Below, one piece after another: positions 1 through 64,000 of a stretch of 64,000 bases of DNA (the stretch's first letter is position 1; the number at the start of each line of letters is the position of its first letter). The position numbers and the translations under genes were made by a program. This DNA comes from Salinadaptatus halalkaliphilus (GTDB taxonomy: Archaea; Halobacteriota; Halobacteria; Halobacteriales; Natrialbaceae). Below the pieces are notes generated by a model. That model was not told where the DNA came from. It was given only the letters and a program-made list of their open reading frames with translations, and searched no databases. The stretch covers positions 1 to 64,000 of the forward strand of contig NZ_RBZW01000014.1 of the NCBI RefSeq assembly GCF_006543045.1, read 5' to 3'.

Positions 1-547
1 CAGCAGAGTCGGGGGTATCGTCTTGCTCGCTTTGAGCAGTCGGCACAGACACACGCTTCGAGCATGTGCGTTCACCGACTACCCTTTCGGATACTGTCGT
101 CCGAGAGACGGGGTCTCTCGTGATCACGAAAATCGAAGATTTTCGAACGACCTCGTTACGTGGGCGGACAGGCCGCCTCCGAAGGACGGTTCGGAATCCG
201 CTCCGTTCCGACCTATTCCTACATCAGTGTAGGGCGGCCTGTCACTTAAACGCAACCGTTGGAAACTCGGGGCAGGCGTTTGAATGGCGGTACGTTTCCC
301 AGAGTGACGGCGCGTATCCACGCCGTGAACGACGTGGTATTGCGCCTGTTCAGCCTATAAACGAATCTGTTAAGGGGATTCTCCCACTCGAGTTACTGTG
401 AATGACGTGCTCGAGTCGCCGGTGCCGACGGCTGTCGGGATTGCGAATCGTGTTTGGACTCGAGTGCAGAGAGCGGAGTTGACACAGCGTTGCTATGAAA
501 ACTGCACTACCGGCGTTTCGATCTAAACGCCATCGACGGGACGACAG
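1..547. other. Non-coding leader region with clustered hairpins
   Basis: I find no convincing gene here; the open frames are low-complexity and Arg/Ser-rich. The stretch holds three clear inverted repeats. CGAGAGAC (102-109) pairs with GTCTCTCG (113-120). CGAAAATC (127-134) pairs with GATTTTCG (138-145). GACAGGCCGCC (167-177) pairs with GGCGGCCTGTC (233-243) around a loop of about 55 nt. The second half leads into the permease gene; only a weak TATA-like stretch (about 521-527) lies at the expected distance from its start. The hairpins could be the 3' end of an upstream gene, a decayed mobile-element end or a structured RNA. I cannot choose between these. Confidence 0.5.
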
Positions 548-2845
548 ATGAGTGGAAACGACGAAGAACTCGCGAAAGACCTCGGTCCGCTGGCCGCGCT
601 GACCATCGGCGTCGGGACGATGATCGGAGCCGGGATCTTCGTCCTGCCGGGTCCGGCCGTCGCCGACCTCGGTCCGCTGGCCGCGGGTGCGTTCGTCATC
701 GGCGGTGCCCTGGCCCTTCTGACGGCCCTTTCGGCCTCCGAACTGGGGACTGCGATGCCTGTCTCCGGCGGTGCATACTACTACGTAAACCGCGGGCTCG
801 GCCCGCTGTTTGGCTCCATCGCCGGTTGGGGCAACTGGATGGGGCTGGCTTTCGCCTCGGCGTTCTACATGTACGGCTTCGGCGAGTACGTCAACCAGTT
901 CGTCAGCGTCTCGGCACTGTCGCTTGGCCCCATCGGCCTCGAGTCGGCCCAGCTCATCGGACTGGTGGGGGCGGCGTTTTTCATCGCTATCAACTACGTC
1001 GGCGCCAAAGAAACCGGTCGGCTCCAGAACATCATCGTCATCACGCTTGTCGCTATTCTCGCCGTCTTTACCCTGTTCGGGCTCCTCAATGCCGATCTCG
1101 AGACGCTTCGGCCAGTCGCGCCGTTTGGCTACGCGGACCTGCTGCCGGTCACGGGACTCATCTTCGTCTCCTACCTCGGATTCGTCCAGATCACCTCGGT
1201 CGGTGAGGAGATCAAGAACCCGGGGAAGAACCTCCCGCGGGCGGTCATCGGTAGCGTCGTCATCGTCACCGTGATGTACGCGTTGATCTTGCTCGCAGTC
1301 CTCGCGGCCGTCGAAACGGACGTCGTCGCGAACAACGAGACGGCCGTCGTCGACGTCGCCCAGATGCTCATCGGACCGCTCGGTGCGGCGGCGCTGCTTT
1401 TCGGTGGCTTGCTCGCGACCGCCTCCTCGGCGAACGCCTCGATCATGGCGTCCTCGCGAATCAACTTCGCGATGGGCCGGGACAAACTCGTCACGCCGAA
1501 GATCAACGAGATTCACTCTCGCTTTGGGACCCCCTACCGTGCAATCGCGATAACGGGTGCACTCATTCTGGTGTTTATCGCACTCGGGAACCTCGAGATA
1601 CTTGCGACGGCCGGCAGCGTCTTGCACCTGATCGTCTACGGTCTGTTGAACCTCGCGCTGATCGTCTTTCGGGAGGCCGAGCCGGCGGGATACGACCCGG
1701 ACTTCGAAGTCCCGCTCTACCCCGTCGTCCCGATTCTCGGCGCGGTCTTCTCGTTCGCGCTGATCGCCTTCATCGAACCGATCGTCATCCTGCTCTCGTT
1801 CGGCTTCGTGCTCTTTGGCGTCGTCTGGTATCTCGGCTACGCACGCGCGGAGATCGAATCGCGGGGCGTCCTCGCACAGTACGTCCTCGACCGTTCCGAG
1901 GAACTACCCGACGCCGCGGTGTCGGCGACAACGTCTGTCCAGCCCGAAGGCGGCGACTACCGCGTGATGGTGCCACTTGCAAATCCGGCCACCCAGCAAC
2001 ACCTCATCACGCTCGCCTCAGCCATCGCCGACCATCACGACGGCACCGTCGTCGCAGTCAACATCGAGCAGGTCCCCGACCAGACCACCCTCGAGGCCGC
2101 CCGGAAACAGGAAGAACACGAGGCAGCGTCGCATCTGCTCGAGCAGGCACAGACCGACGCCGAGACCTACGGCGTCGACATCGAAACCCACGTCGTGCTC
2201 TCACACCGCGGCGTCGAGGAGATCTTCGACGCCACGACACGCTACGGCGCCGACGTCTGTCTGATGGGCTGGGGGCCGGACTCCCACGGCACTGCCGGCC
2301 GCATCGAGCCGACGTTCGACGAACTCGCCCAGTCGCTGCCGTGTGACTTCCTCGTCTTCCGCGATCGCGGGTTCGATCCCTCGAACGTGTTGCTGCCGAC
2401 GGCCGGCGGTCCGGACTCGGAACTCGCCGCTGCCGTCGCACGCACGCTGCAAGCACAGTTCGACACCGAGGTAACGCTGTTGCACGTCGCCGAGGATCTC
2501 GAGGAGGGCGAACGATTCCTCGAGAACTGGGCTACAGAACACGGTCTCGAGGACGCAATCTGCCGGGTCGAGACCGGCGATGTCCAGCGCAATATCGCGG
2601 CAGCCGCCGAAGACGCCTCGCTCGTCCTCATCGGTGCGACCGAGAAGGGCGTCCTCTCCCGGATCGTTCGGGGCTCGCTCATTCTCGACGTCCTCGAGGA
2701 GGTCGAGTGTTCGGTGTTGCTCACGGAGAAACGTCACGAACGGACGCTTCGGGAACGAATCTTCGGAACAGGAACTGACGCTGGTGAGGGTGCGACTGGC
2801 GTGACGCCGACGGCGGCGTCCCCCGGGCCAGCAGACGACGAGTAG
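548..2845 (+). CDS. APC-superfamily amino acid permease fused to two UspA domains
   Basis: Predicted membrane importer of amino acids. The first ~430 residues form the APC-type transmembrane core, starting with the characteristic GVGTMIGAGIFVLPG segment. The C-terminal ~300 residues are cytoplasmic and contain two universal-stress-protein domains, from about residue 468 and from about 613 (SNVLLPTAGGPDSE). Usp domains bind nucleotides in other proteins, so the tail may couple transport to energy or stress state; that is inference. The 765-residue length fits haloarchaeal permease-Usp fusions and is well above a bare APC carrier (~450). The ATG start gives MSGNDEELAKDLGPLAAL, closely matching the start of the paralogue at 3034. 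The substrate cannot be read from the sequence. Confidence 0.9.
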   Translation: MSGNDEELAKDLGPLAALTIGVGTMIGAGIFVLPGPAVADLGPLAAGAFVIGGALALLTALSASELGTAMPVSGGAYYYVNRGLGPLFGSIAGWGNWMGLAFASAFYMYGFGEYVNQFVSVSALSLGPIGLESAQLIGLVGAAFFIAINYVGAKETGRLQNIIVITLVAILAVFTLFGLLNADLETLRPVAPFGYADLLPVTGLIFVSYLGFVQITSVGEEIKNPGKNLPRAVIGSVVIVTVMYALILLAVLAAVETDVVANNETAVVDVAQMLIGPLGAAALLFGGLLATASSANASIMASSRINFAMGRDKLVTPKINEIHSRFGTPYRAIAITGALILVFIALGNLEILATAGSVLHLIVYGLLNLALIVFREAEPAGYDPDFEVPLYPVVPILGAVFSFALIAFIEPIVILLSFGFVLFGVVWYLGYARAEIESRGVLAQYVLDRSEELPDAAVSATTSVQPEGGDYRVMVPLANPATQQHLITLASAIADHHDGTVVAVNIEQVPDQTTLEAARKQEEHEAASHLLEQAQTDAETYGVDIETHVVLSHRGVEEIFDATTRYGADVCLMGWGPDSHGTAGRIEPTFDELAQSLPCDFLVFRDRGFDPSNVLLPTAGGPDSELAAAVARTLQAQFDTEVTLLHVAEDLEEGERFLENWATEHGLEDAICRVETGDVQRNIAAAAEDASLVLIGATEKGVLSRIVRGSLILDVLEEVECSVLLTEKRHERTLRERIFGTGTDAGEGATGVTPTAASPGPADDE

Positions 2846-3033
2846 GACCCGACGCCTGTGACGCCGCGAGTTCGGAATACGAACTCAGTCGCAGTTTCGG
2901 TTTTCATCGAACAAATTAAGTCCGAGTAAGATTCGGTATGCGTATGAGCGTTTTCGAGAGAGCGACACGTATCGCGTCCGTCTCGATATCTCGTCGATCG
3001 ACCGCAAGCGACCGTCTCGGTGGGTGACCAGCA

Positions 3034-5376
3034 ATGAGTGACAAGGAACTCGCCAAAGACCTCGGCCTCGTTTCGGCGTTAGCGGTCGGTATCGGGACGA
3101 TGATCGGCGCGGGTATCTTCGTCCTCCCCGGCATCGCCGCACAGCAAGCGGGGCCGGCCGTCGTCCTCTCGTTCATTATCGGCGGCATGATCGCCATGAT
3201 AAACGCCTTCTCGGTGAGCGAACTCGGGACGGCGATGCCGAAAGCCGGCGGCGCCTACTACTACATCAACCGCGCGCTCGGACCGCTGTTTGGCTCTATC
3301 TCGGGGATGGGCGACTGGATCGGACTGGCGTTTGCGAGCGCGTTCTACGCCATCGGCTTTGGCGGCTACCTCGCGGACCTGCTCGACGGAACCGTCGTCA
3401 CGCTCCCGCTTCTCGGTGAACTCGCGCTTCTCCCGACCGTCGTGATCGGCCCGCTCGTGCTCAGCGATATTCAGATCGGTGCCGTCATCGCCGGCATCGC
3501 CTTCGTCGGCGTCAACTACATCGGCGCGAAAGAAACCGGCGGCATCCAGACCGCGATCGTCACCATCCTGCTGGGGCTGTTGACGATCTTCGCGATCGTC
3601 GGCTTCTTCTCGTTTGACTGGAGCACCGTCGCCGTCGACGGCGGGTACACCCCCGAAGGCACCGGCGCCATCCTCCCCGGCGCGGCGCTGGTCTTCGTCT
3701 CCTATCTCGGCTACGCGAAGATCGCGACGATCGGCGAGGAACTCAAGAATCCCGGGCGGAATCTCCCCATCGCGATCATCGGCAGCGTCGGCATCGTGAT
3801 GGTCATCTACACGATCCTCGTCGGCCTCCTGATGGGGCTGATCCCCCACGAGGAGTTCTTCCTCGAGACCGTCGAGAACGCGCCGATGACCTACGCCGCC
3901 GAAATCGTCTTCGACTACCAGCTTCCGGTCGCCGGCTTCGAAATCCCGCTGCTCAGCGCCGGCGTCACCTCGATCACGATCGCGGCGTTGCTCGCGACCG
4001 CATCGAGTGCGAACGCCTCGATTCTCGCGTCGGCCCGGATCAACTTCGCGATGGGCCGAGACAAGATCGTCACGCCGGCGCTCAACGAGATCCACCCCCG
4101 ATTCGCGACGCCGTATCGATCGATCGCCGTCACCGGCTTCATGATCCTCGCGTTCATCGTCGCGCTGGGCGAGACCGTCGAGATCCTCTCGAGTGCGGCC
4201 AGCATCCTCCATCTCGTCGTCTACGCGTTGATCAACGCCTCGCTGATCGTCTTTCGCGAGACGAATCCGCCGGAGTACGATCCCGACTTCGAGGTGCCGT
4301 TCTATCCGTACCTGCCGATCGCCGGCTTCGTCCTCTCGCTCGCGCTGATCTACTTCATGGACACCCTCGCGACCGCGATCGCCGGCGCCTTCGTCGTCTT
4401 CGCGGTCGCCTGGTACTTCTGGTACGCCCGCACCGAGACCGAACTCGAGGGAATCCTCGGCTCGTACATCCTCGATCGCTCGAGCGAGATGCCCGACGTG
4501 GCCGTCACCGCCGCGAGTGCGGTTCGTCCCTCCGGCGGCGACGAACACACGGTCGTCGTTCCGGTATCGAACCCACGCACCGAGTCGAACCTGCTCTCGC
4601 TCGCAAGCGCCGTCGCAAAGGCCAACGACGGCGTCGTCAAGGCCGTCCACATCGTCGAGGTGCCCGACCAGACGCCCCTCGAGGAGGGCTCCGAACACAT
4701 CCGACGGATCGACGAGGAGTCCCAGCAACTCATGAACCAGGTTCGGGAGAGTACCGAGACCCTCGACGTCCCGGTCGACGTAACGACCGTCGCTTCCCAC
4801 CGCGGCTTCGAAGAGCTATTCGACGTCGCGCGGCGGGAGCAGGCAAACACCGTCGTCATGGGCTGGGGGCCGGGCCGACCGTGGTCCGCCGGTCGCGCCG
4901 AGCGCCCGTTGGACGAACTCACCCACGACCTGCCCTGTGACTTCCTCGTCTTCGACGACCAGGGCCTCGAGACCGACCGCGTGCTCGTCCCGACTGCCGG
5001 CGGTCCCGACTCCGATCTGAGCGCCGAGGTCGCACGGGATATGCGCGAGCAACTCGGCTCCGAGATCACGCTGTTGCACGTCGTCGACGACGAGAGCGAG
5101 CGCGAGGCGGGCGAACGGTTCCTCACCGAATGGGCCGCCGATCGCGACCTCGCAGACGCCGAGATTCGGATCGGCACTGGCGATGTCGAGACGGCCATCG
5201 CCGACGCGGCCGCCGACCACTCGCTGCTGGTCATCGGGGCGACAGAACGCGGTCTCCTCTCGCGACTGCTTCGGGGCTCGCTGGCCTACGACATCGTGCG
5301 CGAGGTCGACTGTTCGGTTATCCTCGCCGAACGCCCGACCTCGCGGTCGCTCCGGGAGCGGCTGTTCGGCCGATAG
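3034..5376 (+). CDS. APC-superfamily amino acid permease fused to two UspA domains (paralogue)
   Basis: Second copy of the permease-Usp architecture, 780 residues, 188 bp downstream of the first and in the same direction. The transmembrane core opens with GIGTMIGAGIFVLPG and keeps the conserved loop ATASSANASILASARINFAM. The Usp domains begin near residues 501 (HTVVVPVSNPRTE) and 648 (DRVLVPTAGGPDSD). Sequence similarity runs the full length, so this looks like tandem duplication. This copy has longer extracytoplasmic loops, for example around residues 110-150 and 270-300, which may reflect a different substrate. The 188-bp gap could hold its own promoter. It ends about 255 bp before nop5. 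Confidence 0.9.
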   Translation: MSDKELAKDLGLVSALAVGIGTMIGAGIFVLPGIAAQQAGPAVVLSFIIGGMIAMINAFSVSELGTAMPKAGGAYYYINRALGPLFGSISGMGDWIGLAFASAFYAIGFGGYLADLLDGTVVTLPLLGELALLPTVVIGPLVLSDIQIGAVIAGIAFVGVNYIGAKETGGIQTAIVTILLGLLTIFAIVGFFSFDWSTVAVDGGYTPEGTGAILPGAALVFVSYLGYAKIATIGEELKNPGRNLPIAIIGSVGIVMVIYTILVGLLMGLIPHEEFFLETVENAPMTYAAEIVFDYQLPVAGFEIPLLSAGVTSITIAALLATASSANASILASARINFAMGRDKIVTPALNEIHPRFATPYRSIAVTGFMILAFIVALGETVEILSSAASILHLVVYALINASLIVFRETNPPEYDPDFEVPFYPYLPIAGFVLSLALIYFMDTLATAIAGAFVVFAVAWYFWYARTETELEGILGSYILDRSSEMPDVAVTAASAVRPSGGDEHTVVVPVSNPRTESNLLSLASAVAKANDGVVKAVHIVEVPDQTPLEEGSEHIRRIDEESQQLMNQVRESTETLDVPVDVTTVASHRGFEELFDVARREQANTVVMGWGPGRPWSAGRAERPLDELTHDLPCDFLVFDDQGLETDRVLVPTAGGPDSDLSAEVARDMREQLGSEITLLHVVDDESEREAGERFLTEWAADRDLADAEIRIGTGDVETAIADAAADHSLLVIGATERGLLSRLLRGSLAYDIVREVDCSVILAERPTSRSLRERLFGR

Positions 5377-5631
5377 CGTCCTCCTCAAGCCGTCGCTTCG
5401 AGGATTGCGGGGCGCTCTGTGACCCGTCCGTGCCCGACTCCGCCCGTTACTCGGCTCGGTCCTGTTGGCGACGCTCAAAGCCGTCCTCGAAGTGTTCGGG
5501 GACGTGTACGATCCAGACACGGAAATCGGTCAGTAGCCGCGCCAGCGATCGCACCCGTGTCGGTCCAGACGACGGCCGTTCGCTCGTCGTTTCGGGAACG
5601 CATTTACAACCACGGCGTCTACCGGATCGTA

Positions 5632-6555
5632 ATGACCGACGAGAGCGACACCGCCACAGCAGGCTGGTTTTCCGATCTGGACCCGAGTGATCTCGAGGGT
5701 GCCACTGCCGCAGTTCTCGAGGGGCGGCGCGAACGGCCCGCAGACTGGCCGACGCTTGCCGTCGACGCCGGGTTCGCCGACGACGAGAGCGCGTACTACG
5801 ATCGCCTCCACGAGGCGACCACGGCAGCGACTCGCGGGGCCGTTCGCGAGCGCGAGGCGGCCGATGACCGTCAACTCGTTCACGCGATTCGGGCGATGGA
5901 CGACTGTGAGCGCACGAGCAACGAACTCGCCGAACGCCTGGCCGAGTGGGGCGGGACCGTCGACCCCAACGCCGGCACCGGCCTCGAGTACGCACGCGAG
6001 CTCACGACCCGCGACACCGACGGCGACGCTCGGCCGGACGACGCGACGGCCGGCGGCCCGCGACTCCAGTCACTCGCCGAGCGCGTCGTTTCCCTCGCCG
6101 ACGAAGCAGACGAGCTTCGGGAGTACGTCGAACGTGAAACGCCGACGATCGCGCCCAACCTCGCCGCGCTCGCCGGTCCGGTGCTCGCCGCCCGGCTGAT
6201 CTCGCTGGCCGGCGGCCTCGAGGAACTGGCCAAGAAACCGAGCGGGACGGTACAGGTACTCGGCGCCGAGGACGCGCTGTTTGCCCACCTTCGGGGCCAC
6301 GCCCCCTCGCCGAAACACGGGATCATCTACGTCCACGATGCCGTCCGCGGCACCCATCCCGACGAACGAGGATCGGCGGCCCGAGCCCTTGCCGGCAAAC
6401 TCGCCATCGCCGCCCGCGTCGATCACTACAGCGGCGACCGCCGACCCGAACTCGAGGCCGAACTCGCCCAGCGCATCGAGACGATTCAGGCCCGCACGGA
6501 CGACGAGACGACCAAATCCGACACCAGCGAGCGTAACGGTGGTTCCGATGCGTGA
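5632..6555 (+). CDS. nop5: Nop5/Nop56-family C/D box RNP core protein
   Basis: Scaffold of the archaeal box C/D sRNP, which guides 2'-O-methylation of rRNA and tRNA; it bridges L7Ae-bound sRNA and fibrillarin. The Nop domain lies at about residues 175-270 and includes NLAALAGPVLAARLISLAGG and a GIIYVHDAV segment. An acidic coiled-coil region precedes it. The open frame extends upstream to 5419, but I choose ATG 5632 (MTDESDTATAGWF) because the upstream part is Arg/Pro-rich and not family-like. The product is 307 residues. It overlaps the fibrillarin gene by 8 bp, which supports translational coupling of the two partners. Confidence 0.92.
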   Translation: MTDESDTATAGWFSDLDPSDLEGATAAVLEGRRERPADWPTLAVDAGFADDESAYYDRLHEATTAATRGAVREREAADDRQLVHAIRAMDDCERTSNELAERLAEWGGTVDPNAGTGLEYARELTTRDTDGDARPDDATAGGPRLQSLAERVVSLADEADELREYVERETPTIAPNLAALAGPVLAARLISLAGGLEELAKKPSGTVQVLGAEDALFAHLRGHAPSPKHGIIYVHDAVRGTHPDERGSAARALAGKLAIAARVDHYSGDRRPELEAELAQRIETIQARTDDETTKSDTSERNGGSDA

Positions 6556-7195
6556 GGACGAACGGCTCCCGACGGGCGTCGACCGCCACACCTTCGGCGA
6601 CGACGAGCATCTCGCAACGCGCGGTGAGCCGGTCTACGGCGAGCAGACCGACGGCGAGTGGCGTGCCTGGAACCCCACCCGCTCGAAACTCGGCGCGATG
6701 CTCGAGTTGGGGATGGACACCGGCCTCGCAGGCGGTGCCGAGGAAACCGTGCTCTATCTGGGTGCCGCAAGCGGAACGACCGTCAGCCACGTTGCCGACT
6801 TCGCGGGGCCGACCTACGCCGTCGAGTTCGCACCCAGACCGACGCGCGATCTGCTCGCGGTCGCCGACTCGCGACCGCGGCTGTTTCCGCTACTCGCCGA
6901 CGCTCGCAAACCCGAAACGTACGCCCACGTCGTCGAGTCTGACATCGACGTGCTCGTTCAGGATGTCGCGACCCGCGGGCAGGCACGCGTCGCCCTCGAG
7001 AACCGACGCTTCCTCGCCGACGACGGCCGGCTGCTACTCGCCGTGAAGGCCCGAAGCGAGGACGTGACACGCGAGCCGGGCGAGGTGTTCGCCGACGTGC
7101 GCGAAGAACTCGCAACCGGCTACGAGGTCCTCGAGACGCGACGGCTCGAAGACTACCACGCGGATCATCTCGGGGTCGTCGCTCGCCCCGAATAG
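6548..7195 (+). CDS. flpA: Fibrillarin-like rRNA/tRNA 2'-O-methyltransferase
   Basis: Catalytic subunit of the box C/D sRNP, transferring methyl from S-adenosylmethionine to ribose 2'-OH. The SAM-binding loop is seen near residue 68 (VLYLGAASGTTVSHVAD), followed by YAVEFAPRPTRDL and DVLVQDVATRGQA typical of archaeal fibrillarins. The ATG at 6548 lies inside the end of nop5 and gives 215 residues, close to the usual archaeal length. The open frame extends further upstream but overlaps nop5 extensively, so the internal start is preferred. It is followed by a hairpin and a convergent gene. Confidence 0.93.
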   Translation: MREDERLPTGVDRHTFGDDEHLATRGEPVYGEQTDGEWRAWNPTRSKLGAMLELGMDTGLAGGAEETVLYLGAASGTTVSHVADFAGPTYAVEFAPRPTRDLLAVADSRPRLFPLLADARKPETYAHVVESDIDVLVQDVATRGQARVALENRRFLADDGRLLLAVKARSEDVTREPGEVFADVREELATGYEVLETRRLEDYHADHLGVVARPE

Positions 7196-7198
7196 GAG

Positions 7199-7228
7199 GA
7201 ATCGAACTCGAGAGATTCGGTTCGATTC
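7199..7228. terminator. Candidate bidirectional hairpin between convergent genes
   Basis: A perfect 9-bp stem, GAATCGAAC (7199-7207) with GTTCGATTC (7220-7228), sits just after the fibrillarin stop codon and before the stop of the convergent lipoprotein gene. There is no long T-run, so a terminator role is inferred from position and symmetry. Confidence 0.4.
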
Positions 7229-7260
7229 TGTCTCTGCTGCAGTGGGGCCCGTGATGGATT

Positions 7261-8565
7261 CTACGGCCCGTCGACGACGAACTCGTCGGCGAGCTCTCGA
7301 GGCGTGACGAGCTCGAGGTCGCCGGTTTCCCGCAGCTGGGCGAGGCGTGTGGCCATCGCCTCGAGTGCCTCGGCGTCGTCTTCGTCCATCTCGTAGAAGA
7401 CGATCGTCGTGATACCGCCGTGTTCGGCCGTCCACTCGAGTGCGTCGGTCAGCTGCTCGGCCGACAGGTTCCGCCGATCGACGCCGCCCGAGATCCGTGG
7501 CAGGGTGAGATGGTTGCTTGCGTAGCCGTGAGACCGGTTGCGATCCCCGAAGCCGAGGTCGTAGTGGTCGCCGACGAGCTCGAGCATCCGTCCGTCGAAC
7601 CGCCCGCCCGGGAACCCGAAGTATCGCGCGTCGTCGTAACCCCGCTCGGCGAACCACTCCAGCGGGGAGCGAATATCGGTCTCGAGCCGGTCGGGGTCGA
7701 CCTCGTGGAGGTGCCGGTGGCGGGCGCCGACGGTGCCAAGCGTCCAGCCGGCGTCGGCCAACTCGGCGACCTGAGCCTCGGTCATGCGGTCGCCAGCGAC
7801 GCCGTCGGTCCCGCGGATCCGCGCGGTGGCCAGAAACGTCGACGCCGTGAGATCGTGCGCCGAGAGGATCGGATACGCCAGCGTGTAATCCGTCTCGAAC
7901 CCGCCCTGGAACTGGATCTGAACGCGCCCCTGCTCGACGCGCGGAACGAAGTGAAGGTCGTCGATCCGGAGCGTCCGTGCGGCGCCGCCGGTCCACTGGA
8001 GGATCTGAATCTCGGTGATCGTCCCCAGATCGGGATCGCCGCTGACGGCCGTGTGTCCGAAGTTCCGCCTGACGAACGGCTGGCCCTCGCGAACGTGTTG
8101 GCGATACTGGCGGTAGTCGCCGCTCGCGTCCCGCAGCCGGATCAGCGGGTTTCCGACGCTGTCGGTCTCGAGGGCCAGTCCGGGAACGACTGCCCGGACG
8201 TCGATCGGCTCGGCCAGTTCACGCGCGATCCGAACCTGCTGTGTACCCTCGGCGGCGACGATTCGGGCCGATTGTGAGCCGAGGGCAGCGTGTTCGCGAT
8301 CCGCCTCGAGGGTCCCGGCGATGGGGTCCCACAACTCCAGCCGTTCGAAGTCGTCGAAGGTGCCACGCAGCGACGAGTCGTCCCGGGGCTCGTGGTCGTC
8401 TTCGTCCGCGGGGTCGCCGTCGGATTCACCGGGTTGGTCCGTCTCCCCTCCTCCGGTGTCGGTACCACCGTCGGTTTCGTTGGACGTTGCGTCGGGAGTC
8501 GCGCCTGTACAGCCGGCGAGGGTGCTTCCGGCGATCGCCGCTGCGAGATAGGACCGTCGTTTCAT
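7261..8565 (-). CDS. Polysaccharide-deacetylase-fold lipoprotein with degenerate active site
   Basis: Predicted exported lipoprotein: basic start MKRRSYLAAAIAGSTLAGC with lipobox Cys19, then a Ser/Thr/Asp/Gly-rich linker to about residue 65. Residues ~70-205 resemble a beta-sandwich, possibly carbohydrate-binding. Residues ~215-430 resemble a NodB fold (STFLATARI, the DPDRLETDI helix, YFGFPGGRFDGRMLEL). Key catalytic positions are changed. The usual FDDG motif reads FQGG at 219-222, and the usual SHTxxH motif reads TVGARH at 278-283, so the first metal His is lost and only the second aligns with His283. It probably binds rather than deacetylates glycans, but that is inference. The flanking genes are unrelated. 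Confidence 0.8.
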   Translation of the reverse strand: MKRRSYLAAAIAGSTLAGCTGATPDATSNETDGGTDTGGGETDQPGESDGDPADEDDHEPRDDSSLRGTFDDFERLELWDPIAGTLEADREHAALGSQSARIVAAEGTQQVRIARELAEPIDVRAVVPGLALETDSVGNPLIRLRDASGDYRQYRQHVREGQPFVRRNFGHTAVSGDPDLGTITEIQILQWTGGAARTLRIDDLHFVPRVEQGRVQIQFQGGFETDYTLAYPILSAHDLTASTFLATARIRGTDGVAGDRMTEAQVAELADAGWTLGTVGARHRHLHEVDPDRLETDIRSPLEWFAERGYDDARYFGFPGGRFDGRMLELVGDHYDLGFGDRNRSHGYASNHLTLPRISGGVDRRNLSAEQLTDALEWTAEHGGITTIVFYEMDEDDAEALEAMATRLAQLRETGDLELVTPRELADEFVVDGP

Positions 8566-8888
8566 GGACGTGACGCCGGCACGGAATCCGCCGTGGCCCC
8601 TTGTTATGGGCCTGCTTGGCGACGCAACGACATTCCTCGCGAGCTGTCGACCGTGACTAGGGATTCCGGTTCGGACGACAGACGTGTCGACGACGGACTC
8701 ACTCGGCAGATACTAGCACACAGCGCCCGTCACGCTCGTCGGCTTCTGCAGGGGACTCGTACAGAAGGTCAGTCCGTGCTTTCTCGAGACACGGCTCGAG
8801 TTACCAGCGGAATCCGACTCCTACACCCCGTATCGACGGCCTATCGACGCGTCGTTCGAACGGCGGTCGCGTCGATGACGGGTGACAG
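8566..8888. other. Intergenic stretch, nothing recognised
   Basis: About 320 bp between the divergent start of the deacetylase-like lipoprotein and the 3' end of the frameshifted STAS-like gene. The reading frames here are shadows of neighbouring genes. No tRNA, repeat or convincing promoter beyond the expected upstream region of the lipoprotein gene was seen. Confidence 0.4.
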
Positions 8889-9286
8889 TTACCCGTCGCT
8901 TGCCCACGAGAGTGCCGCCTCGAGGTCGCCGAAACTCTCCACTTCGGCGTCGGGAACCGACACCTGCGATTTGACCGCCATCGCGGTGATTCCGTCCGAG
9001 ACGAACCCGATCCGTCGACGCCCGTGTACGCGCCGTTTTCCGACCACGCCTCGCCCATGTACTCCTGGGTCTCCTTCGGGAGGCTCGTCTCGTCGCCGAA
9101 GACCGCAAGCGTCGCGTCGATGTCGTCGCGACTGCCGCGCCCACGATAGTGATCGCTCGCCGCCTCGAGGTCTTCGTCGGCGAATCCTCGCCACCCCTTC
9201 ATGAACCAGATACCGACGCCGTTTCGCAGCTCGAAGTCCCACTCGTACTGACTCGGATTCGGAAGCCCGCTCGAGGACGAAGTCAT
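8889..9286 (-). pseudogene. Frameshifted STAS-like small protein gene
   Basis: The 5' half reads MTSSSSGLPNPSQYEWDFEL through AWSENGAYTGVD in one frame. The 3' half reads RIGFVSDGITAMAVKSQ to ALSWASDG in the -1 frame. Inserting a single base between 9013 and 9014 (restoring GAC CGG) joins them into one 132-residue protein. The layout (GFVSDGITAMAVKSQVSVPDAEVESFGDLEAALSWA) resembles haloarchaeal STAS/SpoIIAA-like proteins, though I hold that assignment loosely. The start ATG is at 9286. The break could be a real inactivating deletion or a sequencing error in a G/C run. Confidence 0.65.
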
Positions 9287-9455
9287 ATCTGCCGATTGGC
9301 TGCTCCGGTCATAAACGCTGTTCCCAACGCCGGCCAGTGGGACACACGTCGGTTGCGATCGAGGCTGCGAGCAGGTGACTCGGGCGACGGCCACGAGGCG
9401 GTCGAACCGGCCGACTCCAAATCGTATTTACAGTCGGCGTCGAAACCCTCACACG

Positions 9456-10541
9456 ATGGAGCGCGGGTCTCGCGAATCGTTCACGCGAATGGGGACGCTG
9501 GGAATCGAAGAGGAGTGTTACGTCGTCGACGACGACGGTCGCCCCACGAGCGGCACCGACGAACTCGTCTACGAAACGGAGCCACCCGAACTCCTTGAGG
9601 GGCGACTCGACCACGAGCTGTTCAAGTTCGTCATCGAAACCCAGACGCCGCTGATCGAATCCCTGGGCGACGCTCGCGAGTCTCTGCTCGAGATTCGGGA
9701 GGCGCTGCTCGAGCACGCCCACGCCCACGGCTACCGGATCGCCGCTGCGGGCTTGCACCCGCTGGCAACGTGGCAGGAACTCGAGCACGCCGAGAAGCCA
9801 CGGTATCAGTCCCAACTCGATCGGATCCAGTATCCACAACACCGCAACACGACGGCGGGCGTCCACGTCCACGTCGGCGTCGACGACGCCGACAAAGCTG
9901 TCTGGATCGCGAACGAACTGCGCTGGTACGTCCCCATCATCCTCGCGCTGTCGGCGAACTCGCCGTACTGGAACGGGTTCGATACCGGCCTCGAGTCGGC
10001 TCGAGCAAAGATTTTCGAGGGGTTACCGAACACCGGGATGCCGACGTACTTCGAGGACTACGACGCCTTCGACCGGTTCGAACGCCGGATGCTCGAGACC
10101 GACTCGATCGAGGACCGGGGCGAACTCTGGTACGACGTACGCCCGCATACGGCCCACGGCACCGTCGAACTTCGGGCTCCCGACGGACAAGCCGACCCCG
10201 ACATCGTCATGGCGTTCGTCGAGTACACCCACGCGCTGGTCGAAGCCCTTGCAGAGGCCTACGAGGACGGCTCGAGCGGCTACGCCCAGGATCAGCGCCG
10301 CGAACTGTTAGACGAGAACAAGTGGCGCGCGATCCGCCACGGCCAGGATGCCTCGTTTATCACCCGCGACATGGCGGGAACGATCGACCTCGACGAACTC
10401 GTCGACCGCGAGTGCGAACGTCTCGGTATCGACGGCATCGAACGCGTCTACGAGCGCGAAAGCGGCGCCACTACACAGCGTCGACTCCGGACCGAAGAGG
10501 GGGACGACGCCCTCTGTGAGTCGCTATTCTTGCGGGCCTGA
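9456..10541 (+). CDS. gshA: Glutamate-cysteine ligase (gamma-glutamylcysteine synthesis)
   Basis: Makes gamma-glutamylcysteine, the main low-molecular-weight thiol of haloarchaea, from glutamate, cysteine and ATP. The protein has the GCS2 signature at its start ([16 protein letters not shown]), the conserved [17 protein letters not shown] segment, [17 protein letters not shown], and the [20 protein letters not shown] motif. The open frame extends to 9375, but ATG 9456 ([16 protein letters not shown]) is chosen since it directly precedes the conserved core and gives 361 residues, close to family length. The stop codon is immediately followed by a decayed reductase-like fragment. Confidence 0.92.
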
Positions 10542-10544
10542 TCA

Positions 10545-10754
10545 AGTATCGACGGCTATATCGAAGGCGAAGACGGCGGTGTCGATTGGCTCGAGGAATG
10601 CCAAGCGGTGTCGACAGGGGACGAAAAGGGGAAGATTTAGGTATTTTTCGAGCGCGTCGACTCCCTCGTGATTGGTGCCACCACGTACGAACAGGACCTC
10701 ACCTTCGGTGAGTGGCCATACGGTGAGAAGCCGACGTGTGCGTTCACTCGCCGG
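10545..10754 (+). pseudogene. Remnant of a dihydrofolate-reductase/RibD-C family gene
   Basis: Translated in one frame, this region gives SIDGYIEGEDGGVDWLEEC, a TAG stop at 10638-10640, and then FFERVDSLVIGATTYEQDL followed by FGEWPYGEKPTCAFTRR. These match in order the conserved motifs of the DHFR-like RibD C-terminal family (SLDGYIA.., FFE.VDALVMGRTTYE, WPY..KPT.VFT). There is no start codon (the match begins right after the gshA stop), an internal stop, and no C-terminal half after FTRR. It is therefore a truncated, decayed gene and not functional. The rest of the gap to 10950 shows nothing else recognisable. Confidence 0.72.
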
Positions 10755-10950
10755 AATTTCGTGACGACTATCTATCGTCTCGATTCTCCGTCGCTGAGAC
10801 GGTACCGCCAAGATCGGCGGAAATGTCTGGTCTGCTTCTCCGGACACACCATCGAACCCCACACTGCATGGAAACGCTTAGGACGCTGCTGAAACGACGA
10901 ATGCGTATGCACGTAGTCACGCGTCGGTATCGTCCAGCGAAGGTGGTAGG

Positions 10951-12339
10951 ATGAGTGAGGACGAGCCTGAAGGTGACGAGGCGGCCGAGACCGAACCGGA
11001 CGACGACCCGTCGCCGGATCTCGAGGCGATCCGCGAGGCCCTCGAAGAGATCCGCGGTGACATCGAAGTCCTCGAGGGGGACCTCGAGGCGGCCGAGACC
11101 GAAGACGATCTCGACGTCGTCGAGGCCGATATCGAGGCGACGACGGCCAGCCTCGAGGCCATCGAGGTCCCAGCGCCGCCGGAGACCGACGACGAGGACG
11201 AAGACGAGGACGAGGAGCCAGCGCCCGAAGAAGAACTCCAGGACAGTTACGACGATCTCGCCGACGACATCTCGGATCTCGAGGACGATCTGGAGGATCA
11301 GCGCGGCCCCTACGCCGAGGACATCGTCGGCGAGATCGACGGCGTTTCCGGCACGATTACGGCCACGCGCTGGACCGTCGAAGGCGACGAGGAACTGATC
11401 GACATCGTCGACGCCTTCCTCGCCGATGTAAACGACTTCCTCGAGGGCGACCTCGAGACGCCCGACGACCTCGAGCCCGCAAGCGGGGCGGAACTCGGCG
11501 CAAACGCGACCGACGAGGGCAACGTTCCCGAACGCCTCGCCGACGCGCTCGAGGACGCGACCGCCGCCGTCGAGAACGCCGATCTCGATCCGGACGACGA
11601 CGCCGAGACGATCGCGGCCCTGCTCGAGGCCACCGACGACCTCGAGTCCGGCGTCGACGACGCGACGGAGTGGACCGACCTCGAAGTTCGCGAACAGCTC
11701 CGCCGCGAGGGCTTCTACGACGTCCTCGATCATATCAAGGACTTCCCGCCGGAGTGGCACGCCCTCAAGGTTCACGAGAAACGCGGCAACGTCGACCAGA
11801 TCCTGCTGGCCTACGAGAGCATGGACTCGGATTTCATGGAAGAACACTGCCTCGAGGCCTTAGAGCGAATGGGTCCCGAAGAGGCCACCGAGCCGATGCT
11901 CGCACAGGCCAATCGTCGGGATCACGCCGCCATGCGGATCCTCGGCAAGATCGGCATCGACGACGACAAAGTCGTCGAGACGCTGCTAGACTACGTCGAC
12001 TCGAACCCCGATCTCCAGCAGCCGGCGTTTCGCGCCCTCGGCGAGATCGGCACGCCAGCGGCCGTCCAGCCGATCGCGAACCAACTCGTCGAGGACAACC
12101 CGGATGTCCGTAGCTGGGCCGCTCGCGCGCTCGGCCTGCTCGGCGACACCCGCGCTATCGACCCGCTCGCAGACGTTCTCGCCGAAGACGAGGTAGATCG
12201 GGTCCGCGCCAGCGCCGCGTGGGCACTGACCTGCATCGGCACGAGCGAAGCCCTCGAGGTCGTCGCTGACTACGAGGACGACCGCGCCTATCTCGTGCAG
12301 GCCGAAGCGAAGAAAGTCGACCTCGAGCCTGCAGCCTGA
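10951..12339 (+). CDS. Acidic protein with C-terminal HEAT/PBS-lyase repeats
   Basis: A 462-residue soluble protein of unknown role. The first ~250 residues are extremely acidic and predicted helical or coiled-coil (for example EIRGDIEVLEGDLEAAETED). The last ~200 residues form HEAT-type repeats, recognisable from ALGEIGTPAAVQPIANQLVE and ALGLLGDTRAIDPLADVLAE. Such repeats mediate protein-protein contacts, and in some relatives serve bilin-lyase or condensin-like scaffolding. The ATG start follows a GGTGG stretch just upstream. Function cannot be stated beyond a likely binding scaffold. Confidence 0.82.
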   Translation: MSEDEPEGDEAAETEPDDDPSPDLEAIREALEEIRGDIEVLEGDLEAAETEDDLDVVEADIEATTASLEAIEVPAPPETDDEDEDEDEEPAPEEELQDSYDDLADDISDLEDDLEDQRGPYAEDIVGEIDGVSGTITATRWTVEGDEELIDIVDAFLADVNDFLEGDLETPDDLEPASGAELGANATDEGNVPERLADALEDATAAVENADLDPDDDAETIAALLEATDDLESGVDDATEWTDLEVREQLRREGFYDVLDHIKDFPPEWHALKVHEKRGNVDQILLAYESMDSDFMEEHCLEALERMGPEEATEPMLAQANRRDHAAMRILGKIGIDDDKVVETLLDYVDSNPDLQQPAFRALGEIGTPAAVQPIANQLVEDNPDVRSWAARALGLLGDTRAIDPLADVLAEDEVDRVRASAAWALTCIGTSEALEVVADYEDDRAYLVQAEAKKVDLEPAA

Positions 12340-12397
12340 GGACGGACTCGAGCGACTGCGCCACCACAGTTTGTTCGTCGGATCTCTCCACCGTCGG

Positions 12398-12640
12398 TCA
12401 GTCCATCGGGTTGTTGAGTAGCTGGCCGTGCTCGACCTTCGGACAGCGATCTTGCACGACATCGAGGCCAGCGGATTCGACTGCTTGTGCTGTCTCGTCG
12501 TTCCGAATCCCGTGTTGCATCCATATCGCCTTGACATCGTTACGATCCAGTGCCGCTTCGACGATTGCCGGAACCGCCTCGCTTGGCCGAAAGATATCGA
12601 CGCACCCACGACAGCGACCCGTCTCGTCTCCAAGACTCAC
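12398..12640 (-). pseudogene. N-terminally truncated CoA-binding (YccU-like) protein
   Basis: An 80-codon frame reading MSLGDETGRCRGCVDIFRPSEAVPAIVEAALDR..., then IWMQHGIRNDETAQAVESAG, and ending DVVQDRCPKVEHGQLLNN. This is the C-terminal half of the CoA_binding_2 family (VFRPSE, the IW.Q.GIR motif and VVQDRC.KVEH are diagnostic). Full-length members are ~140 residues and begin with a Rossmann GxSxxPxK motif, absent here. Only about 40 bp separate the fragment from the divergent enolase-like gene. The Rossmann half was probably lost by deletion, so the piece is unlikely to work. Confidence 0.72.
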
Positions 12641-12680
12641 TCCCAGGTATTACTGGTGCCGGGACAAAGGAAGGGTCACA

Positions 12681-13748
12681 ATGTTGTACGAACAGATTTC
12701 CGATCTCGAACTCGAAATAGACGGCTACGATCTCGACGGGCGCGAGCGGGACACCTCGAGTGGCTTCACTCGAGCGACGACCATCGTCTCGGTACACGGC
12801 GACGGCGAAACCGGCCGCGGCGAGGACGTGATATACGATAACGAGGAACACGAAACCATTCAGAATACTGCAGCGGAGTTTCCCATCACGGGCGAGTACA
12901 CGCTCGAGGCGTTTTCTGAGACGGTATCCGAGATCGATTTCTTCCTCGGCAACGAGCCGAATCAGTCGATCTTCCGGAACTATCGGCAGTGGGCCGTCGA
13001 AAGCGCCGCGCTCGACCTCGCGCTGAGACAGGCCGATACGAACCTCGCCGAACAGCTTGATCGCACGTACGACCCGGTTCGATTCGTCGTCAGTACCCGT
13101 CTGGAAGAGCCGCCGACCGGCGACCGGGTGCTCGACTGGCTCGACCGTAACCCCGATCTGGAGTTCAAACTCGACCCGACCGCCGAGTGGACCGACGACA
13201 TCGTCCAGCGGCTGGCGACGACCGACGCGGTACAGACGCTGGACCTCAAAGGCCAGTACCACGGCACGACGGTCGATCAACCCGCTGACCCCGCGCTGTA
13301 CGAACAGGTTATCGAGGGCTTTCCCGAAGCACTCATCGAAGATCCGGAACTGAACGACGAGACGCGACCGCTGTTCGAGGGCCACGAACCGCGCGTGACC
13401 TGGGATTACCCGATCCGCGGTGTCGAGACGGTCGAAGCCCTCCCCTGGGAACCGGCGTGGCTCAACATCAAGCCGTCCCGGTTCGGCTCGGTGCAGTCAC
13501 TCCTCGAGACGATCGACTACTGTCGCGACCACGAGATACAGTTGTTCGGCGGTGGACAGTTCGAACTCGACGTCGGCCGCGAACACCTCCACGCGATTGC
13601 ATCGCTGTTCTACCCGACCGCCCCGAACGACGTTGCGCCGAAGGCGTACAACGATCCTGACCCCAGCGGCGACCTCCCCTCGAGCCCACTCACACCCCCT
13701 GCCGACCCACAGGGGCTCTCCTGGAAGGACGATGGAGAGGCCACGTAG
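12681..13748 (+). CDS. Enolase-superfamily protein of unassigned substrate
   Basis: A 355-residue protein with the mandelate racemase/muconate-lactonising layout. The capping domain is N-terminal. In the barrel I see FKLDP (~161), LDLKGQY (~186, metal ligand Asp), ALIEDPEL (~218, metal ligand Glu), VTWDYPI (~240, metal ligand Asp) and LNIKPSRFG (~262, possible catalytic Lys). The normal KxK on strand 2 appears as KLD, so the acid-base set differs from classic dipeptide epimerases and o-succinylbenzoate synthases. The open frame starts at 12411, but ATG 12681 is preferred because the upstream part overlaps the CoA-binding remnant and is not family-like. A TATA-like GGTATTAC lies ~30 bp upstream. 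No pathway neighbours. Confidence 0.78.
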   Translation: MLYEQISDLELEIDGYDLDGRERDTSSGFTRATTIVSVHGDGETGRGEDVIYDNEEHETIQNTAAEFPITGEYTLEAFSETVSEIDFFLGNEPNQSIFRNYRQWAVESAALDLALRQADTNLAEQLDRTYDPVRFVVSTRLEEPPTGDRVLDWLDRNPDLEFKLDPTAEWTDDIVQRLATTDAVQTLDLKGQYHGTTVDQPADPALYEQVIEGFPEALIEDPELNDETRPLFEGHEPRVTWDYPIRGVETVEALPWEPAWLNIKPSRFGSVQSLLETIDYCRDHEIQLFGGGQFELDVGREHLHAIASLFYPTAPNDVAPKAYNDPDPSGDLPSSPLTPPADPQGLSWKDDGEAT

Positions 13749-13837
13749 CTATCAGTAGGGTGACAATTGTCCGCACCTCCGTTGGGTGCTCTCACGACAC
13801 CGGCTGTTTAAGTACGAACGGGCGGCCAGAGGGATCG

Positions 13838-15688
13838 ATGCCCGACAGTTGGCTACTCGTCGCCGCGATCGCCCTCGTCGTTTGCACTGGAGTGGTGCCG
13901 GGAGCCGCTGGAGCCAGCCACGGCCCGTCTGGGCCGGATACGATGACGACCACACCGCCTGCAATCGGTAGCACCGCTCCCACCTCGGCCAGCGATTTCG
14001 ATCCCAGCTGCCTTCCAGCGCCGTCCGACCCCGACGCAGTTGATACGGAGACGGCCCCAGTCGATCCGCGGATCGTCGAACTCTACCCCAACCCGACGAC
14101 CGATCACAACGTCGGCGAGTACCTCACGCTCGAGGTTCCACCCGATACCACTCTCGAGAACTGGACCGTCACCGACGGCCACACCACCGCCGAATTTCCC
14201 GACGAAACGGCCTCGGGCCGTGTCGCTGTCAGCACCGACCCCAACGTCACCGAGACACTGACCGACGATCCCGTCCTCGAACTCGAGGGGACGATCCGGC
14301 TCGCGGTCGACGGCGACGATCTCGAACTCCGAAACGGGACGGAGATCGTCGACGCCGTCTCCTACGAGGATGCACCGACGGCCGAACGCTGGCACCGGGA
14401 GAGCGATCACTCGAGCGTGCGAGTCGACGGATCACAGGCTGCCAGCACTGCCGACGGAGTCGCCGTTGCTCGCGAAGACGGCGACTGGATTCCACGAGAC
14501 GGTACTTGCTTTCCCGTCTCGAACACGACCGTCGACGAGACGACGACGTTCGTTCTCCCCGACGCGCCGGAGGTCCCACGGGAGACGCTCCGAGCGGCCG
14601 ACGACCGTCTTCTGCTGGCCGGCTACACGATCACGTCGACGGCCATCGCAGACGACCTCATCGAGGCGGCCGATCGCGGCGTCGACGTCGCGGTCCTCTT
14701 CGAATCCGGTCCCGTCGGCGGCACACCCGAAGCGACCGTGCCGGTGCTCGAGACCCTCGAGGACGGCGGCGTCGACGTCCGCGTCATCGGTGGCGAGGGC
14801 GCTCGGTATCGATTTCACCATCCGAAGTACGCCGTCGCAGACGATACGGCCGTGGTGACGAGCGAAAACTGGAAGCCCTCGGGCGTCGGCGGTACCTCGA
14901 GTCGCGGCTGGGGCGTCCGCGTCGAGGACTCGACTCTCGCTGCCGACCTCGAGCGGGTCTTTCGAGCCGACTTCGAGGGGTGGGATACCCAATCCAGTGA
15001 GTCGTTCCGGGAGACGACGACCTTCGTCGACGACGAGAGCGAGACCACCGCTCGCGAGCCACTGCCGAGCGAACACGAACCCAGGACTGTTCGCACGGAA
15101 ACGGTCGAGCTACTGCTTGCCCCGGACAACGCCGAGGACGCGATCACAGACCACATCCGAGCCGCGGACGACGAGATACTGATCAAACAGGCGAGTATCG
15201 CGGCCGACGCGACCGTCCTCGCAGAAACGCTCGCAGCCGCCCGCCGGGGCGTCGACGTCCGGATTCTACTCGATTCGACCTGGTATCACGAGGACGACAA
15301 CGTTGCCCTCCGAGACGACCTCCAAGCGGCGGCCACCGTCGAGGACCTCCCGCTCGAGGTCGAACTCGTCGAGGAGACCGATCGATTCGAGAAGATTCAC
15401 GCCAAAGGCGTCGTGATCGACGGCGAGATTGCGGTCGTCGGGAGCGCGAACTGGAATCAAAACGCCTTCGAAAACAATCGGGAAGTCATGCTCACACTCC
15501 ACGGCGAAGAGGCTGCGGGTTACTACGTCGATGTCTTCGAGAACGACTGGAATACGACGGATGAGTCGCCATGGACGCTTCCGTTCGAGTTGAGTCTAAC
15601 GGTCCTCGCGGCACTCGTCGTCGCAGCGGTCGTCGGCTACCGGTACATTCGGTTCGGTTCACAGCGCGACTACGACGAGATCGAGTGA
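13838..15688 (+). CDS. Exported phospholipase-D-like protein with lamin-tail-like domain
   Basis: A 616-residue surface or secreted protein. It starts with a signal peptide (MPDSWLLVAAIALVVCTGVV) and ends with one transmembrane helix near residues 585-604 followed by a short basic tail, suggesting anchoring with the catalytic part outside. Residues ~75-215 resemble a lamin-tail domain (IVELYPNPTTDHNVGEYLTL). Two PLD modules follow, each with HxK: HPKYAVAD with SENW (~326) and IHAKGVVIDG with SANWNQNAFENNRE (~520). The second has the full HxKxxxxD pattern. It may act as a phosphodiesterase or nuclease on lipids or nucleic acids outside the cell. ATG 13838 is chosen as the start of the signal peptide. 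Confidence 0.85.
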   Translation: MPDSWLLVAAIALVVCTGVVPGAAGASHGPSGPDTMTTTPPAIGSTAPTSASDFDPSCLPAPSDPDAVDTETAPVDPRIVELYPNPTTDHNVGEYLTLEVPPDTTLENWTVTDGHTTAEFPDETASGRVAVSTDPNVTETLTDDPVLELEGTIRLAVDGDDLELRNGTEIVDAVSYEDAPTAERWHRESDHSSVRVDGSQAASTADGVAVAREDGDWIPRDGTCFPVSNTTVDETTTFVLPDAPEVPRETLRAADDRLLLAGYTITSTAIADDLIEAADRGVDVAVLFESGPVGGTPEATVPVLETLEDGGVDVRVIGGEGARYRFHHPKYAVADDTAVVTSENWKPSGVGGTSSRGWGVRVEDSTLAADLERVFRADFEGWDTQSSESFRETTTFVDDESETTAREPLPSEHEPRTVRTETVELLLAPDNAEDAITDHIRAADDEILIKQASIAADATVLAETLAAARRGVDVRILLDSTWYHEDDNVALRDDLQAAATVEDLPLEVELVEETDRFEKIHAKGVVIDGEIAVVGSANWNQNAFENNREVMLTLHGEEAAGYYVDVFENDWNTTDESPWTLPFELSLTVLAALVVAAVVGYRYIRFGSQRDYDEIE

Positions 15689-15790
15689 ACTACCCCACCC
15701 TACCGCGCTCGGGGCTACTCGCCCCTCGCTTGTTGCGGGTGGGGCTTCCTGTTTCTGTGTCGGAGTTTGCTCTTGTGAACGCTGTATCCT
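15689..15790 (-). mobile_element. Right-end remnant of an IS200/IS605-family (TnpB) element
   Basis: Read on the minus strand, this stretch resembles the 3' end of haloarchaeal TnpB genes: a frame ending in ..TETGSPTRNK.. followed by the GGAAGCCCCACCC and GGGTGGGGTAG sequence that closes such elements. CCCCACCC (15693-15700) pairs with GGGTGGGG (15737-15744), enclosing a smaller stem of GGGGC with GCCCC. No transposase or complete TnpB frame is present; the DNA toward 15860 is unremarkable. The identification rests on my recollection of these ends and should be checked by search. It abuts the stop codon of the PLD-like gene. Confidence 0.5.
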
Positions 15791-15861
15791 CTCCCTGCTC
15801 GCTTCGCTCGCTGAGGAAGGGGGCTTAGCGCCCTCAATTACAGCTAATCGAGGAGGCGGAC

Positions 15862-16290
15862 TTAGTTGGCGCGCGTTTCGGCCTCGAGTCGCTCACAGCA
15901 GTCCGCCTCGGGGTCGAAACAGTCCGGACACTCTTCGGGCCGATCGATAATCGTATCGAGCCGATCGGCGACGGTGTCGTCGATGACGCTCTCTAAGGTC
16001 CGTGCCTCCTCTCGAAACTCCTCGACTTCGAGGACGTTCGTCAGAAACCGTTCGATGATACAGTAGGTCTGGAGCGCATCGTGGGCGCGCTCGAGGCCCT
16101 CGTTGGTCAGACTCGCTCCTTTGTACTTCTCGTGTTCGACGAGGCCCCGGTCCTCGAGCTTGCCGATCATCTCGTTGACGCTTGCGGGGCTGACCTCGAG
16201 GAGATCGGCGAGCGTGCCAGTCGAGGCGGGCCCCTCTTCGATACGCTGTGCGAGATAGATCGCCTTGAGATACTGATCGGCAGTGTTCAT
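15862..16290 (-). CDS. sirR: DtxR/MntR/SirR-family metal-dependent transcription regulator
   Basis: A 142-residue DNA-binding regulator. The N-terminal winged helix (ADQYLKAIYLAQRIEEGPAST..LADLLEVSPASVNEMIGKL) is typical of DtxR/MntR proteins, with a short dimerisation helix behind it. The C-terminus CPDCFDPEADCCERL is Cys-rich and probably binds metal, as in haloarchaeal SirR-like proteins. Its likely role is iron- or manganese-dependent control of uptake and storage. It lies 40 bp downstream of a ferritin-like gene on the same strand and close to the suf genes, a context of iron homeostasis. Targets are not known from sequence. Confidence 0.88.
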   Translation of the reverse strand: MNTADQYLKAIYLAQRIEEGPASTGTLADLLEVSPASVNEMIGKLEDRGLVEHEKYKGASLTNEGLERAHDALQTYCIIERFLTNVLEVEEFREEARTLESVIDDTVADRLDTIIDRPEECPDCFDPEADCCERLEAETRAN

Positions 16291-16330
16291 CGCTTTCCTC
16301 CGGTCGCCGTGAGTCGTTTGTTCGGGCCGC

Positions 16331-16825
16331 TCATACTCGATACTCCATGATTTCGGTCACGTCTTCGACGCCTTCCTTTTCCTCCTCGCGGATCTCGTAG
16401 AGCGTCTCGAGGAGGCGATCGCGATCGATCGCGTACTCGGCGTCGCTGGCCTCGACCGCCTCGATCAGATCGTCGTAGAACTTGTATGCGGTTTCCTCGT
16501 TGGCCAGTTGGTCATAGAGGACGCCGTCGGTGTCCTCGGGTGGCCCGTACTGGGCGTCGACCAACGCGTTGATTTCCTCGTACGCAACTGTTTCGGCGTC
16601 TAAATCGTCGATTAGCGCCTCGAGTCGCTCGCGGTGGTCGGCCGACTCTTCGGTGGCCTCGACGAGCAACTCCCGCACCGCCTCGTCGACCGCTGCTCGC
16701 TCGTCGGGCGGCAGGGACTCGAGGTGGTGGGCGGCGCGTGACTCGACGACCTCCTCTAACACGACGCCGATCTGGAGGAGTCGCGCGAGTTGGTGGTCGC
16801 TCGAGACGCGCTGTCCCAGACTCAT
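16331..16825 (-). CDS. Ferritin-like / rubrerythrin-type protein
   Basis: A 164-residue all-helical protein with Glu/His patterns suggesting a four-helix di-iron bundle: VVLEEVVESRAAHHLE, EESADHRERLEALI and NEETAYKFYDDLIEAV. It probably binds or oxidises iron or scavenges peroxide; exact activity is unclear and no rubredoxin-like Cys4 domain is present. ATG 16825 has an AT-rich TTACTTAAC patch 22-30 bp upstream, consistent with a leaderless promoter. The metal regulator gene follows after 40 bp and may be co-transcribed. Confidence 0.78.
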   Translation of the reverse strand: MSLGQRVSSDHQLARLLQIGVVLEEVVESRAAHHLESLPPDERAAVDEAVRELLVEATEESADHRERLEALIDDLDAETVAYEEINALVDAQYGPPEDTDGVLYDQLANEETAYKFYDDLIEAVEASDAEYAIDRDRLLETLYEIREEEKEGVEDVTEIMEYRV

Positions 16826-16918
16826 AGCTATGGGTGGGTGGGCACGTTACTTAACTTCCAGCATCTCGAACCGAAGTCGAGCAACGCAAAATCGAGCCGT
16901 GTGCGGTCCCAGCAGGCG

Positions 16919-18133
16919 TTAGTCGCGAGCGTGAAGGCGCTGGCGAATCAGGCCCTCGAGATCGTCGCGCAGTTCGTCGACATCGACTTCGTCGAGAACG
17001 GGGACGAAGAAGCCTTCGACGAGCATGTTGCGGGCGGATCGTGGGTCGACACCGCGGGAGGTCATGTAGAGGAGGTCCTCCTGGTCGATCTGGCCGACCG
17101 TCGCGCTGTGGGATGCTTCGGTGTCGTGGTTGTTGATGATCAGCTTCGGCGAGGCGTCGGCCTCGCTCTCGTCGGAGAGCATCAGCGTGTTCTCTCGCTG
17201 GTAGGAACTCGTGTCCCAAGCACCCTCGCCGACATCCTGAACGCCCTCATAGACCGAGCGGGCGACATCGTCGGTGACGCCGCGAGTAACGAGGTCGGCG
17301 GTCGTGTGCTCGGCGCGGTGCCAGACCTTTGCGTCCAAGTCGAAGTGCTGGTCGTTGTGGCCGTAGAAGGCACCGACGATCTGGGTTTCGGAGCTGTCGC
17401 CGTTCAGTTCCGTCGAAACTTCCGTCTTGGTGAGCTGGGTACCGACGTTGCCTTCGATCCAGTCAATCGTCGCGTAGGTGTCGGTCACGCCGCGTTTGAC
17501 GGTGAAGTTGTAGGCGTCCTCCGAGAGGTTCTGGAGGCTGCCGTACTGAACGTAGCTGTTCTCGCCGGCGGCAACTTCGACGATGCCGCTGTAGTACTGC
17601 TCGTCCTGCTCCGATCCTGTCGACTGGCGCTCGAGGATCGTGACCGACGAGGACTCCTCGGTCACGACGAGCGTGTAGTTGAACAGCGAGCGGGAGTTCT
17701 GTTCGGTGCGGATCGTGACCGCTTCGGCGTCGACGCCCTCGGGGACGTAGACGACGGTCCCCGTACTGAACAGCGCCGTCGAGAGCGCCGTCAAGTAGTT
17801 CTCCTGGGGATCGACGATCGAGCCGAAGTGCTCTTTCAGGAGCGCTTCGTGCTCGGCGACCGCGTCGGCCCACGGCAGGACCTCGGCCTCGTCGGGGCCG
17901 ACTTGATCTTTGTTCTCCGCGGCGTTTAGCGGATCCACGAGCGACTCGAAGTCGAGTTCGTGGAGGTTCGTCCAGTCCCGTCCCGGCGTCCGGATGACAT
18001 CGGGCATGTCGAGCTCCTCGAGCGCTTCGAGTGCCTCGAGACGGATCTCTAGCAGCCAGTCGGGCTCGTCAAGATCGCCCGAAATTTGGCGTACCTGTTC
18101 CTCGGTCAGATTGGCGTGTAGCTGCGTGCTCAT
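16919..18133 (-). CDS. sufD: Fe-S cluster assembly scaffold protein SufD
   Basis: A 404-residue member of the SufB/SufD beta-helix family, forming with SufB and SufC the scaffold that assembles iron-sulfur clusters in the cytoplasm. The conserved C-terminal block is present (SQKL-like DASPKLIINNHDTEASHSATVGQID, then LLYMTSRGVDPRSARNMLVEGFFVPVLDEV). The N-terminal helical region is less conserved, as usual for SufD. It is the last gene of sufCBD, 13 bp after sufB, and so is likely co-transcribed with it. Confidence 0.93.
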   Translation of the reverse strand: MSTQLHANLTEEQVRQISGDLDEPDWLLEIRLEALEALEELDMPDVIRTPGRDWTNLHELDFESLVDPLNAAENKDQVGPDEAEVLPWADAVAEHEALLKEHFGSIVDPQENYLTALSTALFSTGTVVYVPEGVDAEAVTIRTEQNSRSLFNYTLVVTEESSSVTILERQSTGSEQDEQYYSGIVEVAAGENSYVQYGSLQNLSEDAYNFTVKRGVTDTYATIDWIEGNVGTQLTKTEVSTELNGDSSETQIVGAFYGHNDQHFDLDAKVWHRAEHTTADLVTRGVTDDVARSVYEGVQDVGEGAWDTSSYQRENTLMLSDESEADASPKLIINNHDTEASHSATVGQIDQEDLLYMTSRGVDPRSARNMLVEGFFVPVLDEVDVDELRDDLEGLIRQRLHARD

Positions 18134-18146
18134 GTTCGGTCTCGGA

Positions 18147-19577
18147 TTATCCGAGGCTTCCCTCCATCTCGAGTTCGATGAGGCGGTTGAGTTCGACGGC
18201 GTACTCGATCGGCAGTTCCTCCGTGATCGGCTCGATGAAGCCAGCGACGATCATCTTCTTGGCGTCGTCGTCGTCCAGCCCGCGACTCTGGAGGTAGAAG
18301 ATGTCCTCGTCACCGATTTTACCCACTGTGGCCTCGTGGGCGACGTCGACTTTCGACTCCTCGATCTCCATGTAGGGCATGGTGTCGCTGGTGGACTCGT
18401 TGTCGAACATCAGCGCGTCACATTCGACGGCCGTAGAGGAGTTCTCGGCGCCGTCGGCGATGTGGACGAGGCCGCGGTAGTTGGTGCGGCCGCCGTCCTT
18501 GGAGATCGACTTGGACTCGATGGTCGAACTGGTGTCTGGCGCGTTGTGGTAGACCTTCGCGCCGGTGTCGATGTCCTGGCCCTCGCCCGCAAAGGCGATG
18601 GTGATGTGGGTGTCCGTCGAGCCGCGACCCTTGAGGATCGTACACGGGTAGAGCATGGTCGCTTTCGAACCCATGCTGCCCGAGACCCACTCCATCGTGC
18701 CGTTTGCTTCGCAGATGGCGCGCTTGGTGTTCAGGTTGAACGTGTTCTTCGACCAGTTTTGGACCGTCGAGTACTGAACGTGGGCGTCCTCGCCGACGAA
18801 GACCTCGACGCCGCCGGAGTGGAGGTTGTGGGTGCCGTACTTCGGCGCGGAACAGCCCTCGATGTAGTGGACCTCCGAGCCCTCCTCGGCGATAATGAGC
18901 GTGTGCTCGAACTGCCCCATTCCCTCCGAGTTCATTCGGAAGTAGGCCTGGACCGGCATCTCGACGGTGACATCTTCTGGGACGTAGACGAACGAGCCGC
19001 CCGACCAGACGGCACCGTGGAGTGCCGCGAACTTGTTGTCGCTCGGCGGGACACAGGTCGTCATGAAGTGCTCTTTGACGAGCTCGGGATGTTCCTGGAC
19101 CGCGCGGTCCATGTTCATGAAGATGACACCTTTCTCCTCCCACTGCTCTTGCATGTTCTGGTAGACAACCTCGGACTCGTACTGGGCGCCGACGCCCGAG
19201 AGGGCGTTCTTCTCGGCTTCCGGAATGCCCAGCTTGTCGAAGGTGTCTTTGATCTCGTCGGGCAGTTCCGTCCAGTCGTCGACGCCTTCGCGCTTGTCGA
19301 CGTCCGGGCGGATATACGGGACGATCTCTTCGATGTCGAGTTCGGTCAGATCCGGCTGGCCGGGCCAGTCGGTCGGCATCGGCATGTTCTGATACTGCTC
19401 GAGTGCACGAAGCCGGCGCTCGAGCATCCAGTCTGGTTCGTCTTTGTCCTCGGAGATCATGCGGATGACCTCCTCTGTCAGGCCTTTGTCCGATCGAACC
19501 GCCGAGTTCTCCTCCTTTTTGAACTCGAATCGCGCTTCGGTGTCAGTTTCTTTGAGGTGGTCTTGTTCGGAGCTCAT
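18147..19577 (-). CDS. sufB: Fe-S cluster assembly scaffold protein SufB
   Basis: A 476-residue core scaffold of the SUF machinery. Recognisable SufB blocks include KDEPDWMLERRLRALEQY, FVYVPEDVTVEMPVQAYFRMN, EEGSEVHYIEGCSAPKY, and the C-terminal EATVGKIGDEDIFYLQSRGL. Length matches archaeal and bacterial SufB. Context: sufC 61 bp upstream and sufD 13 bp downstream on the same strand. No SufS cysteine desulfurase or SufU/SufE sulfur donor lies in this window. Confidence 0.95.
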   Translation of the reverse strand: MSSEQDHLKETDTEARFEFKKEENSAVRSDKGLTEEVIRMISEDKDEPDWMLERRLRALEQYQNMPMPTDWPGQPDLTELDIEEIVPYIRPDVDKREGVDDWTELPDEIKDTFDKLGIPEAEKNALSGVGAQYESEVVYQNMQEQWEEKGVIFMNMDRAVQEHPELVKEHFMTTCVPPSDNKFAALHGAVWSGGSFVYVPEDVTVEMPVQAYFRMNSEGMGQFEHTLIIAEEGSEVHYIEGCSAPKYGTHNLHSGGVEVFVGEDAHVQYSTVQNWSKNTFNLNTKRAICEANGTMEWVSGSMGSKATMLYPCTILKGRGSTDTHITIAFAGEGQDIDTGAKVYHNAPDTSSTIESKSISKDGGRTNYRGLVHIADGAENSSTAVECDALMFDNESTSDTMPYMEIEESKVDVAHEATVGKIGDEDIFYLQSRGLDDDDAKKMIVAGFIEPITEELPIEYAVELNRLIELEMEGSLG

Positions 19578-19638
19578 AATGTGATTGTGTATGTGGTTAC
19601 GGCTGTAGGGTTATTACAGTTGTTCTAGTCGAATTTGA

Positions 19639-20550
19639 TTACGCAGTGCCGTAGACCTCTTCGCGGACCCAGTCGTAGCCTTTGTCCTCGAGCTCCTCGG
19701 CGAGGGAGGCGTCGCCGCTTTTGGCGATCTTGCCGTCGAGCATCACGTGGACGTGATCGGGCTCGACGTAGTCGAGGATGCGCTGATAGTGGGTGATCTG
19801 GAGGATGCCGGTGCCCTGATCGTCCCGAAGCGAGTTGATTCCTTCCGAGACGTCTTGCAGCCGGTCGATGTCGAGCCCGGAGTCGATCTCGTCGAGGACG
19901 GCGACCGACGGCTCGAGGATGGCTGCCTGCAGGACCTCGTTTTGTTTCTTCTCGCCGCCGGAGAAGCCGGCGTTCAAGTATCGCTGGGCGAAGTGCTCGT
20001 CCATCTCCAGCTGTTCCATCTTTTCTTGGAGGAGCTGCTGGAACTCGGCGACGCCGACCTCACCCTCGTCCGCAGGGCCTTCCATCGGCGAGGTTTCGAA
20101 GCCGTCGTCCTCGTCTGCTTCGTCCTCGACTTCCTCCTCGTCTTCGAAGAGCTCTTCGCGCTCCTCGATCTTGGCGTTCAACGCTGTCCGGAGGAAGTTC
20201 GTCATCGTGACGCCCTCGATCTCGGCGGGATACTGAAAGCCCAGGAAGACGCCGAGTGCCGCGCGCTCGTTCGGTTCGAGGTCGAGCAGGTCCCAGGTGC
20301 GCTGGTCTTCGTCGATCTCGATGTCCTCGCCGAACTCGCCTTCCTCGAGGTGAAGCAAGACCTCACCCTCGGTGACCTCGTAGGCCGGGTGGCCGGCGAT
20401 GACCTTGGCGGTCGTCGACTTCCCGGACCCGTTCGGACCCATCAGGGCGTGGATCTCGCCCGGGTTGACCTCGAGGTCGACGCCCTCGAGAATCTGCTCG
20501 TCGCCCTCTGCTACCGCCGCGTGTAGATTGCGTAGCTCGAGACGTGCCAT
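19639..20550 (-). CDS. sufC: Fe-S cluster assembly ATPase SufC
   Basis: Soluble ABC-type ATPase that powers cluster assembly on SufBD. Walker A GPNGSGKSTTAKVIAG lies near residue 37, the signature FSGGEKKQNEVLQAA further on, and Walker B is AVLDEIDSGLDIDRL. At 303 residues it is longer than bacterial SufC (~250) because of an acidic insertion (roughly residues 128-165, EEREELFEDEEEVEDEADEDDG), a salt-adaptation-like elaboration common in haloarchaea. First gene of sufCBD; a perfect palindrome lies 46-65 bp upstream of its start. Confidence 0.95.
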   Translation of the reverse strand: MARLELRNLHAAVAEGDEQILEGVDLEVNPGEIHALMGPNGSGKSTTAKVIAGHPAYEVTEGEVLLHLEEGEFGEDIEIDEDQRTWDLLDLEPNERAALGVFLGFQYPAEIEGVTMTNFLRTALNAKIEEREELFEDEEEVEDEADEDDGFETSPMEGPADEGEVGVAEFQQLLQEKMEQLEMDEHFAQRYLNAGFSGGEKKQNEVLQAAILEPSVAVLDEIDSGLDIDRLQDVSEGINSLRDDQGTGILQITHYQRILDYVEPDHVHVMLDGKIAKSGDASLAEELEDKGYDWVREEVYGTA

Positions 20551-20595
20551 AGTACTCTGTCGTCTAATGGGTGGGCCGTCTGACTAATAACGGTT

Positions 20596-20615
20596 TCGTA
20601 TCCAATTGGATACGA
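20596..20615. promoter_or_regulatory. Perfect 20-bp palindrome in the sufC upstream region
   Basis: TCGTATCCAATTGGATACGA is a perfect dyad located just upstream of a TATA-like TTATTAGTC (minus strand, about 20582-20592) in front of sufC. The position suggests an operator for a dimeric regulator of Fe-S assembly. It does not match the usual DtxR-type TTAGG-CCTAA pattern as I know it. Which regulator binds is unknown. Confidence 0.5.
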
Positions 20616-20703
20616 TTCCGATGACGGAAGATTATTTTTCGTTACGGAAACCCACGCTGGTGGTGCTGTCGGGAGTCGTCGGATCGTTTCGAACGCCGGT
20701 GGA

Positions 20704-23700
20704 TCACATAAAATTCCCGAGGCCGGTCTGTTCCTGTCCGGTCTTGACCTCTTGCCAGGTGACCCCAAGCGCCTCGAGGATACGCTCGATCGGCCCTTTC
20801 AACGTCTTCTCGAGCATCGTGTCGTAGTCGACTTCGAACTCGGCGGGGATCTGATCGTCGTATTCGAAGCAGATGACGTCCGGATCGCGCTTGAACGCGC
20901 CATAGAGCGGGTCGGTTTGGGGATCGAACCCTTCCTCGGCTTCCATCCGCCGGAAGAACGCGGGGTCGACGCGCTCGAGGTAGAGACGTTTTGGTTTCGA
21001 CCCCCGCTGGAAGTTCGTCCCGAGCACGAGATTCGCGTATTTCGCCCCTCGGACCTGGGCCGTGTCGGTGTCGTAGTTATCCAGGCGTTTTCCGATGCCG
21101 CCCGGGATGGCGATCTCCTCGAGCGAGATGTCACCCGTGCGCACGTCCTCGATGATGCCGTTGACGTACTCCTTTGTGCCCTCGACGTCGCCTTCCTTGA
21201 CGACCATCTCGATGACGCGGTGCTGAACCTCCTTGGTGATCGGTGCGATATCCGAGCGCTGGTACTCGAAGCCGACGATGTCGACCGTGTCGACGTCTTT
21301 GCCCTCCTTCCAGGTGATGTGTCCGGCGTAGCGTTTCTTCTTGCCCGCCTGGAAGAACCGTCGGTAGAGCTTTTCGAATTCGATCTGGAAACGATGGAAA
21401 TCGGCGTTGAGTTCTTCTCGCGCGAAGTCGTCGTATCGACCGTTGATGTACTCCTCGATCTCGAAGGATTGCTCGAGGGCCTCGTCTTTGGGAACGTCCG
21501 GCCCGAGCTCGAGCATCACGCTGTCGGTGTCACCGTAGGCGACCGTGTAGTCCAACTCGTTGGCCGCCGTTTCGGTGAACTCGATCACTTCGCGCCCGGT
21601 CGCGGTGATCGCGGAGGCCGCCTCCTTGTCGTAGAGACGGAATTGTTCCCATCCAGAGACGCCGTACAGCGATTGACCGACGAACTGGAACTTGCCGTTC
21701 CGGCCTGCAAGCAGCGTGTGATTGTCCTCGACGGTAACGCAGTACACGCCGTTTTCGGCCGTACTTCGAGACGAACTTCGGTGCATTCGAAGCGTATTCT
21801 TCGAATCTTCGGTCACGTAGATTCGCCACGAACCGCTATCCCGGTTGTAGTTGGCCGTCAGACCGAGATGTGCACAGAGACGGAGCACGTCGTCTCGAAG
21901 CCGCTCGCTCGAGGTCGTGTATCGCCAGGAGTTCGTCTGTCGGTCACCGTCGCCGTCGATAAGCACCTCGAGGAATCGGCGTTTCTGTCGACGACTACAC
22001 TCGAAGACGAAGTCGGGAATTCGCTTTTCGAAGCTGTCCTCGCCACAGCGCGATGTCAGCAGATCTCCAAGGAGTTTCGACGTGACCGTGTAGGAACGAT
22101 CGTCGACGTAGTAGTCGAATCCCATGTCGTCGAGCAGTTCACCGATCGTCGCGTGGTGATCGACACCGCCGTCGGCGATCGGTAGTTTGTTCTGGGCCAG
22201 TTTCACGGTCGTCGAAGATCCACGGACGTTCTCGCCGAACTGCTTGTCTTCGGACGTGTAGACGTTCCCCTCGGTCACGAACCACGCGAGCAGGTCGAGG
22301 AACTCGTCTCCGTCGTACGTCCGGGGAATCCACTTCCGGCCAGATTCGCGGTGGATGTAGCTCGTTTCACAGACACCCTCGATATACTCCCGGTGTTCCT
22401 CGAACTCTTCGGCGGTGAAGACGTACCCCACCTGCCCGACATCGGCTTTCGACACACGATGGGGCGTCCAGCCCAGTTCCGCGGTAAACGTGTGACCATG
22501 CACGGATGGTCGAACCCAGACCTCGTACTCGCCGTCGATCAGTTTCGTCAGATCGACCTCCTGGAGTTCGTCTCCGTCTGGTCCCTCCCAGCCGTGTGGA
22601 AGTTCGTAGTTCGTCGCCCGGTCGAGGTCTCCGGCCTCGACGAAACTGTATTCGTCTTCAGTGATGCCGTTCGTCTCGTTCTTTCGAACGAGCATTCGGT
22701 GGTTCGGTGTGACGCTGAAGTCGATTTTATTCGTCTCGATGTCGATCAGGTCGCCGTCGTACTCGGGATAGGCGTGCGTTTCGACGACTGGTTTGCGCTC
22801 CAATTCGTCGGTCTCAGGATCGAGCGAATAGACCTCGTCACCGATCTCGAGGTCAGTTATGTCGCGAACACCGTGGGGTGTTAGCACCTCCGTATCCGGT
22901 GTGAAGCAGTTCATAATAACCTTTACCGCACCCTGCTGGCGGTCGTACTGCTCGTACTCGAGCGTTCCCGGTTCGTGCTCGTTTCGCAGTTCCTTCTTCT
23001 CCTCGCGCTCGGCGAGCAGTTCCGTAATCATCTCGCGCATCACGCCGTCGGGTTTTTTCCGGAAGTGAATCGGCTCGGGTTCGGTGGGCGCGACGTACGT
23101 TTCACCGTCGTACTCGCCGGGATCGACCTTCGTCTCCGGGGAGGCGTTGACCGTCGTCATACACATCGGGTACAGCGATTTGAGGTCGAGTACGGTCACG
23201 TTCTCCTTGACGCCTGTGATCGGCTCGAAGACAGCCCCACCCTCGTACTCCTCGCCGGCTTCCTGTTGGCCCTTCGAAGGGAGCGCGAACTGGCCGTGGG
23301 CCTGGTGCAGGACGTACATGTCGACCGCGTCCCCCGGCGTCGGCGCGTCCTCGAGTTTACAGCCGACGAACGCTCGCACCTCGTCCCAGAAGGGAATGAT
23401 CTGCTGGTGGCGGTCGAGTTCGACACAGAGTTCGACGTCCCGGAGATTGTACTCGAGCAGTTGTGTCGGATCGGTCTCCCAGAGGTCGCCGATGTCGCCG
23501 GCGTAGCGTTCCTTCCCGACACCTAACTCGGTCTCCCCGACGGCGTCGAGTCGGTAGGAGTCCAGTTCGGAGAAAACCATCCGCTGGTAGCCATACAGCA
23601 GGTCGAAGACGACCCGGCCCTTGATATCGGGGCCGCCCCAGTTGCTGCGCCAGACCTCGTCGACCCGCGAGAGCCGGTCGATCGAGAGGTCGTAGTCGTG

Positions 23701-24666
23701 GTGGGGACCCTGGAGTTCCTCGAGGCGGTCGAGAACGTAGGGGGCGTCGAAATCCTCGAAATTCCACCCGGTCATGATGTCTCCGTTGGTTTCACGGACG
23801 TAATCGACGAACGCCTCGAGCATCGCTTCCTCCTCCTCGAAGGCCCGAATCTCGTGGTCAATTTCGCCTTCTATGGGGTCGTAGTCGGTGATTTCGTCGG
23901 GGATCTCGCCGTCGCCATCGGGCGCGTCGAACAGCCACATGACGTACTCGTCGCGATAGGAGTCGTGGCTCGTGAGACAGACGATCGGCTCTTCGCCGTC
24001 CTCGGGGAACCCGTGGCGGTCCTCGACCTCGATGTCGAACGTCAGGACGCGAGGCTCCGCGTCGACATCTACGGCCTCGACTTCCTCGTGGGGGACGACC
24101 AGCGAATCGTCGTCCGCGCGTCGCTCCGGCACCCGAATGCCGCTGCGGATGTCCTTGTCGATCAGAAACCGGTTCGGAAAGAGGATGTCCGCCTCGTAGT
24201 GCTCGAAGTCGTCACGAATCTGCCCGACGTCGCGTGGCGTCTGGCCGAAGATCTTCGTCAGTTTCTCGCCACGAATACTCTCATAGGGCTCCTCGTTCCG
24301 GTCGAGTTCGCGGCTGTCGGTGAGGCGATCGTAGGCCTCTTCGGGCGGCCGCTCGAGGCTGTCGGTCGGCGCGTAAAAGTATGGGCGAAAGCCGACGACC
24401 TGGACGTGCTCGAGCGTGCCCGCAGGCGTGCGCCCGAAGACGTGCATGATCGGTCGTTCCTCGTCGCCGTAGCCGGCGATCGTGTAGTCGACCTGCATCA
24501 CGGCGAGCTCGAGTGTCCCCTCGGGGTCCGGAAGCGTCTCCGCGACGACGTCGATTACCTCGGTCGCGTCGGTCCCACCGTTGCCCGCGACGGCAACTGC
24601 CTCTTCGTCCGGCCGGTCGTCTCCCCCGGAAAACTCGGTAAGTCCGGTCTGGCCCGCCTCAGTCAT
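20704..24666 (-). CDS. polB: Family B DNA polymerase with an in-frame intein
   Basis: Replicative DNA polymerase with 3'-5' proofreading. Translated length is 1320 residues, of which 412 form an intein, leaving a 908-residue enzyme. Exonuclease motifs are seen as TFDIEVED (Exo I), GWNFEDFDAPYVLDR (Exo II) and YNLRDVELC (Exo III). Polymerase motifs are DLKSLYPMC (A), the intein-split VKVIMN/SLYGVSG (B) and YGDTDS (C). The C-terminus QTGLGNFM fits a PCNA-interacting PIP box. I start at ATG 24666 (MTEAGQTGLTEF); the frame extends upstream to 24771, but a TATA-like GGTTTTATTCG sits ~27 bp before 24666. The gene faces away from a small DUF7331-like gene. Confidence 0.95.
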   Translation of the reverse strand: MTEAGQTGLTEFSGGDDRPDEEAVAVAGNGGTDATEVIDVVAETLPDPEGTLELAVMQVDYTIAGYGDEERPIMHVFGRTPAGTLEHVQVVGFRPYFYAPTDSLERPPEEAYDRLTDSRELDRNEEPYESIRGEKLTKIFGQTPRDVGQIRDDFEHYEADILFPNRFLIDKDIRSGIRVPERRADDDSLVVPHEEVEAVDVDAEPRVLTFDIEVEDRHGFPEDGEEPIVCLTSHDSYRDEYVMWLFDAPDGDGEIPDEITDYDPIEGEIDHEIRAFEEEEAMLEAFVDYVRETNGDIMTGWNFEDFDAPYVLDRLEELQGPHHDYDLSIDRLSRVDEVWRSNWGGPDIKGRVVFDLLYGYQRMVFSELDSYRLDAVGETELGVGKERYAGDIGDLWETDPTQLLEYNLRDVELCVELDRHQQIIPFWDEVRAFVGCKLEDAPTPGDAVDMYVLHQAHGQFALPSKGQQEAGEEYEGGAVFEPITGVKENVTVLDLKSLYPMCMTTVNASPETKVDPGEYDGETYVAPTEPEPIHFRKKPDGVMREMITELLAEREEKKELRNEHEPGTLEYEQYDRQQGAVKVIMNCFTPDTEVLTPHGVRDITDLEIGDEVYSLDPETDELERKPVVETHAYPEYDGDLIDIETNKIDFSVTPNHRMLVRKNETNGITEDEYSFVEAGDLDRATNYELPHGWEGPDGDELQEVDLTKLIDGEYEVWVRPSVHGHTFTAELGWTPHRVSKADVGQVGYVFTAEEFEEHREYIEGVCETSYIHRESGRKWIPRTYDGDEFLDLLAWFVTEGNVYTSEDKQFGENVRGSSTTVKLAQNKLPIADGGVDHHATIGELLDDMGFDYYVDDRSYTVTSKLLGDLLTSRCGEDSFEKRIPDFVFECSRRQKRRFLEVLIDGDGDRQTNSWRYTTSSERLRDDVLRLCAHLGLTANYNRDSGSWRIYVTEDSKNTLRMHRSSSRSTAENGVYCVTVEDNHTLLAGRNGKFQFVGQSLYGVSGWEQFRLYDKEAASAITATGREVIEFTETAANELDYTVAYGDTDSVMLELGPDVPKDEALEQSFEIEEYINGRYDDFAREELNADFHRFQIEFEKLYRRFFQAGKKKRYAGHITWKEGKDVDTVDIVGFEYQRSDIAPITKEVQHRVIEMVVKEGDVEGTKEYVNGIIEDVRTGDISLEEIAIPGGIGKRLDNYDTDTAQVRGAKYANLVLGTNFQRGSKPKRLYLERVDPAFFRRMEAEEGFDPQTDPLYGAFKRDPDVICFEYDDQIPAEFEVDYDTMLEKTLKGPIERILEALGVTWQEVKTGQEQTGLGNFM
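21673..22908 (-). other. Intein with DOD homing endonuclease in polymerase motif B
   Basis: Residues 587-998 of PolB. It begins with Cys (CFTPDTEVLTPHG) directly after VKVIMN and ends with KFQFVGQ directly before the Ser of SLYGVSG, so splicing restores NSLYG. Splicing block B is SVTPNHRM, with the TxxH pattern. LAGLIDADG-type motifs are LLAWFVTEG (~206 of the intein) and FLEVLIDGDG (~312), indicating a homing endonuclease that looks intact. The last residue is Gln and the penultimate Gly, instead of the common His-Asn. The boundaries are fixed by polymerase motif conservation on both sides. Confidence 0.93.
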
Positions 24667-24687
24667 GATATCGGGATTGGCAGCCGG

Positions 24688-24698
24688 CGAATAAAACC
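24688..24698 (-). promoter_or_regulatory. TATA-like element of polB
   Basis: Minus-strand GGTTTTATTCG is centred about 27 bp upstream of the chosen polB ATG, the spacing expected of a leaderless archaeal transcript. It supports ATG 24666 over the longer frame. Confidence 0.5.
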
Positions 24699-24793
24699 CC
24701 TTTCTCTCGCGTCGGCCCCGACTGCCAGCGGCACTTGCAGGAGCAACAAGACATATAATGTGGTAACACATACCATAGGATCAGGTGTTCGAT

Positions 24794-24967
24794 ATGTCTA
24801 CGCAAGCCGACGACGAGACGGACGGAGTCGAGTCGCGATCTGAACCTGCCGGAACCGCGACGATCGAGGCCTACGAGACGGACGATGGGATGGTCTTATA
24901 CGATGCCGAAAATCCGCTGGCGTGGGTCGAAACCTCGCGAGCGATCGCCCTCGAGGAACTCGCCTGA
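24794..24967 (+). CDS. Small conserved haloarchaeal protein (DUF7331-like)
   Basis: A 57-residue acidic protein: MSTQADDETDGVESRSEPAG, then TIEAYETDDGMVLYDAENPLAWVETSRAIAL. The YETDDG..LYDAENPLAWV core matches, to my recollection, the DUF7331 family of small haloarchaeal proteins with unknown role. Its start lies 127 bp from the polB start in the opposite direction. An AT-rich stretch (ACATATAATG, about 24750-24760) sits in the shared region. No catalytic motif is visible. Confidence 0.7.
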   Translation: MSTQADDETDGVESRSEPAGTATIEAYETDDGMVLYDAENPLAWVETSRAIALEELA

Positions 24968-25029
24968 AATCGTTCGCGTTTTCGACTGAAACGCCAATCC
25001 TTTTCTCACCGCTCGCCAAGCGTTCGACT

Positions 25030-25530
25030 GTGGTATTCGATCGGACCGAGCACGAACCCGACGAGGACGATCCGGAAGCTGACTTTCGGGATCCCGATAG
25101 CGATTCGCTGACGATTCCGCGAGTCGAGACCGAGGATGCGGGCTCGGGCCTCGGATCGGAGCTGCGCGAGGAGTTCGAATCCGAAGCAAAGACGGGACTC
25201 GAGGAGATGGGCGAAGAGAGCGATGTCCCGCCTGCCCTCCTCAAGACCTTCTGGGCGGTGGTACTCGTCGTCAACGGTGCAGTCCTCGCGTTCGCGCTCG
25301 GTCTCATGCTGATACTGTTCCAGGGGGATCTCTCTCGAGGCGGCGCCCTGATCGTCGGTGGCGGCGTCTTGTTGGCTTTCGCCGCTCGGCGCTATCGTGG
25401 CTACCGACGCTCGAGCGACGAGTCGGAACGCGACACCGAGAAATCGACGGCCGAAGCGTCGGAAAACACTGGTGGTGAGGATCCGGCGGATGACGAACCG
25501 CGACAGAGCGAAAACAGCGACGACGCGTAG
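25030..25530 (+). CDS. Two-helix membrane protein of unknown function
   Basis: I start this at GTG 25030 (MVFDRTEHEPDEDDPEADF), because the frame further upstream overlaps the end of the previous gene and is not acidic. The 166-residue product has an acidic N-terminal half and two adjacent hydrophobic helices (FWAVVLVVNGAVLAFALGLML and GALIVGGGVLLAFAA) connected by a short loop. A charged tail rich in Glu, Ser and Asp follows. Both termini would lie in the cytoplasm. No family function is recognised. It is convergent with pstB. Confidence 0.65.
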   Translation: MVFDRTEHEPDEDDPEADFRDPDSDSLTIPRVETEDAGSGLGSELREEFESEAKTGLEEMGEESDVPPALLKTFWAVVLVVNGAVLAFALGLMLILFQGDLSRGGALIVGGGVLLAFAARRYRGYRRSSDESERDTEKSTAEASENTGGEDPADDEPRQSENSDDA

Positions 25531-25550
25531 GCGCGGTTCCGATCAGCGGA

Positions 25551-26411
25551 TCAGCCGAACTTGCCGGTGATGTAGTCTTCGACGCGGTCGCTTTCGGGAT
25601 TTTCGAAGATCTTGTCCGTGTCGTCGAACTCCACGAGGTGACCGCCGGTCAGGAAAACGGCGGTCTTATCTGAGATTCGCGCCGCCTGCTGCATGTTGTG
25701 TGTGACGATGACGACCGTATACTCCTCGGCTAACTCCTCGACGAGATCCTCGATTTTCGAAGTCGCGACGGGATCGAGCGCGCTCGCGGGTTCGTCCATC
25801 AGGATGACCTCCGGGTCGGGTGCGATCGCGCGGGCGATACAGAGGCGCTGTTGTTGGCCGCCCGAGAGATCGAGGCCGCTCGAGTCGAGTTGGTCTTCGA
25901 CTTCCTCGAGCAGTGCGGCCCGCTCTAAGGCCGTCCGTACCTGTTGCTCGACGTTCTCGTCTTGGTCCTGTACACGAAGTCCGTAGGCGACGTTGTCGAA
26001 GATGCTCTTGGGGAACGGATTGGGTTTCTGAAACACCATGCCGATCTTCCGACGTAAGGCGACGGGATCGACGTCCTCGTCGTAGACGTTTTTTCCGTGA
26101 AAGGACAGCTCTCCGTCGACGCGAGCGATGTCGATGAGATCGTTCATCCGGTTGATCGAGCGCAGGAACGTCGACTTCCCGCAGCCGGAGGGCCCGATGA
26201 GCGCGGTCACCTGTCGTTCCGGAATCGTCATGTCGATTCCATCAAGCGCCTGGTCGTCGCCGTAGTAGACGTCGAGATCACGTGATTCGATGACGGGATC
26301 GGCCACGCGAGACGAACCGAGCGACCCGTCGTCAACGCTCGTCGCGGTCGACTGCTGGTCGTCGGCTGCGGACTTGGATACGGTTCGTGGGGCCTCTCCG
26401 TTCGCAGTCAT
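25551..26411 (-). CDS. pstB: Phosphate ABC transporter ATP-binding protein PstB
   Basis: ATPase of the high-affinity phosphate importer. Walker [21 protein letters not shown], the [33 protein letters not shown] block and [19 protein letters not shown] match PstB closely; NRMNDL after Walker A is diagnostic. The open frame allows a GTG at 26513; I prefer ATG 26411 ([15 protein letters not shown]), though the longer form cannot be excluded. It lies 249 bp downstream of the sensor kinase with its own TATA-like element, so it is probably also transcribed separately from pstS-C-A. Confidence 0.93.
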
Positions 26412-26573
26412 AGAACGTACGACACCCTTGGCACTCGAGCAGTTACTTGTTCCGGATTCGATCGACTGCGACTCGGAACTGGGCGTCGGCGTTGCGGGTC
26501 GGTCCGTTTCCACAACCCCACAGGCTCGACCCGATACTCGTCGTGGTGCATATCGAACCGTTGTCGGTCGAAC

Positions 26574-26640
26574 TAAAATACGATACTATGAGGAGTCAGT
26601 AGGAAACTAGATCTCTCCATACGGCCATATAGTCCTATGT
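26574..26640 (-). promoter_or_regulatory. Candidate phosphate-responsive promoter of pstB
   Basis: Minus strand. A TATA-like CGTATTTTAG (26573-26582) precedes pstB. About 40-60 bp further upstream lies CTACATAGGACTATATGG, sharing the 10-mer TACATAGGAC with the site upstream of pstS (plus strand, near 31400), in opposite orientation relative to the gene. The shared motif at two pst promoters suggests a common regulator; this is inference. Confidence 0.4.
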
Positions 26641-26659
26641 AGCCGAGGCCGACGATCGG

Positions 26660-28360
26660 TCAGTCGGCGGTCGAATCCGAACCACGCGGGAGTTCGAACA
26701 TCACGGTCGTCCCGCTGTCCCCGGTCGGGCCGTCGTTCGTGTTCGAATCCGTCGGCGGCTGGTCTTCGACCGACGGAATAGAGAGCCGACCGTCGTATCG
26801 ACTCACGATCCAGTTGACGAGCCACAACCCGATTCCGCCAGTGTGATTGACCTGTGAGGTCGGTCGGTCACTAGCAATAGCGGAGCCTTCGACGGGCGGA
26901 ATCCCTGGACCGTCGTCGTCGATTCGAACCCGCACCCACTGCTCGTCGGTTTCGACGGTGACCTCGACGCTCGCGTTCGGACCAGCGTGTTCGGCGGCGT
27001 TTGCGAGCAGCTCATCGATAGCGACGGCAACCTCCTCGCCACAGGTTGCAACGGCGGTTTCCGGAGCGACCACGGTGATCGACTCCAGTTGCCGATGGCG
27101 CTCCGTCCGATCGGTCGTCTCGTCTCCGCCATCGCCGCCGTCGTCCGGCGTGCGCTCGAATGCGTCGACGCGCTCGCGGACGAGCGCCGCGAGGTCCGTT
27201 CGGGGGACTGGCTCCTCGATCGGATCGAGCAGCGACTCCGTCATTCGGGCCCGATCGGCCAACGCCACCAGTTCGTCGGTCGCCACGCGGATGTCCGCCG
27301 CGGTATCGCTGCGTTCACCCTCGAGCGTCGACTCGAGGTCGGTCGCCCGGCCGGCAACGACGTTGAGCGTATTGCGGAGATTGTGTCGCAAAATACGATT
27401 GAGCACGAGCAGCATCTGTTCGCGCCGCGCCAACGAACTCGCCAGCGACTCGAGTGCGGCATCGATCCGACCCCACTCGCCGCTGCCGTCGATCGATGGC
27501 CTCGACTCATAGTCACGCGCCTCGAGGGCGCGAACCCGGTCGTGGAGTCGTCCGATACGTCGAATGTTCGAACAATAGACCCAGAGACCGAACGCCGAAA
27601 TCGAACCGAGAAGGGTGAGTCCGGAGACGAGCTGGAAGATGGCGAGTTGGTTGGTCGTCGCCGATACCTCCGCCCGGTCGCGGTGGGCGGTGACGGTCCA
27701 CTCGACCGTCTCGAGCGTTTCGCTGTGGTCGATCGTCTCCTCGAACTGGTCGCCATCGGAGTACAGCGTCTGGTCCGTCGTTTCGACGGTGATGCCCTCG
27801 CGGGGCGCTCCGCTCAACGGATCGAACAGTTCGGTCTCGTCGAGGTGATACGCGCCATTGAGCGCACCGACGATCTCGTCGTCGTCGTAGATCGGCATGC
27901 TGATGGTCACGATTTCGTAACCGGTTTCGGCGACGAATGGTTCGCTGACGTATCGCTCACCTGCGAGCGCTCGATCGACGTAGGGGCGTTTGCTGAGGTC
28001 TGCTCCCTCGACGTCAGCGGCGTCGTCGCCGGACACGATCGCCTGCACTTCGCCGGTGTCGTCGACGACGGTCGCCCCCTCGAAGGCAGACGTGTCGACG
28101 AACGCTTCGAGGGCGTCGGACTGGGCGTCGGTTCCGTGCTCGGTGAGCGCCTCGTCGCCTGCAGCGATCGCGACCGACCGCTGTTGCTCGCGAATGCGAT
28201 CGTCGAGCATCGAGGCGGAGATGTTCGCGTGGTCCGCGACCGAGGTTTCGGCGTTTGCCGTCACGTCGCTCTGATGGGCGTCGAACGTCAGGAAAAGCAC
28301 CGCTCCGGAGACGAGAACGACGAGCAGAAAGACGAGAAAAAAGCGGTACGCAATTCTCAT
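26660..28360 (-). CDS. Membrane sensor histidine kinase inside the pst locus
   Basis: A 566-residue kinase. TM1 is residues ~7-26, an extracellular Cache-like sensing domain covers ~30-235 (KRPYVDRALAGERYVSEPFV and ETGYEIVTISMPIYDDDEIVGAL are typical), and TM2 is ~241-262. A linker precedes the phosphoacceptor box ILRHNLRNTLNVV with His326. The ATPase domain keeps the N box (AIDELLANAAEH) and RIDDDGPGIPP. No receiver domain is attached and no response-regulator gene is adjacent. It sits between pstA and pstB with its own TATA (ACATATAATGG, about 28379-28390), so a role in phosphate sensing is inferred from position only. Confidence 0.88.
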   Translation of the reverse strand: MRIAYRFFLVFLLVVLVSGAVLFLTFDAHQSDVTANAETSVADHANISASMLDDRIREQQRSVAIAAGDEALTEHGTDAQSDALEAFVDTSAFEGATVVDDTGEVQAIVSGDDAADVEGADLSKRPYVDRALAGERYVSEPFVAETGYEIVTISMPIYDDDEIVGALNGAYHLDETELFDPLSGAPREGITVETTDQTLYSDGDQFEETIDHSETLETVEWTVTAHRDRAEVSATTNQLAIFQLVSGLTLLGSISAFGLWVYCSNIRRIGRLHDRVRALEARDYESRPSIDGSGEWGRIDAALESLASSLARREQMLLVLNRILRHNLRNTLNVVAGRATDLESTLEGERSDTAADIRVATDELVALADRARMTESLLDPIEEPVPRTDLAALVRERVDAFERTPDDGGDGGDETTDRTERHRQLESITVVAPETAVATCGEEVAVAIDELLANAAEHAGPNASVEVTVETDEQWVRVRIDDDGPGIPPVEGSAIASDRPTSQVNHTGGIGLWLVNWIVSRYDGRLSIPSVEDQPPTDSNTNDGPTGDSGTTVMFELPRGSDSTAD

Positions 28361-28476
28361 GTCGGTGTGGTTGTACCATTATATGTAATGTATCGTTTTA
28401 TTATGGTTGTGGCTGTTGTGTTCGATGTTAGAAAGCCGATGTCCATGCAGGCCGCCACAGACGGGACAGCGGCTAT

Positions 28477-29418
28477 TCACCCGCGAGGATCGTACGCGTT
28501 GCGGATGTAGATCGCAACGGCGTTCATCAACAGCAACACCGTCAAGAGAACGACGATCCCGGCGGCTGCAACGTGTTGGAAGTCGCCGTCCGGAAGTTTC
28601 GCCCATTCGAAGATCTGCATCGGCATCGCGCTGAACGGTCCGGTCGGATCCGTCAACTCGGGCGGCGTGAACATCGTCGTCGCCGCCCCGACCATCAGGA
28701 TCGGCGCCGTCTCGCCGATCGCTCGAGAGAGCGAGAGGATGATCCCGGTCATGATCCCCGGAACCGCTTCGGGAAGGACGACGTTGCGAATCGTCTGCCA
28801 CTTCGTCGCGCCGGTGCCGTAGGAGGCCTGTCGCATCGAATCCGGAACGGCCCGTAGGGATTCTTGGGACTGGACGATGACGATAGGCAGGATGAGCAGT
28901 GTCAGCGTCAACGCACCGGCGATGAGACTCGCTCCCGTCTGCAGCGCCCGGACGAAGACGGCCAAGCCGAGCAGTCCATAAACGATCGAGGGAACCCCGG
29001 CGAGGTTGGTGATGTTCGCCTCGATGAACCGCGTCAGTCGGTTATCGGGGGCGTATTCCTCTAAGTAGATCGCTGCGCCGACACCCAGAAAGAGCGTGAA
29101 AATCGCGGTGAGGACGATCAGGTAGATCGAGCCGACGATCGCCGGATAGAGGCCGCCCGGACCGGTCGGCAGATCGCCGTAGTTGCTCGGATCGTAGTGT
29201 TCGACGATCTGGGACGGCGGATAGGTCAGGAATTCCCAGGTGAGCCAGCCCCAGGCTTCGACGACGACGTCGACCAGCAGCGCCACGAGCGCGACGATAC
29301 CGACCAGCGTCGCGGTCCCACACAGCCCGAGGAACAGTTTCCCGAGCCGTCGTTTTCGTCTGACCGCCGATTCGTCGAACTCGAAGCCGCTGTCGTCGGT
29401 CGTCGGTGGCGTACTCAT
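28477..29418 (-). CDS. pstA: Phosphate ABC transporter permease PstA
   Basis: Inner-membrane permease of the phosphate importer, 313 residues with about six transmembrane helices. The binding-protein-dependent EAA region reads [30 protein letters not shown], and [26 protein letters not shown] is typical of PstA. ATG 29418 ([17 protein letters not shown]) overlaps the stop of pstC by 4 bp, a translational-coupling arrangement that favours this start over the slightly longer frame. Confidence 0.93.
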
Positions 29419-30356
29419 TGGTACTCCTCCCGGTAGCGGGACCGAACCCACATGCTGAAGATGTTCATCAGGAACGTCATCACGAACAGGGTCAACCCGA
29501 TCGCGAACAGGCTCTGATAGCCGATCGATCCGACCGACGCGTCACCCGTCCCGATCTCGACCATGTACGCCGTCATCGTCTGAATCTCCTCGAAGGGGTT
29601 GCGTGTCAGTTGGGGCAGTGCACCCGCCGCGAGCGCGACCGCCATCGTCTCGCCGATGGCCCGCGACACCGCGAGGATGTAGGCCGCGACGATTCCCGAC
29701 AGCGACGCCGGCAGCACGACTTGCGTCGAGACCTCGAACTTCGTCGCGCCCAGCCCGTAGGCCGCGTTCCGAAGCGAGTCGGGAACCGACGACATCGCGT
29801 CTTCGGAGATCGACGACACCATCGGGATGATCATGATGCCGACGACGATCGCCGCTGCAGCAGCGTTGAACGTCCCCGGTTCCGGGAGCAGCGGAACCCG
29901 GCCCCCGAGCCCCTGGAGAATCGGGGTAATAAACGAGATCGCGAAAAAGCCGTAGACGATCGTCGGAATGCCCGCGAGGATCTCGAGCACCGGTTTGACG
30001 ACGCTGCGAACGCGCGGACTGGCGTACTCCGAGAGATAGATCGCCGTCAGCGTGCCGACCGGAACCGCGATCAGCGCCGCGCCGACGGTGATCATGAGCG
30101 TCCCCCAGACCAGTGGGAGGACCCCAAAGCTCGGATCGTCGGCCGCCCGTGGCGACCAGTTCGTTCCGGTGAGATACTCGACGATCGAGACGGCCGAGAA
30201 GAAGTCGATCGCACCCTCGACCAGCACGGCGATAATCGCCACCGTCGTCGCGACCGTGACGAACGCACACGCGAAGAAGACGTATCTCGCGACCCGATCG
30301 CCGATCGTCCCGACATCGTTACCGGACCGGCTCAGGTCGATCGGTTCCGAACTCAT
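29415..30356 (-). CDS. pstC: Phosphate ABC transporter permease PstC
   Basis: Partner permease of PstA, 313 residues. It has six predicted helices, the conserved [20 protein letters not shown] segment, [20 protein letters not shown], and the EAA loop [27 protein letters not shown]. It overlaps pstS at its start and pstA at its end by 4 bp each, so the three genes form one tightly coupled unit. Confidence 0.94.
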
Positions 30357-31342
30357 GTGACCCCCGCGATCGCGTCCTCGAGTTTCTCGCGCTGGCTGTC
30401 GATCGTTTCGTCGGGGACCGCATAGAAACCGACGTCGCGGGCGGTTTCCTGGGTGTTCTCCAGATAGAACCGAACGAACGCACGAAACTCCTCTCGAGCG
30501 AGCGCGCCCATCCGAACGTAGAGATACATCGGTCTAGACAGCGGTTGATAGGTTTCTGCTTCGATCGTCTCGCGTTCGGGTTCGACACAACCGTTACCGT
30601 TGTCGATCGCGACGAGGTCCACATCGTCTTCGTTCTCGTAGTAGTAGCCGGCCCCACCGAAGCCGACCGCGTGACGATTACCCCGAACGCCGCGAATGAT
30701 GTTGTTCGTATCCGGCGAGCCGCTGAAGTCATCTCGGATATTGCCGACCGCACCGTTTATCTGCTCGGTGAAATAATCGTAGGTACCCGACGCCGCATCC
30801 CGACCGTAAAAGGCGATTTCCTCGTCGGGCCACTCTTCGTCGGGCCGCTCGTCGTCGAGGTCGGCCCAGGTCTCGACGTCCGAACCCCGTTCCCACATTC
30901 GGCTCAGTTCCTCGACCGTGAGACAGTCACACCAGTCGTTGTCGGGGTGTTTCATCACGGCGAGGCCGTCTAAGACGACCTCGAGTTCGAGCCACTCGAC
31001 GCCGTTGTCTGCACACTGGTCGGCCTCGGCATCGTTGATCTCCCGGCTCGCGTTCTGCAGATCCGTCTCGTCTCGACAGAACTGCTGGAAGCCGGCGCCG
31101 GTCCCGGCTCCGCTAACGGAAATATTCACCTGGTTGTTCTCCCACATAAATAGTTCGGCGACCAACGCGCTGTTTGGCAACAGCGTGTTCGAGCCGTCGA
31201 TGACGATTTCGCCCTCGAGATGACTCGATTCGCCGCGAGTGATACAGCCTGCAAGCCCAGCAAGCGTGGTTCCTGTGGCACCGAGTAGAACCTGCCGACG
31301 TGACACCGCGCCGGCTCGGTCAGTGATCGGCTCCGTACCCAT
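30353..31342 (-). CDS. pstS: Phosphate-binding lipoprotein PstS
   Basis: Extracytoplasmic phosphate receptor, 329 residues. The N-terminus RRQVLLGATGTTLAGLAGC is a twin-arginine lipoprotein signal with lipobox Cys. The mature part shows the PBP-like phosphate-binding pattern: IDGSNTLLPNSALVAELFMW, SGAGTGAGFQQFCRDETDLQNASREI, FYGRDAASGTYDYF and VGFGGAGYYYENEDDV. A much longer frame extends upstream to 32596, but ATG 31342 is clearly right: it gives the signal peptide and has a TATA box 25-32 bp before it. It is the first gene of pstSCA. Confidence 0.94.
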   Translation of the reverse strand: MGTEPITDRAGAVSRRQVLLGATGTTLAGLAGCITRGESSHLEGEIVIDGSNTLLPNSALVAELFMWENNQVNISVSGAGTGAGFQQFCRDETDLQNASREINDAEADQCADNGVEWLELEVVLDGLAVMKHPDNDWCDCLTVEELSRMWERGSDVETWADLDDERPDEEWPDEEIAFYGRDAASGTYDYFTEQINGAVGNIRDDFSGSPDTNNIIRGVRGNRHAVGFGGAGYYYENEDDVDLVAIDNGNGCVEPERETIEAETYQPLSRPMYLYVRMGALAREEFRAFVRFYLENTQETARDVGFYAVPDETIDSQREKLEDAIAGVT

Positions 31343-31366
31343 TATCGTGTACGTGGGGATATCGTC

Positions 31367-31406
31367 TCTAAATACCCTACTATGTTTCCTATATAGGGAT
31401 ACATAG
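31367..31406 (-). promoter_or_regulatory. pstS promoter with nested dyad element
   Basis: A TATA box (minus strand TATTTAGA, 31367-31374) lies ~28 bp before the pstS ATG, fitting a leaderless transcript. Directly upstream is a nested palindrome: outer arms CTATGT (31380-31385) and ACATAG (31401-31406), inner perfect palindrome CCTATATAGG (31388-31397). Its position at the BRE/TATA edge suggests a binding site for a phosphate-responsive regulator. Confidence 0.55.
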
Positions 31407-31517
31407 GACAATCGATGCCACGGAAACGGAACCGATGTGGGGGACGCAAGCGAGGGTAAAACGCGAGCTATCGAGCGAGTAGCTGCCGTCGGCCTGCGGT
31501 CTATAGATGGTCGGGAA

Positions 31518-31524
31518 TTTATAG
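31518..31524 (+). promoter_or_regulatory. TATA box of the AbrB-PhoU gene
   Basis: TTTATAG about 23-29 bp upstream of ATG 31547; spacing consistent with a leaderless mRNA. It is divergent from the pstS promoter, leaving about 110 bp between the outer dyad and this box. Confidence 0.55.
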
Positions 31525-31546
31525 TTCGGGGACCACAATCGAGTGT

Positions 31547-32542
31547 ATGGAAACGCGTAAGGTCCAGGTAACGGGAGGATCGACCTACACCGTCTCGCTG
31601 CCGAAAGGGTGGGCGACCGACAACGAGATCAGTTCGGGGTCGACGGTCGAACTCTACCCTGAAGACGACTCGCTGTTGCTGACGCCCCGGAGCGAAACCG
31701 ATCGACAGGAGGGGACCCTCGACGTTTCCGACCTCGAGGGCGAACGACTCACCCGAGCCGTGATGACGATGTACGTCAGCGGCTTCGACATCATCCGCCT
31801 CGAGGCGACCCGAATCACGACCGACCAGCGACGGGCAATTCGGGACGCCACGCAGAGTCTCGTCGGCGTCGAAGTACTGGAGGAGACGACCGACAGCGTC
31901 GTCATCCAGGACCTGCTCGACTCCTCGGAGCTCTCGATCGTCAACGCCGTCTCGCGCATGCGCTTGATCGCCACCTCGATGCTCGAGGACGCCGTCGTCG
32001 CTCTCACCGAAAACGACGACGACATCGCCCGCGACGTCATCGAACGCGACGACGATGTCGATCGGCTCTGGCTCGTCGTCTCCCGTATCTTCCGTGCGAC
32101 GCTTCGCTCGCCCCGCGCTGCCGAGGAACTCGGCGTCCCCCGCGAGGACTGCTTCGACTACCACTCGAGCGCTCGTCAACTCGAACGAGTTGCCGACCAC
32201 GCCGCCAAGATTAGTAATCTCGCGCTCAAACTCGAGGAGATTCCCGACTCCGTCGCCGACGCGCTCGAGGCGCTGCAGGCCGACGCCGTCGACGTTCTCG
32301 AGAAGGCGATGGACGCCCTCTTTGCCGACGAGACTGAGGACGCAAACCGACTCGGCCACGCCGCTCGCGAGGCCGTCCTCGAGATCGACGAACACACCCG
32401 CCACATCGACGACATGCTCCGGGATCTCGAGCCCGTCCAGGCCCAGTCGCTCGGTTTGATCGTCGACTCGCTCTCGCGAAGTGCCGACTACGGCGGTAAC
32501 ATTGCCGAGACAGCGTTGCAGAAGGCAGCCCCTCGTCCCTGA
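31547..32542 (+). CDS. phoU: PhoU-domain regulator with N-terminal AbrB/SpoVT domain
   Basis: A 331-residue haloarchaeal PhoU-type protein. Residues 1-45 form a SpoVT-AbrB DNA-binding fold (METRKVQVTGGSTYTVSLPKGWA). The rest is a helical bundle with two PhoU repeats (IVNAVSRMRLIATSMLEDAV... and ARQLERVADHAAKISNLALKLEEI, with the E/DxxxD metal pattern). It likely controls Pst transport or transcription in response to phosphate. It is divergent from pstS. The AbrB fusion would allow it to bind promoter DNA directly, which is inference. A T-rich stretch follows the stop. Confidence 0.9.
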   Translation: METRKVQVTGGSTYTVSLPKGWATDNEISSGSTVELYPEDDSLLLTPRSETDRQEGTLDVSDLEGERLTRAVMTMYVSGFDIIRLEATRITTDQRRAIRDATQSLVGVEVLEETTDSVVIQDLLDSSELSIVNAVSRMRLIATSMLEDAVVALTENDDDIARDVIERDDDVDRLWLVVSRIFRATLRSPRAAEELGVPREDCFDYHSSARQLERVADHAAKISNLALKLEEIPDSVADALEALQADAVDVLEKAMDALFADETEDANRLGHAAREAVLEIDEHTRHIDDMLRDLEPVQAQSLGLIVDSLSRSADYGGNIAETALQKAAPRP

Positions 32543-32556
32543 ACGCTTTGTTCTTG

Positions 32557-32567
32557 CCTTTTTATTC
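32557..32567 (+). terminator. T-rich terminator after phoU
   Basis: GCCTTTTTATT follows the phoU stop codon by about 15 bp. Archaeal RNA polymerase often terminates at such T-runs. Confidence 0.5.
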
Positions 32568-32746
32568 CAGATTTCCGCAGTCGGGCTTCCATCCACCGGT
32601 CGACGACGTGGTCGGCCGGTGGTCCGCGTTCGATCGAGTCCGGTTCACTCGTCGTCCGTTGGATCGAGCTACCGACTCGCCCCCGCTGGACCAGCCGCTA
32701 GCGGGTGAGAGTCGATTAGAAGCGATACGCGGACCGAAGAAACCGA

Positions 32747-33118
32747 TTACTCGAGCAAGACGGCGTTGACCTGGCCGGTCTGGCCGGGTCGGGATGTCAC
32801 GCGGGCGCGGCCTTCGGAGGTTTCGATGACGGCCCCCTTCGTGATGATGTTTCGGCGGACGTAGTTGGGGTTGGCGTCGTTTTCGACGACATCTTCGATG
32901 TCGGCCGAGAGCGTCTCGTCGCCGTCGTTGACGCTTGCGACGTTCGTCGCCAGCGCGCGGATCTTGGTGTCGTTGCCCCGAACGTCGACGGTTCGGTAGC
33001 GCGGTTCGCCGACCTGGGTTTCGGTCGGTAGCCGACCGAGTTCGTCCTTGCGGCGTTTGCGGACGTTCTTCAGTCGACCACCGGTTCGCTTTCGCGTGGA
33101 GCGTCCCTGGTTTTGCAT
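32747..33118 (-). CDS. rps8e: 30S ribosomal protein S8e
   Basis: A 123-residue small-subunit protein of archaeal/eukaryotic type. The start MQNQGRSTRKRTGGRLKNVRKRRKDELG and the C-terminal block NYVRRNIITKGAVIETSEGRARVTSRPGQTGQVNAVLLE are family-diagnostic. It is basic at the N-terminus, as expected for rRNA contact, and acidic elsewhere. It is an isolated gene here; the neighbouring thiamine-binding-like gene lies 89 bp upstream on the same strand. Confidence 0.96.
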   Translation of the reverse strand: MQNQGRSTRKRTGGRLKNVRKRRKDELGRLPTETQVGEPRYRTVDVRGNDTKIRALATNVASVNDGDETLSADIEDVVENDANPNYVRRNIITKGAVIETSEGRARVTSRPGQTGQVNAVLLE

Positions 33119-33207
33119 ACCCGAGACACGGAGCGGGCGATACTTGAATCCACGCTTTCGGATCGACGTGGCGCCTGTGTGGCGTGTTCACTCGTCGCTG
33201 GACGGCG

Positions 33208-33525
33208 TCACTCGTTTCGTGGCTCCCTGCCCAACTCCTCGGCGACGGCGTCGACCTTGTCGCTGGCTGTGCCTTCCCGCGTTCGCTTGTCGTCGATCTT
33301 CAACACCGTACTCACTCGGTCGGCGTCGACCGCCTCGTGGGCCGCCTGCGCGGCCGCGAAGAGTTCGTCGGTACTCTCGGCTTCGATCACCGTCCCCATC
33401 GGATTCGTTTCGTAGCTCACGTCGTAGGCCTCGAGCGCGTCGACTGCCTCGGCGATCTCGCCGGCCATGCTGTCTTCGATGACGGGAGCGACGCTCAGTA
33501 GTGCGATTACTGTCATCGTCGACAC
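33208..33525 (-). CDS. MTH1187/YkoF-like thiamine-binding protein
   Basis: A 105-residue protein of the MTH1187 (DUF77) family: MTVIALLSVAPVIEDSMAGEIAEAVDALEAYDVSYETNPMGTVIEA followed by AHEAVDADRVSTVLKIDDKR. Members fold like YkoF and bind thiamine or related small molecules as oligomers; biological role is uncertain. Start either 33525 (MSTMTV) or the in-frame ATG three codons later. Small intergenic gaps on both sides. Confidence 0.88.
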   Translation of the reverse strand: MSTMTVIALLSVAPVIEDSMAGEIAEAVDALEAYDVSYETNPMGTVIEAESTDELFAAAQAAHEAVDADRVSTVLKIDDKRTREGTASDKVDAVAEELGREPRNE

Positions 33526-33601
33526 TCACGAGCGGTAGACTCCTAAAACCGTGGCCGTCGTGGACAGCGTGGCAACGGTCGATTCCGCGGGTGGTTGCGG
33601 G

Positions 33602-33952
33602 TCAGTTCGACGGCGTCGGATGGCCGTTTTTCGACGGGGGATAGATGATGACGTCGCCGTTTGCGTATACGAACACTTCGTGCTCGAGGGCGGTAAACGC
33701 CACGTGACCGCCGGTTCGGTCGGTGCCGTCGGCTTTCGGGCTAAAGAGCCGATCGAGGGCGTCGGGGTCGATGCTATCGTAGAGAGAGAACTCCCCCTGG
33801 GAGACGTCGGTGTCGGCGATCTCCGCGATCGCGTGGACGATCGTCGTCGTCAGCGTCGCGGTCCCCTCCACGTCGTGGTGGAACACGTACCGGTCGTTAG
33901 GCTGATCGTACTGGAGGTCCGTCGTTGCGCTTGCTGGTGATTCCGTCTGCAT
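33602..33952 (-). CDS. Stand-alone HalOD1 output-domain protein
   Basis: A 116-residue protein whose core YDSIDPDALDRLFSPKADGTDRTGGHVAFTALEHEVFVYANGDV matches the HalOD1 domain, a haloarchaeal output module usually found behind receiver domains. Here it stands alone. A TATA-like element on the minus strand (CTTTTATACC, about 33991-34000) lies ~45 bp upstream. Function is unknown; a second HalOD1 protein is encoded at 36744. Confidence 0.85.
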   Translation of the reverse strand: MQTESPASATTDLQYDQPNDRYVFHHDVEGTATLTTTIVHAIAEIADTDVSQGEFSLYDSIDPDALDRLFSPKADGTDRTGGHVAFTALEHEVFVYANGDVIIYPPSKNGHPTPSN

Positions 33953-34070
33953 TGGTATCTGAGCGGTGCGGTCGTCACTCCGTCGTAGTATGCCGCGGTA
34001 TAAAAGTCAACTGGAGGCGTCAACGGTTAGTTTCGGTGAAATACGCCGTCTGTGACGGGCTCGTGGATAG

Positions 34071-34616
34071 TTAGGATGGCACTCGAGAGCGGACCGCGAC
34101 GGTTTCGTAGAGGTAGCCGCTTGCACAGCCGATGGGAACCGTCAGCCAGGCGGTGAGGCGAAAGCCGACGTCGGCAACCCCGACCGCGAAGGCACCGGCC
34201 GCCACCGGATCGGTGCCAGTCACCGACAGCGCCGCTAGACTGACGAGAAGAATACAGCCGACGAGAAACGCCCCGACGTAGGTCACTACCGTACCCAGGA
34301 ACCCGGCGGTGAAGCCGTAGTATGGCGTTTCTGACGGGAGGTGTCGCCAGATAACGACGCCGACGACGAACGCCAACGGGCCGACGATCGGCGCCATCGA
34401 TAGTCCGAGTGCCGCCAGTACGGTCCCATCGAACGCGCCGGCAACGACGAAATCGGCACCGACCATAACGAGTCCGAACGCGACTGTGGCTACCACCGCT
34501 GCCGTGGCGGCGGCGTATCCTGCGCCGATGCTGTCGTCGTCGGCCTTCGGCAGTCGACCCGGACCGTACCGCTTACAAAACCGGTGGAGACTGGTTGTCG
34601 TCACAGTCCTAGCCAT
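34071..34616 (-). CDS. Hypothetical multi-pass membrane protein
   Basis: A 181-residue protein with about four hydrophobic helices (AATAAVVATVAFGLVMVGADFVV, LSMAPIVGPLAFVVGVVIW, GTVVTYVGAFLVGCILLVSLA and FRLTAWLTVPIGCASGYLY). A short basic N-terminus (HRFCKRYGPGRLPK) suggests cytoplasmic orientation. No family recognised. Divergent from the tautomerase gene, with about 120 bp between the starts. Confidence 0.65.
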   Translation of the reverse strand: MARTVTTTSLHRFCKRYGPGRLPKADDDSIGAGYAAATAAVVATVAFGLVMVGADFVVAGAFDGTVLAALGLSMAPIVGPLAFVVGVVIWRHLPSETPYYGFTAGFLGTVVTYVGAFLVGCILLVSLAALSVTGTDPVAAGAFAVGVADVGFRLTAWLTVPIGCASGYLYETVAVRSRVPS

Positions 34617-34738
34617 ACGCCACCATACACGTCAGAGAAGATGTATGTTTTCCGGTCGCGACGGCGGTGACCGTCACAGACGTGCCGACGCCGCGAGACC
34701 GTCGGAACGTATACCCGATGGCAGATCCACGTCGGCGT

Positions 34739-35113
34739 ATGCCACTGCTTCAGTTCGAGACGACGCTCTCGCTATCGGCCGAGGAGAAGACGGCGTTGGC
34801 AAATTTCGTGACCGACAGCTACACTACGGAGATGGCGACGACTGCAGGCCACGTCGCCGTGACGATCTGCGAGCGCGATCCAGCCGACCTCCACCTCGGA
34901 CGTGCGGTCGACGGCCCACTGCTCTTTCTCGACGCCGACATTCGGCGAGGGCGATCGCTCGAGCGCAAGCGTGCGTTCGCCCTCGACGTCTTCGGGTACG
35001 TTGGCGAGACGTTCGACGTTCCCGACGAAAACATGAAGGCCGTGTTCACCGAGCACCCCGGCGAGTCGATGATGGGCGTCGACCGAATCGGCGGCGAGTG
35101 GGACGAGGCGTAA
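34739..35113 (+). CDS. Tautomerase / MIF-superfamily protein
   Basis: A 124-residue tautomerase-fold protein starting MPLLQFETTLSLSAEEKTALANFV. In this superfamily the Pro exposed after Met removal is the general base, which is why I choose ATG 34739 over upstream starts. Other family-like segments: TTAGHVAVTICERDPADLHLGRAVDGPLLFL, and ENMKAVFTEHPGESMMGVDRIGGEWDE. It probably catalyses keto-enol isomerisation of a small oxo acid; the substrate is unknown. Confidence 0.8.
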   Translation: MPLLQFETTLSLSAEEKTALANFVTDSYTTEMATTAGHVAVTICERDPADLHLGRAVDGPLLFLDADIRRGRSLERKRAFALDVFGYVGETFDVPDENMKAVFTEHPGESMMGVDRIGGEWDEA

Positions 35114-35283
35114 TCGGAACCTCGAGTGAGAGAGCGACCGTATTGCGGAATAATCGTCTGTGGACCGGTAGTGCCACTATCCAAATGGCCTCACACTCGT
35201 CGGACGTGCTCTCCTCCGTTCTGATCCCATCGTATCGAGGGTCCCCTACTCGACCGCGTCGCTTGTCGGTGTTGGTGATCGAA

Positions 35284-35436
35284 AAATGCGCTGGCTGGGA
35301 TTTGAACAACGCGAAGACGGTCCTGCTCGCTCACTCCGTTCGCTCGCAGGCTGGGACTTCTCTCGTTCAAATCCAAGAACGATTTCTGCCGCTCACGATT
35401 TGTTCGCGACAGAAATGCGCTGGCTGGGATTTGAAC
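35284..35436. repeat. Duplicated tRNA-Gly 3' end, candidate attachment scar
   Basis: A 24-nt identical direct repeat occurs at 35284-35307 and 35413-35436. The second copy is the acceptor stem and T-arm end of the real tRNA-Gly gene. Between them lies a third, degenerate echo (GCAGGCTGGGACTTC with GTTCAAATCC, about 35346-35376). Duplicated tRNA 3' ends are the usual product of tyrosine-integrase insertion. The interval is only ~105 bp and holds no gene, so if an element was here it has been lost. Confidence 0.6.
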
Positions 35437-35486
35437 CCAGGTTGTGACCATGGCAAGGTCACGTGATACCACTACACTACCAGCGC
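35416..35486 (-). tRNA. tRNA-Gly (GCC anticodon)
   Basis: A complete 71-nt cloverleaf on the minus strand. The acceptor stem is GCGCTGG with CCAGCGC and discriminator A; the D-arm contains AGTGTAGTGGTATC; the anticodon loop is CTTGCCATG with anticodon GCC; the T-arm is GGGTTCAAATCCC. CCA is not encoded. A TATA-like CCCTTATACATCC lies ~31-43 bp upstream of the 5' end. No intron. Confidence 0.96.
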
Positions 35487-35892
35487 CCTGCTACACTTCA
35501 TTCTACTCCCGGAGGGATGTATAAGGGTTGCGAATCGAGGCCGCACCGTCACGCCACACCACGACAAACCGACGGATGGCAGCGACCCGTCACCGGGCTC
35601 CTGGCAACTCGAGTTCGACCCTTCGGTCGACATTCACCATTCCAGTTGCGACGCGTCTGTCGGACAGCAGTCACTGAAGCGAACTCCACGGACGGGGGCG
35701 GCGAACGCTCACACTCGTTCGGTCTGGCAGTATCACCAACCCCGAAACCACTACGAAACGGGCCCCGAGACGCCCGAGAGTCGGAATCAGTCCCTGTGGG
35801 GGAAACGCCGTCGTCGTCCGCGATAGTATCGGACTGCATACAGCAATCCGAGGCTGTTTCCTTGTGGACGACATCGTATCGAGCGAGCACGC
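35487..35892. other. Intergenic stretch, no gene recognised
   Basis: About 400 bp between the tRNA-Gly promoter and the Bat-type regulator. Its first ~45 bp are the tRNA promoter. The remaining open frames on either strand lack a recognisable protein pattern. The end presumably carries the regulator's promoter, but no clear TATA box was found. Confidence 0.4.
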
Positions 35893-36555
35893 ATGTCTCG
35901 GAGCTTCGTCGCCGACGTCGTCATCGACCACGCCGAGCTTCCGTTGACACCGACGCTACGTGCCGTCCCCGAGATAGCAGTTACGGTAGAATCACAGCCG
36001 ACCCAGCGAGAGTCGCCGAGTATCTTCTACTCCGTGACCGGCGACGACTTTGCAAAGTTCGAGAGCGCCCTCGAGGACGATCCGACGGTTACGGACTGGC
36101 AGACATCCATCACGGACGACGAGTGTCGCCTCTACCAGATTGCGCCAAGCGCTAACACGAAGTTCACGACGCCGAAAATCGCCGATCTCGGCATTCGTGT
36201 GCTTTCTCTCGAGAGTGTAGACGGTCGGTGGCACTTCCAGCTGCAGGCTCCCGACAGGGACGCACTCGGCGACTACTGGCAGTACTGTCGCGACGAAGGC
36301 GTCGCGTTCGAACTCGAGAAAATCTACAGCTCCGGCCCGCAGCCGCGGCCGACCGGAAGCGAGCCGCTCGAGGCACAACTCACCGATCGACAGTTAGAGG
36401 TTGTCGACACCGTCACCCGAATGGGCTACTACGACCAGGATGGGGCCACAGCCAAGGCGGTTGCCGACGAACTCGATATCTCGCCGTCGACGCTCTCGAC
36501 GCACATTCGGCGGATCATGGCGACGATGTTCGAGTATCTGTCCGAGGACGGGTGA
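35893..36555 (+). CDS. Bat-type HTH-10 transcription regulator
   Basis: A 220-residue regulator. The C-terminal ~60 residues are the bacterio-opsin-activator-type HTH (LTDRQLEVVDTVTRMGYYDQDGATAKAVADELDISPSTLSTHIRRI), common in Halobacteria. The N-terminal ~150 residues resemble the GAF/HTH-associated sensory region (FYSVTGDDFAKFESALEDDPTVTDWQ). A ligand cannot be inferred. It is the only such regulator in the window and lies next to a small HalOD1 gene on the same strand, 188 bp downstream. Confidence 0.85.
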   Translation: MSRSFVADVVIDHAELPLTPTLRAVPEIAVTVESQPTQRESPSIFYSVTGDDFAKFESALEDDPTVTDWQTSITDDECRLYQIAPSANTKFTTPKIADLGIRVLSLESVDGRWHFQLQAPDRDALGDYWQYCRDEGVAFELEKIYSSGPQPRPTGSEPLEAQLTDRQLEVVDTVTRMGYYDQDGATAKAVADELDISPSTLSTHIRRIMATMFEYLSEDG

Positions 36556-36743
36556 GGCGGTCCGTCGTACCGATCTCCCGGGACCATCCAACCGCCTGCG
36601 AGGCCATCTGTACTGACAGACACTAGTCCCTCTGACACTATCCTCTCGGATAGCGTCACTGCTGGAAGATACACCGCCCCCGATATAAGTAGTGGAAGAA
36701 TACGACAGTAGACTCGAGGGCCGACGGCACTGACTCGAACGTA

Positions 36744-37013
36744 ATGGATGCAGTGACTGTGGACGCCGATACGACCGTCTCATCGTCGAAACCGAGTGTC
36801 ACGATCGTCGAGCGGATCGCAAAGCGCGATGGCGTCGATCCAACGGAACTAACCCCGCCGCTCTATTCGGCAATCGATCCCGAGGCGCTCGACTCGCTTT
36901 TTTCGACGACCGACGGGACGGACGCCAGGAGCGTCGGAAACGTCCGATTCACGTACAACGGATACGAGGTTTGTGTCCAGAGCAGCGGTGAGATTTCCAT
37001 TTCCGAGCGCTGA
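36744..37013 (+). CDS. Short stand-alone HalOD1 output-domain protein
   Basis: An 89-residue protein whose second half (LYSAIDPEALDSLFSTTDGTDARSVGNVRFTYNGYEVCVQSSGEISI) is a HalOD1 domain, closely similar in layout to the product at 33602-33952. No receiver domain is fused. A TATA-like GATATAAGTAG lies about 50 bp upstream. Convergent with the next membrane protein gene. Confidence 0.8.
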   Translation: MDAVTVDADTTVSSSKPSVTIVERIAKRDGVDPTELTPPLYSAIDPEALDSLFSTTDGTDARSVGNVRFTYNGYEVCVQSSGEISISER

Positions 37014-37026
37014 GTGCGTTCACGAC

Positions 37027-37743
37027 TCACGCTCGAGCGGATGTTCGAGACGGCCCGCCAAAGACGACGAAATGCCAATACAGAAACGCCAGGAAGACGC
37101 CGAGAGCAAACTGGGCGAATACCTGTTCTGCCGACCGTGGTGGGAGCGAGCTGCCAAGAAAACGAATGCCGACGGCGAGGACGAACGAGTCGGTCGCAGT
37201 ATCGGCGAGTGTGCTACAGCAAGCCACCAGTACGGCGCCGTAACAATACAGCGCCAGTGGGTTCCGCAGGCGTGAGCCCCCGAGATAGTTGAGAAACCCG
37301 CGCTCGTAGGCGACGGTCAGGTGCGTGACGGCGATCGAGAGGGCACCAGTCAACGCGACCAGCGCGTAGACGCCGAGCAGACTCACGCCACCCACGAGCA
37401 GGCTGACGTTGTGGATCGCAAATGCCCCATAGAAGAGGATCGACCATCGGAGCACAATTCCCTCGTACCGTTGGGGACTCGCACGAACGGCGAGGACGAC
37501 GCCACCGGCGTATCCCGTTGCTGCCAGAACCACGCCTGGAAGCCCCAAGAGATGGTACAACAGCACCGTTATCGGGTTGAGTTCGACGATCGACGTCGCG
37601 CGGAAAAACTGCAGCGTCGTCAGCAGGTCGATCCCCCACCAGACGCCGAACGCGGCCCAGAGCACCGACCGCGACCGCAGGGCGTGTTCGAACTTGAGGG
37701 ACGGCACGCGCTGTGTGCGACTCACTGTGTTGTATGGTAACAC
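37027..37743 (-). CDS. Hypothetical membrane protein
   Basis: A 238-residue protein with about six hydrophobic segments, starting with FGVWWGIDLLTTLQFFRATSIVELNPI, followed by YHLLGLPGVVLAATGYAGGVVLAV, LFYGAFAIHNVSLLVGGVSLLGVYALVALTGALSIAV and others. A short cytoplasmic start precedes the first helix. I do not recognise a family with known role. It ends 13 bp from the convergent HalOD1 gene and begins 30 bp downstream of a truncated methyltransferase on the same strand. Confidence 0.7.
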   Translation of the reverse strand: MLPYNTVSRTQRVPSLKFEHALRSRSVLWAAFGVWWGIDLLTTLQFFRATSIVELNPITVLLYHLLGLPGVVLAATGYAGGVVLAVRASPQRYEGIVLRWSILFYGAFAIHNVSLLVGGVSLLGVYALVALTGALSIAVTHLTVAYERGFLNYLGGSRLRNPLALYCYGAVLVACCSTLADTATDSFVLAVGIRFLGSSLPPRSAEQVFAQFALGVFLAFLYWHFVVFGGPSRTSARA

Positions 37744-37773
37744 GTTCTACCTCTTCACTTTTGATCCGGCCGC

Positions 37774-38105
37774 TTACTGCACAACGTCGCCGACCATGAT
37801 GTATTGCTCGTCGTTCGGATCTGTCCCCCAGAGAACGGCGTCCATCAGCGGTTCGTACTCGACGTTCTCGAGGCCGTGATCGGTCAGGAAGGTGGCCAAT
37901 TCTTCCGGCGGGCGTCCGTCGTACAGCGGCAAGTCGTCGTGGATAGCCTCGTACCCCTCGAACGGTTCCGGAAAGTCCCAGTGACCTTCGATGAGGACGA
38001 TTCGACCGCCGGGACCGACGACGCGACGCCACTCTCGAATCGCGCGTTCGGGAGACGGCAGCGTCCAGATGAGATGGCGTCCGGTGACGATACTCTCTTC
38101 GCCAC
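37774..38105 (-). pseudogene. C-terminal fragment of a SAM-dependent methyltransferase
   Basis: Minus-strand frame reading ESIVTGRHLIWTLPSPERAI, REWRRVVGPGGRIVLIEGHW and EGYEAIHDDLPLYDGRPPEE, ending at TTA 37774. The RHLIWTLP..AIREWRRVV.PGGR pattern is the second half of a class I methyltransferase (motifs IV-VI). The SAM-binding GxGxG half is missing: the frame meets a stop and AT-rich DNA at ~38106. No start codon is available, so this is a broken gene. Confidence 0.78.
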
Positions 38106-38445
38106 TTCAAAATAAGTGTGTTCGCCAATAGATTATAATATACTGATATAGTATATTAGCATATTCTAGTAAAATACTGACTCATAATAGCAAGATTTAA
38201 CTAGGATATGCGGATCGTTTCCTATAGAGCCATCGACCGTCCTGGCGATGGTAGTGGCAACTAGTTGGGTCCCTGGTCGGACTCGAGATGAACGACAGTA
38301 TTAACAAGTACAATTGTAGGAATGAAAGTAAGGTTGATGAACGGGCAACGTGACGACCGCACTGTGACCGAAACACGACGCCACTATCGCGTGGGATCGC
38401 CACAATCGGCGACCGAGATGGAAGACGCGACGATCGACGCCTGAA
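38106..38445. other. AT-rich junction region with palindromes
   Basis: Unusually AT-rich for this genome, at least over 38106-38215 and again around 38290-38330. A perfect dyad AATATACT-GATAT-AGTATATT occupies 38137-38157, and TACAATTGTA lies at 38309-38318. The methyltransferase fragment ends abruptly at its edge, so the patch may be an insertion or deletion scar. A 35-codon frame (ATG 38337, stop 38442-38444) ends one base before the ABC permease start. It could be a leader peptide but has no recognisable pattern. Confidence 0.5.
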
Positions 38446-39387
38446 ATGTTACGGCCGCTCCTCGCACGGTTGGGTTCGCTGTCGGCCGTCCTGGTCGGTG
38501 TGTCGATGGTGACCTACGGGTTCGTCTTTCTGACACCCGGCGATCCGGCGTATACGATTCTTAGAGAGCAACGCCAGAGTCCGCCGTCCGAGTCCGAGGT
38601 GGCGGCGTTCCGTGCCGAACACGGGTTAGACGAGCCGTTTCTCGTCCAGTATAGCGCCTGGCTTACCGATGCGCTTCGGGGGGATCTCGGGATGTCCTAC
38701 TATCAATCCGAACCCGTGACCTCGTTGGTGCTTGCACACCTGCCGAACACGCTCGAGTTAGCGCTTGCGGCGACGGTCGTCTCCTTGCTCCTTGCGGTAC
38801 CGACGGGCGTGATCAGTGCCGTCCACCGTGACACGTGGATCGACCGAACCAGCCAACTCGTCGCGTTGCTCGGCGTCTCGATGCCGAACTTCTGGCTCGG
38901 CTATCTGTTGATCCTGGTCGTATCGCTCTGGCTCGGACTGACGCCCGTCGGCGGTGCCGGCACGCTCGCCCACCTCGTGTTGCCCGCGATTACGCTCGGG
39001 ACCGGAATGGCCGCGATCGTCACCCGGCTCGTCCGCGCGTCGATGCTCGAGGTGCTCGAGGAGGCCTACGTCGATACCGCGCGATCGAAAGGCGTGCGCG
39101 AACGGCTGGTCGTCTACAAACACGCGCTTCGAAACGCGCTGATCCCCGTCGTAACAATCGTCGGACTACAGTTTGGATTCATCATCAACGGTGCGGTCGT
39201 CGTCGAGGGGGTGTTCCAGCGACCGGGACTCGGGACGCTGTTGGTCGACGCCGTCTTCGCTCGCGACTATCCGATCGTCCAGGGCGTCGTGCTGGTCACG
39301 GCGGTGGCGTTCGTCCTGACCAACCAGCTCGTCGACCTCGCCTACGTCGCACTCGACCCCCGCGTCGACCGAGGTGATCGGTCGTGA
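38446..39387 (+). CDS. dppB: Peptide/nickel-type ABC transporter permease (DppB-like)
   Basis: First permease of a five-function ABC importer, 313 residues with six predicted helices. Typical segments: FVFLTPGDPAYTILREQ, GDLGMSYYQSEPVTSLVLAHLPNTLELALAA, and the EAA loop DTARSKGVRERLVVYKHALRNALIPVVTIVG. The GVFQRPGLGTLLVDAV segment near the end is a hallmark of the DppB/NikB/OppB family. It overlaps the next gene by 4 bp (GTGA), suggesting coupled translation. Peptide versus nickel cannot be decided from sequence. Confidence 0.9.
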   Translation: MLRPLLARLGSLSAVLVGVSMVTYGFVFLTPGDPAYTILREQRQSPPSESEVAAFRAEHGLDEPFLVQYSAWLTDALRGDLGMSYYQSEPVTSLVLAHLPNTLELALAATVVSLLLAVPTGVISAVHRDTWIDRTSQLVALLGVSMPNFWLGYLLILVVSLWLGLTPVGGAGTLAHLVLPAITLGTGMAAIVTRLVRASMLEVLEEAYVDTARSKGVRERLVVYKHALRNALIPVVTIVGLQFGFIINGAVVVEGVFQRPGLGTLLVDAVFARDYPIVQGVVLVTAVAFVLTNQLVDLAYVALDPRVDRGDRS

Positions 39388-40310
39388 GCGACCGCCGGTC
39401 GTCGCGGTCGGCCGTGGCGGCGCTCCGTCCGTCGACGCTGGTAGAGCGCGGCCGAACCCTCCTCGCTAGTCGACCCCTCGGTCGGACGAACGCGGCCGTC
39501 CGACTCGGCGGGGCAATCGCCGGCGTCCTCGTGGTCTTCGCCCTCGTGGGGCCGTCCGTGTCGCCGTATGATCCGACCGCACAGTTGCTCGAGGCACGAC
39601 TCGAGGGGCCGTCGCTAGCCCACCCGCTCGGTACTGATGCGCTCGGGCGCGACATCGCGACGCGACTCGCTTACGGCGCGCGAGTCTCGCTGGCGCTTGC
39701 GGTTGCGGCGACGCTCGTTCGGCTCGTGATCGGGACGACCGTCGGCTTGCTCGCGGCGACCGGCGGCCGACTCGTCGACACGGTCTTGATGCGGCTCGTC
39801 GACGTCCAGTTGGCCTTCCCGGGGCTCGTGCTCGCGCTCGTCATCGCCGGCGTCCTCGGACCGAGCCTGCGAAACGTCGTGATCGCCCTGTCGCTGGTCG
39901 GCTGGGCGTCCTACGCTCGGGTCGTCAGAGGGAGCGTCCTCTCGATTCGAGAGCGACCGTTCGTTCGCTCGGCGAAACTCCACGGGACGCCGTGGCATCG
40001 ACTGGTTCGACGCCACCTGTTGCCACACCTCGTCAGTCCGGTGTTGGTCCTCGCAACGTTGAACGTCGGGACCGTCGTTCTCGCCGTCGCCGGCCTCTCC
40101 TATCTCGGGTTAGGTGCACAGCCGCCGACGCCGGAATGGGGGACGATGATCGCTAATGGCCGCAACTACCTGCGAGCTGCCCCCTGGATCGTCACCGCGC
40201 CGGGCGTCGCGATCATGCTGACCGTCATCAGCTTCAACCTCCTCGGGGACGGGCTGCGGGACGCGCTCGATCCCGACCACCTCGAGGACCGACAACGGAG
40301 GCGAACATGA
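39384..40310 (+). CDS. dppC: Peptide/nickel-type ABC transporter permease (DppC-like)
   Basis: Second permease, 308 residues, GTG start overlapping dppB. It has a basic N-terminal tail, then about six helices. Family features: YDPTAQLLEARLEGPSLAHPLGTDALGRDIATRLAYGARVSL, and the EAA loop RSAKLHGTPWHRLVRRHLLPHLVSPVLVLA. Its LGTDALGRDI..RLAYGARVSL segment is diagnostic of DppC/NikC/OppC. It overlaps the ATPase gene by 4 bp. Confidence 0.9.
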   Translation: MSDRRSSRSAVAALRPSTLVERGRTLLASRPLGRTNAAVRLGGAIAGVLVVFALVGPSVSPYDPTAQLLEARLEGPSLAHPLGTDALGRDIATRLAYGARVSLALAVAATLVRLVIGTTVGLLAATGGRLVDTVLMRLVDVQLAFPGLVLALVIAGVLGPSLRNVVIALSLVGWASYARVVRGSVLSIRERPFVRSAKLHGTPWHRLVRRHLLPHLVSPVLVLATLNVGTVVLAVAGLSYLGLGAQPPTPEWGTMIANGRNYLRAAPWIVTAPGVAIMLTVISFNLLGDGLRDALDPDHLEDRQRRRT

Positions 40311-42511
40311 GCTCCAAACTCACCATCGAGAACCTGCACGTTCGATTCGACACCGGCTCGGAGACGGTACACGCGGTCAACGGCGCGTCGTTTGCGATCG
40401 ATCCCGGCGAGGTCGTCGGCGTGATCGGCGAGAGCGGTTGTGGGAAGTCGGTCACCGCCCGATCGATCGTCCGCCTCGAGTCACCGGGCGACATCGTCGA
40501 CGGACGCATCCGCTACGGCGACCGCGAGCTGACGACGGCGGACGATCGAACGCTCCGTCAGCTCCGCGGGCGAGAGCTCGCGATGGTGTTCCAGGATCCG
40601 TCGACGACCCTGAACCCCGTCTACCCGATCGGGGAACAGATCGCCGAGGCGCTTCGCATTCACCGCGATCCCGACCGCCAGCCGTTTTTCCGGGAACTCA
40701 CGCGCGGACTGAGTTCGCGGCTGCGATCCTCGAGCCGCCGATCGGACGTCCTCGAGCTGATGGCAGCCGTCGGCATCCCGCGGCCGGCAGCGCGGATCGA
40801 CGCCTACCCCCACCAGTTCAGCGGCGGGATGCGCCAGCGGGCGATGCTTGCCGTCGCACTCGCTCGCGATCCGTCAGTGTTGATCGCCGACGAACCGACG
40901 ACGGCGCTGGATACGACCACCCAAGCGGCCATCCTCGAGCGGTTGGCCGACCTCAACGCCGACCGGGGGATGGGGATGCTCGTGATCAGCCACGATTTCG
41001 GCGTGGTCTCGACGCTGTGTGACCGCATCGTGGTCATGTACGACGGCGTCGTCGTCGAACGCGGACCGACCGACGAGTTGCGCTCGAATCCCGAACATCC
41101 CTACACGAAGGCGTTACTGGGCTGTGTCCCCCGACGTGCGGATTCCGGTTCGCCGCTGCCGACGGTGGCGGGCACGCCGCCGGACACCACCGCGCCACCG
41201 GCTGGCTGTGCGTTCGTCGAGCGCTGTCCGTTTGCGACCGACGACTGTCGGGAAACGCCGCCAGCGGTCGTCGACGCTGGGCCGGACCACACAGTACGGT
41301 GTGACGTCTCCGACGCTCGCGAGGCGTCGCTTGAGGCGATGACCACCGAGACACCGACTGGTAACGGGACTGGCGATATGGCATCACAATCCCAACAGAT
41401 GCACCCATCGTCGGTTGCCGTCGACGGCGGAACGGGCGACCCTGTCTCGACTGGAGTGGCCGGCGATGCCTCGAACGACGACCACGAGCCGATCCGACCG
41501 GACGAGCCGGTCGTCGAACTCGAGGGTGTCGCGAAGTCGTTTCGCGAATCCGACGCGCTCGTCGATCGCCTGCTGGGCACCGACGATCGGATGCCGGCGG
41601 TCCGAAACGTCTCGCTCGAGCTCCGAGCCGGCAAGACGGTCGGGCTGGTCGGCGAAAGCGGCTGTGGCAAGTCGACGCTTGCATCCCTGGTCTCGGGCCT
41701 CGAGGTGCCCGACGAGGGGACCGTCAGGCTCCGTGGCCGCCCGGTCGGCGGGGTCGGCGGGCGGACGAGTGAGCAACTGGCCGACGTCGGGGTCGTGTTC
41801 CAGCATCCGGGCGGCAGTTTGAACCCGAAGCGAACGGTCGCCGAGTCGATTACCGAGCCGCTGGTCGAAGCCGGCTGGTCGCGGTCGCGCCGTGAGAGCC
41901 GCCTCGAGGAGCTGTGTTCGCTGGTCGGCCTCCCCGACGGCGTCGGCGATCGCTACCCCGACCAGCTTTCGGGCGGCCAACGACAGCGGGTCGCGATCGC
42001 ACGTGCGCTCGCGTTGGAACCAGCCGTGCTCGTGTTAGACGAGCCGACCGCCGCACTCGACGTCTCGATCCAGGCGACGGTCCTCAATCTGCTGGCCGAC
42101 CTGCAGGCCGAACTCGGGTTGGCGTACCTGTACGTCTCTCACGACCTCGACGCCGTTCGACACGTCGCCGACCGGGTCGCGGTGATGTACTGCGGGCGGT
42201 TGGTCGAACGCGGCCCTGCCGAGACGACGCTCACCCGGCCGACGCATCCGTACACACAGACGTTGCTCGACGCCGTCCCCGGCCGGAACGCCGAACTCGA
42301 CGAGCGAACGCTCGGGGCGGAGCCGCCCAGTCTCGCCGACCCGCCCTCGGGCTGTGCCTTCCATCCCCGTTGTCCGGTAGCGACCGAGGAGTGTTCGCAG
42401 ATCGACCCCGACCTCGAGCCCACCGGAAACGGGTGCTCGAGGTGTCTGTACGCCCCGGAGTGGCGAGACGAATCGTCCGCCGAACGACCCGTCGACGACG
42501 ACATAGCATGA
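40307..42511 (+). CDS. dppDF: Fused double ATPase of peptide/nickel-type ABC importer (DppD-DppF)
   Basis: A 734-residue chain in which the two ATPases usually encoded separately are joined. The first half has Walker A GESGCGKSVTARSI (~45), signature HQFSGGMRQRAM and Walker B LIADEPTTALD. The second half has Walker A GESGCGKSTLASL (~450), LSGGQRQRVAIARAL and VLDEPTAALDVS. Each half ends with the oligopeptide ATPase Cys motif (CAFVERCPFATDDC and CAFHPRCPVATEECS). A linker of about 60 residues, rich in Thr, Ser and Gly, lies between the halves. It starts within the end of dppC and overlaps dppA by 4 bp. Confidence 0.92.
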   Translation: MSSKLTIENLHVRFDTGSETVHAVNGASFAIDPGEVVGVIGESGCGKSVTARSIVRLESPGDIVDGRIRYGDRELTTADDRTLRQLRGRELAMVFQDPSTTLNPVYPIGEQIAEALRIHRDPDRQPFFRELTRGLSSRLRSSSRRSDVLELMAAVGIPRPAARIDAYPHQFSGGMRQRAMLAVALARDPSVLIADEPTTALDTTTQAAILERLADLNADRGMGMLVISHDFGVVSTLCDRIVVMYDGVVVERGPTDELRSNPEHPYTKALLGCVPRRADSGSPLPTVAGTPPDTTAPPAGCAFVERCPFATDDCRETPPAVVDAGPDHTVRCDVSDAREASLEAMTTETPTGNGTGDMASQSQQMHPSSVAVDGGTGDPVSTGVAGDASNDDHEPIRPDEPVVELEGVAKSFRESDALVDRLLGTDDRMPAVRNVSLELRAGKTVGLVGESGCGKSTLASLVSGLEVPDEGTVRLRGRPVGGVGGRTSEQLADVGVVFQHPGGSLNPKRTVAESITEPLVEAGWSRSRRESRLEELCSLVGLPDGVGDRYPDQLSGGQRQRVAIARALALEPAVLVLDEPTAALDVSIQATVLNLLADLQAELGLAYLYVSHDLDAVRHVADRVAVMYCGRLVERGPAETTLTRPTHPYTQTLLDAVPGRNAELDERTLGAEPPSLADPPSGCAFHPRCPVATEECSQIDPDLEPTGNGCSRCLYAPEWRDESSAERPVDDDIA

Positions 42512-44070
42512 ACCACACCCGACAGCCGACGATGAACCGACGAACCGCACTGCGAACGACCCTTGCCACCGGAGCGCTCGCTCTCGCGGGCTGTCTCTCG
42601 GACGATTCAGCCGGCGAGACCGGATCGACGTTCCGGATCGGCGGCAAGTGGGCGCCCAACCGCGATCCCCTCGACGGCGGCAGCCAGATTCGTCGCCTCG
42701 GCGTGACCGAGGCGTTAGTCAGCGTCGACGACGACGCCAATCCGGCACCCGGGCTCGCGACCGGCTGGGAGCGACCCGACGACCACCGCTGGGAGTTTCC
42801 CCTCCGCGAGGACGTCACGTTTCACGACGGGGCGTCTCTGGACGCCGCGGCCGCCGTCGAATCGCTTCACCGAACCAACGCGTCGGCGGCCTTCGAGGAC
42901 GTGCCGATCGAATCGATCGAGGCCGTCGACGAAACGACCGTCGGCGTCGAGACGGCAACGCCGTTCTCACCGCTACCGGCCCACCTCTCGCGCAACGAGG
43001 CAGTGATTTTGAGCCCCGAGAGCATCGAGGCCGACGATTCGATCGAGAACCCGATCAGCGCCGGTCCCTTCGCCGTCGACACGTTCGATCCCGGCGCCGA
43101 ACTCCGTCTCGAGCGCCACGACGAGTACTACGGCGAGGAACCCGCCTTCGAGGCGGTCCACTACGAGGTCGTCGACGACGACCAGACCAGACGACTGAAA
43201 CTGGAAAACGGCGAAGTCGAGATGGCTCGAATCTTGCCGACCGAAACGGTCGCCCCGCTCGAGGAGACCGACGGAATCGACGTCTACACGCCCGAAATCC
43301 CACGGATACGGTTCCTCACGTTCGACACGCAGACCGAACCGTTCGACGACGAACGTGTCAGGCGCGCGGTGTCGGTTGCAGTCGACCGAGACGCGCTCAC
43401 TGACTCGATTCTCGACGGTGTCGACGATCCGGCAGTCGGCCCGTTCTCGCCGACGATTACCGAGTGGGCGAATCCGGACCTCGAGACCGACCGCTACGAT
43501 CCCGAACAGGCACGGACGCTGCTTGCGGACGCCGGCTGGACGATCGACGGTGATACGGAGCGTGAGACACGGACGCGAGACGGAACCGAACTGGCCATCG
43601 AGTGTCTCACTTTCGACGGCAGAGACCTGCCCCTGATAGCCCAGGTGCTCCAGGAGCAACTCGCCGCCGTCGGCATCGATCTCGACGTGACGACCCTTGA
43701 GTACGCGACGATGGTCGACCGCGTCGGCCAGGAGCCGTTCGACGTCTATCTCACCTCCTGGGGAACGCTGTGGTATCCCGATCCGGATCGGCTCACCGAC
43801 ATGTTTCACTCGAGGGCCGCGTCGTTGCACCACGGGTACGAGAACGACCGCGTCGATACGCTGCTCGAGGAGGCCCGCGGAACCGACGATCACGAAGCCC
43901 GGTTGGAACGGTACCACGAGGTCCAGTCGATCGTCGCCGAAGATGTCCCGATCGCGGTTTTAACCAACTACACGAACATCACCGCGACCGCGGCGAGCGT
44001 CAGCGGCTACGAACCCCATCCCACGGAGTCCCGGATCGGACTCGAGTCGATCGATCTCGACGCCGAATAA
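42508..44070 (+). CDS. dppA: Substrate-binding lipoprotein of the peptide/nickel-type ABC importer
   Basis: A 520-residue family-5 extracellular binding protein. The N-terminus carries a twin-arginine lipoprotein signal (NRRTALRTTLATGALALAGC). The mature part shows family features: EALVSVDDDANPAPGLATGWE, REDVTFHDGASLDAAAAVESL, DDERVRRAVSVAVDRDALTDSI, and SWGTLWYPDPDRLTDMFHS. It could bind peptides or a nickel chelate; no decisive residues were identified. It closes an operon of four genes that all overlap by 4 bp. The start shown gives the 4-bp overlap; ATG 42532 is a possible shorter start. Confidence 0.88.
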   Translation: MNHTRQPTMNRRTALRTTLATGALALAGCLSDDSAGETGSTFRIGGKWAPNRDPLDGGSQIRRLGVTEALVSVDDDANPAPGLATGWERPDDHRWEFPLREDVTFHDGASLDAAAAVESLHRTNASAAFEDVPIESIEAVDETTVGVETATPFSPLPAHLSRNEAVILSPESIEADDSIENPISAGPFAVDTFDPGAELRLERHDEYYGEEPAFEAVHYEVVDDDQTRRLKLENGEVEMARILPTETVAPLEETDGIDVYTPEIPRIRFLTFDTQTEPFDDERVRRAVSVAVDRDALTDSILDGVDDPAVGPFSPTITEWANPDLETDRYDPEQARTLLADAGWTIDGDTERETRTRDGTELAIECLTFDGRDLPLIAQVLQEQLAAVGIDLDVTTLEYATMVDRVGQEPFDVYLTSWGTLWYPDPDRLTDMFHSRAASLHHGYENDRVDTLLEEARGTDDHEARLERYHEVQSIVAEDVPIAVLTNYTNITATAASVSGYEPHPTESRIGLESIDLDAE

Positions 44071-44172
44071 CGTTCGCGGGGCCAGCACGTCCGATACCGC
44101 GTTCGACGCGCTCGCTACCAGCAAACGCGACAAAGAACAACGTTTTTACTCGCGGTCGCGCTTCGAGACGGT

Positions 44173-44658
44173 ATGAGCGAACGCGAGGTGCTTGAGTTGC
44201 TTCGTGAGAACGCGCGCTACTCGGCGGCCGATATCGCGCGAATGACCGACCTCGACGAAGCCGAGGTCGAGGCAGCGATCGACGAGCTCGAGGCCGCAGG
44301 GGTGGTCCAGGGCTACCAGGCGGTCGTCGACTGGGACGAGCTTGAAGACGAGCGCGTCCGCGCGGAGGTCGAGCTCAACGTCCGGCTCGACCGCGAGACG
44401 GGCTATGCCGACATCGCCGAGCGCCTCGCACGGTTCCCGGAGGTCACCGCGTTGCGACTGGTCAGTGGCGACTACGACTTCGATATGGAGGTCGAGGGTG
44501 ACTCCATTCGAGAAGTGTCGCAGTTCATCAGCGAGAAAGTCGCTCCCGTCCCCGAGATCACCCAGACGGTCACGCACTACGTGATGACCTCCTACAAGGA
44601 AAACGGGATCGAGTTCGGTGACGGCGACGACGACGACCGGCTCTCGGTCTCTCCCTGA
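44173..44658 (+). CDS. Lrp/AsnC-family transcription regulator
   Basis: A 161-residue regulator. The N-terminal HTH (MSEREVLELLRENARYSAADIARMTDLDEAEVEAAIDEL) is followed by the RAM/ACT-like ligand domain (TGYADIAERLARFPEVTALRLVSGDYDFDMEVEGDSIREVSQFI). It probably senses an amino acid. It precedes the aminotransferase by 2 bp on the same strand, so the two are likely co-transcribed. A TATA-like CGTTTTTACTCG lies upstream near 44140-44152. Confidence 0.9.
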   Translation: MSEREVLELLRENARYSAADIARMTDLDEAEVEAAIDELEAAGVVQGYQAVVDWDELEDERVRAEVELNVRLDRETGYADIAERLARFPEVTALRLVSGDYDFDMEVEGDSIREVSQFISEKVAPVPEITQTVTHYVMTSYKENGIEFGDGDDDDRLSVSP

Positions 44659-44660
44659 CA

Positions 44661-45818
44661 ATGACGTTCGAACTAGCCGACCGCGTCCAGACGGTGCCGC
44701 CGTCGGGGATCCGGCGCTTTTTCGAAATCGCCGAAGAGCGCGACGATGTCATCTCGCTGGGCGTCGGCGAACCCGACTTCGCCACGCCGTGGGCGGCCCG
44801 TGACGCTGCGATCGCCTCGCTCGAGCAGGGCAAGACCTCCTATACGGCGAATCGAGGGAAACGCGAACTCCGGGACGCGATCGCCGACTACGTCGCGGAT
44901 CGGTTCGACCTGGGCTACGATCCCGGCGAGGAGATCATCGTCACCGCGGGAGCGAGCGAGGCGGTCGATCTGGCCTTCCGAGCGTTCGTCGATCCCGGCG
45001 ACACCGTCGCCATCGCCCAACCGTCCTACATCTCCTACGAGCCCGGCGTCATCTTTGCCGGCGGCGATGTCCTGCCCGTACCCACGAAAGAGGACGACGA
45101 CTTTCGGCTGACCGTGGACGCCCTCGAGGAAGCCGGCGCGCAGGATGCCGACGTTCTCGTGCTCTGTTATCCCAACAACCCGACGGGCGCGATCATGCGC
45201 GAGGCGGATCTCGAGCCGATCGCCGAGTTCGTCCGCGAGCACGATCAGATCGTTCTTTCCGACGAGATCTACGCCGAACTGACCTACGAGGGCGAACACA
45301 CTTCGATCGCGACCTTCGAGGGCATGCGCGAGCGGACCATCGTCTTCAACGGCTTTTCGAAGGCCCACGCGATGACCGGCCTTCGGCTCGGCTACGCGCT
45401 CGGGCCCGCCGACGCCATCCACGCGATGAACAAGATACACCAGTACGCGATGCTCTCGGCCCCGACGACGGCCCAACACGCCGCACTCGAGGCGCTCGAC
45501 TCCTGTGAGGACGACGTTCGGGAGATGGTGAGCCAGTACGATCGGCGCCGCCAGTTCGTCCTCTCGCGATTCCGTGAGATCGGGATGGATGTTTTCGAGG
45601 CCAAGGGAGCGTTTTATTGCTTCCCCGAGGTACCCGACGGCTTTACCGCCGAGGAGTTCGCCGAGGCGGTCCTGCACGAACAGGGCGTCGCCGTCGTCCC
45701 CGGCGATGTCTTCGGCGCCGGTGGCGAGGGCCACCTTCGGGTCTCCTACGCCACCGGACTGCAGGACCTGCGCGAAGCGATGAATCGACTCGAGGCGTTC
45801 GTCGCAGCGCACGGCTAA
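44661..45818 (+). CDS. PLP-dependent class I/II aminotransferase (aspartate-aminotransferase type)
   Basis: A 385-residue fold type I aminotransferase. Seen: GVGEPDFATPWAARDAAIASLEQGKTSYTANRGKRELRDAI at the start, PNNPTGAIM, the catalytic-lysine segment NGFSKAHAMTGLRLGY (Lys forms the Schiff base), and the C-terminal Arg in RVSYATGL that binds substrate carboxylate. Likely amino donor/acceptor among glutamate, aspartate or aromatic amino acids; specificity not determinable. It is paired with an Lrp-type regulator upstream. Confidence 0.92.
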   Translation: MTFELADRVQTVPPSGIRRFFEIAEERDDVISLGVGEPDFATPWAARDAAIASLEQGKTSYTANRGKRELRDAIADYVADRFDLGYDPGEEIIVTAGASEAVDLAFRAFVDPGDTVAIAQPSYISYEPGVIFAGGDVLPVPTKEDDDFRLTVDALEEAGAQDADVLVLCYPNNPTGAIMREADLEPIAEFVREHDQIVLSDEIYAELTYEGEHTSIATFEGMRERTIVFNGFSKAHAMTGLRLGYALGPADAIHAMNKIHQYAMLSAPTTAQHAALEALDSCEDDVREMVSQYDRRRQFVLSRFREIGMDVFEAKGAFYCFPEVPDGFTAEEFAEAVLHEQGVAVVPGDVFGAGGEGHLRVSYATGLQDLREAMNRLEAFVAAHG

Positions 45819-45831
45819 CGATCTGAGCCGA

Positions 45832-47001
45832 TCAGACCACGTTTCGCTCCCGTCGCTGCTCGCCCTGCTCGAAGCGGTTGCTCGCAAACGCCGACAGATC
45901 TACCAGCGACGCCGACCCGTCGACGATCAGTTCCGCGACGAGTTGTCCGGTCGCCGGCGCGTGCTGGAAGCCGTGACCCGAGAACCCCCCGGCGGTGATG
46001 AAGCCGGGAACGCTCTCCTCGATGATCGCGTTGTCGTCCGGCGTTACCGCGTACAGCCCCGCCCAGCCGCGCTTGATCGCCGACTCGGGCCCGAAGGCAC
46101 TCGTCCAGCCGGCGACAGTCTCGAGGACGCGACCGGCCCACTCGAAGTCCATCGAGCGAGTATAGCCGTCGGGGTCGACGACGGGATCGGCATCGTCTAC
46201 GTGACCGCCGACCAGCGCGTCGTCACCGCGTTCCGGCCGGAAGTAGGTACCGCTCTCGAGATCGATCGTCAGCGGTGACGACTCCGAAATCGTCGTCTCG
46301 GGACGGACGACGGCGATTTGGCGGCGCTTGGGGACGATCGGCAGCGACACGTCGGCCATCGCCCCGACCTCCCCGGCCCAGGGCCCCGCCGCGTTGACGA
46401 CGTAGTCCGCCTCGAGGCGGCTCTCCGATGTCTCGACGCCCGCCACTCGCCGCGTTCCGGTTGCGGCCGCGACGCCGTCGCGATAGATGTCGGTTACCGG
46501 CGTCTGCGTCCGAATCTCCGCGCCAGCCTCCCTGGCCGCCGAGGTGTAGGCCTGCAACGCGAGGTGGGGGTCGGCGACGCCGTCCGTTGGGGAATACGAT
46601 CCCGCGACGAACTGACTGGGGTCGATCGCCGGGCAGTACTCGTGGGCCATGTCCGGCGAAATCACCTCGCTCGGGACGCCGCGGTCGGACTGGGTGGCGA
46701 CCGCCGCCTCGAGCGCGTCGGCGTCCTCGCTCGAGCGAGCGAGAAACAGGTATCCCGTTCGTCGATAGTCGATGGTCTCGCCGAATCGCTCCTCGAACGC
46801 GTCCCAGACGGCCATGCTCGCGAGTGACATCTCGACCGTCGCCGGCGTCGAAAACTGCGCTCGAATGCCGCCGACGGCGCGTTCCGTGCTGCCGTTCCCG
46901 ATCGATCCGTTCTCACAGACGATCACGTCGACGCCACGATCGGCCAGCTCGTACGCGCTCGCCATCCCGACGATGCCGCCCCCGACTACGACGACAGTCA
47001 T
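45832..47001 (-). CDS. FAD-dependent amine/amino-acid oxidoreductase (DAO family)
   Basis: A 389-residue flavoprotein of the DAO/sarcosine-oxidase-like family. The dinucleotide-binding VVVVGGGIVGMASAYELADRG opens the protein; GSTERAVGGIRAQFSTPATVEMS and YVVNAAGPWAGEVGAMADVSLP are characteristic, as are the C-terminal GLYAVTPDDNAIIEESVPGFITAGGFSGHGFQHAPATGQLVAELI. It probably oxidises a secondary amine or D-/imino-acid. The frame extends upstream to 47121, but ATG 47001 begins the Rossmann motif. It is followed upstream by a second, similar gene; the two are ~64 bp apart on the same strand. Confidence 0.88.
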   Translation of the reverse strand: MTVVVVGGGIVGMASAYELADRGVDVIVCENGSIGNGSTERAVGGIRAQFSTPATVEMSLASMAVWDAFEERFGETIDYRRTGYLFLARSSEDADALEAAVATQSDRGVPSEVISPDMAHEYCPAIDPSQFVAGSYSPTDGVADPHLALQAYTSAAREAGAEIRTQTPVTDIYRDGVAAATGTRRVAGVETSESRLEADYVVNAAGPWAGEVGAMADVSLPIVPKRRQIAVVRPETTISESSPLTIDLESGTYFRPERGDDALVGGHVDDADPVVDPDGYTRSMDFEWAGRVLETVAGWTSAFGPESAIKRGWAGLYAVTPDDNAIIEESVPGFITAGGFSGHGFQHAPATGQLVAELIVDGSASLVDLSAFASNRFEQGEQRRERNVV

Positions 47002-47065
47002 GCGGTACCGTAGAACGTGACCGGCGATAAGGATTGGTTCCGTCGTCGGGCCTGTCCGCGCCCGT

Positions 47066-48190
47066 TTAGAACCGGTCCGACCCGAGTCGCGCTCGCGTCT
47101 CGTCGTCGAGTCGCCCCTCAAGGAGGGCAGAGACGACGATGGCGGCGGCGGGCGCGAGCGTGAGTCCCTGGCCGGAGAATCCGCAAGCGACGAGATAGCC
47201 CTCGAGGGCAGTCTCGCCGACGATCGGGCGGCCGTCGGGCGTCACGGTCCGCAGGCCGACCCACTCGTCGACGACGCGTGCGCCCTCGAGTGCGGGGACG
47301 GCGTCGGCGAGGTCGGTCGCTTCGGCCATGAATTCGGCGGGAACCGTCAGGTCGTCGGGGTCGAACGACTGGCCCTCGACGTAGCCCGTCCGGTAGGCGC
47401 CGACCCACGCGCCGGTTCGGTCGGGCTCGCGGGTGGGGCGGACGTAGCGTTCGGACTCGAAGATCGTCACCGGGCTCTCGACCGGCGCGTCGGTCTCGAG
47501 CGCTGTCATCGGCCCGAGCGTGTGACAGAGCGGAAGCGAGACGCCGGCCAGTTCGTTCAGCCGCGGCGCCCACGGGCCGGTCGCGTTGAGCACGTAGTCG
47601 GCTGCGAGCGTGTCCGTGGTGGCTCGACCCTCGGCATCGTCGTCGATCTCGACGCCCGAGACGCTACCGTTCCGTTCCCCAAGGTCGGTTACCGCCACAT
47701 CGGTACGAACGTCGACGCCCCGGCGCCGTGCACAGTCCGCGAACCACCGGGCGACGGCGGTCGGATCGAAGATGCGGTCGTTCGGCGTCCAGAGGCCGCC
47801 GACGAAATTCTCGGGGGCGACGCCGAAGTCCGCGAGATCGGTCGCCGGGAGAACCGATGCCTCGAGCCCGCACTCGGCGAACGTCTCGGCCGCCAACTCG
47901 AGTTGCTCGGCGAATGCGTCCGTCTCGGCGACGTAGAGCACGCCGACGCGGGTCCACTCGAGCGGGCCGTCCTCGAACAGTCGGCGGTAGACCGACCGTG
48001 CGCGCTCGCGCAGGTCGACATCGAACGGCGTCGGATCGACCATCGACTGCATGACGATCCCGGCCGACGCGGCGGTCGTCTCCCGGCCGACGGTCGAGCG
48101 CTCGAGGAGAGTCACGTCGTGGTCGGTCTCGCCGAGTCGAGCTGCGATCGCAGTGCCGACGATGCCGCCGCCGACGATGACGATGTGCAT
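47066..48190 (-). CDS. FAD-dependent amine/amino-acid oxidoreductase, second copy
   Basis: A 374-residue DAO-family flavoprotein, distantly similar to the neighbour. The start MHIVIVGGGIVGTAIAARLG gives the FAD Rossmann motif. Other family segments: TTAASAGIVMQSMVDPTPFDVDLRERAR, YVLNATGPWAPRLNELAGVSLP, and GLRTVTPDGRPIVGETALEGYLVACGFSGQGLTLAPAAA. It lies divergently from the ornithine-cyclodeaminase-like gene, across a 118-bp region that holds an inverted repeat. Substrate unknown; context suggests amino-acid catabolism. Confidence 0.87.
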   Translation of the reverse strand: MHIVIVGGGIVGTAIAARLGETDHDVTLLERSTVGRETTAASAGIVMQSMVDPTPFDVDLRERARSVYRRLFEDGPLEWTRVGVLYVAETDAFAEQLELAAETFAECGLEASVLPATDLADFGVAPENFVGGLWTPNDRIFDPTAVARWFADCARRRGVDVRTDVAVTDLGERNGSVSGVEIDDDAEGRATTDTLAADYVLNATGPWAPRLNELAGVSLPLCHTLGPMTALETDAPVESPVTIFESERYVRPTREPDRTGAWVGAYRTGYVEGQSFDPDDLTVPAEFMAEATDLADAVPALEGARVVDEWVGLRTVTPDGRPIVGETALEGYLVACGFSGQGLTLAPAAAIVVSALLEGRLDDETRARLGSDRF

Positions 48191-48211
48191 GGGTCGCGCT
48201 ACCACGTCGAA

Positions 48212-48229
48212 CGTGATAGACGTATCACG
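48212..48229. promoter_or_regulatory. Candidate operator between divergent oxidoreductase and cyclodeaminase genes
   Basis: CGTGATA-GACG-TATCACG is a perfect inverted repeat with 7-bp arms, located 22-39 bp upstream of the FAD oxidoreductase ATG (minus strand), overlapping where its TATA box should be. A regulator bound here could control both divergent genes; inference from position. Confidence 0.4.
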
Positions 48230-48308
48230 GTAACCGGTGTGGGTCGTCGGGGTTCGCCGTCTTTGCCACGGGGAGACGCTCAAGTGATTTCCCGTCGATA
48301 GCTCGGCT

Positions 48309-49325
48309 ATGGTACGCGCACTCGCCGCCGACGACGTTGCATCGGTCCTCGATCTCGAGGCGCTGTTGCCCGTGATCGCCGACGCGTTCGAACGGCAGTT
48401 CGACGGCGCCGTCGAACGACCGGCGCGACCGCACTACCCGATCGGCATTGGGCTCGATCCCGACGCACCGACGGAGCCGACGGGAACCGGGCTCTGTATG
48501 CCGGCGTATATTCACGGCAGCGAGTACGCCGTCACGAAACTCGTGGCCGTCTGTCCGGACAATCGTGAACGCGACCGGCCCACTGTGTCCGCCCAGCTGT
48601 CGGTCGTCGACGCCGAAACTGGCCGGCCCGCCGGCTACCTCGAGGGCAACCGTATCACCAACGCCCGAACCGGCTGCATCGGCGGTCTCGCGGCCCACGA
48701 CCTCGCGACGGAAGGCCCGCTCGAGGTCGGCGTGATCGGTGCCGGCGTCCAGGCCCGCTGGCAGGTTCGCGCCATCGCGGCGGCGGTCGGTTCAGCCCTC
48801 GAGTCCGTTCGCGTCTATTCGCCAAGCGATTCTCGCCGGGAGTGTGCTAGCGTGCTCGAGCGCGAACTCGACGCGTCTGTCTCGCCGGTCTCGAGTCCCG
48901 AGACCGCCGTCTCGGACGCCGAAATCGTGGTGACAGCGACAACGAGCGAGGAGCCGGTGTTTCCCGGCGAGAAACTGGCCGAGGGAACGCTCGTGATCGC
49001 GATCGGGGCGTACACGCCCGAGATGCAGGAACTGGACGCGACGACGATCGATCGCGCGGATCGAATTTTCGGCGACGTTCCCGCGGAGGCTATCGAAACG
49101 GGCGACCTTCGAGAGCACCGGGATCGAACCGTCCGACCGTTCGGCGCCGTCGTTGCCGAGGATACCGACCGTCGATCCGCCGACGCGACGGCTGGCCGGC
49201 AGTCGACCGACGAAATCGTCGTCCTCGAGAGCGTCGGCTCGGCGGTACTCGACGCGGCGACGGCAACGTTCGTCTTCGATCGGGCGGTCGATCGCGAGCT
49301 GGGAACGACGGTCGCCCTCGACTGA
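48309..49325 (+). CDS. Ornithine cyclodeaminase / mu-crystallin family protein
   Basis: A 338-residue NAD(P)-dependent protein. The Rossmann motif EVGVIGAGVQARWQVRAIAAA is near residue 140, and the preceding GYLEGNRITNARTGCIGGLAAHDLA is the family's substrate-binding loop. The family includes ornithine cyclodeaminase, alanine dehydrogenase and ketimine reductases, so the exact reaction is open. Divergent from the FAD oxidoreductases, which could supply or consume its imino-acid substrate. Its stop codon overlaps the first of two palindromic elements. Confidence 0.85.
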   Translation: MVRALAADDVASVLDLEALLPVIADAFERQFDGAVERPARPHYPIGIGLDPDAPTEPTGTGLCMPAYIHGSEYAVTKLVAVCPDNRERDRPTVSAQLSVVDAETGRPAGYLEGNRITNARTGCIGGLAAHDLATEGPLEVGVIGAGVQARWQVRAIAAAVGSALESVRVYSPSDSRRECASVLERELDASVSPVSSPETAVSDAEIVVTATTSEEPVFPGEKLAEGTLVIAIGAYTPEMQELDATTIDRADRIFGDVPAEAIETGDLREHRDRTVRPFGAVVAEDTDRRSADATAGRQSTDEIVVLESVGSAVLDAATATFVFDRAVDRELGTTVALD

Positions 49326-49405
49326 TACGGATTGTTGTAGCGTTTTACCGGTGATCACCGACCCCGTCCGGGTGATCACCGGTAAAGAACTACAACGGTC
49401 CATAT
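49325..49405. repeat. Palindromic intergenic element, copy 1
   Basis: A near-perfect stem. The core TTTACCGGTGATCACC (49344-49359) pairs with GGTGATCACCGGTAAA (49371-49386), 16 bp without mismatch, with an 11-nt loop. The outer arm ATACGGATTGTTGTAG (49325-49340) pairs partially with CTACAACGGTCCATAT (49390-49405). The outer arm is shared with the element at 57965. It begins on the last base of the previous gene's stop codon. Confidence 0.75.
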
Positions 49406-49406
49406 G

Positions 49407-49487
49407 ATACGGTTTACTGTACGTCAGTTTCGGTGCAACCGTCAGTGGGATCGGATTGTACCGAAATACGGGTACGGCAATCCGTAT
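49407..49487. repeat. Palindromic intergenic element, copy 2
   Basis: Adjacent to copy 1. Outer arms ATACGGTTTACTGTAC (49407-49422) and GTACGGCAATCCGTAT (49472-49487) are partly complementary; inner arms TTTCGGTGCAA (49428-49438) and TTGTACCGAAA (49456-49466) pair with one mismatch. Same outer motif as copies 1 and 3 (ATACGGnTTnnTGTA). The remaining bases to 49643 show no gene. Confidence 0.7.
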
Positions 49488-49643
49488 CCGTCCGACGAGC
49501 GTCATGCTGGCGTCAGTCGATCGGCCGCGACACTGAAATACACCCTTCACGAAATAGACGTAACTGTTAGGTGATGGTATTCTCGAGCGAGCGTCGATCA
49601 CAGATAGGGATCACGCAGCGATGACGGAGGCGGGTGCGTAGTC

Positions 49644-51560
49644 GTGACGATCCGATCGGATCCGATGGTCGATCGTGTCACGGACGCTTTCTTCGCGCTC
49701 GATACGGACTTTCGGTTCACCTACCTGAACGACCGCGCCGAGGACCTCCTGGAGCGTTCTCGTGGCGAGTTGATCGGTCGGGTCATGTGGGACGAATTTC
49801 CCCAGACCGTCGAGACGCAGTTTCCCGACGGCTTCCACCAGGCGATGGACGAGCAGGTATCGGTCGCCTTCGAAATCTATCACACGCAGGTCGAGACCTG
49901 GTTCGAGACGCGGGCCTACCCCTCCGAGAGCGGTCTCTCGGTGTTCATGCGCGACATTACGGCGCGAAAGCGCCAGGAAACGACGCTGGCCCAGCACGCC
50001 GCCGTCGTGGAGGCAATCCACGACGGCATCCTCACCCTCGACCGCAACCGCCAGATCGTTACCGTCAACGACGCCCTCGAGTCCTTTCTGGGCACCGACC
50101 GCGAGGAGTTACGGGGCGAACACGTCGAGGTCGTGCCCCAACTGGCCGACATCGCAAACGACGACGCGGTCGACATCGGCCGGGCGATCACCGACGTCGA
50201 TATCGGCACCGCCGACCAACGCCAGCTCGAGTTACCCTTTAGCGACGGCGACGGCCGCAACCGGATTGGCGAGTTCCGCGTCGTCCCGATCGAAGACGAT
50301 ACGGCCACCGTCGCCATCGTTATCCGGGACGTCACCGATCGCCACGAGTACGAACGCGTGGCGGCCTCGCTCCACGAGGTGACTCGCTGGCTGTTGGAAT
50401 CCGACGATCCCGAGGAAATCTGTGCGATCGCCGTCCACGCCGGGAGCGACCTCCTCGATCTCCCGATCAGCGGCGTCTGGCTGCTCGAGGAAGAACACGG
50501 CTATCTCGATCCCGTCGCGGGCACCGCCGGCGCTCACGAGGAGTTCGGCGGCCTGCCCCGCTTCCATCCGGGCGAGGGACTCGTCTGGGACGTGTTCGAA
50601 TCCGGTGACGTGAGCCGGTTCGACGACCTCGAGACCGTCGACGACATCTACAATCCGGAGACGCCGATTCGATCCGAACTCATCGCACCGATCGGCACCC
50701 ACGGCGTGCTCATGTCCGGCTCCCTCGAGGCCCACCGATTCGACGAGACCGACGTGGAACTGGTCTCGACGCTCGTCGAGAACACGCGCGCCGCGCTCGA
50801 TCGTGCCGATCGCGAGCGAATCCTCCGCGAACGCAGCGCCGACCTCGAGCGCCAGACCGAACGTCTCGAGGGCGTCGCGACCGTTCTCTCGAACGACCTG
50901 AAACACCAGCTCGAGTTGGTCGCCGACGCGTTGGGCGACGACGACGAGAACTGGGAGTTCCCGCTCGCCGAGGAATCGGTCGAAGCCACGCTCGACCGGG
51001 CCGAACGCCTCGTCGACGACGTTCGCGAGTTCGCCCGCAACGCGACCGCCGTTCGAACGCGAACGCGGGTCGACGTCGGCGAGGCCATCGAGCAGGCCAC
51101 GGCGGGATCCCGTCTCGAGGACGACGCCGTCACCCTCGAGCGTCCAGCCACGCTGCGGGCGGACTACGACCGGTTCGTCCACCTCCTCGAGACGGCGTTC
51201 GACGATGTCGCGGCGCGCTCGAGTGGCGACGTGACGGTCCGAATCGAAATCGTCGGTGTCGACGAGACCGACCGACCACGTGGCTTCGCACTCGTCGACG
51301 ATGCACCCGAACGACCCTCCTCGCCCCAAGACCACTTCCTCGAGTCGACAGCCGACCGGGACGGCGCCCTCGAGGGACTGGGTCTCGCGCTCGTTCGGGC
51401 GATCGCTCAAGCCCACGACTGGGAGCTTTCGATCGTTGACGACGAAGAGACTCGCATCGAGATCCGAGACGTGACGACCCTCGAGTCCGACTCGGCGACC
51501 GGGGACGAAGCTGAACTGTCCGCACACGCCGACACCAACTCAGGCACCAACGAGGAATAG
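49644..51560 (+). CDS. PAS-PAS-GAF histidine-kinase-like protein with degenerate kinase core
   Basis: A 638-residue soluble sensory protein: PAS at ~8-110 (TDAFFALDTDFRFTYLNDRAE), PAS at ~115-235 (HDGILTLDRNRQIVTVNDALESFLG), GAF at ~245-390 (ISGVWLLEEEHGYLDPVAGTAGA), then a kinase-like region. The phosphoacceptor box reads VLSNDLKHQL: the usual His of SHDL is Asn417. The N box is also unlike a working ATPase (LLETAFDDVAARSS) and the G box is weak. It may be a pseudokinase acting as a sensor scaffold. GTG 49644 is the longest start; ATG 49665 also fits. Convergent with a HalX response regulator 82 bp away. Confidence 0.82.
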   Translation: MTIRSDPMVDRVTDAFFALDTDFRFTYLNDRAEDLLERSRGELIGRVMWDEFPQTVETQFPDGFHQAMDEQVSVAFEIYHTQVETWFETRAYPSESGLSVFMRDITARKRQETTLAQHAAVVEAIHDGILTLDRNRQIVTVNDALESFLGTDREELRGEHVEVVPQLADIANDDAVDIGRAITDVDIGTADQRQLELPFSDGDGRNRIGEFRVVPIEDDTATVAIVIRDVTDRHEYERVAASLHEVTRWLLESDDPEEICAIAVHAGSDLLDLPISGVWLLEEEHGYLDPVAGTAGAHEEFGGLPRFHPGEGLVWDVFESGDVSRFDDLETVDDIYNPETPIRSELIAPIGTHGVLMSGSLEAHRFDETDVELVSTLVENTRAALDRADRERILRERSADLERQTERLEGVATVLSNDLKHQLELVADALGDDDENWEFPLAEESVEATLDRAERLVDDVREFARNATAVRTRTRVDVGEAIEQATAGSRLEDDAVTLERPATLRADYDRFVHLLETAFDDVAARSSGDVTVRIEIVGVDETDRPRGFALVDDAPERPSSPQDHFLESTADRDGALEGLGLALVRAIAQAHDWELSIVDDEETRIEIRDVTTLESDSATGDEAELSAHADTNSGTNEE

Positions 51561-51593
51561 CCGAAACGCCTTCCGGGCAGTTTTCGGTTTGTT
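51561..51593. terminator. Hairpin with T-rich tail between convergent genes
   Basis: CCGAAA (51561-51566) pairs with TTTCGG (51582-51587), followed by TTTGTTG, directly after the stop codon of the sensory protein and before the stop of the convergent HalX gene. Confidence 0.4.
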
Positions 51594-51642
51594 GTATACT
51601 CAACCACGACGATCTTGGGCTGTACCGGTACAGCAATCCGTC

Positions 51643-52230
51643 TCAATCCTCGAGCAGCGGCTCGTTCGAGAGTTCTCGACAGAGTTGGCGGTAGCCATCG
51701 CCCTCGAGGAGTTCCTCGACGGTCTCGTCGACCTGCACGCGCAAGACGGCGAGTCGGTCCTCGAGGCGGGCATACTCCTGGCTGGCCTTGCGTTCGGCGG
51801 TGGTCTTCTCCGAATCGAGGAGGACCTTTTTCGAGGCCAGCGCGAAGAATTCCTGCAGTTGCTCGTCGTACGCCGAGCGCAGCCGCAGTCGGTCGATCGT
51901 CTCGATCAGTTCGTCCTCCGAGACCGGTTTGACGAGGTAGTCGTCGAACCCCATTTCGACGATGTCGAAGTCCGGTTCGATCGCCGTCACCATCGCAACC
52001 CGACACTCCAGTTGCTGTTCGCGAATCGTATCCAGGACGGCATCACCGGACAGTCCCGGCATCCGCCGATCGAGCAATACGATGTCGACGTTTTCGTCGA
52101 TCGCCTCGAGAGCGTTGCTCCCATCGTGGACCGCGGTCGGCTCGCAGACGTCCTCGAGCCAGGCGGCGTACAACGTCGCGAGGTCCGGCTCGTCTTCGAC
52201 GATCAACACCGTGGGAGATTGTGGACTCAT
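51643..52230 (-). CDS. HalX-type response regulator
   Basis: A 195-residue receiver-plus-HalX protein. The receiver shows VLIVEDEPDLATLYAAWLE, phosphoacceptor Asp in IVLLDRRMPGLSGDAVLD, the conserved Thr in VTAIEPD, and Lys in LVKPVSEDEL. The C-terminal HalX domain (LRSAYDEQLQEFFALASKKVLLDSEK... and LAVLRVQVDETVEELLEGDGYRQLC) is haloarchaeal-specific and helical. It ends close to the degenerate kinase above, which it may partner with; that is only suggested by adjacency. AT-rich DNA upstream (GTATATTGATATAAC) may contain its promoter. Confidence 0.92.
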   Translation of the reverse strand: MSPQSPTVLIVEDEPDLATLYAAWLEDVCEPTAVHDGSNALEAIDENVDIVLLDRRMPGLSGDAVLDTIREQQLECRVAMVTAIEPDFDIVEMGFDDYLVKPVSEDELIETIDRLRLRSAYDEQLQEFFALASKKVLLDSEKTTAERKASQEYARLEDRLAVLRVQVDETVEELLEGDGYRQLCRELSNEPLLED

Positions 52231-52416
52231 CGGGGAACCGATTCCGTTCGTCTCCTCGGTGAGTCCTGCAGTTATATCAATATACCGACGGCGGAATACT
52301 ATCTCGGAACTGGGAGAAACGTGCTCGAGCGTCGGTACAACGGTGTATTTGCTCGGTTCGCCGGGTCCAGTGGTGTGTGGGTTCGGATCCGGTGGAACAC
52401 GAGTTCGGCTCCGAGA

Positions 52417-54603
52417 TTACTCGAGTTCGGACTCGATCGTCGACCGGAGCGTCCGAATCGCGTCGGCGTCGGTCTCGAGGGTCGTCTCGCCGATGTCGAT
52501 CTCGAGCGTGCCATCGTCGGTCGGCGCGCCCAGGGAAACGACCGGGGCGACGCCGTCGAATGCCTCGCGGACATCGTCGGGATCGGTCGTCTGGATCAGC
52601 GCGCGGCCGGGCTGTTCGTGGAAGAGTACGTGTGCAGGGTCGACACCGCCGTCGACGGGAATCGAGACCTCGAGGCCGGCCTCGTCGGTGACCATCTCCG
52701 CGAGGGCAACGGCGAGGCCGCCGTGGCTCACGTCGTGGACGGCACGGGTCGACTCGTCGTCGGCGACGGCCGCGAGCGTGTCGACGACCGACGCGGGGTC
52801 GTCGGGGAGCGCGGGGAACCGATCCGACCCGTCGAACTGCCGGAGATACTCCGAGCCACCCAGACGAGCGTCCTCGCGCTCGAGGCCGTGATCGCCGACC
52901 AACAGGAGTTCGCTGTCGCCGTCGGCATCGACCGACAGCGCGGGTGCATCGTAGCCGGCTTTGGTTCCGACGAGCGCGAGCGTCGGCGTCGGCGGGATCG
53001 GACCGGCCGCCGAGTCGTTGTACAGCGAGACGTTGCCGCCGACGACCGGCGTCGAGAGCGTCTCACACATGTCCGCGAGTCCGTCGACGATTCCCGTGAA
53101 CCCGCCGTAGACGTCGGGTTTTTCCGGGTTGCCGCCGTTCAGACAGTCGACGGCTGCAAGCGGGGTTGCGCCCTTGGCTGCGACGTTCGTCGCGTTCTCG
53201 AGAGCGACCGCCTGTGCACCCACGTAGGGAGCGGTCTCGGTCCAGTTCGGCGCGGCGCCACTCGAGATGGCGAGCCCGCACTCGGCCTCCCGGACGGCGA
53301 CGATGGCCGCGTCGTCGCCGGGACCGACGCTCGTACGCACGCCGACTTCGTGATCGTACTGGCGATAGACCCACCGTTTCGAAGCCGTGTTCGGACTCGA
53401 GACGACGGCTTCGAAGGCCGCCTCGAGATCTGTCCGGGGGAGATCGGTGTCGGGCTGGCTTGGCTCCTCGGCCGGCAGGTCGTTCATCGGTGCGCCCTCG
53501 CCGAGGAAGTGGGCGTCGACATCGACGACGGTCTCGGAGTCGCCCGAGCCGTTATCGAAGGTGCAGGTGTAGTTGCCGTCGGTAACCTCGCCGATGACTG
53601 AACAGCCCAGGTCGAAACGCTGTGCGATCTCGCGGACGCGCTCGACGTTGTCGGGCGCGACCTCGTAGCACATCCGCTCCTGGGATTCGGCGAGCAGAAT
53701 CTCGAGGGCGTTCATGTTCGGCTCGCGCTGGTGGACGCGCTCGAGTTCGATGTGGGCCCCCAGCCCACCTTTGGCGACGAGTTCGCTCGAGGCGCCGCCG
53801 AGGCCGGCCGCGCCGAGGTCTCGAGCGGACTCGACGAGTTGCTCCTCGATCAGTTGTTCGTTGGCCTCGATGAGCAGTTTCTCGGCGTAGGGGTCGCCGA
53901 CCTGGACCGCCGGTCGGTCCTCGGTTTCGGCGTCTTCGGCCAGATCCTCGCTGGCGAAACTCGCGCCGCCGAGTCCGTCGCGACCGGTGCCGTTGCCGAC
54001 GAGTACGAGTTTGTTACCGGGCTCTTGGGCCTCGGCGGTCACCAGCCGCTCGTCGTCGGTCAGGCCGACGCAGGCGACGTTGACCAGTGGGTTACCCTCG
54101 TAACCGTCGTGAAAGTCGACGCTCCCTGCGACCGTCGGGACGCCGATGCAGTTGCCGTAGTGGCTGATCCCCTCGACGACTCCCTCGAGGAGGTATCGCG
54201 AGTGCTCAGCGTCGAAGTCGCCGAAGTATAGCGAATCGGCGAGTGCGATCGGGTAGGCACCCATCGAGAGGGTGTCTCGAACGATGCCGCCGACGCCCGT
54301 TGCCGCGCCGTCGAACGGATCGACGTAGGACGGGTGGTTGTGGCTCTCGATCCCCAGCGTGATGTAGGTACTCGAGTGGTTTTCGTCCGTACCATCCTCG
54401 GGTAACGCGACGACCGCCGCGTCGTCGCCCGGTCCGATCACGACCTGTTCGCCCTCGCTTTCGAAGGCCGACAACAACGGTCTCGAGGAGCGGTACGCAC
54501 AGTGTTCGCTCCAGAGGTTCTCGAACAGCGCCGCCTCGGCTGGGGTGGGCTCCCGACCGAGCTCCTCGACGACGAGTTCGCGGTCCGAATCGGCAAGACT
54601 CAT
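52417..54603 (-). CDS. purL: Phosphoribosylformylglycinamidine synthase subunit II
   Basis: A 728-residue small-type PurL, catalysing step 4 of purine biosynthesis (FGAR to FGAM) with the PurQ and PurS subunits encoded elsewhere. Clear motifs: [15 protein letters not shown] near the N-terminus, [40 protein letters not shown], and [14 protein letters not shown]. Length matches small PurL (~720) rather than the 1300-residue fused enzyme. The neighbours are unrelated; no other pur gene is present. Confidence 0.96.
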
Positions 54604-54776
54604 TCATCTAGGTGGTGAAAGTCGGCCGGTAAATGGGTTTCTATGTGCACGTTCGTGGGTATGTGTGGCCGGGTGGTTCGGTCGAACGGTCGATGGACTC
54701 GTCCCGACGCTACTGTCGACGCTTGGAAGAATGGTGTTCGTCCCGTAGCACGTGCAAAACGTCGTCTCGACGACCG

Positions 54777-54968
54777 TTACTCGTCGTCTTCGTCGGCGTC
54801 TTTGATCTCCTGTAACTGGCCGAGCAGGTCGTCGGTCGAGGCGTCGGTTTCGACGGAGACCGAACCGTGATGGTCGTGTTCGTGGACGTTGATCGCAGCG
54901 TCTTCGTCGTCGTCATCCGTGCTTTGCTGGTGCTGTTGCTCGGACTCGTCGTAGCTTCCAAAACCCAT
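54777..54968 (-). CDS. Small acidic haloarchaeal protein (DUF5786-like)
   Basis: A 63-residue protein starting MGFGSYDESEQQHQQSTDDD with INVHEHDHHGSVSVETDASTDDLLGQLQEIK. The layout matches, to my recollection, DUF5786 family members. Function unknown. Gene lies between purL and a TrmB-like regulator gene; the 173-bp gap to purL shows nothing else. Confidence 0.75.
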   Translation of the reverse strand: MGFGSYDESEQQHQQSTDDDDEDAAINVHEHDHHGSVSVETDASTDDLLGQLQEIKDADEDDE

Positions 54969-55138
54969 GTCTCAAACAGAGACGACCGGACATATAGCTC
55001 CAGTGGTTTGGTCCCCACTCTGGAGTGTCAGGACACATCACGGTCGTCGTGCAACGGGCGTCGATCGGTGCAGATGATCGCACAGAGCGCACAAAGGTTT
55101 AACCTCGCGCGAGACTTCGTCCTACTGGAGAGGACACT

Positions 55139-55756
55139 ATGTCTCGAGACGATACCGACGAGCACCGGGTGGACGACGGAACCGATCGCTCGCCAGACGA
55201 GTTTGACAGTAGCGAGGAGGTACTCCAATCGGCGACCAGCGACGAGATCGATCAACGCATCGTCGATCTGCTGTCCTGGATCCTCGATACGGAGACGCGA
55301 GCGAAGATTTACGTCTTCCTGCTTGCCAACTCCGCCAGCACGTCCGAGGAGGTCGCGACCGGAACCGGGCTCTACCCGAGTACGGTCCGAGAAGCGCTCG
55401 CGGAACTCCACGAGGAAGACCGCGTCACGCGGGAAAAACGCTCGAGCGACGGTGCCGGGAACAATCCCTACGAGTACACGGCGATCCAGCCGAGCGAACT
55501 CGTCGGGGGCGTCGTCGATCAGGTTCAAGCGGAGTTGAATACGATCTTCGCGCTCGATCGCGTCCTCGATCGTGGCGGCGACACCGACCCGACGTTCGAC
55601 GGCGACATCGAGCCCGTGACGATCACCGTCGACGACACCGATCCGCTCGAGGACGGCGACGCGAGCTTCGACGAGACGGGCGACGAAACGAACGACGGCG
55701 AGGACGGCGAGGACGGCAAGGACGAGGACGAGTTCGATTCGGCCGAGGAGTCTTAG
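55139..55756 (+). CDS. TrmB/ArsR-like winged-helix transcription regulator
   Basis: A 205-residue protein with a central winged helix (ILDTETRAKIYVFLLANSASTSEEVATGTGLYPSTVREALAELHEEDRVTREKR, then NPYEYTAIQPSELV), preceded by a short acidic tail and followed by an extended acidic C-terminus (over 60 residues rich in Asp/Glu). A Shine-Dalgarno-like GGAGAGG sits 7-13 bp before the ATG, suggesting a leadered mRNA, unlike many neighbours. Target genes unknown. Convergent overlap of 3 bp with the M24 gene. Confidence 0.82.
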   Translation: MSRDDTDEHRVDDGTDRSPDEFDSSEEVLQSATSDEIDQRIVDLLSWILDTETRAKIYVFLLANSASTSEEVATGTGLYPSTVREALAELHEEDRVTREKRSSDGAGNNPYEYTAIQPSELVGGVVDQVQAELNTIFALDRVLDRGGDTDPTFDGDIEPVTITVDDTDPLEDGDASFDETGDETNDGEDGEDGKDEDEFDSAEES

Positions 55757-56862
55757 GCGTCGCCGTCGAGTTCGAGCACGTCGGGACGCTCGAGTTCGAG
55801 ATCGCCGTCGAGAGCGGTGACCGTCGATGTCGGCCACCGGTCGGTCGCCGTAAGCACCTCGAGATCATCCGCCGTGACGAGCACCGTGTCCTCACTTTTT
55901 GCGCCGCTGACCGTCGGATTCCACGCGTAGGCCATGGGCTCACACACTGGGGCGTCGTGGCCGGGGTTTGCGATCCACTCTCGACCGGCAAAGCCTGCTG
56001 CACCGCCCTGGTGGTGGTGTTGCCACTCGCCGGCGTGGCCGACGGCGTCGTAGGCGTCCTGAATCGCCGCGAAGACGTCGCCTGCAGTCCCATCGGCGGT
56101 TGCGGCCGCCTGCGTCGCTTCGAGCGCCGTCGTCTCGACGCGGGCAGCGGCTTCGTGACGGTCCTCGAGCCAGGCTGGCAAATTGAACGCGACGGTTCGC
56201 GTACAGCTCGCATGGAGCCCACCTCGCTGAGCCGTTACCGCAACGAGTGCGTACGCACCGAGTGTGGCCTCGGTTGGCGTCCAATGGCGGTACTGCGTTG
56301 CTCGCTCGCTGCCGCCGACGAGAACGACCGGCGCTTCGATGTCGCGCGCCGAGAGGGCGACCCGCAGGGCCGAGGCAACTTCGTGTTCGGTATCGTCGGC
56401 TCGCAGTTCGCGACAGACCGACTCGACGGCGGCGGCAGTCTCGCGGCCGAGGCGCCGGTAGCGGTCGCGATCGGTCTCGGTCAGGGGCTGGCGGACCGTC
56501 GACGGATCGAACGTCTCGAGCCCGGGAACGTCGATATCGGCGGCAGCTCGGTCGGCCGCCTCGACCTGCTCGGCGATACCCGCCTCGAGTGATGTCTCGT
56601 ACCACGGCACCGCCTCTACGGCGACGTTCGCCGACGAGCAGTCGGGGAGTTCCTCGGCGGCGATACGGTCGGCTTCGATGTTGTTCGTGACGACGGTGAC
56701 GGTCGTTCCGTCGTAGCCGACCGCGGCTTCGCCGATATCGCTCTCGCGGTCGACGACGTTCGAACCGCCGGTGAACCAGGCGAAGGTGTTCGGGCGGGCG
56801 AGCCAGATCGAGTCGAGGTCGCGGCTCTCGAGGACCGCCTCGAGGCGCTCGCGTTTGTCCAT
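55753..56862 (-). CDS. M24-fold (Xaa-Pro peptidase-like) protein lacking metal ligands
   Basis: A 369-residue protein of the pita-bread family. The N-terminal domain (LDSIWLARPNTFAWFTGGSNVVDRESDIGE) is creatinase-like. In the catalytic half, the two metal-binding Asp positions appear replaced: the usual DxGxxxxGYHxDxTRTV reads VTAQRGGLHASCTRTV (T210, S219). A His-rich HHHQGGAAG (282-290), Glu308 (CEPMAYAW) and Glu324 (SEDTVLVT) remain. It may therefore be a metal-independent hydrolase or a non-enzymatic member. ATG 56862 is chosen over the longer frame because it aligns with the family start (MDKRERLEAVLESRDLD). Confidence 0.82.
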   Translation of the reverse strand: MDKRERLEAVLESRDLDSIWLARPNTFAWFTGGSNVVDRESDIGEAAVGYDGTTVTVVTNNIEADRIAAEELPDCSSANVAVEAVPWYETSLEAGIAEQVEAADRAAADIDVPGLETFDPSTVRQPLTETDRDRYRRLGRETAAAVESVCRELRADDTEHEVASALRVALSARDIEAPVVLVGGSERATQYRHWTPTEATLGAYALVAVTAQRGGLHASCTRTVAFNLPAWLEDRHEAAARVETTALEATQAAATADGTAGDVFAAIQDAYDAVGHAGEWQHHHQGGAAGFAGREWIANPGHDAPVCEPMAYAWNPTVSGAKSEDTVLVTADDLEVLTATDRWPTSTVTALDGDLELERPDVLELDGDA

Positions 56863-57038
56863 GCCGGGTGCTGGCGTGGCTGGCTCTTGAATGCGACGAA
56901 GCGGGCGCTCTCCGGGCTGTGTCGATTCCCACAACTGCGCTACACGACCGTTTTCGCGCCACTAACAGCGGTTCTAACGATCTGAGAACGACTCGGGCAA
57001 CCTAAATACGGGAGATCCTAACCCTCGAGCGAACGACT

Positions 57039-57899
57039 GTGTCGTCCGACAGCCCCACCTCGAGACTTCGCTCGCTGATCGATCGGTTCGGCTTCCCGCA
57101 CCTGCTCGCGACGACGCTCGTATTGGTCGCCGCGACGATTTTACTCGGCGTCGCGGCGAAGGCGACGGGTTCGGGACTGGCCTGTGAAGCGAACTGGCCC
57201 CAGTGTGATGCCGGCCCCTACAACCTGTTTCCGGCGAATCTGCCGAGTTTCTACGAGTGGTTCCACCGCTTCGTCGCCATGTTTGCCGGCTTCGCGATCA
57301 TCGGCTCGGCGCTTGCGTCCTGGCGAGTACCGGATATCGATACACGTGTCGCCGCACTCGTCGTCGCCGGGATGGTTCTGACGCCGATCCAGGTTATTCT
57401 CGGGCGTGAGACCGTCCTCCAGTACCAGATGGACATCCTCTCGCTACACTTCTGGACGGCCGTGCTCATCTTCGCACTGTTTATCGTCGCGACGATCATG
57501 GTCTGGAAGCCGCGGCTGACCCGAACCCATCTTACCGGTGCACTCGCACTCGGTATCCTCTCCGTGCCGTTTCACGTCGTCTTGAGTCCGTTCGTCCTCA
57601 CCGACATCACCAACTACTCGCCGACCGTCCAGATGACCCAGTACGGCGTCACGCTCGCCCTGCTAACCGCCGTCATCGCCTCGCTGATGATCGGCTACTG
57701 GCGACTCGAGAGTCGACGGACGATCGGCCTGCTCGCGGTCACCTCGGTGCTCGCATTCGTTGCGATTTTCCTCGGCCGACGGACGGTGATGACGCTGAAT
57801 CCAGTGCTCGATGATCTCTATATATTCGTTGCTATCGGACTGTTCGGTGCGTTCGTCGCGAGCCTCGTGCTCACCCGGAGCAACTCCGACCGGATCTGA
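57039..57899 (+). CDS. ctaA: Heme A synthase (COX15/CtaA family)
   Basis: Integral membrane heme A synthase oxidising heme O for cytochrome oxidase, 286 residues with about eight helices. Family hallmarks: ATGSGLACEANWPQC near the first loop, the heme-ligand FYEWFHRFVAM, LGRETVLQYQMDILSLHFWTAVLI with a second His. GTG start 57039, with a TATA-like CCTAAATAC ~30-38 bp upstream. No oxidase subunit genes are nearby. A palindromic element follows after ~65 bp. Confidence 0.92.
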   Translation: MSSDSPTSRLRSLIDRFGFPHLLATTLVLVAATILLGVAAKATGSGLACEANWPQCDAGPYNLFPANLPSFYEWFHRFVAMFAGFAIIGSALASWRVPDIDTRVAALVVAGMVLTPIQVILGRETVLQYQMDILSLHFWTAVLIFALFIVATIMVWKPRLTRTHLTGALALGILSVPFHVVLSPFVLTDITNYSPTVQMTQYGVTLALLTAVIASLMIGYWRLESRRTIGLLAVTSVLAFVAIFLGRRTVMTLNPVLDDLYIFVAIGLFGAFVASLVLTRSNSDRI

Positions 57900-57964
57900 A
57901 CCGCGTTGAGACGGTTCGCAACCGTGATCCGCCCGTCGCGCCGGGATACGACACGAACCGTCTC

Positions 57965-58044
57965 ATACGGATTACTGTACCGATTTACCGGCCCAGCCGC
58001 CGCCCGGGTCGCGGCTGGGCCGGAAATGACTTACAGTAAACCGT
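57965..58044. repeat. Palindromic intergenic element, copy 3
   Basis: Outer motif ATACGGATTACTGTAC (57965-57980), core arm CCGGCCCAGCCGC (57988-58000) pairing perfectly with GCGGCTGGGCCGG (58011-58023), and right outer arm TTACAGTAAACCGT (58031-58044). It lies between ctaA and the convergent membrane hydrolase, touching the latter's stop codon. It shares outer arms but not core sequence with copies 1 and 2. Confidence 0.75.
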
Positions 58045-58045
58045 C

Positions 58046-58537
58046 TCAGAGAACCGTCGTCACGGCGGCACCGACGGCGACGCAACTGGCCACACCGAGT
58101 GCCAGCAGAACGTAGTTCGCGATCGGGTTGGCGGCACGGGTCACCTCGAGCGAGTAGTGGCTCCCCCGGACCGGCCAGAACGGACGGATCCCCATCGGCG
58201 TCAGCGCGTCCGCGAGGAGATGCGAGCCGATCGCGAGCACTCCGACGAGAAACGCGAACGCGATCACGAACCCCTCGAGCGCCAGTGGCGCTGCATCGAT
58301 CAGTATCGCCGCGGCGCTGGCGACGGCGGCGCCGACGAGCAGCGCGAACCCGACGGTGTGGGTCGCCCCCCGGTGAGAGATTCCCGGGAGTCGGTGATCG
58401 ATATCGGGGAGCGTCGACAGCGAGACGCAGACGACACCGCCGACGACGGCGAGCCACTCGGCGCCGAGGACGGCGACGACACCGCCGAGTGGAGCGTAGA
58501 CGAGGAGGGCAGCCCCGTAGTGGCCGAGCTGGTACAT
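58046..58537 (-). CDS. Membrane-bound metal-dependent hydrolase (YdjM/DUF457-like)
   Basis: A 163-residue, about four-helix membrane protein: MYQLGHYGAALLVYAPLGGV start, SLSTLPDIDHRLPGISHRGATHTVGFALLVG (the conserved PDxDH and HRGxTH metal pattern), and GSHLLADALTPMGIRPFWPV. The DIDH..HRG.TH..HLLAD pattern is typical of this family. The frame extends upstream to 58663, but I start at ATG 58537 because the family begins there and the upstream part would overlap the nikR region. Divergent from nikR with ~110 bp between starts. Confidence 0.8.
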   Translation of the reverse strand: MYQLGHYGAALLVYAPLGGVVAVLGAEWLAVVGGVVCVSLSTLPDIDHRLPGISHRGATHTVGFALLVGAAVASAAAILIDAAPLALEGFVIAFAFLVGVLAIGSHLLADALTPMGIRPFWPVRGSHYSLEVTRAANPIANYVLLALGVASCVAVGAAVTTVL

Positions 58538-58646
58538 CTGGCTCGAGAGAAAACAGAGCGCAACCAAAGGCGTTTGGATGCCACCCGCCAGCGCTCGAGC
58601 GACCCCGATCGCCGGAGCTTTTTCCTCGTCGATCGAACGCACTCGT

Positions 58647-59042
58647 ATGCGGACCAGCCTCAACGTGCCCGAGGAGATGCTCGAGGAGTTCGACCGGACC
58701 TGGCAGGCCGAAGGCCTCGAGTCGCGCTCGCGCGCCCTTCGGGAGGCGATTCAGGAGTATGTCGAATCCCATCATCGACTCGAGGAAGCACGCGGGACTG
58801 TCGCGGCGACCGTCGTCTTCGATTACGTTCACGAAGCGATCATCGAAGACCTCCACGAGATCCAACACGAGTTCCAGGCCGAAATCGATACGACCTGTCA
58901 CGTCCACCACGGCGAGTGGTGTCTCGAGGCGGTGTTCTGTCACGGCTCGGCGGCCCAGATTCGGTCGCTCGTCTATCGGTTGAAAGATTTCGACGCCGTC
59001 GGCCAAGTCTCCGTAACACTGTTGCGCTCGGAGGAGCACTAA
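58647..59042 (+). CDS. nikR: Nickel-responsive regulator NikR (ribbon-helix-helix)
   Basis: A 131-residue NikR. Residues 1-45 form the ribbon-helix-helix DNA-binding domain (MRTSLNVPEEMLEEFDRTWQAEGLESRSRALREAIQEYV). The C-terminal ACT-like domain carries the nickel ligands in CHVHHGEWCLEAVFCHG (His, His and Cys in the known spacing, plus a more N-terminal His in HEIQHEF). It should repress nickel uptake when nickel is present. No nickel importer is adjacent; the ABC operon at 38446-44070 is a possible target, untested. ATG 58647 chosen because it matches the family N-terminus. Confidence 0.92.
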   Translation: MRTSLNVPEEMLEEFDRTWQAEGLESRSRALREAIQEYVESHHRLEEARGTVAATVVFDYVHEAIIEDLHEIQHEFQAEIDTTCHVHHGEWCLEAVFCHGSAAQIRSLVYRLKDFDAVGQVSVTLLRSEEH

Positions 59043-59105
59043 CCGTACGGAACCCACGCGACGCGTACCGGGAGCGTTTTTTCCCTCGGACGCGTCGGTA
59101 CTGGC

Positions 59106-59738
59106 GTGCAAAACGTCACCGACAGGACGAGCAATCCGTTCGGTTTCAGGCCGCCGTTCGATCGGACCGGATCCGACGAACGGACGGCCGTCTTCGGCTA
59201 CGGTGATGCCAACGCGGATTTCCACGTTATCGGCGACCATCCCGGCGTCCACGGCGGCCGCCGAACCGGGGTCCCCTTCACCGAAACCGAAAGCGGTCGC
59301 GCTATCCAGGACGTGCTTCGCGAGGGAGGGTTTAGCGCCGGTTCCATGGACGAGCCGTCCCTCGAGAACTGTTTTCTGAGCTACGTCCACATGAACTGTT
59401 TGCCGGACGGTCACGAGCCGACCACGGACGACTACGCCACGCTCGAGCGGTTTTTCGACGCGGAACTGCGGGCGATCAACGCTCACATTCTGCTGGCGGT
59501 CGGCGATCGAGCAACCGACCACGTACTCCGGGAGTACACCACCCAACGCGGCCGACTCGAGTTAGACATGGCGAAGCTCCACGCTCGCGATATCCGCGGC
59601 CGCGGCTTTCTGGTCGTGCCGATCCGCGATCCTCGCGAGTGGACCGACGGCGACCGAGACGCGATCGGCTCGGCGCTCGAGGCGATCCTCGGTCGGGATT
59701 ACAGGCAGACGAAGGGTGTCGCGACGACGGTCGGGTAG
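59106..59738 (+). CDS. Uracil-DNA-glycosylase-family protein
   Basis: A 210-residue member of the UDG superfamily. Seen: YGDANADFHVIGDHPGVHGG (motif 1 like GExPG, with Asp in place of Glu), ENCFLSYVHMNCLPDGHEPT, and the C-terminal VVPIRDPREW region. The start is GTG 59106, giving MQNVTDRTSNPFGFRPPFD. It probably removes uracil or other deaminated bases, but the altered motif 1 leaves the exact substrate open. It is followed after 5 bp by the convergent DnaJ-membrane gene. Confidence 0.78.
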   Translation: MQNVTDRTSNPFGFRPPFDRTGSDERTAVFGYGDANADFHVIGDHPGVHGGRRTGVPFTETESGRAIQDVLREGGFSAGSMDEPSLENCFLSYVHMNCLPDGHEPTTDDYATLERFFDAELRAINAHILLAVGDRATDHVLREYTTQRGRLELDMAKLHARDIRGRGFLVVPIRDPREWTDGDRDAIGSALEAILGRDYRQTKGVATTVG

Positions 59739-59743
59739 AAACG

Positions 59744-61132
59744 CTACCGGCCGAGATGTTTTCTGATCGTCGCTCGCAGCGGCAGCCAGAGCCCGCCGAC
59801 GAGCGGACAGGCGACGAACGCGCCCAACTCGAGTGGCAACGACGTGATGCCGCCGGCCAGGGCCCCGAGCCCGACGATCGGTGCGAGGACGGGGACGACG
59901 TAGAGATAGGTGGGAGTCCAGCCGGGCCGTCGGCGCGTGTGATGGACGACGATGCCAAACAGCAACGGCAACAGGACCGTGCCGGCGAGCAACGGACCGC
60001 CGTAGAGCCCCGTCGACAGCGCCAGTGCCAGCGCGAGGACGATCGTCTCGTCCATCGTAATCGGTCCCCACGGATCGGATCGAATGGCGAGTCGTGAGCC
60101 GCCGATCGCCACGACGGTGAGGCCGACGATCCCCGCTAACAGCCCGTACCACTGGGTCGGTGGGAGCGACGGCGCAATCGGTTCGACGGCCGTCACGAAC
60201 GCGAGTGGCGTCTCGAGGCCGTACCGACCGCTCGAAAGCGTTTCCCAGACGGCCGTCGGCGCGAGGCCACCTGCCCGTAGGTCAGCCCACAGCGTCTCGA
60301 GGGCCGTTTCGTTCGCTCCCGCGTAGTGAGCGACGCCGGCGAGATACACGACCAACGAACACCACAACAAGGGCATCGCGACGTTTCGCCGACGCCACCA
60401 GCGAACGACACTGTTGTCAGCACGCGCCGGCTCGCTGGGAGTCGTTGTCCGGGTACTCGAGCGTGTGCCCGTCGACCCGGCCGTCGCGCTCGAACGTCCC
60501 GTTGCCGTCCCACCGGTGGCGCGTGACGCCGTCGACTCCCCCGTTGTGGCCGTTTCTCGGTTGGTTTTGGTCGTGTGTGTCGTCGTCGTGGCGGTCGACT
60601 GCGTCGTTGAGCCAGCCGAGTCGGCACTCGTCGACGACTCGCTCGTTCGATCGGTCGTCGATCGGTCCGTCGTCGATCGCGTTCGTGCTCGGTCACTCCT
60701 GCTCGAGTCGCCCGCGTGAGCGCCCGTCGTCCCGGACGACATCTGCGAGTCGCTACCGGTGGCCGTCCCGGTCTTCTCGCCAGCGGTTGCGCCGCGGCCG
60801 GTTTCCGATGGATTGTCGTCGGCGGCGGCCGGCGATTCGGTGACCGAACGCTCCGAATCGTCGACCCGGCTCGCCCAGACGTCGGGCGACGGGATGCCGC
60901 TGGTCCGTTTCGCGACGTAGGTTTCGTGGCCGAGTCGGTCGTAGGCCCGCCGCTCGACCGGATCACCGAGGATTTCGTTTGCCTTCGTGAGTGCCGTAAA
61001 CTGGGCCTGTGCCCGATCGTCGTCGTTGACGTCGGGGTGATAGTCCCGGACCTTCTCGCGATAGGCCGACGTAATCTCGTCCTGTGAGGCGTCGGGCGAC
61101 ACGTCGAGAAGATCGTAGAAATCCTCAGTCAT
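59744..61132 (-). CDS. J-domain protein with Ser/Thr-rich linker and membrane helices
   Basis: A 462-residue protein. Residues 1-70 are a canonical J domain (MTEDFYDLLDVSPDASQDEI, YREKVRDYHPDVNDDD with HPD motif, RAYDRLGH). Residues ~95-235 are a low-complexity Ser/Thr/Gly/Asp linker. From ~240 there are several hydrophobic helices (NVAMPLLWCSLVVYLAGVAHYA, PTQWYGLLAGIVGLTVVAIGG, TIVLALALALSTGLYGGPLLAGTVLLPLLFGIVVHH). It would recruit DnaK to the membrane; no Hsp70 gene lies nearby. Partner or substrate unknown. Confidence 0.85.
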   Translation of the reverse strand: MTEDFYDLLDVSPDASQDEITSAYREKVRDYHPDVNDDDRAQAQFTALTKANEILGDPVERRAYDRLGHETYVAKRTSGIPSPDVWASRVDDSERSVTESPAAADDNPSETGRGATAGEKTGTATGSDSQMSSGTTGAHAGDSSRSDRARTRSTTDRSTTDRTSESSTSADSAGSTTQSTATTTTHTTKTNRETATTGESTASRATGGTATGRSSATAGSTGTRSSTRTTTPSEPARADNSVVRWWRRRNVAMPLLWCSLVVYLAGVAHYAGANETALETLWADLRAGGLAPTAVWETLSSGRYGLETPLAFVTAVEPIAPSLPPTQWYGLLAGIVGLTVVAIGGSRLAIRSDPWGPITMDETIVLALALALSTGLYGGPLLAGTVLLPLLFGIVVHHTRRRPGWTPTYLYVVPVLAPIVGLGALAGGITSLPLELGAFVACPLVGGLWLPLRATIRKHLGR

Positions 61133-61225
61133 GGGTAGGGGGATATCGTCGTCTGCTCCGGAGTTACGAACGAACGATCATAATTCCGACGTTCTTCTGG
61201 GATCACCGGTCGGCGATGAAGTCGG

Positions 61226-62488
61226 TCACGAAAAGTCCGCCAACGACGATTGGCCGTGCGGTGGCTCCGGCTCGTCGATACTCTCTTTCGCCACTGCCGA
61301 TTCCGCGGTGGTGTCGACTCGCTCGCCCTCCCAACTGTCTAAACTCGCCTGATCCGCGGCTGCGAACTCGAGGTTGGCGACGCGGACGCCGAGTTTGCGG
61401 ACGGGAACGTCGTCGAACTCGGTACACAGTTCGCGAGCGATCTCCGCGACGAGATCGGGTTCGTCGACCGGGCCCGACAGCGACCGTTCGCGGGTGTTGA
61501 CGTCGTATGGCGGCGTGACGGCTTTGACGCCGATCGTTCGGTACAACGCGCCTTCTCGTTGCGCTCGGTCGGCGACCGCTTCCGCGAGGGCCTCGATTTG
61601 GTCGTACTTCGGCTCCGGATCGGCCACCGGCTCGGCGAAAGCCGACTCCCTCGAGAAGCTCTTTGGCTCGCCTTTCGGCTCGACCCGCCGGTCGTCCTCG
61701 CCGCGGGCGCGGTCGTACAGCTCACGGCCCCGCTCGCCGAAGCGCTCGACCAGCGGCTCGGGATCGGCTGTGGCGACGTCGCCCGCCGTCTCGAGGCCCA
61801 TCTCCCGAAGTTCCCGTGCTGTCACCGGGCCGACGCCGTGAAGGAGATCGACCGCGAGCGGGGCCAGAAACTCCCGCGTCTCGTCGGGTCTGACCACCGT
61901 GAGCCCATCGGGTTTTTCGAAGTCACTCGCGATTTTGGCCGTCGACATCGAGGCGGCGACGCCGACGCTGACGGTGACGCCGACCTCCCGGCGGATGCGA
62001 TCTTTGATGTGGCGTGCGAAGCCGTCGGCGACGTTCCAGGCGGTTCGCTCGGTGACGTCGAGATAGGCTTCGTCGATGCTTACCTCGCGGACGACATCGG
62101 CACAGTCATGGAGGATCTCCCGGACCTCGGCGGCGATCGATTCGTAGTAGTCCATATCGACCGGACGGTAGTAGCCGGTTTCCGCCCGGGAGAGATCGGA
62201 TTCGTCGCCCTCGTCCAGGGCGGCCCGCCGCGGCAGGGCCTCGAGCGCGCTCGAGATGGCATCGGCGCTCTCGACGCCGAACTCGCGGGCCTCGTAACTG
62301 GCAGTCGCGACTGCGCCGATCGTTTCACCGGGCTCGTATCCCATGCCGACGACGACGGGTTCGCCACGGAGTTCCGGTTCGCGAAGGCGCTCGCAGCCGG
62401 CGTAGAAACAGTCGGCGTCGACGTGACAGACGATGCGATCCTCGTCGTCGCCGTCTTCGACACCCGGTAACCGTGGCCCGTCGGACAT
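61226..62488 (-). CDS. dinB: DNA polymerase IV (Y family, DinB)
   Basis: A 420-residue translesion polymerase. Palm residues and motifs: VCHVDADCFYAGCERLREPEL (catalytic Asp, steric-gate region), SIDEAYLDVT (second catalytic acidic pair), HhH segment LLHGVGPVTARELREMGLETAGDVA, and a little-finger domain. The C-terminus EPPHGQSSLADFS fits a PCNA-binding PIP box (QSSLADFS). Start ATG 62488 (MSDGPRLPGVEDGDDED). No SOS-type operator would be expected in archaea. The divergent lipoprotein gene begins about 100 bp away. Confidence 0.95.
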   Translation of the reverse strand: MSDGPRLPGVEDGDDEDRIVCHVDADCFYAGCERLREPELRGEPVVVGMGYEPGETIGAVATASYEAREFGVESADAISSALEALPRRAALDEGDESDLSRAETGYYRPVDMDYYESIAAEVREILHDCADVVREVSIDEAYLDVTERTAWNVADGFARHIKDRIRREVGVTVSVGVAASMSTAKIASDFEKPDGLTVVRPDETREFLAPLAVDLLHGVGPVTARELREMGLETAGDVATADPEPLVERFGERGRELYDRARGEDDRRVEPKGEPKSFSRESAFAEPVADPEPKYDQIEALAEAVADRAQREGALYRTIGVKAVTPPYDVNTRERSLSGPVDEPDLVAEIARELCTEFDDVPVRKLGVRVANLEFAAADQASLDSWEGERVDTTAESAVAKESIDEPEPPHGQSSLADFS

Positions 62489-62556
62489 GCGCGTACTGAG
62501 CGGTTCGTCCGAACCGTAGTGAACCTTGGGTCATGCGACCGGTTCGGTCGACGAAC

Positions 62557-62568
62557 AGGCTTATTACA
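62557..62568 (+). promoter_or_regulatory. TATA-like element of the terminal lipoprotein gene
   Basis: GGCTTATTACAC centred ~28 bp upstream of ATG 62590; the spacing supports that start and a leaderless mRNA. Confidence 0.5.
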
Positions 62569-62589
62569 CAGTCGTCTCATGCAGAATGT

Positions 62590-64000
62590 ATGGGTCAGTT
62601 GGAGGGAACGCGGTTACGGCGGCGGGCGGTGCTTCTCGGGGCGAGCCTGGCACTGCCCGGGGCAGCCGGCTGTCTCGAAATCGATACGGGCGGCGAAAAC
62701 ACCGTCGACAACAGCGGGAACGGCGACGGAAACGGTGACGACGATGTCGACGGCGGTGGCGACACACTCGCCGAACCGACGGCGCCCGAACCCGGGTTCA
62801 TCGTCGGCGACAGCGCCGACGCCGACTACGAGACACTCCAGAACGCCTACGATTCGCTCGAGTCCGGTGACGTGATCGGCCTCGAACCTGGCGAGCACAC
62901 GGTCCAACTCGATGTCGACAACGCCGATGTCGGCGACGGCGAGGATCTGGTCAAGACCTACACCTACGTCGGACTCGCGGACGATCCCGACGAGACCTCG
63001 ATCGAGTTCGTCCAGCCCGAAGCGACCTCCTACATCGTTCGTGGCCCGCAGCGATTCAGGCCCGAGGACGGTGCGCCAGGCTTCTGGCATCTGACAGTCG
63101 ATATTCCAGAGACGGTGTCGTTCGCACGGATCGGTGCCTACGAGGACGACAGCGACAAACTCGACGACTACCTCGACGAGATCTTCGAGGACGAGGACGA
63201 CCGCGAGGACCATCTCGCCGCCCACTTTGAGGCGTCCGAGGAGGACGACCTCACCGAAATCTATCCAAACGAGCAATCCACCGTCAACTACTGCGTCGTC
63301 GACGGCTCGTTCGACGGCCCGGTCAGCGCCTACGAGACGACGTTTACCGACGAGGTCTTCTACGAGGTGTCTCCGACCAACTGTCGGTTCTACGACGATG
63401 TCGGCGGACCGAGAGTGACCGCCAATCACTGCCAGTTCGACGGCCGAGTCGACGGCGACGGCGGCTGGGTCTACAACAGTACCATCGAGGGAATCGCGAG
63501 CCTGAACAACCTCACGATGGTTCGCTGTGAACTCCACAGCGGACTGAACGTCACCGGCGGCGGCAACGTCGACGACTGCGAGATCCAGTCTAAACCCGAT
63601 ACCGACCGCGCGATCGACATCCTGAGCAGGTACGACGTCGCTATCGAACACTCCGAGATCTACGGGACCATCCGATCGAACGAGGACGGCTCCTACATCG
63701 ACCGCCTCGAGATGAACGTCGTCGACGCCCCCTCGAGCGCCCGGTTCGTCATCGACGGCGCACCGGCGACGAACATCTATCTCAACGTCTTCCGTGGCGG
63801 CGACGTTCGCATCACGACCGACACCGGCGACCTCTCGTCGTTCCCCAGCGACGACATCGATCTCTACGATTCCGAACGGGAGCTGGGGAACTACTACGCC
63901 GAGTGGGCGGGCGTCGACGCGGCCGACGAGGGCCTCCTCGAGACGCGAACGCTGCCCGGCGAAGACGGTGAGATGGATCGGTTCCCGCTCGCTACCGACG
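62590..64000 (+). CDS. Tat lipoprotein with right-handed beta-helix-like repeats (3' truncated by window)
   Basis: At least 470 residues; it runs past the window end with no stop codon. It begins MGQLEGTRLRRRAVLLGASL with the twin-arginine lipobox ending in ..GAAGC, then an Asp/Gly/Asn-rich linker (residues ~33-58). From ~70 the sequence shows short beta-strand/turn repeats: YETLQNAYDSLESGDVIGLEPGEHTVQL is the usual start of a pectate-lyase-type parallel beta-helix, followed by NSTIEGIASLNNLTMVRCELHSGLNV and others. Probably a surface glycan-binding or degrading protein. A shorter ATG at 62586 in another frame is a shadow. Confidence 0.85.
   Translation, partial: MGQLEGTRLRRRAVLLGASLALPGAAGCLEIDTGGENTVDNSGNGDGNGDDDVDGGGDTLAEPTAPEPGFIVGDSADADYETLQNAYDSLESGDVIGLEPGEHTVQLDVDNADVGDGEDLVKTYTYVGLADDPDETSIEFVQPEATSYIVRGPQRFRPEDGAPGFWHLTVDIPETVSFARIGAYEDDSDKLDDYLDEIFEDEDDREDHLAAHFEASEEDDLTEIYPNEQSTVNYCVVDGSFDGPVSAYETTFTDEVFYEVSPTNCRFYDDVGGPRVTANHCQFDGRVDGDGGWVYNSTIEGIASLNNLTMVRCELHSGLNVTGGGNVDDCEIQSKPDTDRAIDILSRYDVAIEHSEIYGTIRSNEDGSYIDRLEMNVVDAPSSARFVIDGAPATNIYLNVFRGGDVRITTDTGDLSSFPSDDIDLYDSERELGNYYAEWAGVDAADEGLLETRTLPGEDGEMDRFPLATD

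Follow-up and report, generated by a model that had tools for sequence, protein, structure and literature searches.

The window analyzed here is a 64,000-nucleotide stretch of Salinadaptatus halalkaliphilus (contig NZ_RBZW01000014.1, positions 1 to 64,000), which carries a phosphate-uptake locus with a histidine kinase gene between pstA and pstB. The genes and elements of this locus are as follows:

25551-26513, minus strand: pstB (NCBIfam equivalog TIGR00972 above cut-off, 377 vs 343 bits)
26573-26592, minus strand: TATA-proximal phosphate-box half before pstB (half-site scan)
26603-26642, minus strand: distal CTACATAGGACTATATGG half-sites of the split pstB box (matrix scan)
26660-28360, minus strand: dCache histidine kinase, 566 aa (open ORF, Pfam, homologue alignment, AlphaFold model)
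28400-28412, minus strand: element CCACAANNATAAT, specific to the kinase upstream region and about 40 nt from the kinase ATG
28477-29418, minus strand: pstA (NCBIfam equivalog TIGR00974 above cut-off, 269 vs 193 bits)
29415-30356, minus strand: pstC (NCBIfam equivalog TIGR02138 above cut-off, 291 vs 196 bits)
30353-31342, minus strand: pstS (NCBIfam subfamily TIGR02136 above cut-off, 217 vs 207 bits)
31367-31406, minus strand: pstS phosphate box, three YATAG repeats spaced by 10 bp next to a TATTTAG TATA box
31547-32542, plus strand: AbrB(MazE-like)-PhoU fusion, divergent from pstS

With all four subunits above their NCBIfam cut-offs, the locus encodes a PstSCAB transporter. The pstB gene has a shorter reading from ATG 26411 and a longer, in-frame one from GTG 26513. 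The corresponding N-terminal extension (26439-26513, minus strand) contains a [FS][AG]T[SG]NC motif and is conserved, in frame and at fixed spacing, in many relatives, and the real PstB start likely lies upstream of ATG 26411, with the extension reaching to GTG 26513. The divergent gene had been read as an AbrB-PhoU fusion in an earlier note on this DNA, and Pfam agrees, finding a MazE/AbrB and a PhoU domain (the latter at 68.5 vs 23.5 bits); the whole protein stays below the full-length PhoU equivalog TIGR02135 (57.1 vs 130.25 bits). A second pst locus of the same genome (L155, C11:36600-48000) holds an AbrB-PhoU gene (78%) and another PhoU-type gene (35%), and is devoid of both the kinase and a good phosphate box. 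Elsewhere in the window (20704-24771, minus strand), a gene for a family B DNA polymerase of 1355 aa contains an intein, with matches to a Hint domain and to a LAGLIDADG endonuclease.

The kinase ORF is uninterrupted through its 566 codons and flanked by pst genes, so that a complete kinase does lie between pstA and pstB, as the earlier note held. Its description as a Cache-type kinase with His326 and an intact N box was equally accurate. Pfam recognizes dCache_1 (residues 45-175, 47.1 bits, cut-off 45) and HATPase_c (residues 446-559, 58.2 bits), the H box (ILRHNLRN) contains His326, and the N (N454), G1 and G2 boxes are all intact. Residues H326, N454, D482, G484/G486 and G509/G511 did not vary among 24 aligned homologues. 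The protein is thus a sensor histidine kinase by its phospho-acceptor histidine and its HATPase_c domain with N, G1 and G2 boxes, and a dCache_1 sensor by its Pfam score and its fold. According to the sequence and the model, a first transmembrane helix (residues ~8-27) is followed by the extracellular Cache part (~28-228), a second transmembrane helix (~240-262) and a HAMP-like linker. The AlphaFold model (mean pLDDT 80, extracellular part mainly >90) displays a membrane-anchored double Cache domain, a long signalling helix and the kinase core.

The best match of the sensor domain among solved structures is the dCache kinase KinD of Bacillus subtilis (TM 0.78 by target length, ~3 A rmsd; structures 4jgo to 4jgr, one with pyruvate), which is also matched by an NCBIfam stretch over residues 9-251. 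The full-length KinD model is far from reached (41.8 vs 775 bits), and the protein is not a sporulation kinase. The Cache signature DRxYV...SDP...A.TGN...SxP is identical in pst-linked and unlinked members of the kinase family, and the sequence therefore bears no sign of a phosphate-specific pocket. A search for residues of this motif specific to the pst-linked copies yielded no clear one, and the conserved Arg125 is replaced by Gln in several of them. Conservation in the kinase is highest in the first phospho-acceptor helix (82% within and 70% between the pst-linked kinases and their unlinked relatives). As this helix is common to the unlinked relatives, its sequence suggests that the partner of the kinase is an older, unlinked receiver.

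The pstS promoters share a common motif, in which YATAG occurs three times at 10-bp spacing ahead of a TATTTAG TATA box, and this phosphate box is present at most pstS promoters examined. With a matrix built from 31 other genomes, the pstS site of the window scored 53.6 bits and the next best site in the window -12.6. The TATA-proximal half before pstB (8.3 bits) is the second-best half-site in the window, and pstS and pstB account for two of the five sites in the 4.5-Mb genome that match the half-box core with at most one mismatch. The split layout at pstB also occurs in the kinase-less relatives L127, L138 and L140. Many kinase-less loci have a box before pstB, either compact or split; several loci have none there. 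Before the kinase, only background scores were obtained at every locus examined, and a phosphate box at the kinase was accordingly rejected. The best half-scores range from -23.7 to -2.0 before the pst-linked kinases and from +9 to +42 in front of the pstS genes of these loci. A box beside the gene's own TATA box is thus complete at pstS, half present at pstB and missing at the kinase. The 'promoter dyads' of the earlier note are really phased direct repeats and lie elsewhere than at the kinase. A recognizable CCACAANNATAAT element precedes most of the pst-linked kinase genes, and none precedes the unlinked copies L066-L068; from this pattern it is probably the kinase's own promoter.

No receiver gene was found beside the kinase in the window, in line with the earlier note. 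The nearest one identified there encodes a REC-HalX protein (51643-52230), 23 kb away and convergent with an adjacent PAS-GAF kinase gene (the pair spanning 49644-52230). Gene neighbourhood likewise revealed no partner among the genome's total of about 30 receiver domains. HalOD1 (halobacterial output domain 1) serves as an output domain in response regulators of haloarchaea, and two stand-alone HalOD1 proteins are encoded within 9 kb of the kinase (33602-33952, minus strand; 36744-37013, plus strand). In locus L204 (genome G195, 4087-6774), a REC-HalX regulator and a REC-GAF-PAS kinase adjoin a kinase relative that is not linked to pst, and they may help to trace its receiver partner. The earlier note had remarked that no PhoB-like regulator is adjacent, but its absence is no clue. 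Since the OmpR/PhoB family is absent from most archaeal genomes, no such regulator is to be expected here, and archaeal kinases and regulators are usually unbalanced in number (PMC5847659).

In order to place the locus within its family, 125 genomes including that of the window were compared. An AbrB-PhoU orthologue is present in 125 of 125, and a full-length kinase orthologue (~50-61% identity) in 18, the window's included. In 15 of these 18 the kinase lies inside a pst locus, one copy being interrupted by a stop: the pst-linked gene of L060 (G099, 7975-9639) is broken by a single in-frame TGA. The order pstA-kinase-pstB occurs in ten genomes (the window's, G041, G107, G108, G110, G099, G102, G104, G098 and G009). 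Its recurrence in nine other genomes, together with pst adjacency in 15, shows that the association is not due to chance. In G009 the kinase sits between pstA and pstB even though the pstSCA genes there belong to another subtype, 41-60% identical to those of the window. G036 has kinase-pstB at the end of a contig, G039 has pstA-kinase without an adjoining pstB, and in G101, G109 and G010 the order is shuffled with the kinase still touching a pstB. In G111, G114 and G118, all of one genus, the kinase is away from pst and next to unrelated genes. Loci L119, L121, L141, L142 and L063 (in G097, G096, G118, G111 and G039) have pstSCA and no pstB within the fetched neighbourhood.

The pst-linked kinases span six genera, with identities down to ~50%. 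The linkage whose conservation the earlier note proposed to look for is real. The kinase is nonetheless absent from most orthologous pst loci, an outcome that the note had named as speaking against its idea; these loci have AbrB-PhoU and the phosphate box. AbrB-PhoU is equally conserved in the kinase-less genomes (83-93% identity). Four genera (g12, g13, g24 and g25) each contain species with and without the kinase, which requires at least four gains or losses if these genera are natural groups.

Regarding its origin, a tree was built from 28 kinases, 14 of them intact and pst-linked. These 14 form one clade (support 99/97.9) and the other 14 all fall outside, so that the sequences are most simply explained by a kinase that entered the pst locus once and was then inherited vertically, rearranged in some lineages and lost in others. 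The inner branches are weakly resolved and still allow kinase transfer between genera. In kinase-less loci, the pstA-pstB spacer can be aligned with the kinase-pstB spacer, box and pstB leader included, and contains nothing akin to the pstA-kinase spacer; a gene inserted ahead of the pstB promoter would leave this pattern. A search for a decayed kinase in the kinase-less pstA-pstB spacers gave a best E of 0.14 and no remnant, and at these spacers loss and non-acquisition look the same. Other families of the order have kinase relatives at roughly 40-49% identity, none with adjacent pst genes among the inspected cases. A scan of genome contigs gave only two weak relatives.

We posit, with a probability of about 0.5, that the kinase is an accessory sensor acting via an unlinked receiver. 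On this view, a phosphate-uptake locus that was already functional would have received the kinase gene together with its promoter in a single event, at a point between pstA and the promoter of pstB. Its Cache domain may read an extracellular small molecule, whereupon His326 would phosphorylate an unlinked receiver of the REC-only or REC-HalX type, which in turn may adjust the uptake of phosphate or some response that is of use along with that uptake. Judging from the protein families and earlier work, AbrB-PhoU at the box would be the core phosphate switch, for which the kinase would not be needed. The genome comparison sets a core of AbrB-PhoU, found in all species, and the box, found at most pstS promoters examined, apart from the kinase, an addition in a minority. 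An accessory insertion is favoured by the presence of the kinase in 18 of 125 genomes as against 125 of 125 for AbrB-PhoU, by the 15 orthologues within pst loci, of which 10 show the pstA-kinase-pstB order, by the single clade of the intact linked copies, by the far lower box half-scores before the kinases than before pstS, and by a linkage that persists with another pstSCA subtype and in shuffled loci. The KinD-like fold favours a sensor role. Speaking against the accessory reading are the lack of a partner receiver by neighbourhood, the in-frame stop in the G099 copy, and a Cache motif and phospho-acceptor helix that are not distinctive of pst, so that it is linkage alone that argues for a phosphate-related role.

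We prefer this reading over three others. The kinase might have landed once between pstA and pstB and been tolerated there while controlling something unrelated to phosphate. Its patchiness in four genera and absence from most orthologous loci, the missing box, the broken copy and the unrelated neighbours of orthologues elsewhere would all fit, but adjacency to pst has been kept in six genera down to ~50% identity, even where the pstSCA subtype differs or the locus has been rearranged, and we consider such a passenger rather improbable. Unlikely, and next in order, is a PhoR-like phosphate sensor whose Cache domain reads extracellular phosphate, or which senses the Pst/PhoU state by contact, and whose unlinked receiver controls the pst promoters. 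The position within pst near a PhoU-type regulator and the recurrent adjacency to pstB would suit it, whereas most relatives have the same box and AbrB-PhoU without the kinase, the Cache motif is shared with non-pst members, Arg125 is Gln in several linked copies and the kinase promoter has no phosphate box.

Last comes direct signalling from the kinase to AbrB-PhoU, which would bring an extracellular input to a DNA-binding PhoU protein without passing through a receiver. The genes are adjacent and no receiver is linked; yet AbrB-PhoU lacks a receiver domain and is no less conserved where the kinase is missing, and the phospho-acceptor helix shared with non-pst relatives points to an older partner, which makes this very unlikely. 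We are similarly doubtful, if slightly less so, that one haloarchaeal branch has wired a dCache kinase into an existing AbrB-PhoU switch, adding an extracellular input without PhoB and possibly without a receiver. The circuit of kinase, AbrB-PhoU and dyads proposed in the earlier note goes beyond the evidence: AbrB-PhoU with a conserved promoter element is a plausible core, but membership of the kinase is not supported, given its absence from most loci, its boxless promoter and a Cache motif that is not pst-specific.

Among known systems, the bacterial kinases PhoR and PnpS are likewise membrane histidine kinases encoded at or beside a pst operon. The kinase described here fails their full-length models (TIGR02966, 37.5 vs 334.2 bits; NF046044, 27.7 vs 400 bits) and, unlike them, has an extracellular dCache sensor, no reported PAS domain and no PhoB/PnpR partner gene. 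Neither the TIGR02966 score nor the neighbourhood, which lacks a PhoB-type regulator, makes it a PhoR, although it is possible that it works like one. The haloarchaeal orphan dCache kinases L066-L068 and L201-L209, encoded away from pst, share family, Cache motif and H box (~40-51% identity) but have unrelated neighbours and fall outside the pst-linked clade. In Halobacterium salinarum, PhoU-type regulators and conserved pho-boxes occur at pst promoters as they do here (Furtwangler 2010, as cited in PMC6560208); the likeness is one of description rather than of aligned box sequences, and the system as described there includes no such kinase. A literature search on haloarchaeal AbrB, PhoU and pst found nothing.

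A 2018 survey reported archaeal Cache-domain kinases almost only from Methanomicrobia (PMC5847659), for which reason a haloarchaeal dCache kinase family is worth recording. Phosphate sensing in haloarchaea is poorly understood, and our comparison separates a part common to these genomes, AbrB-PhoU and the phosphate box, from the kinase, most simply a single addition. Natural pairs of sister species, one having the kinase and the other lacking it, make its contribution directly testable.
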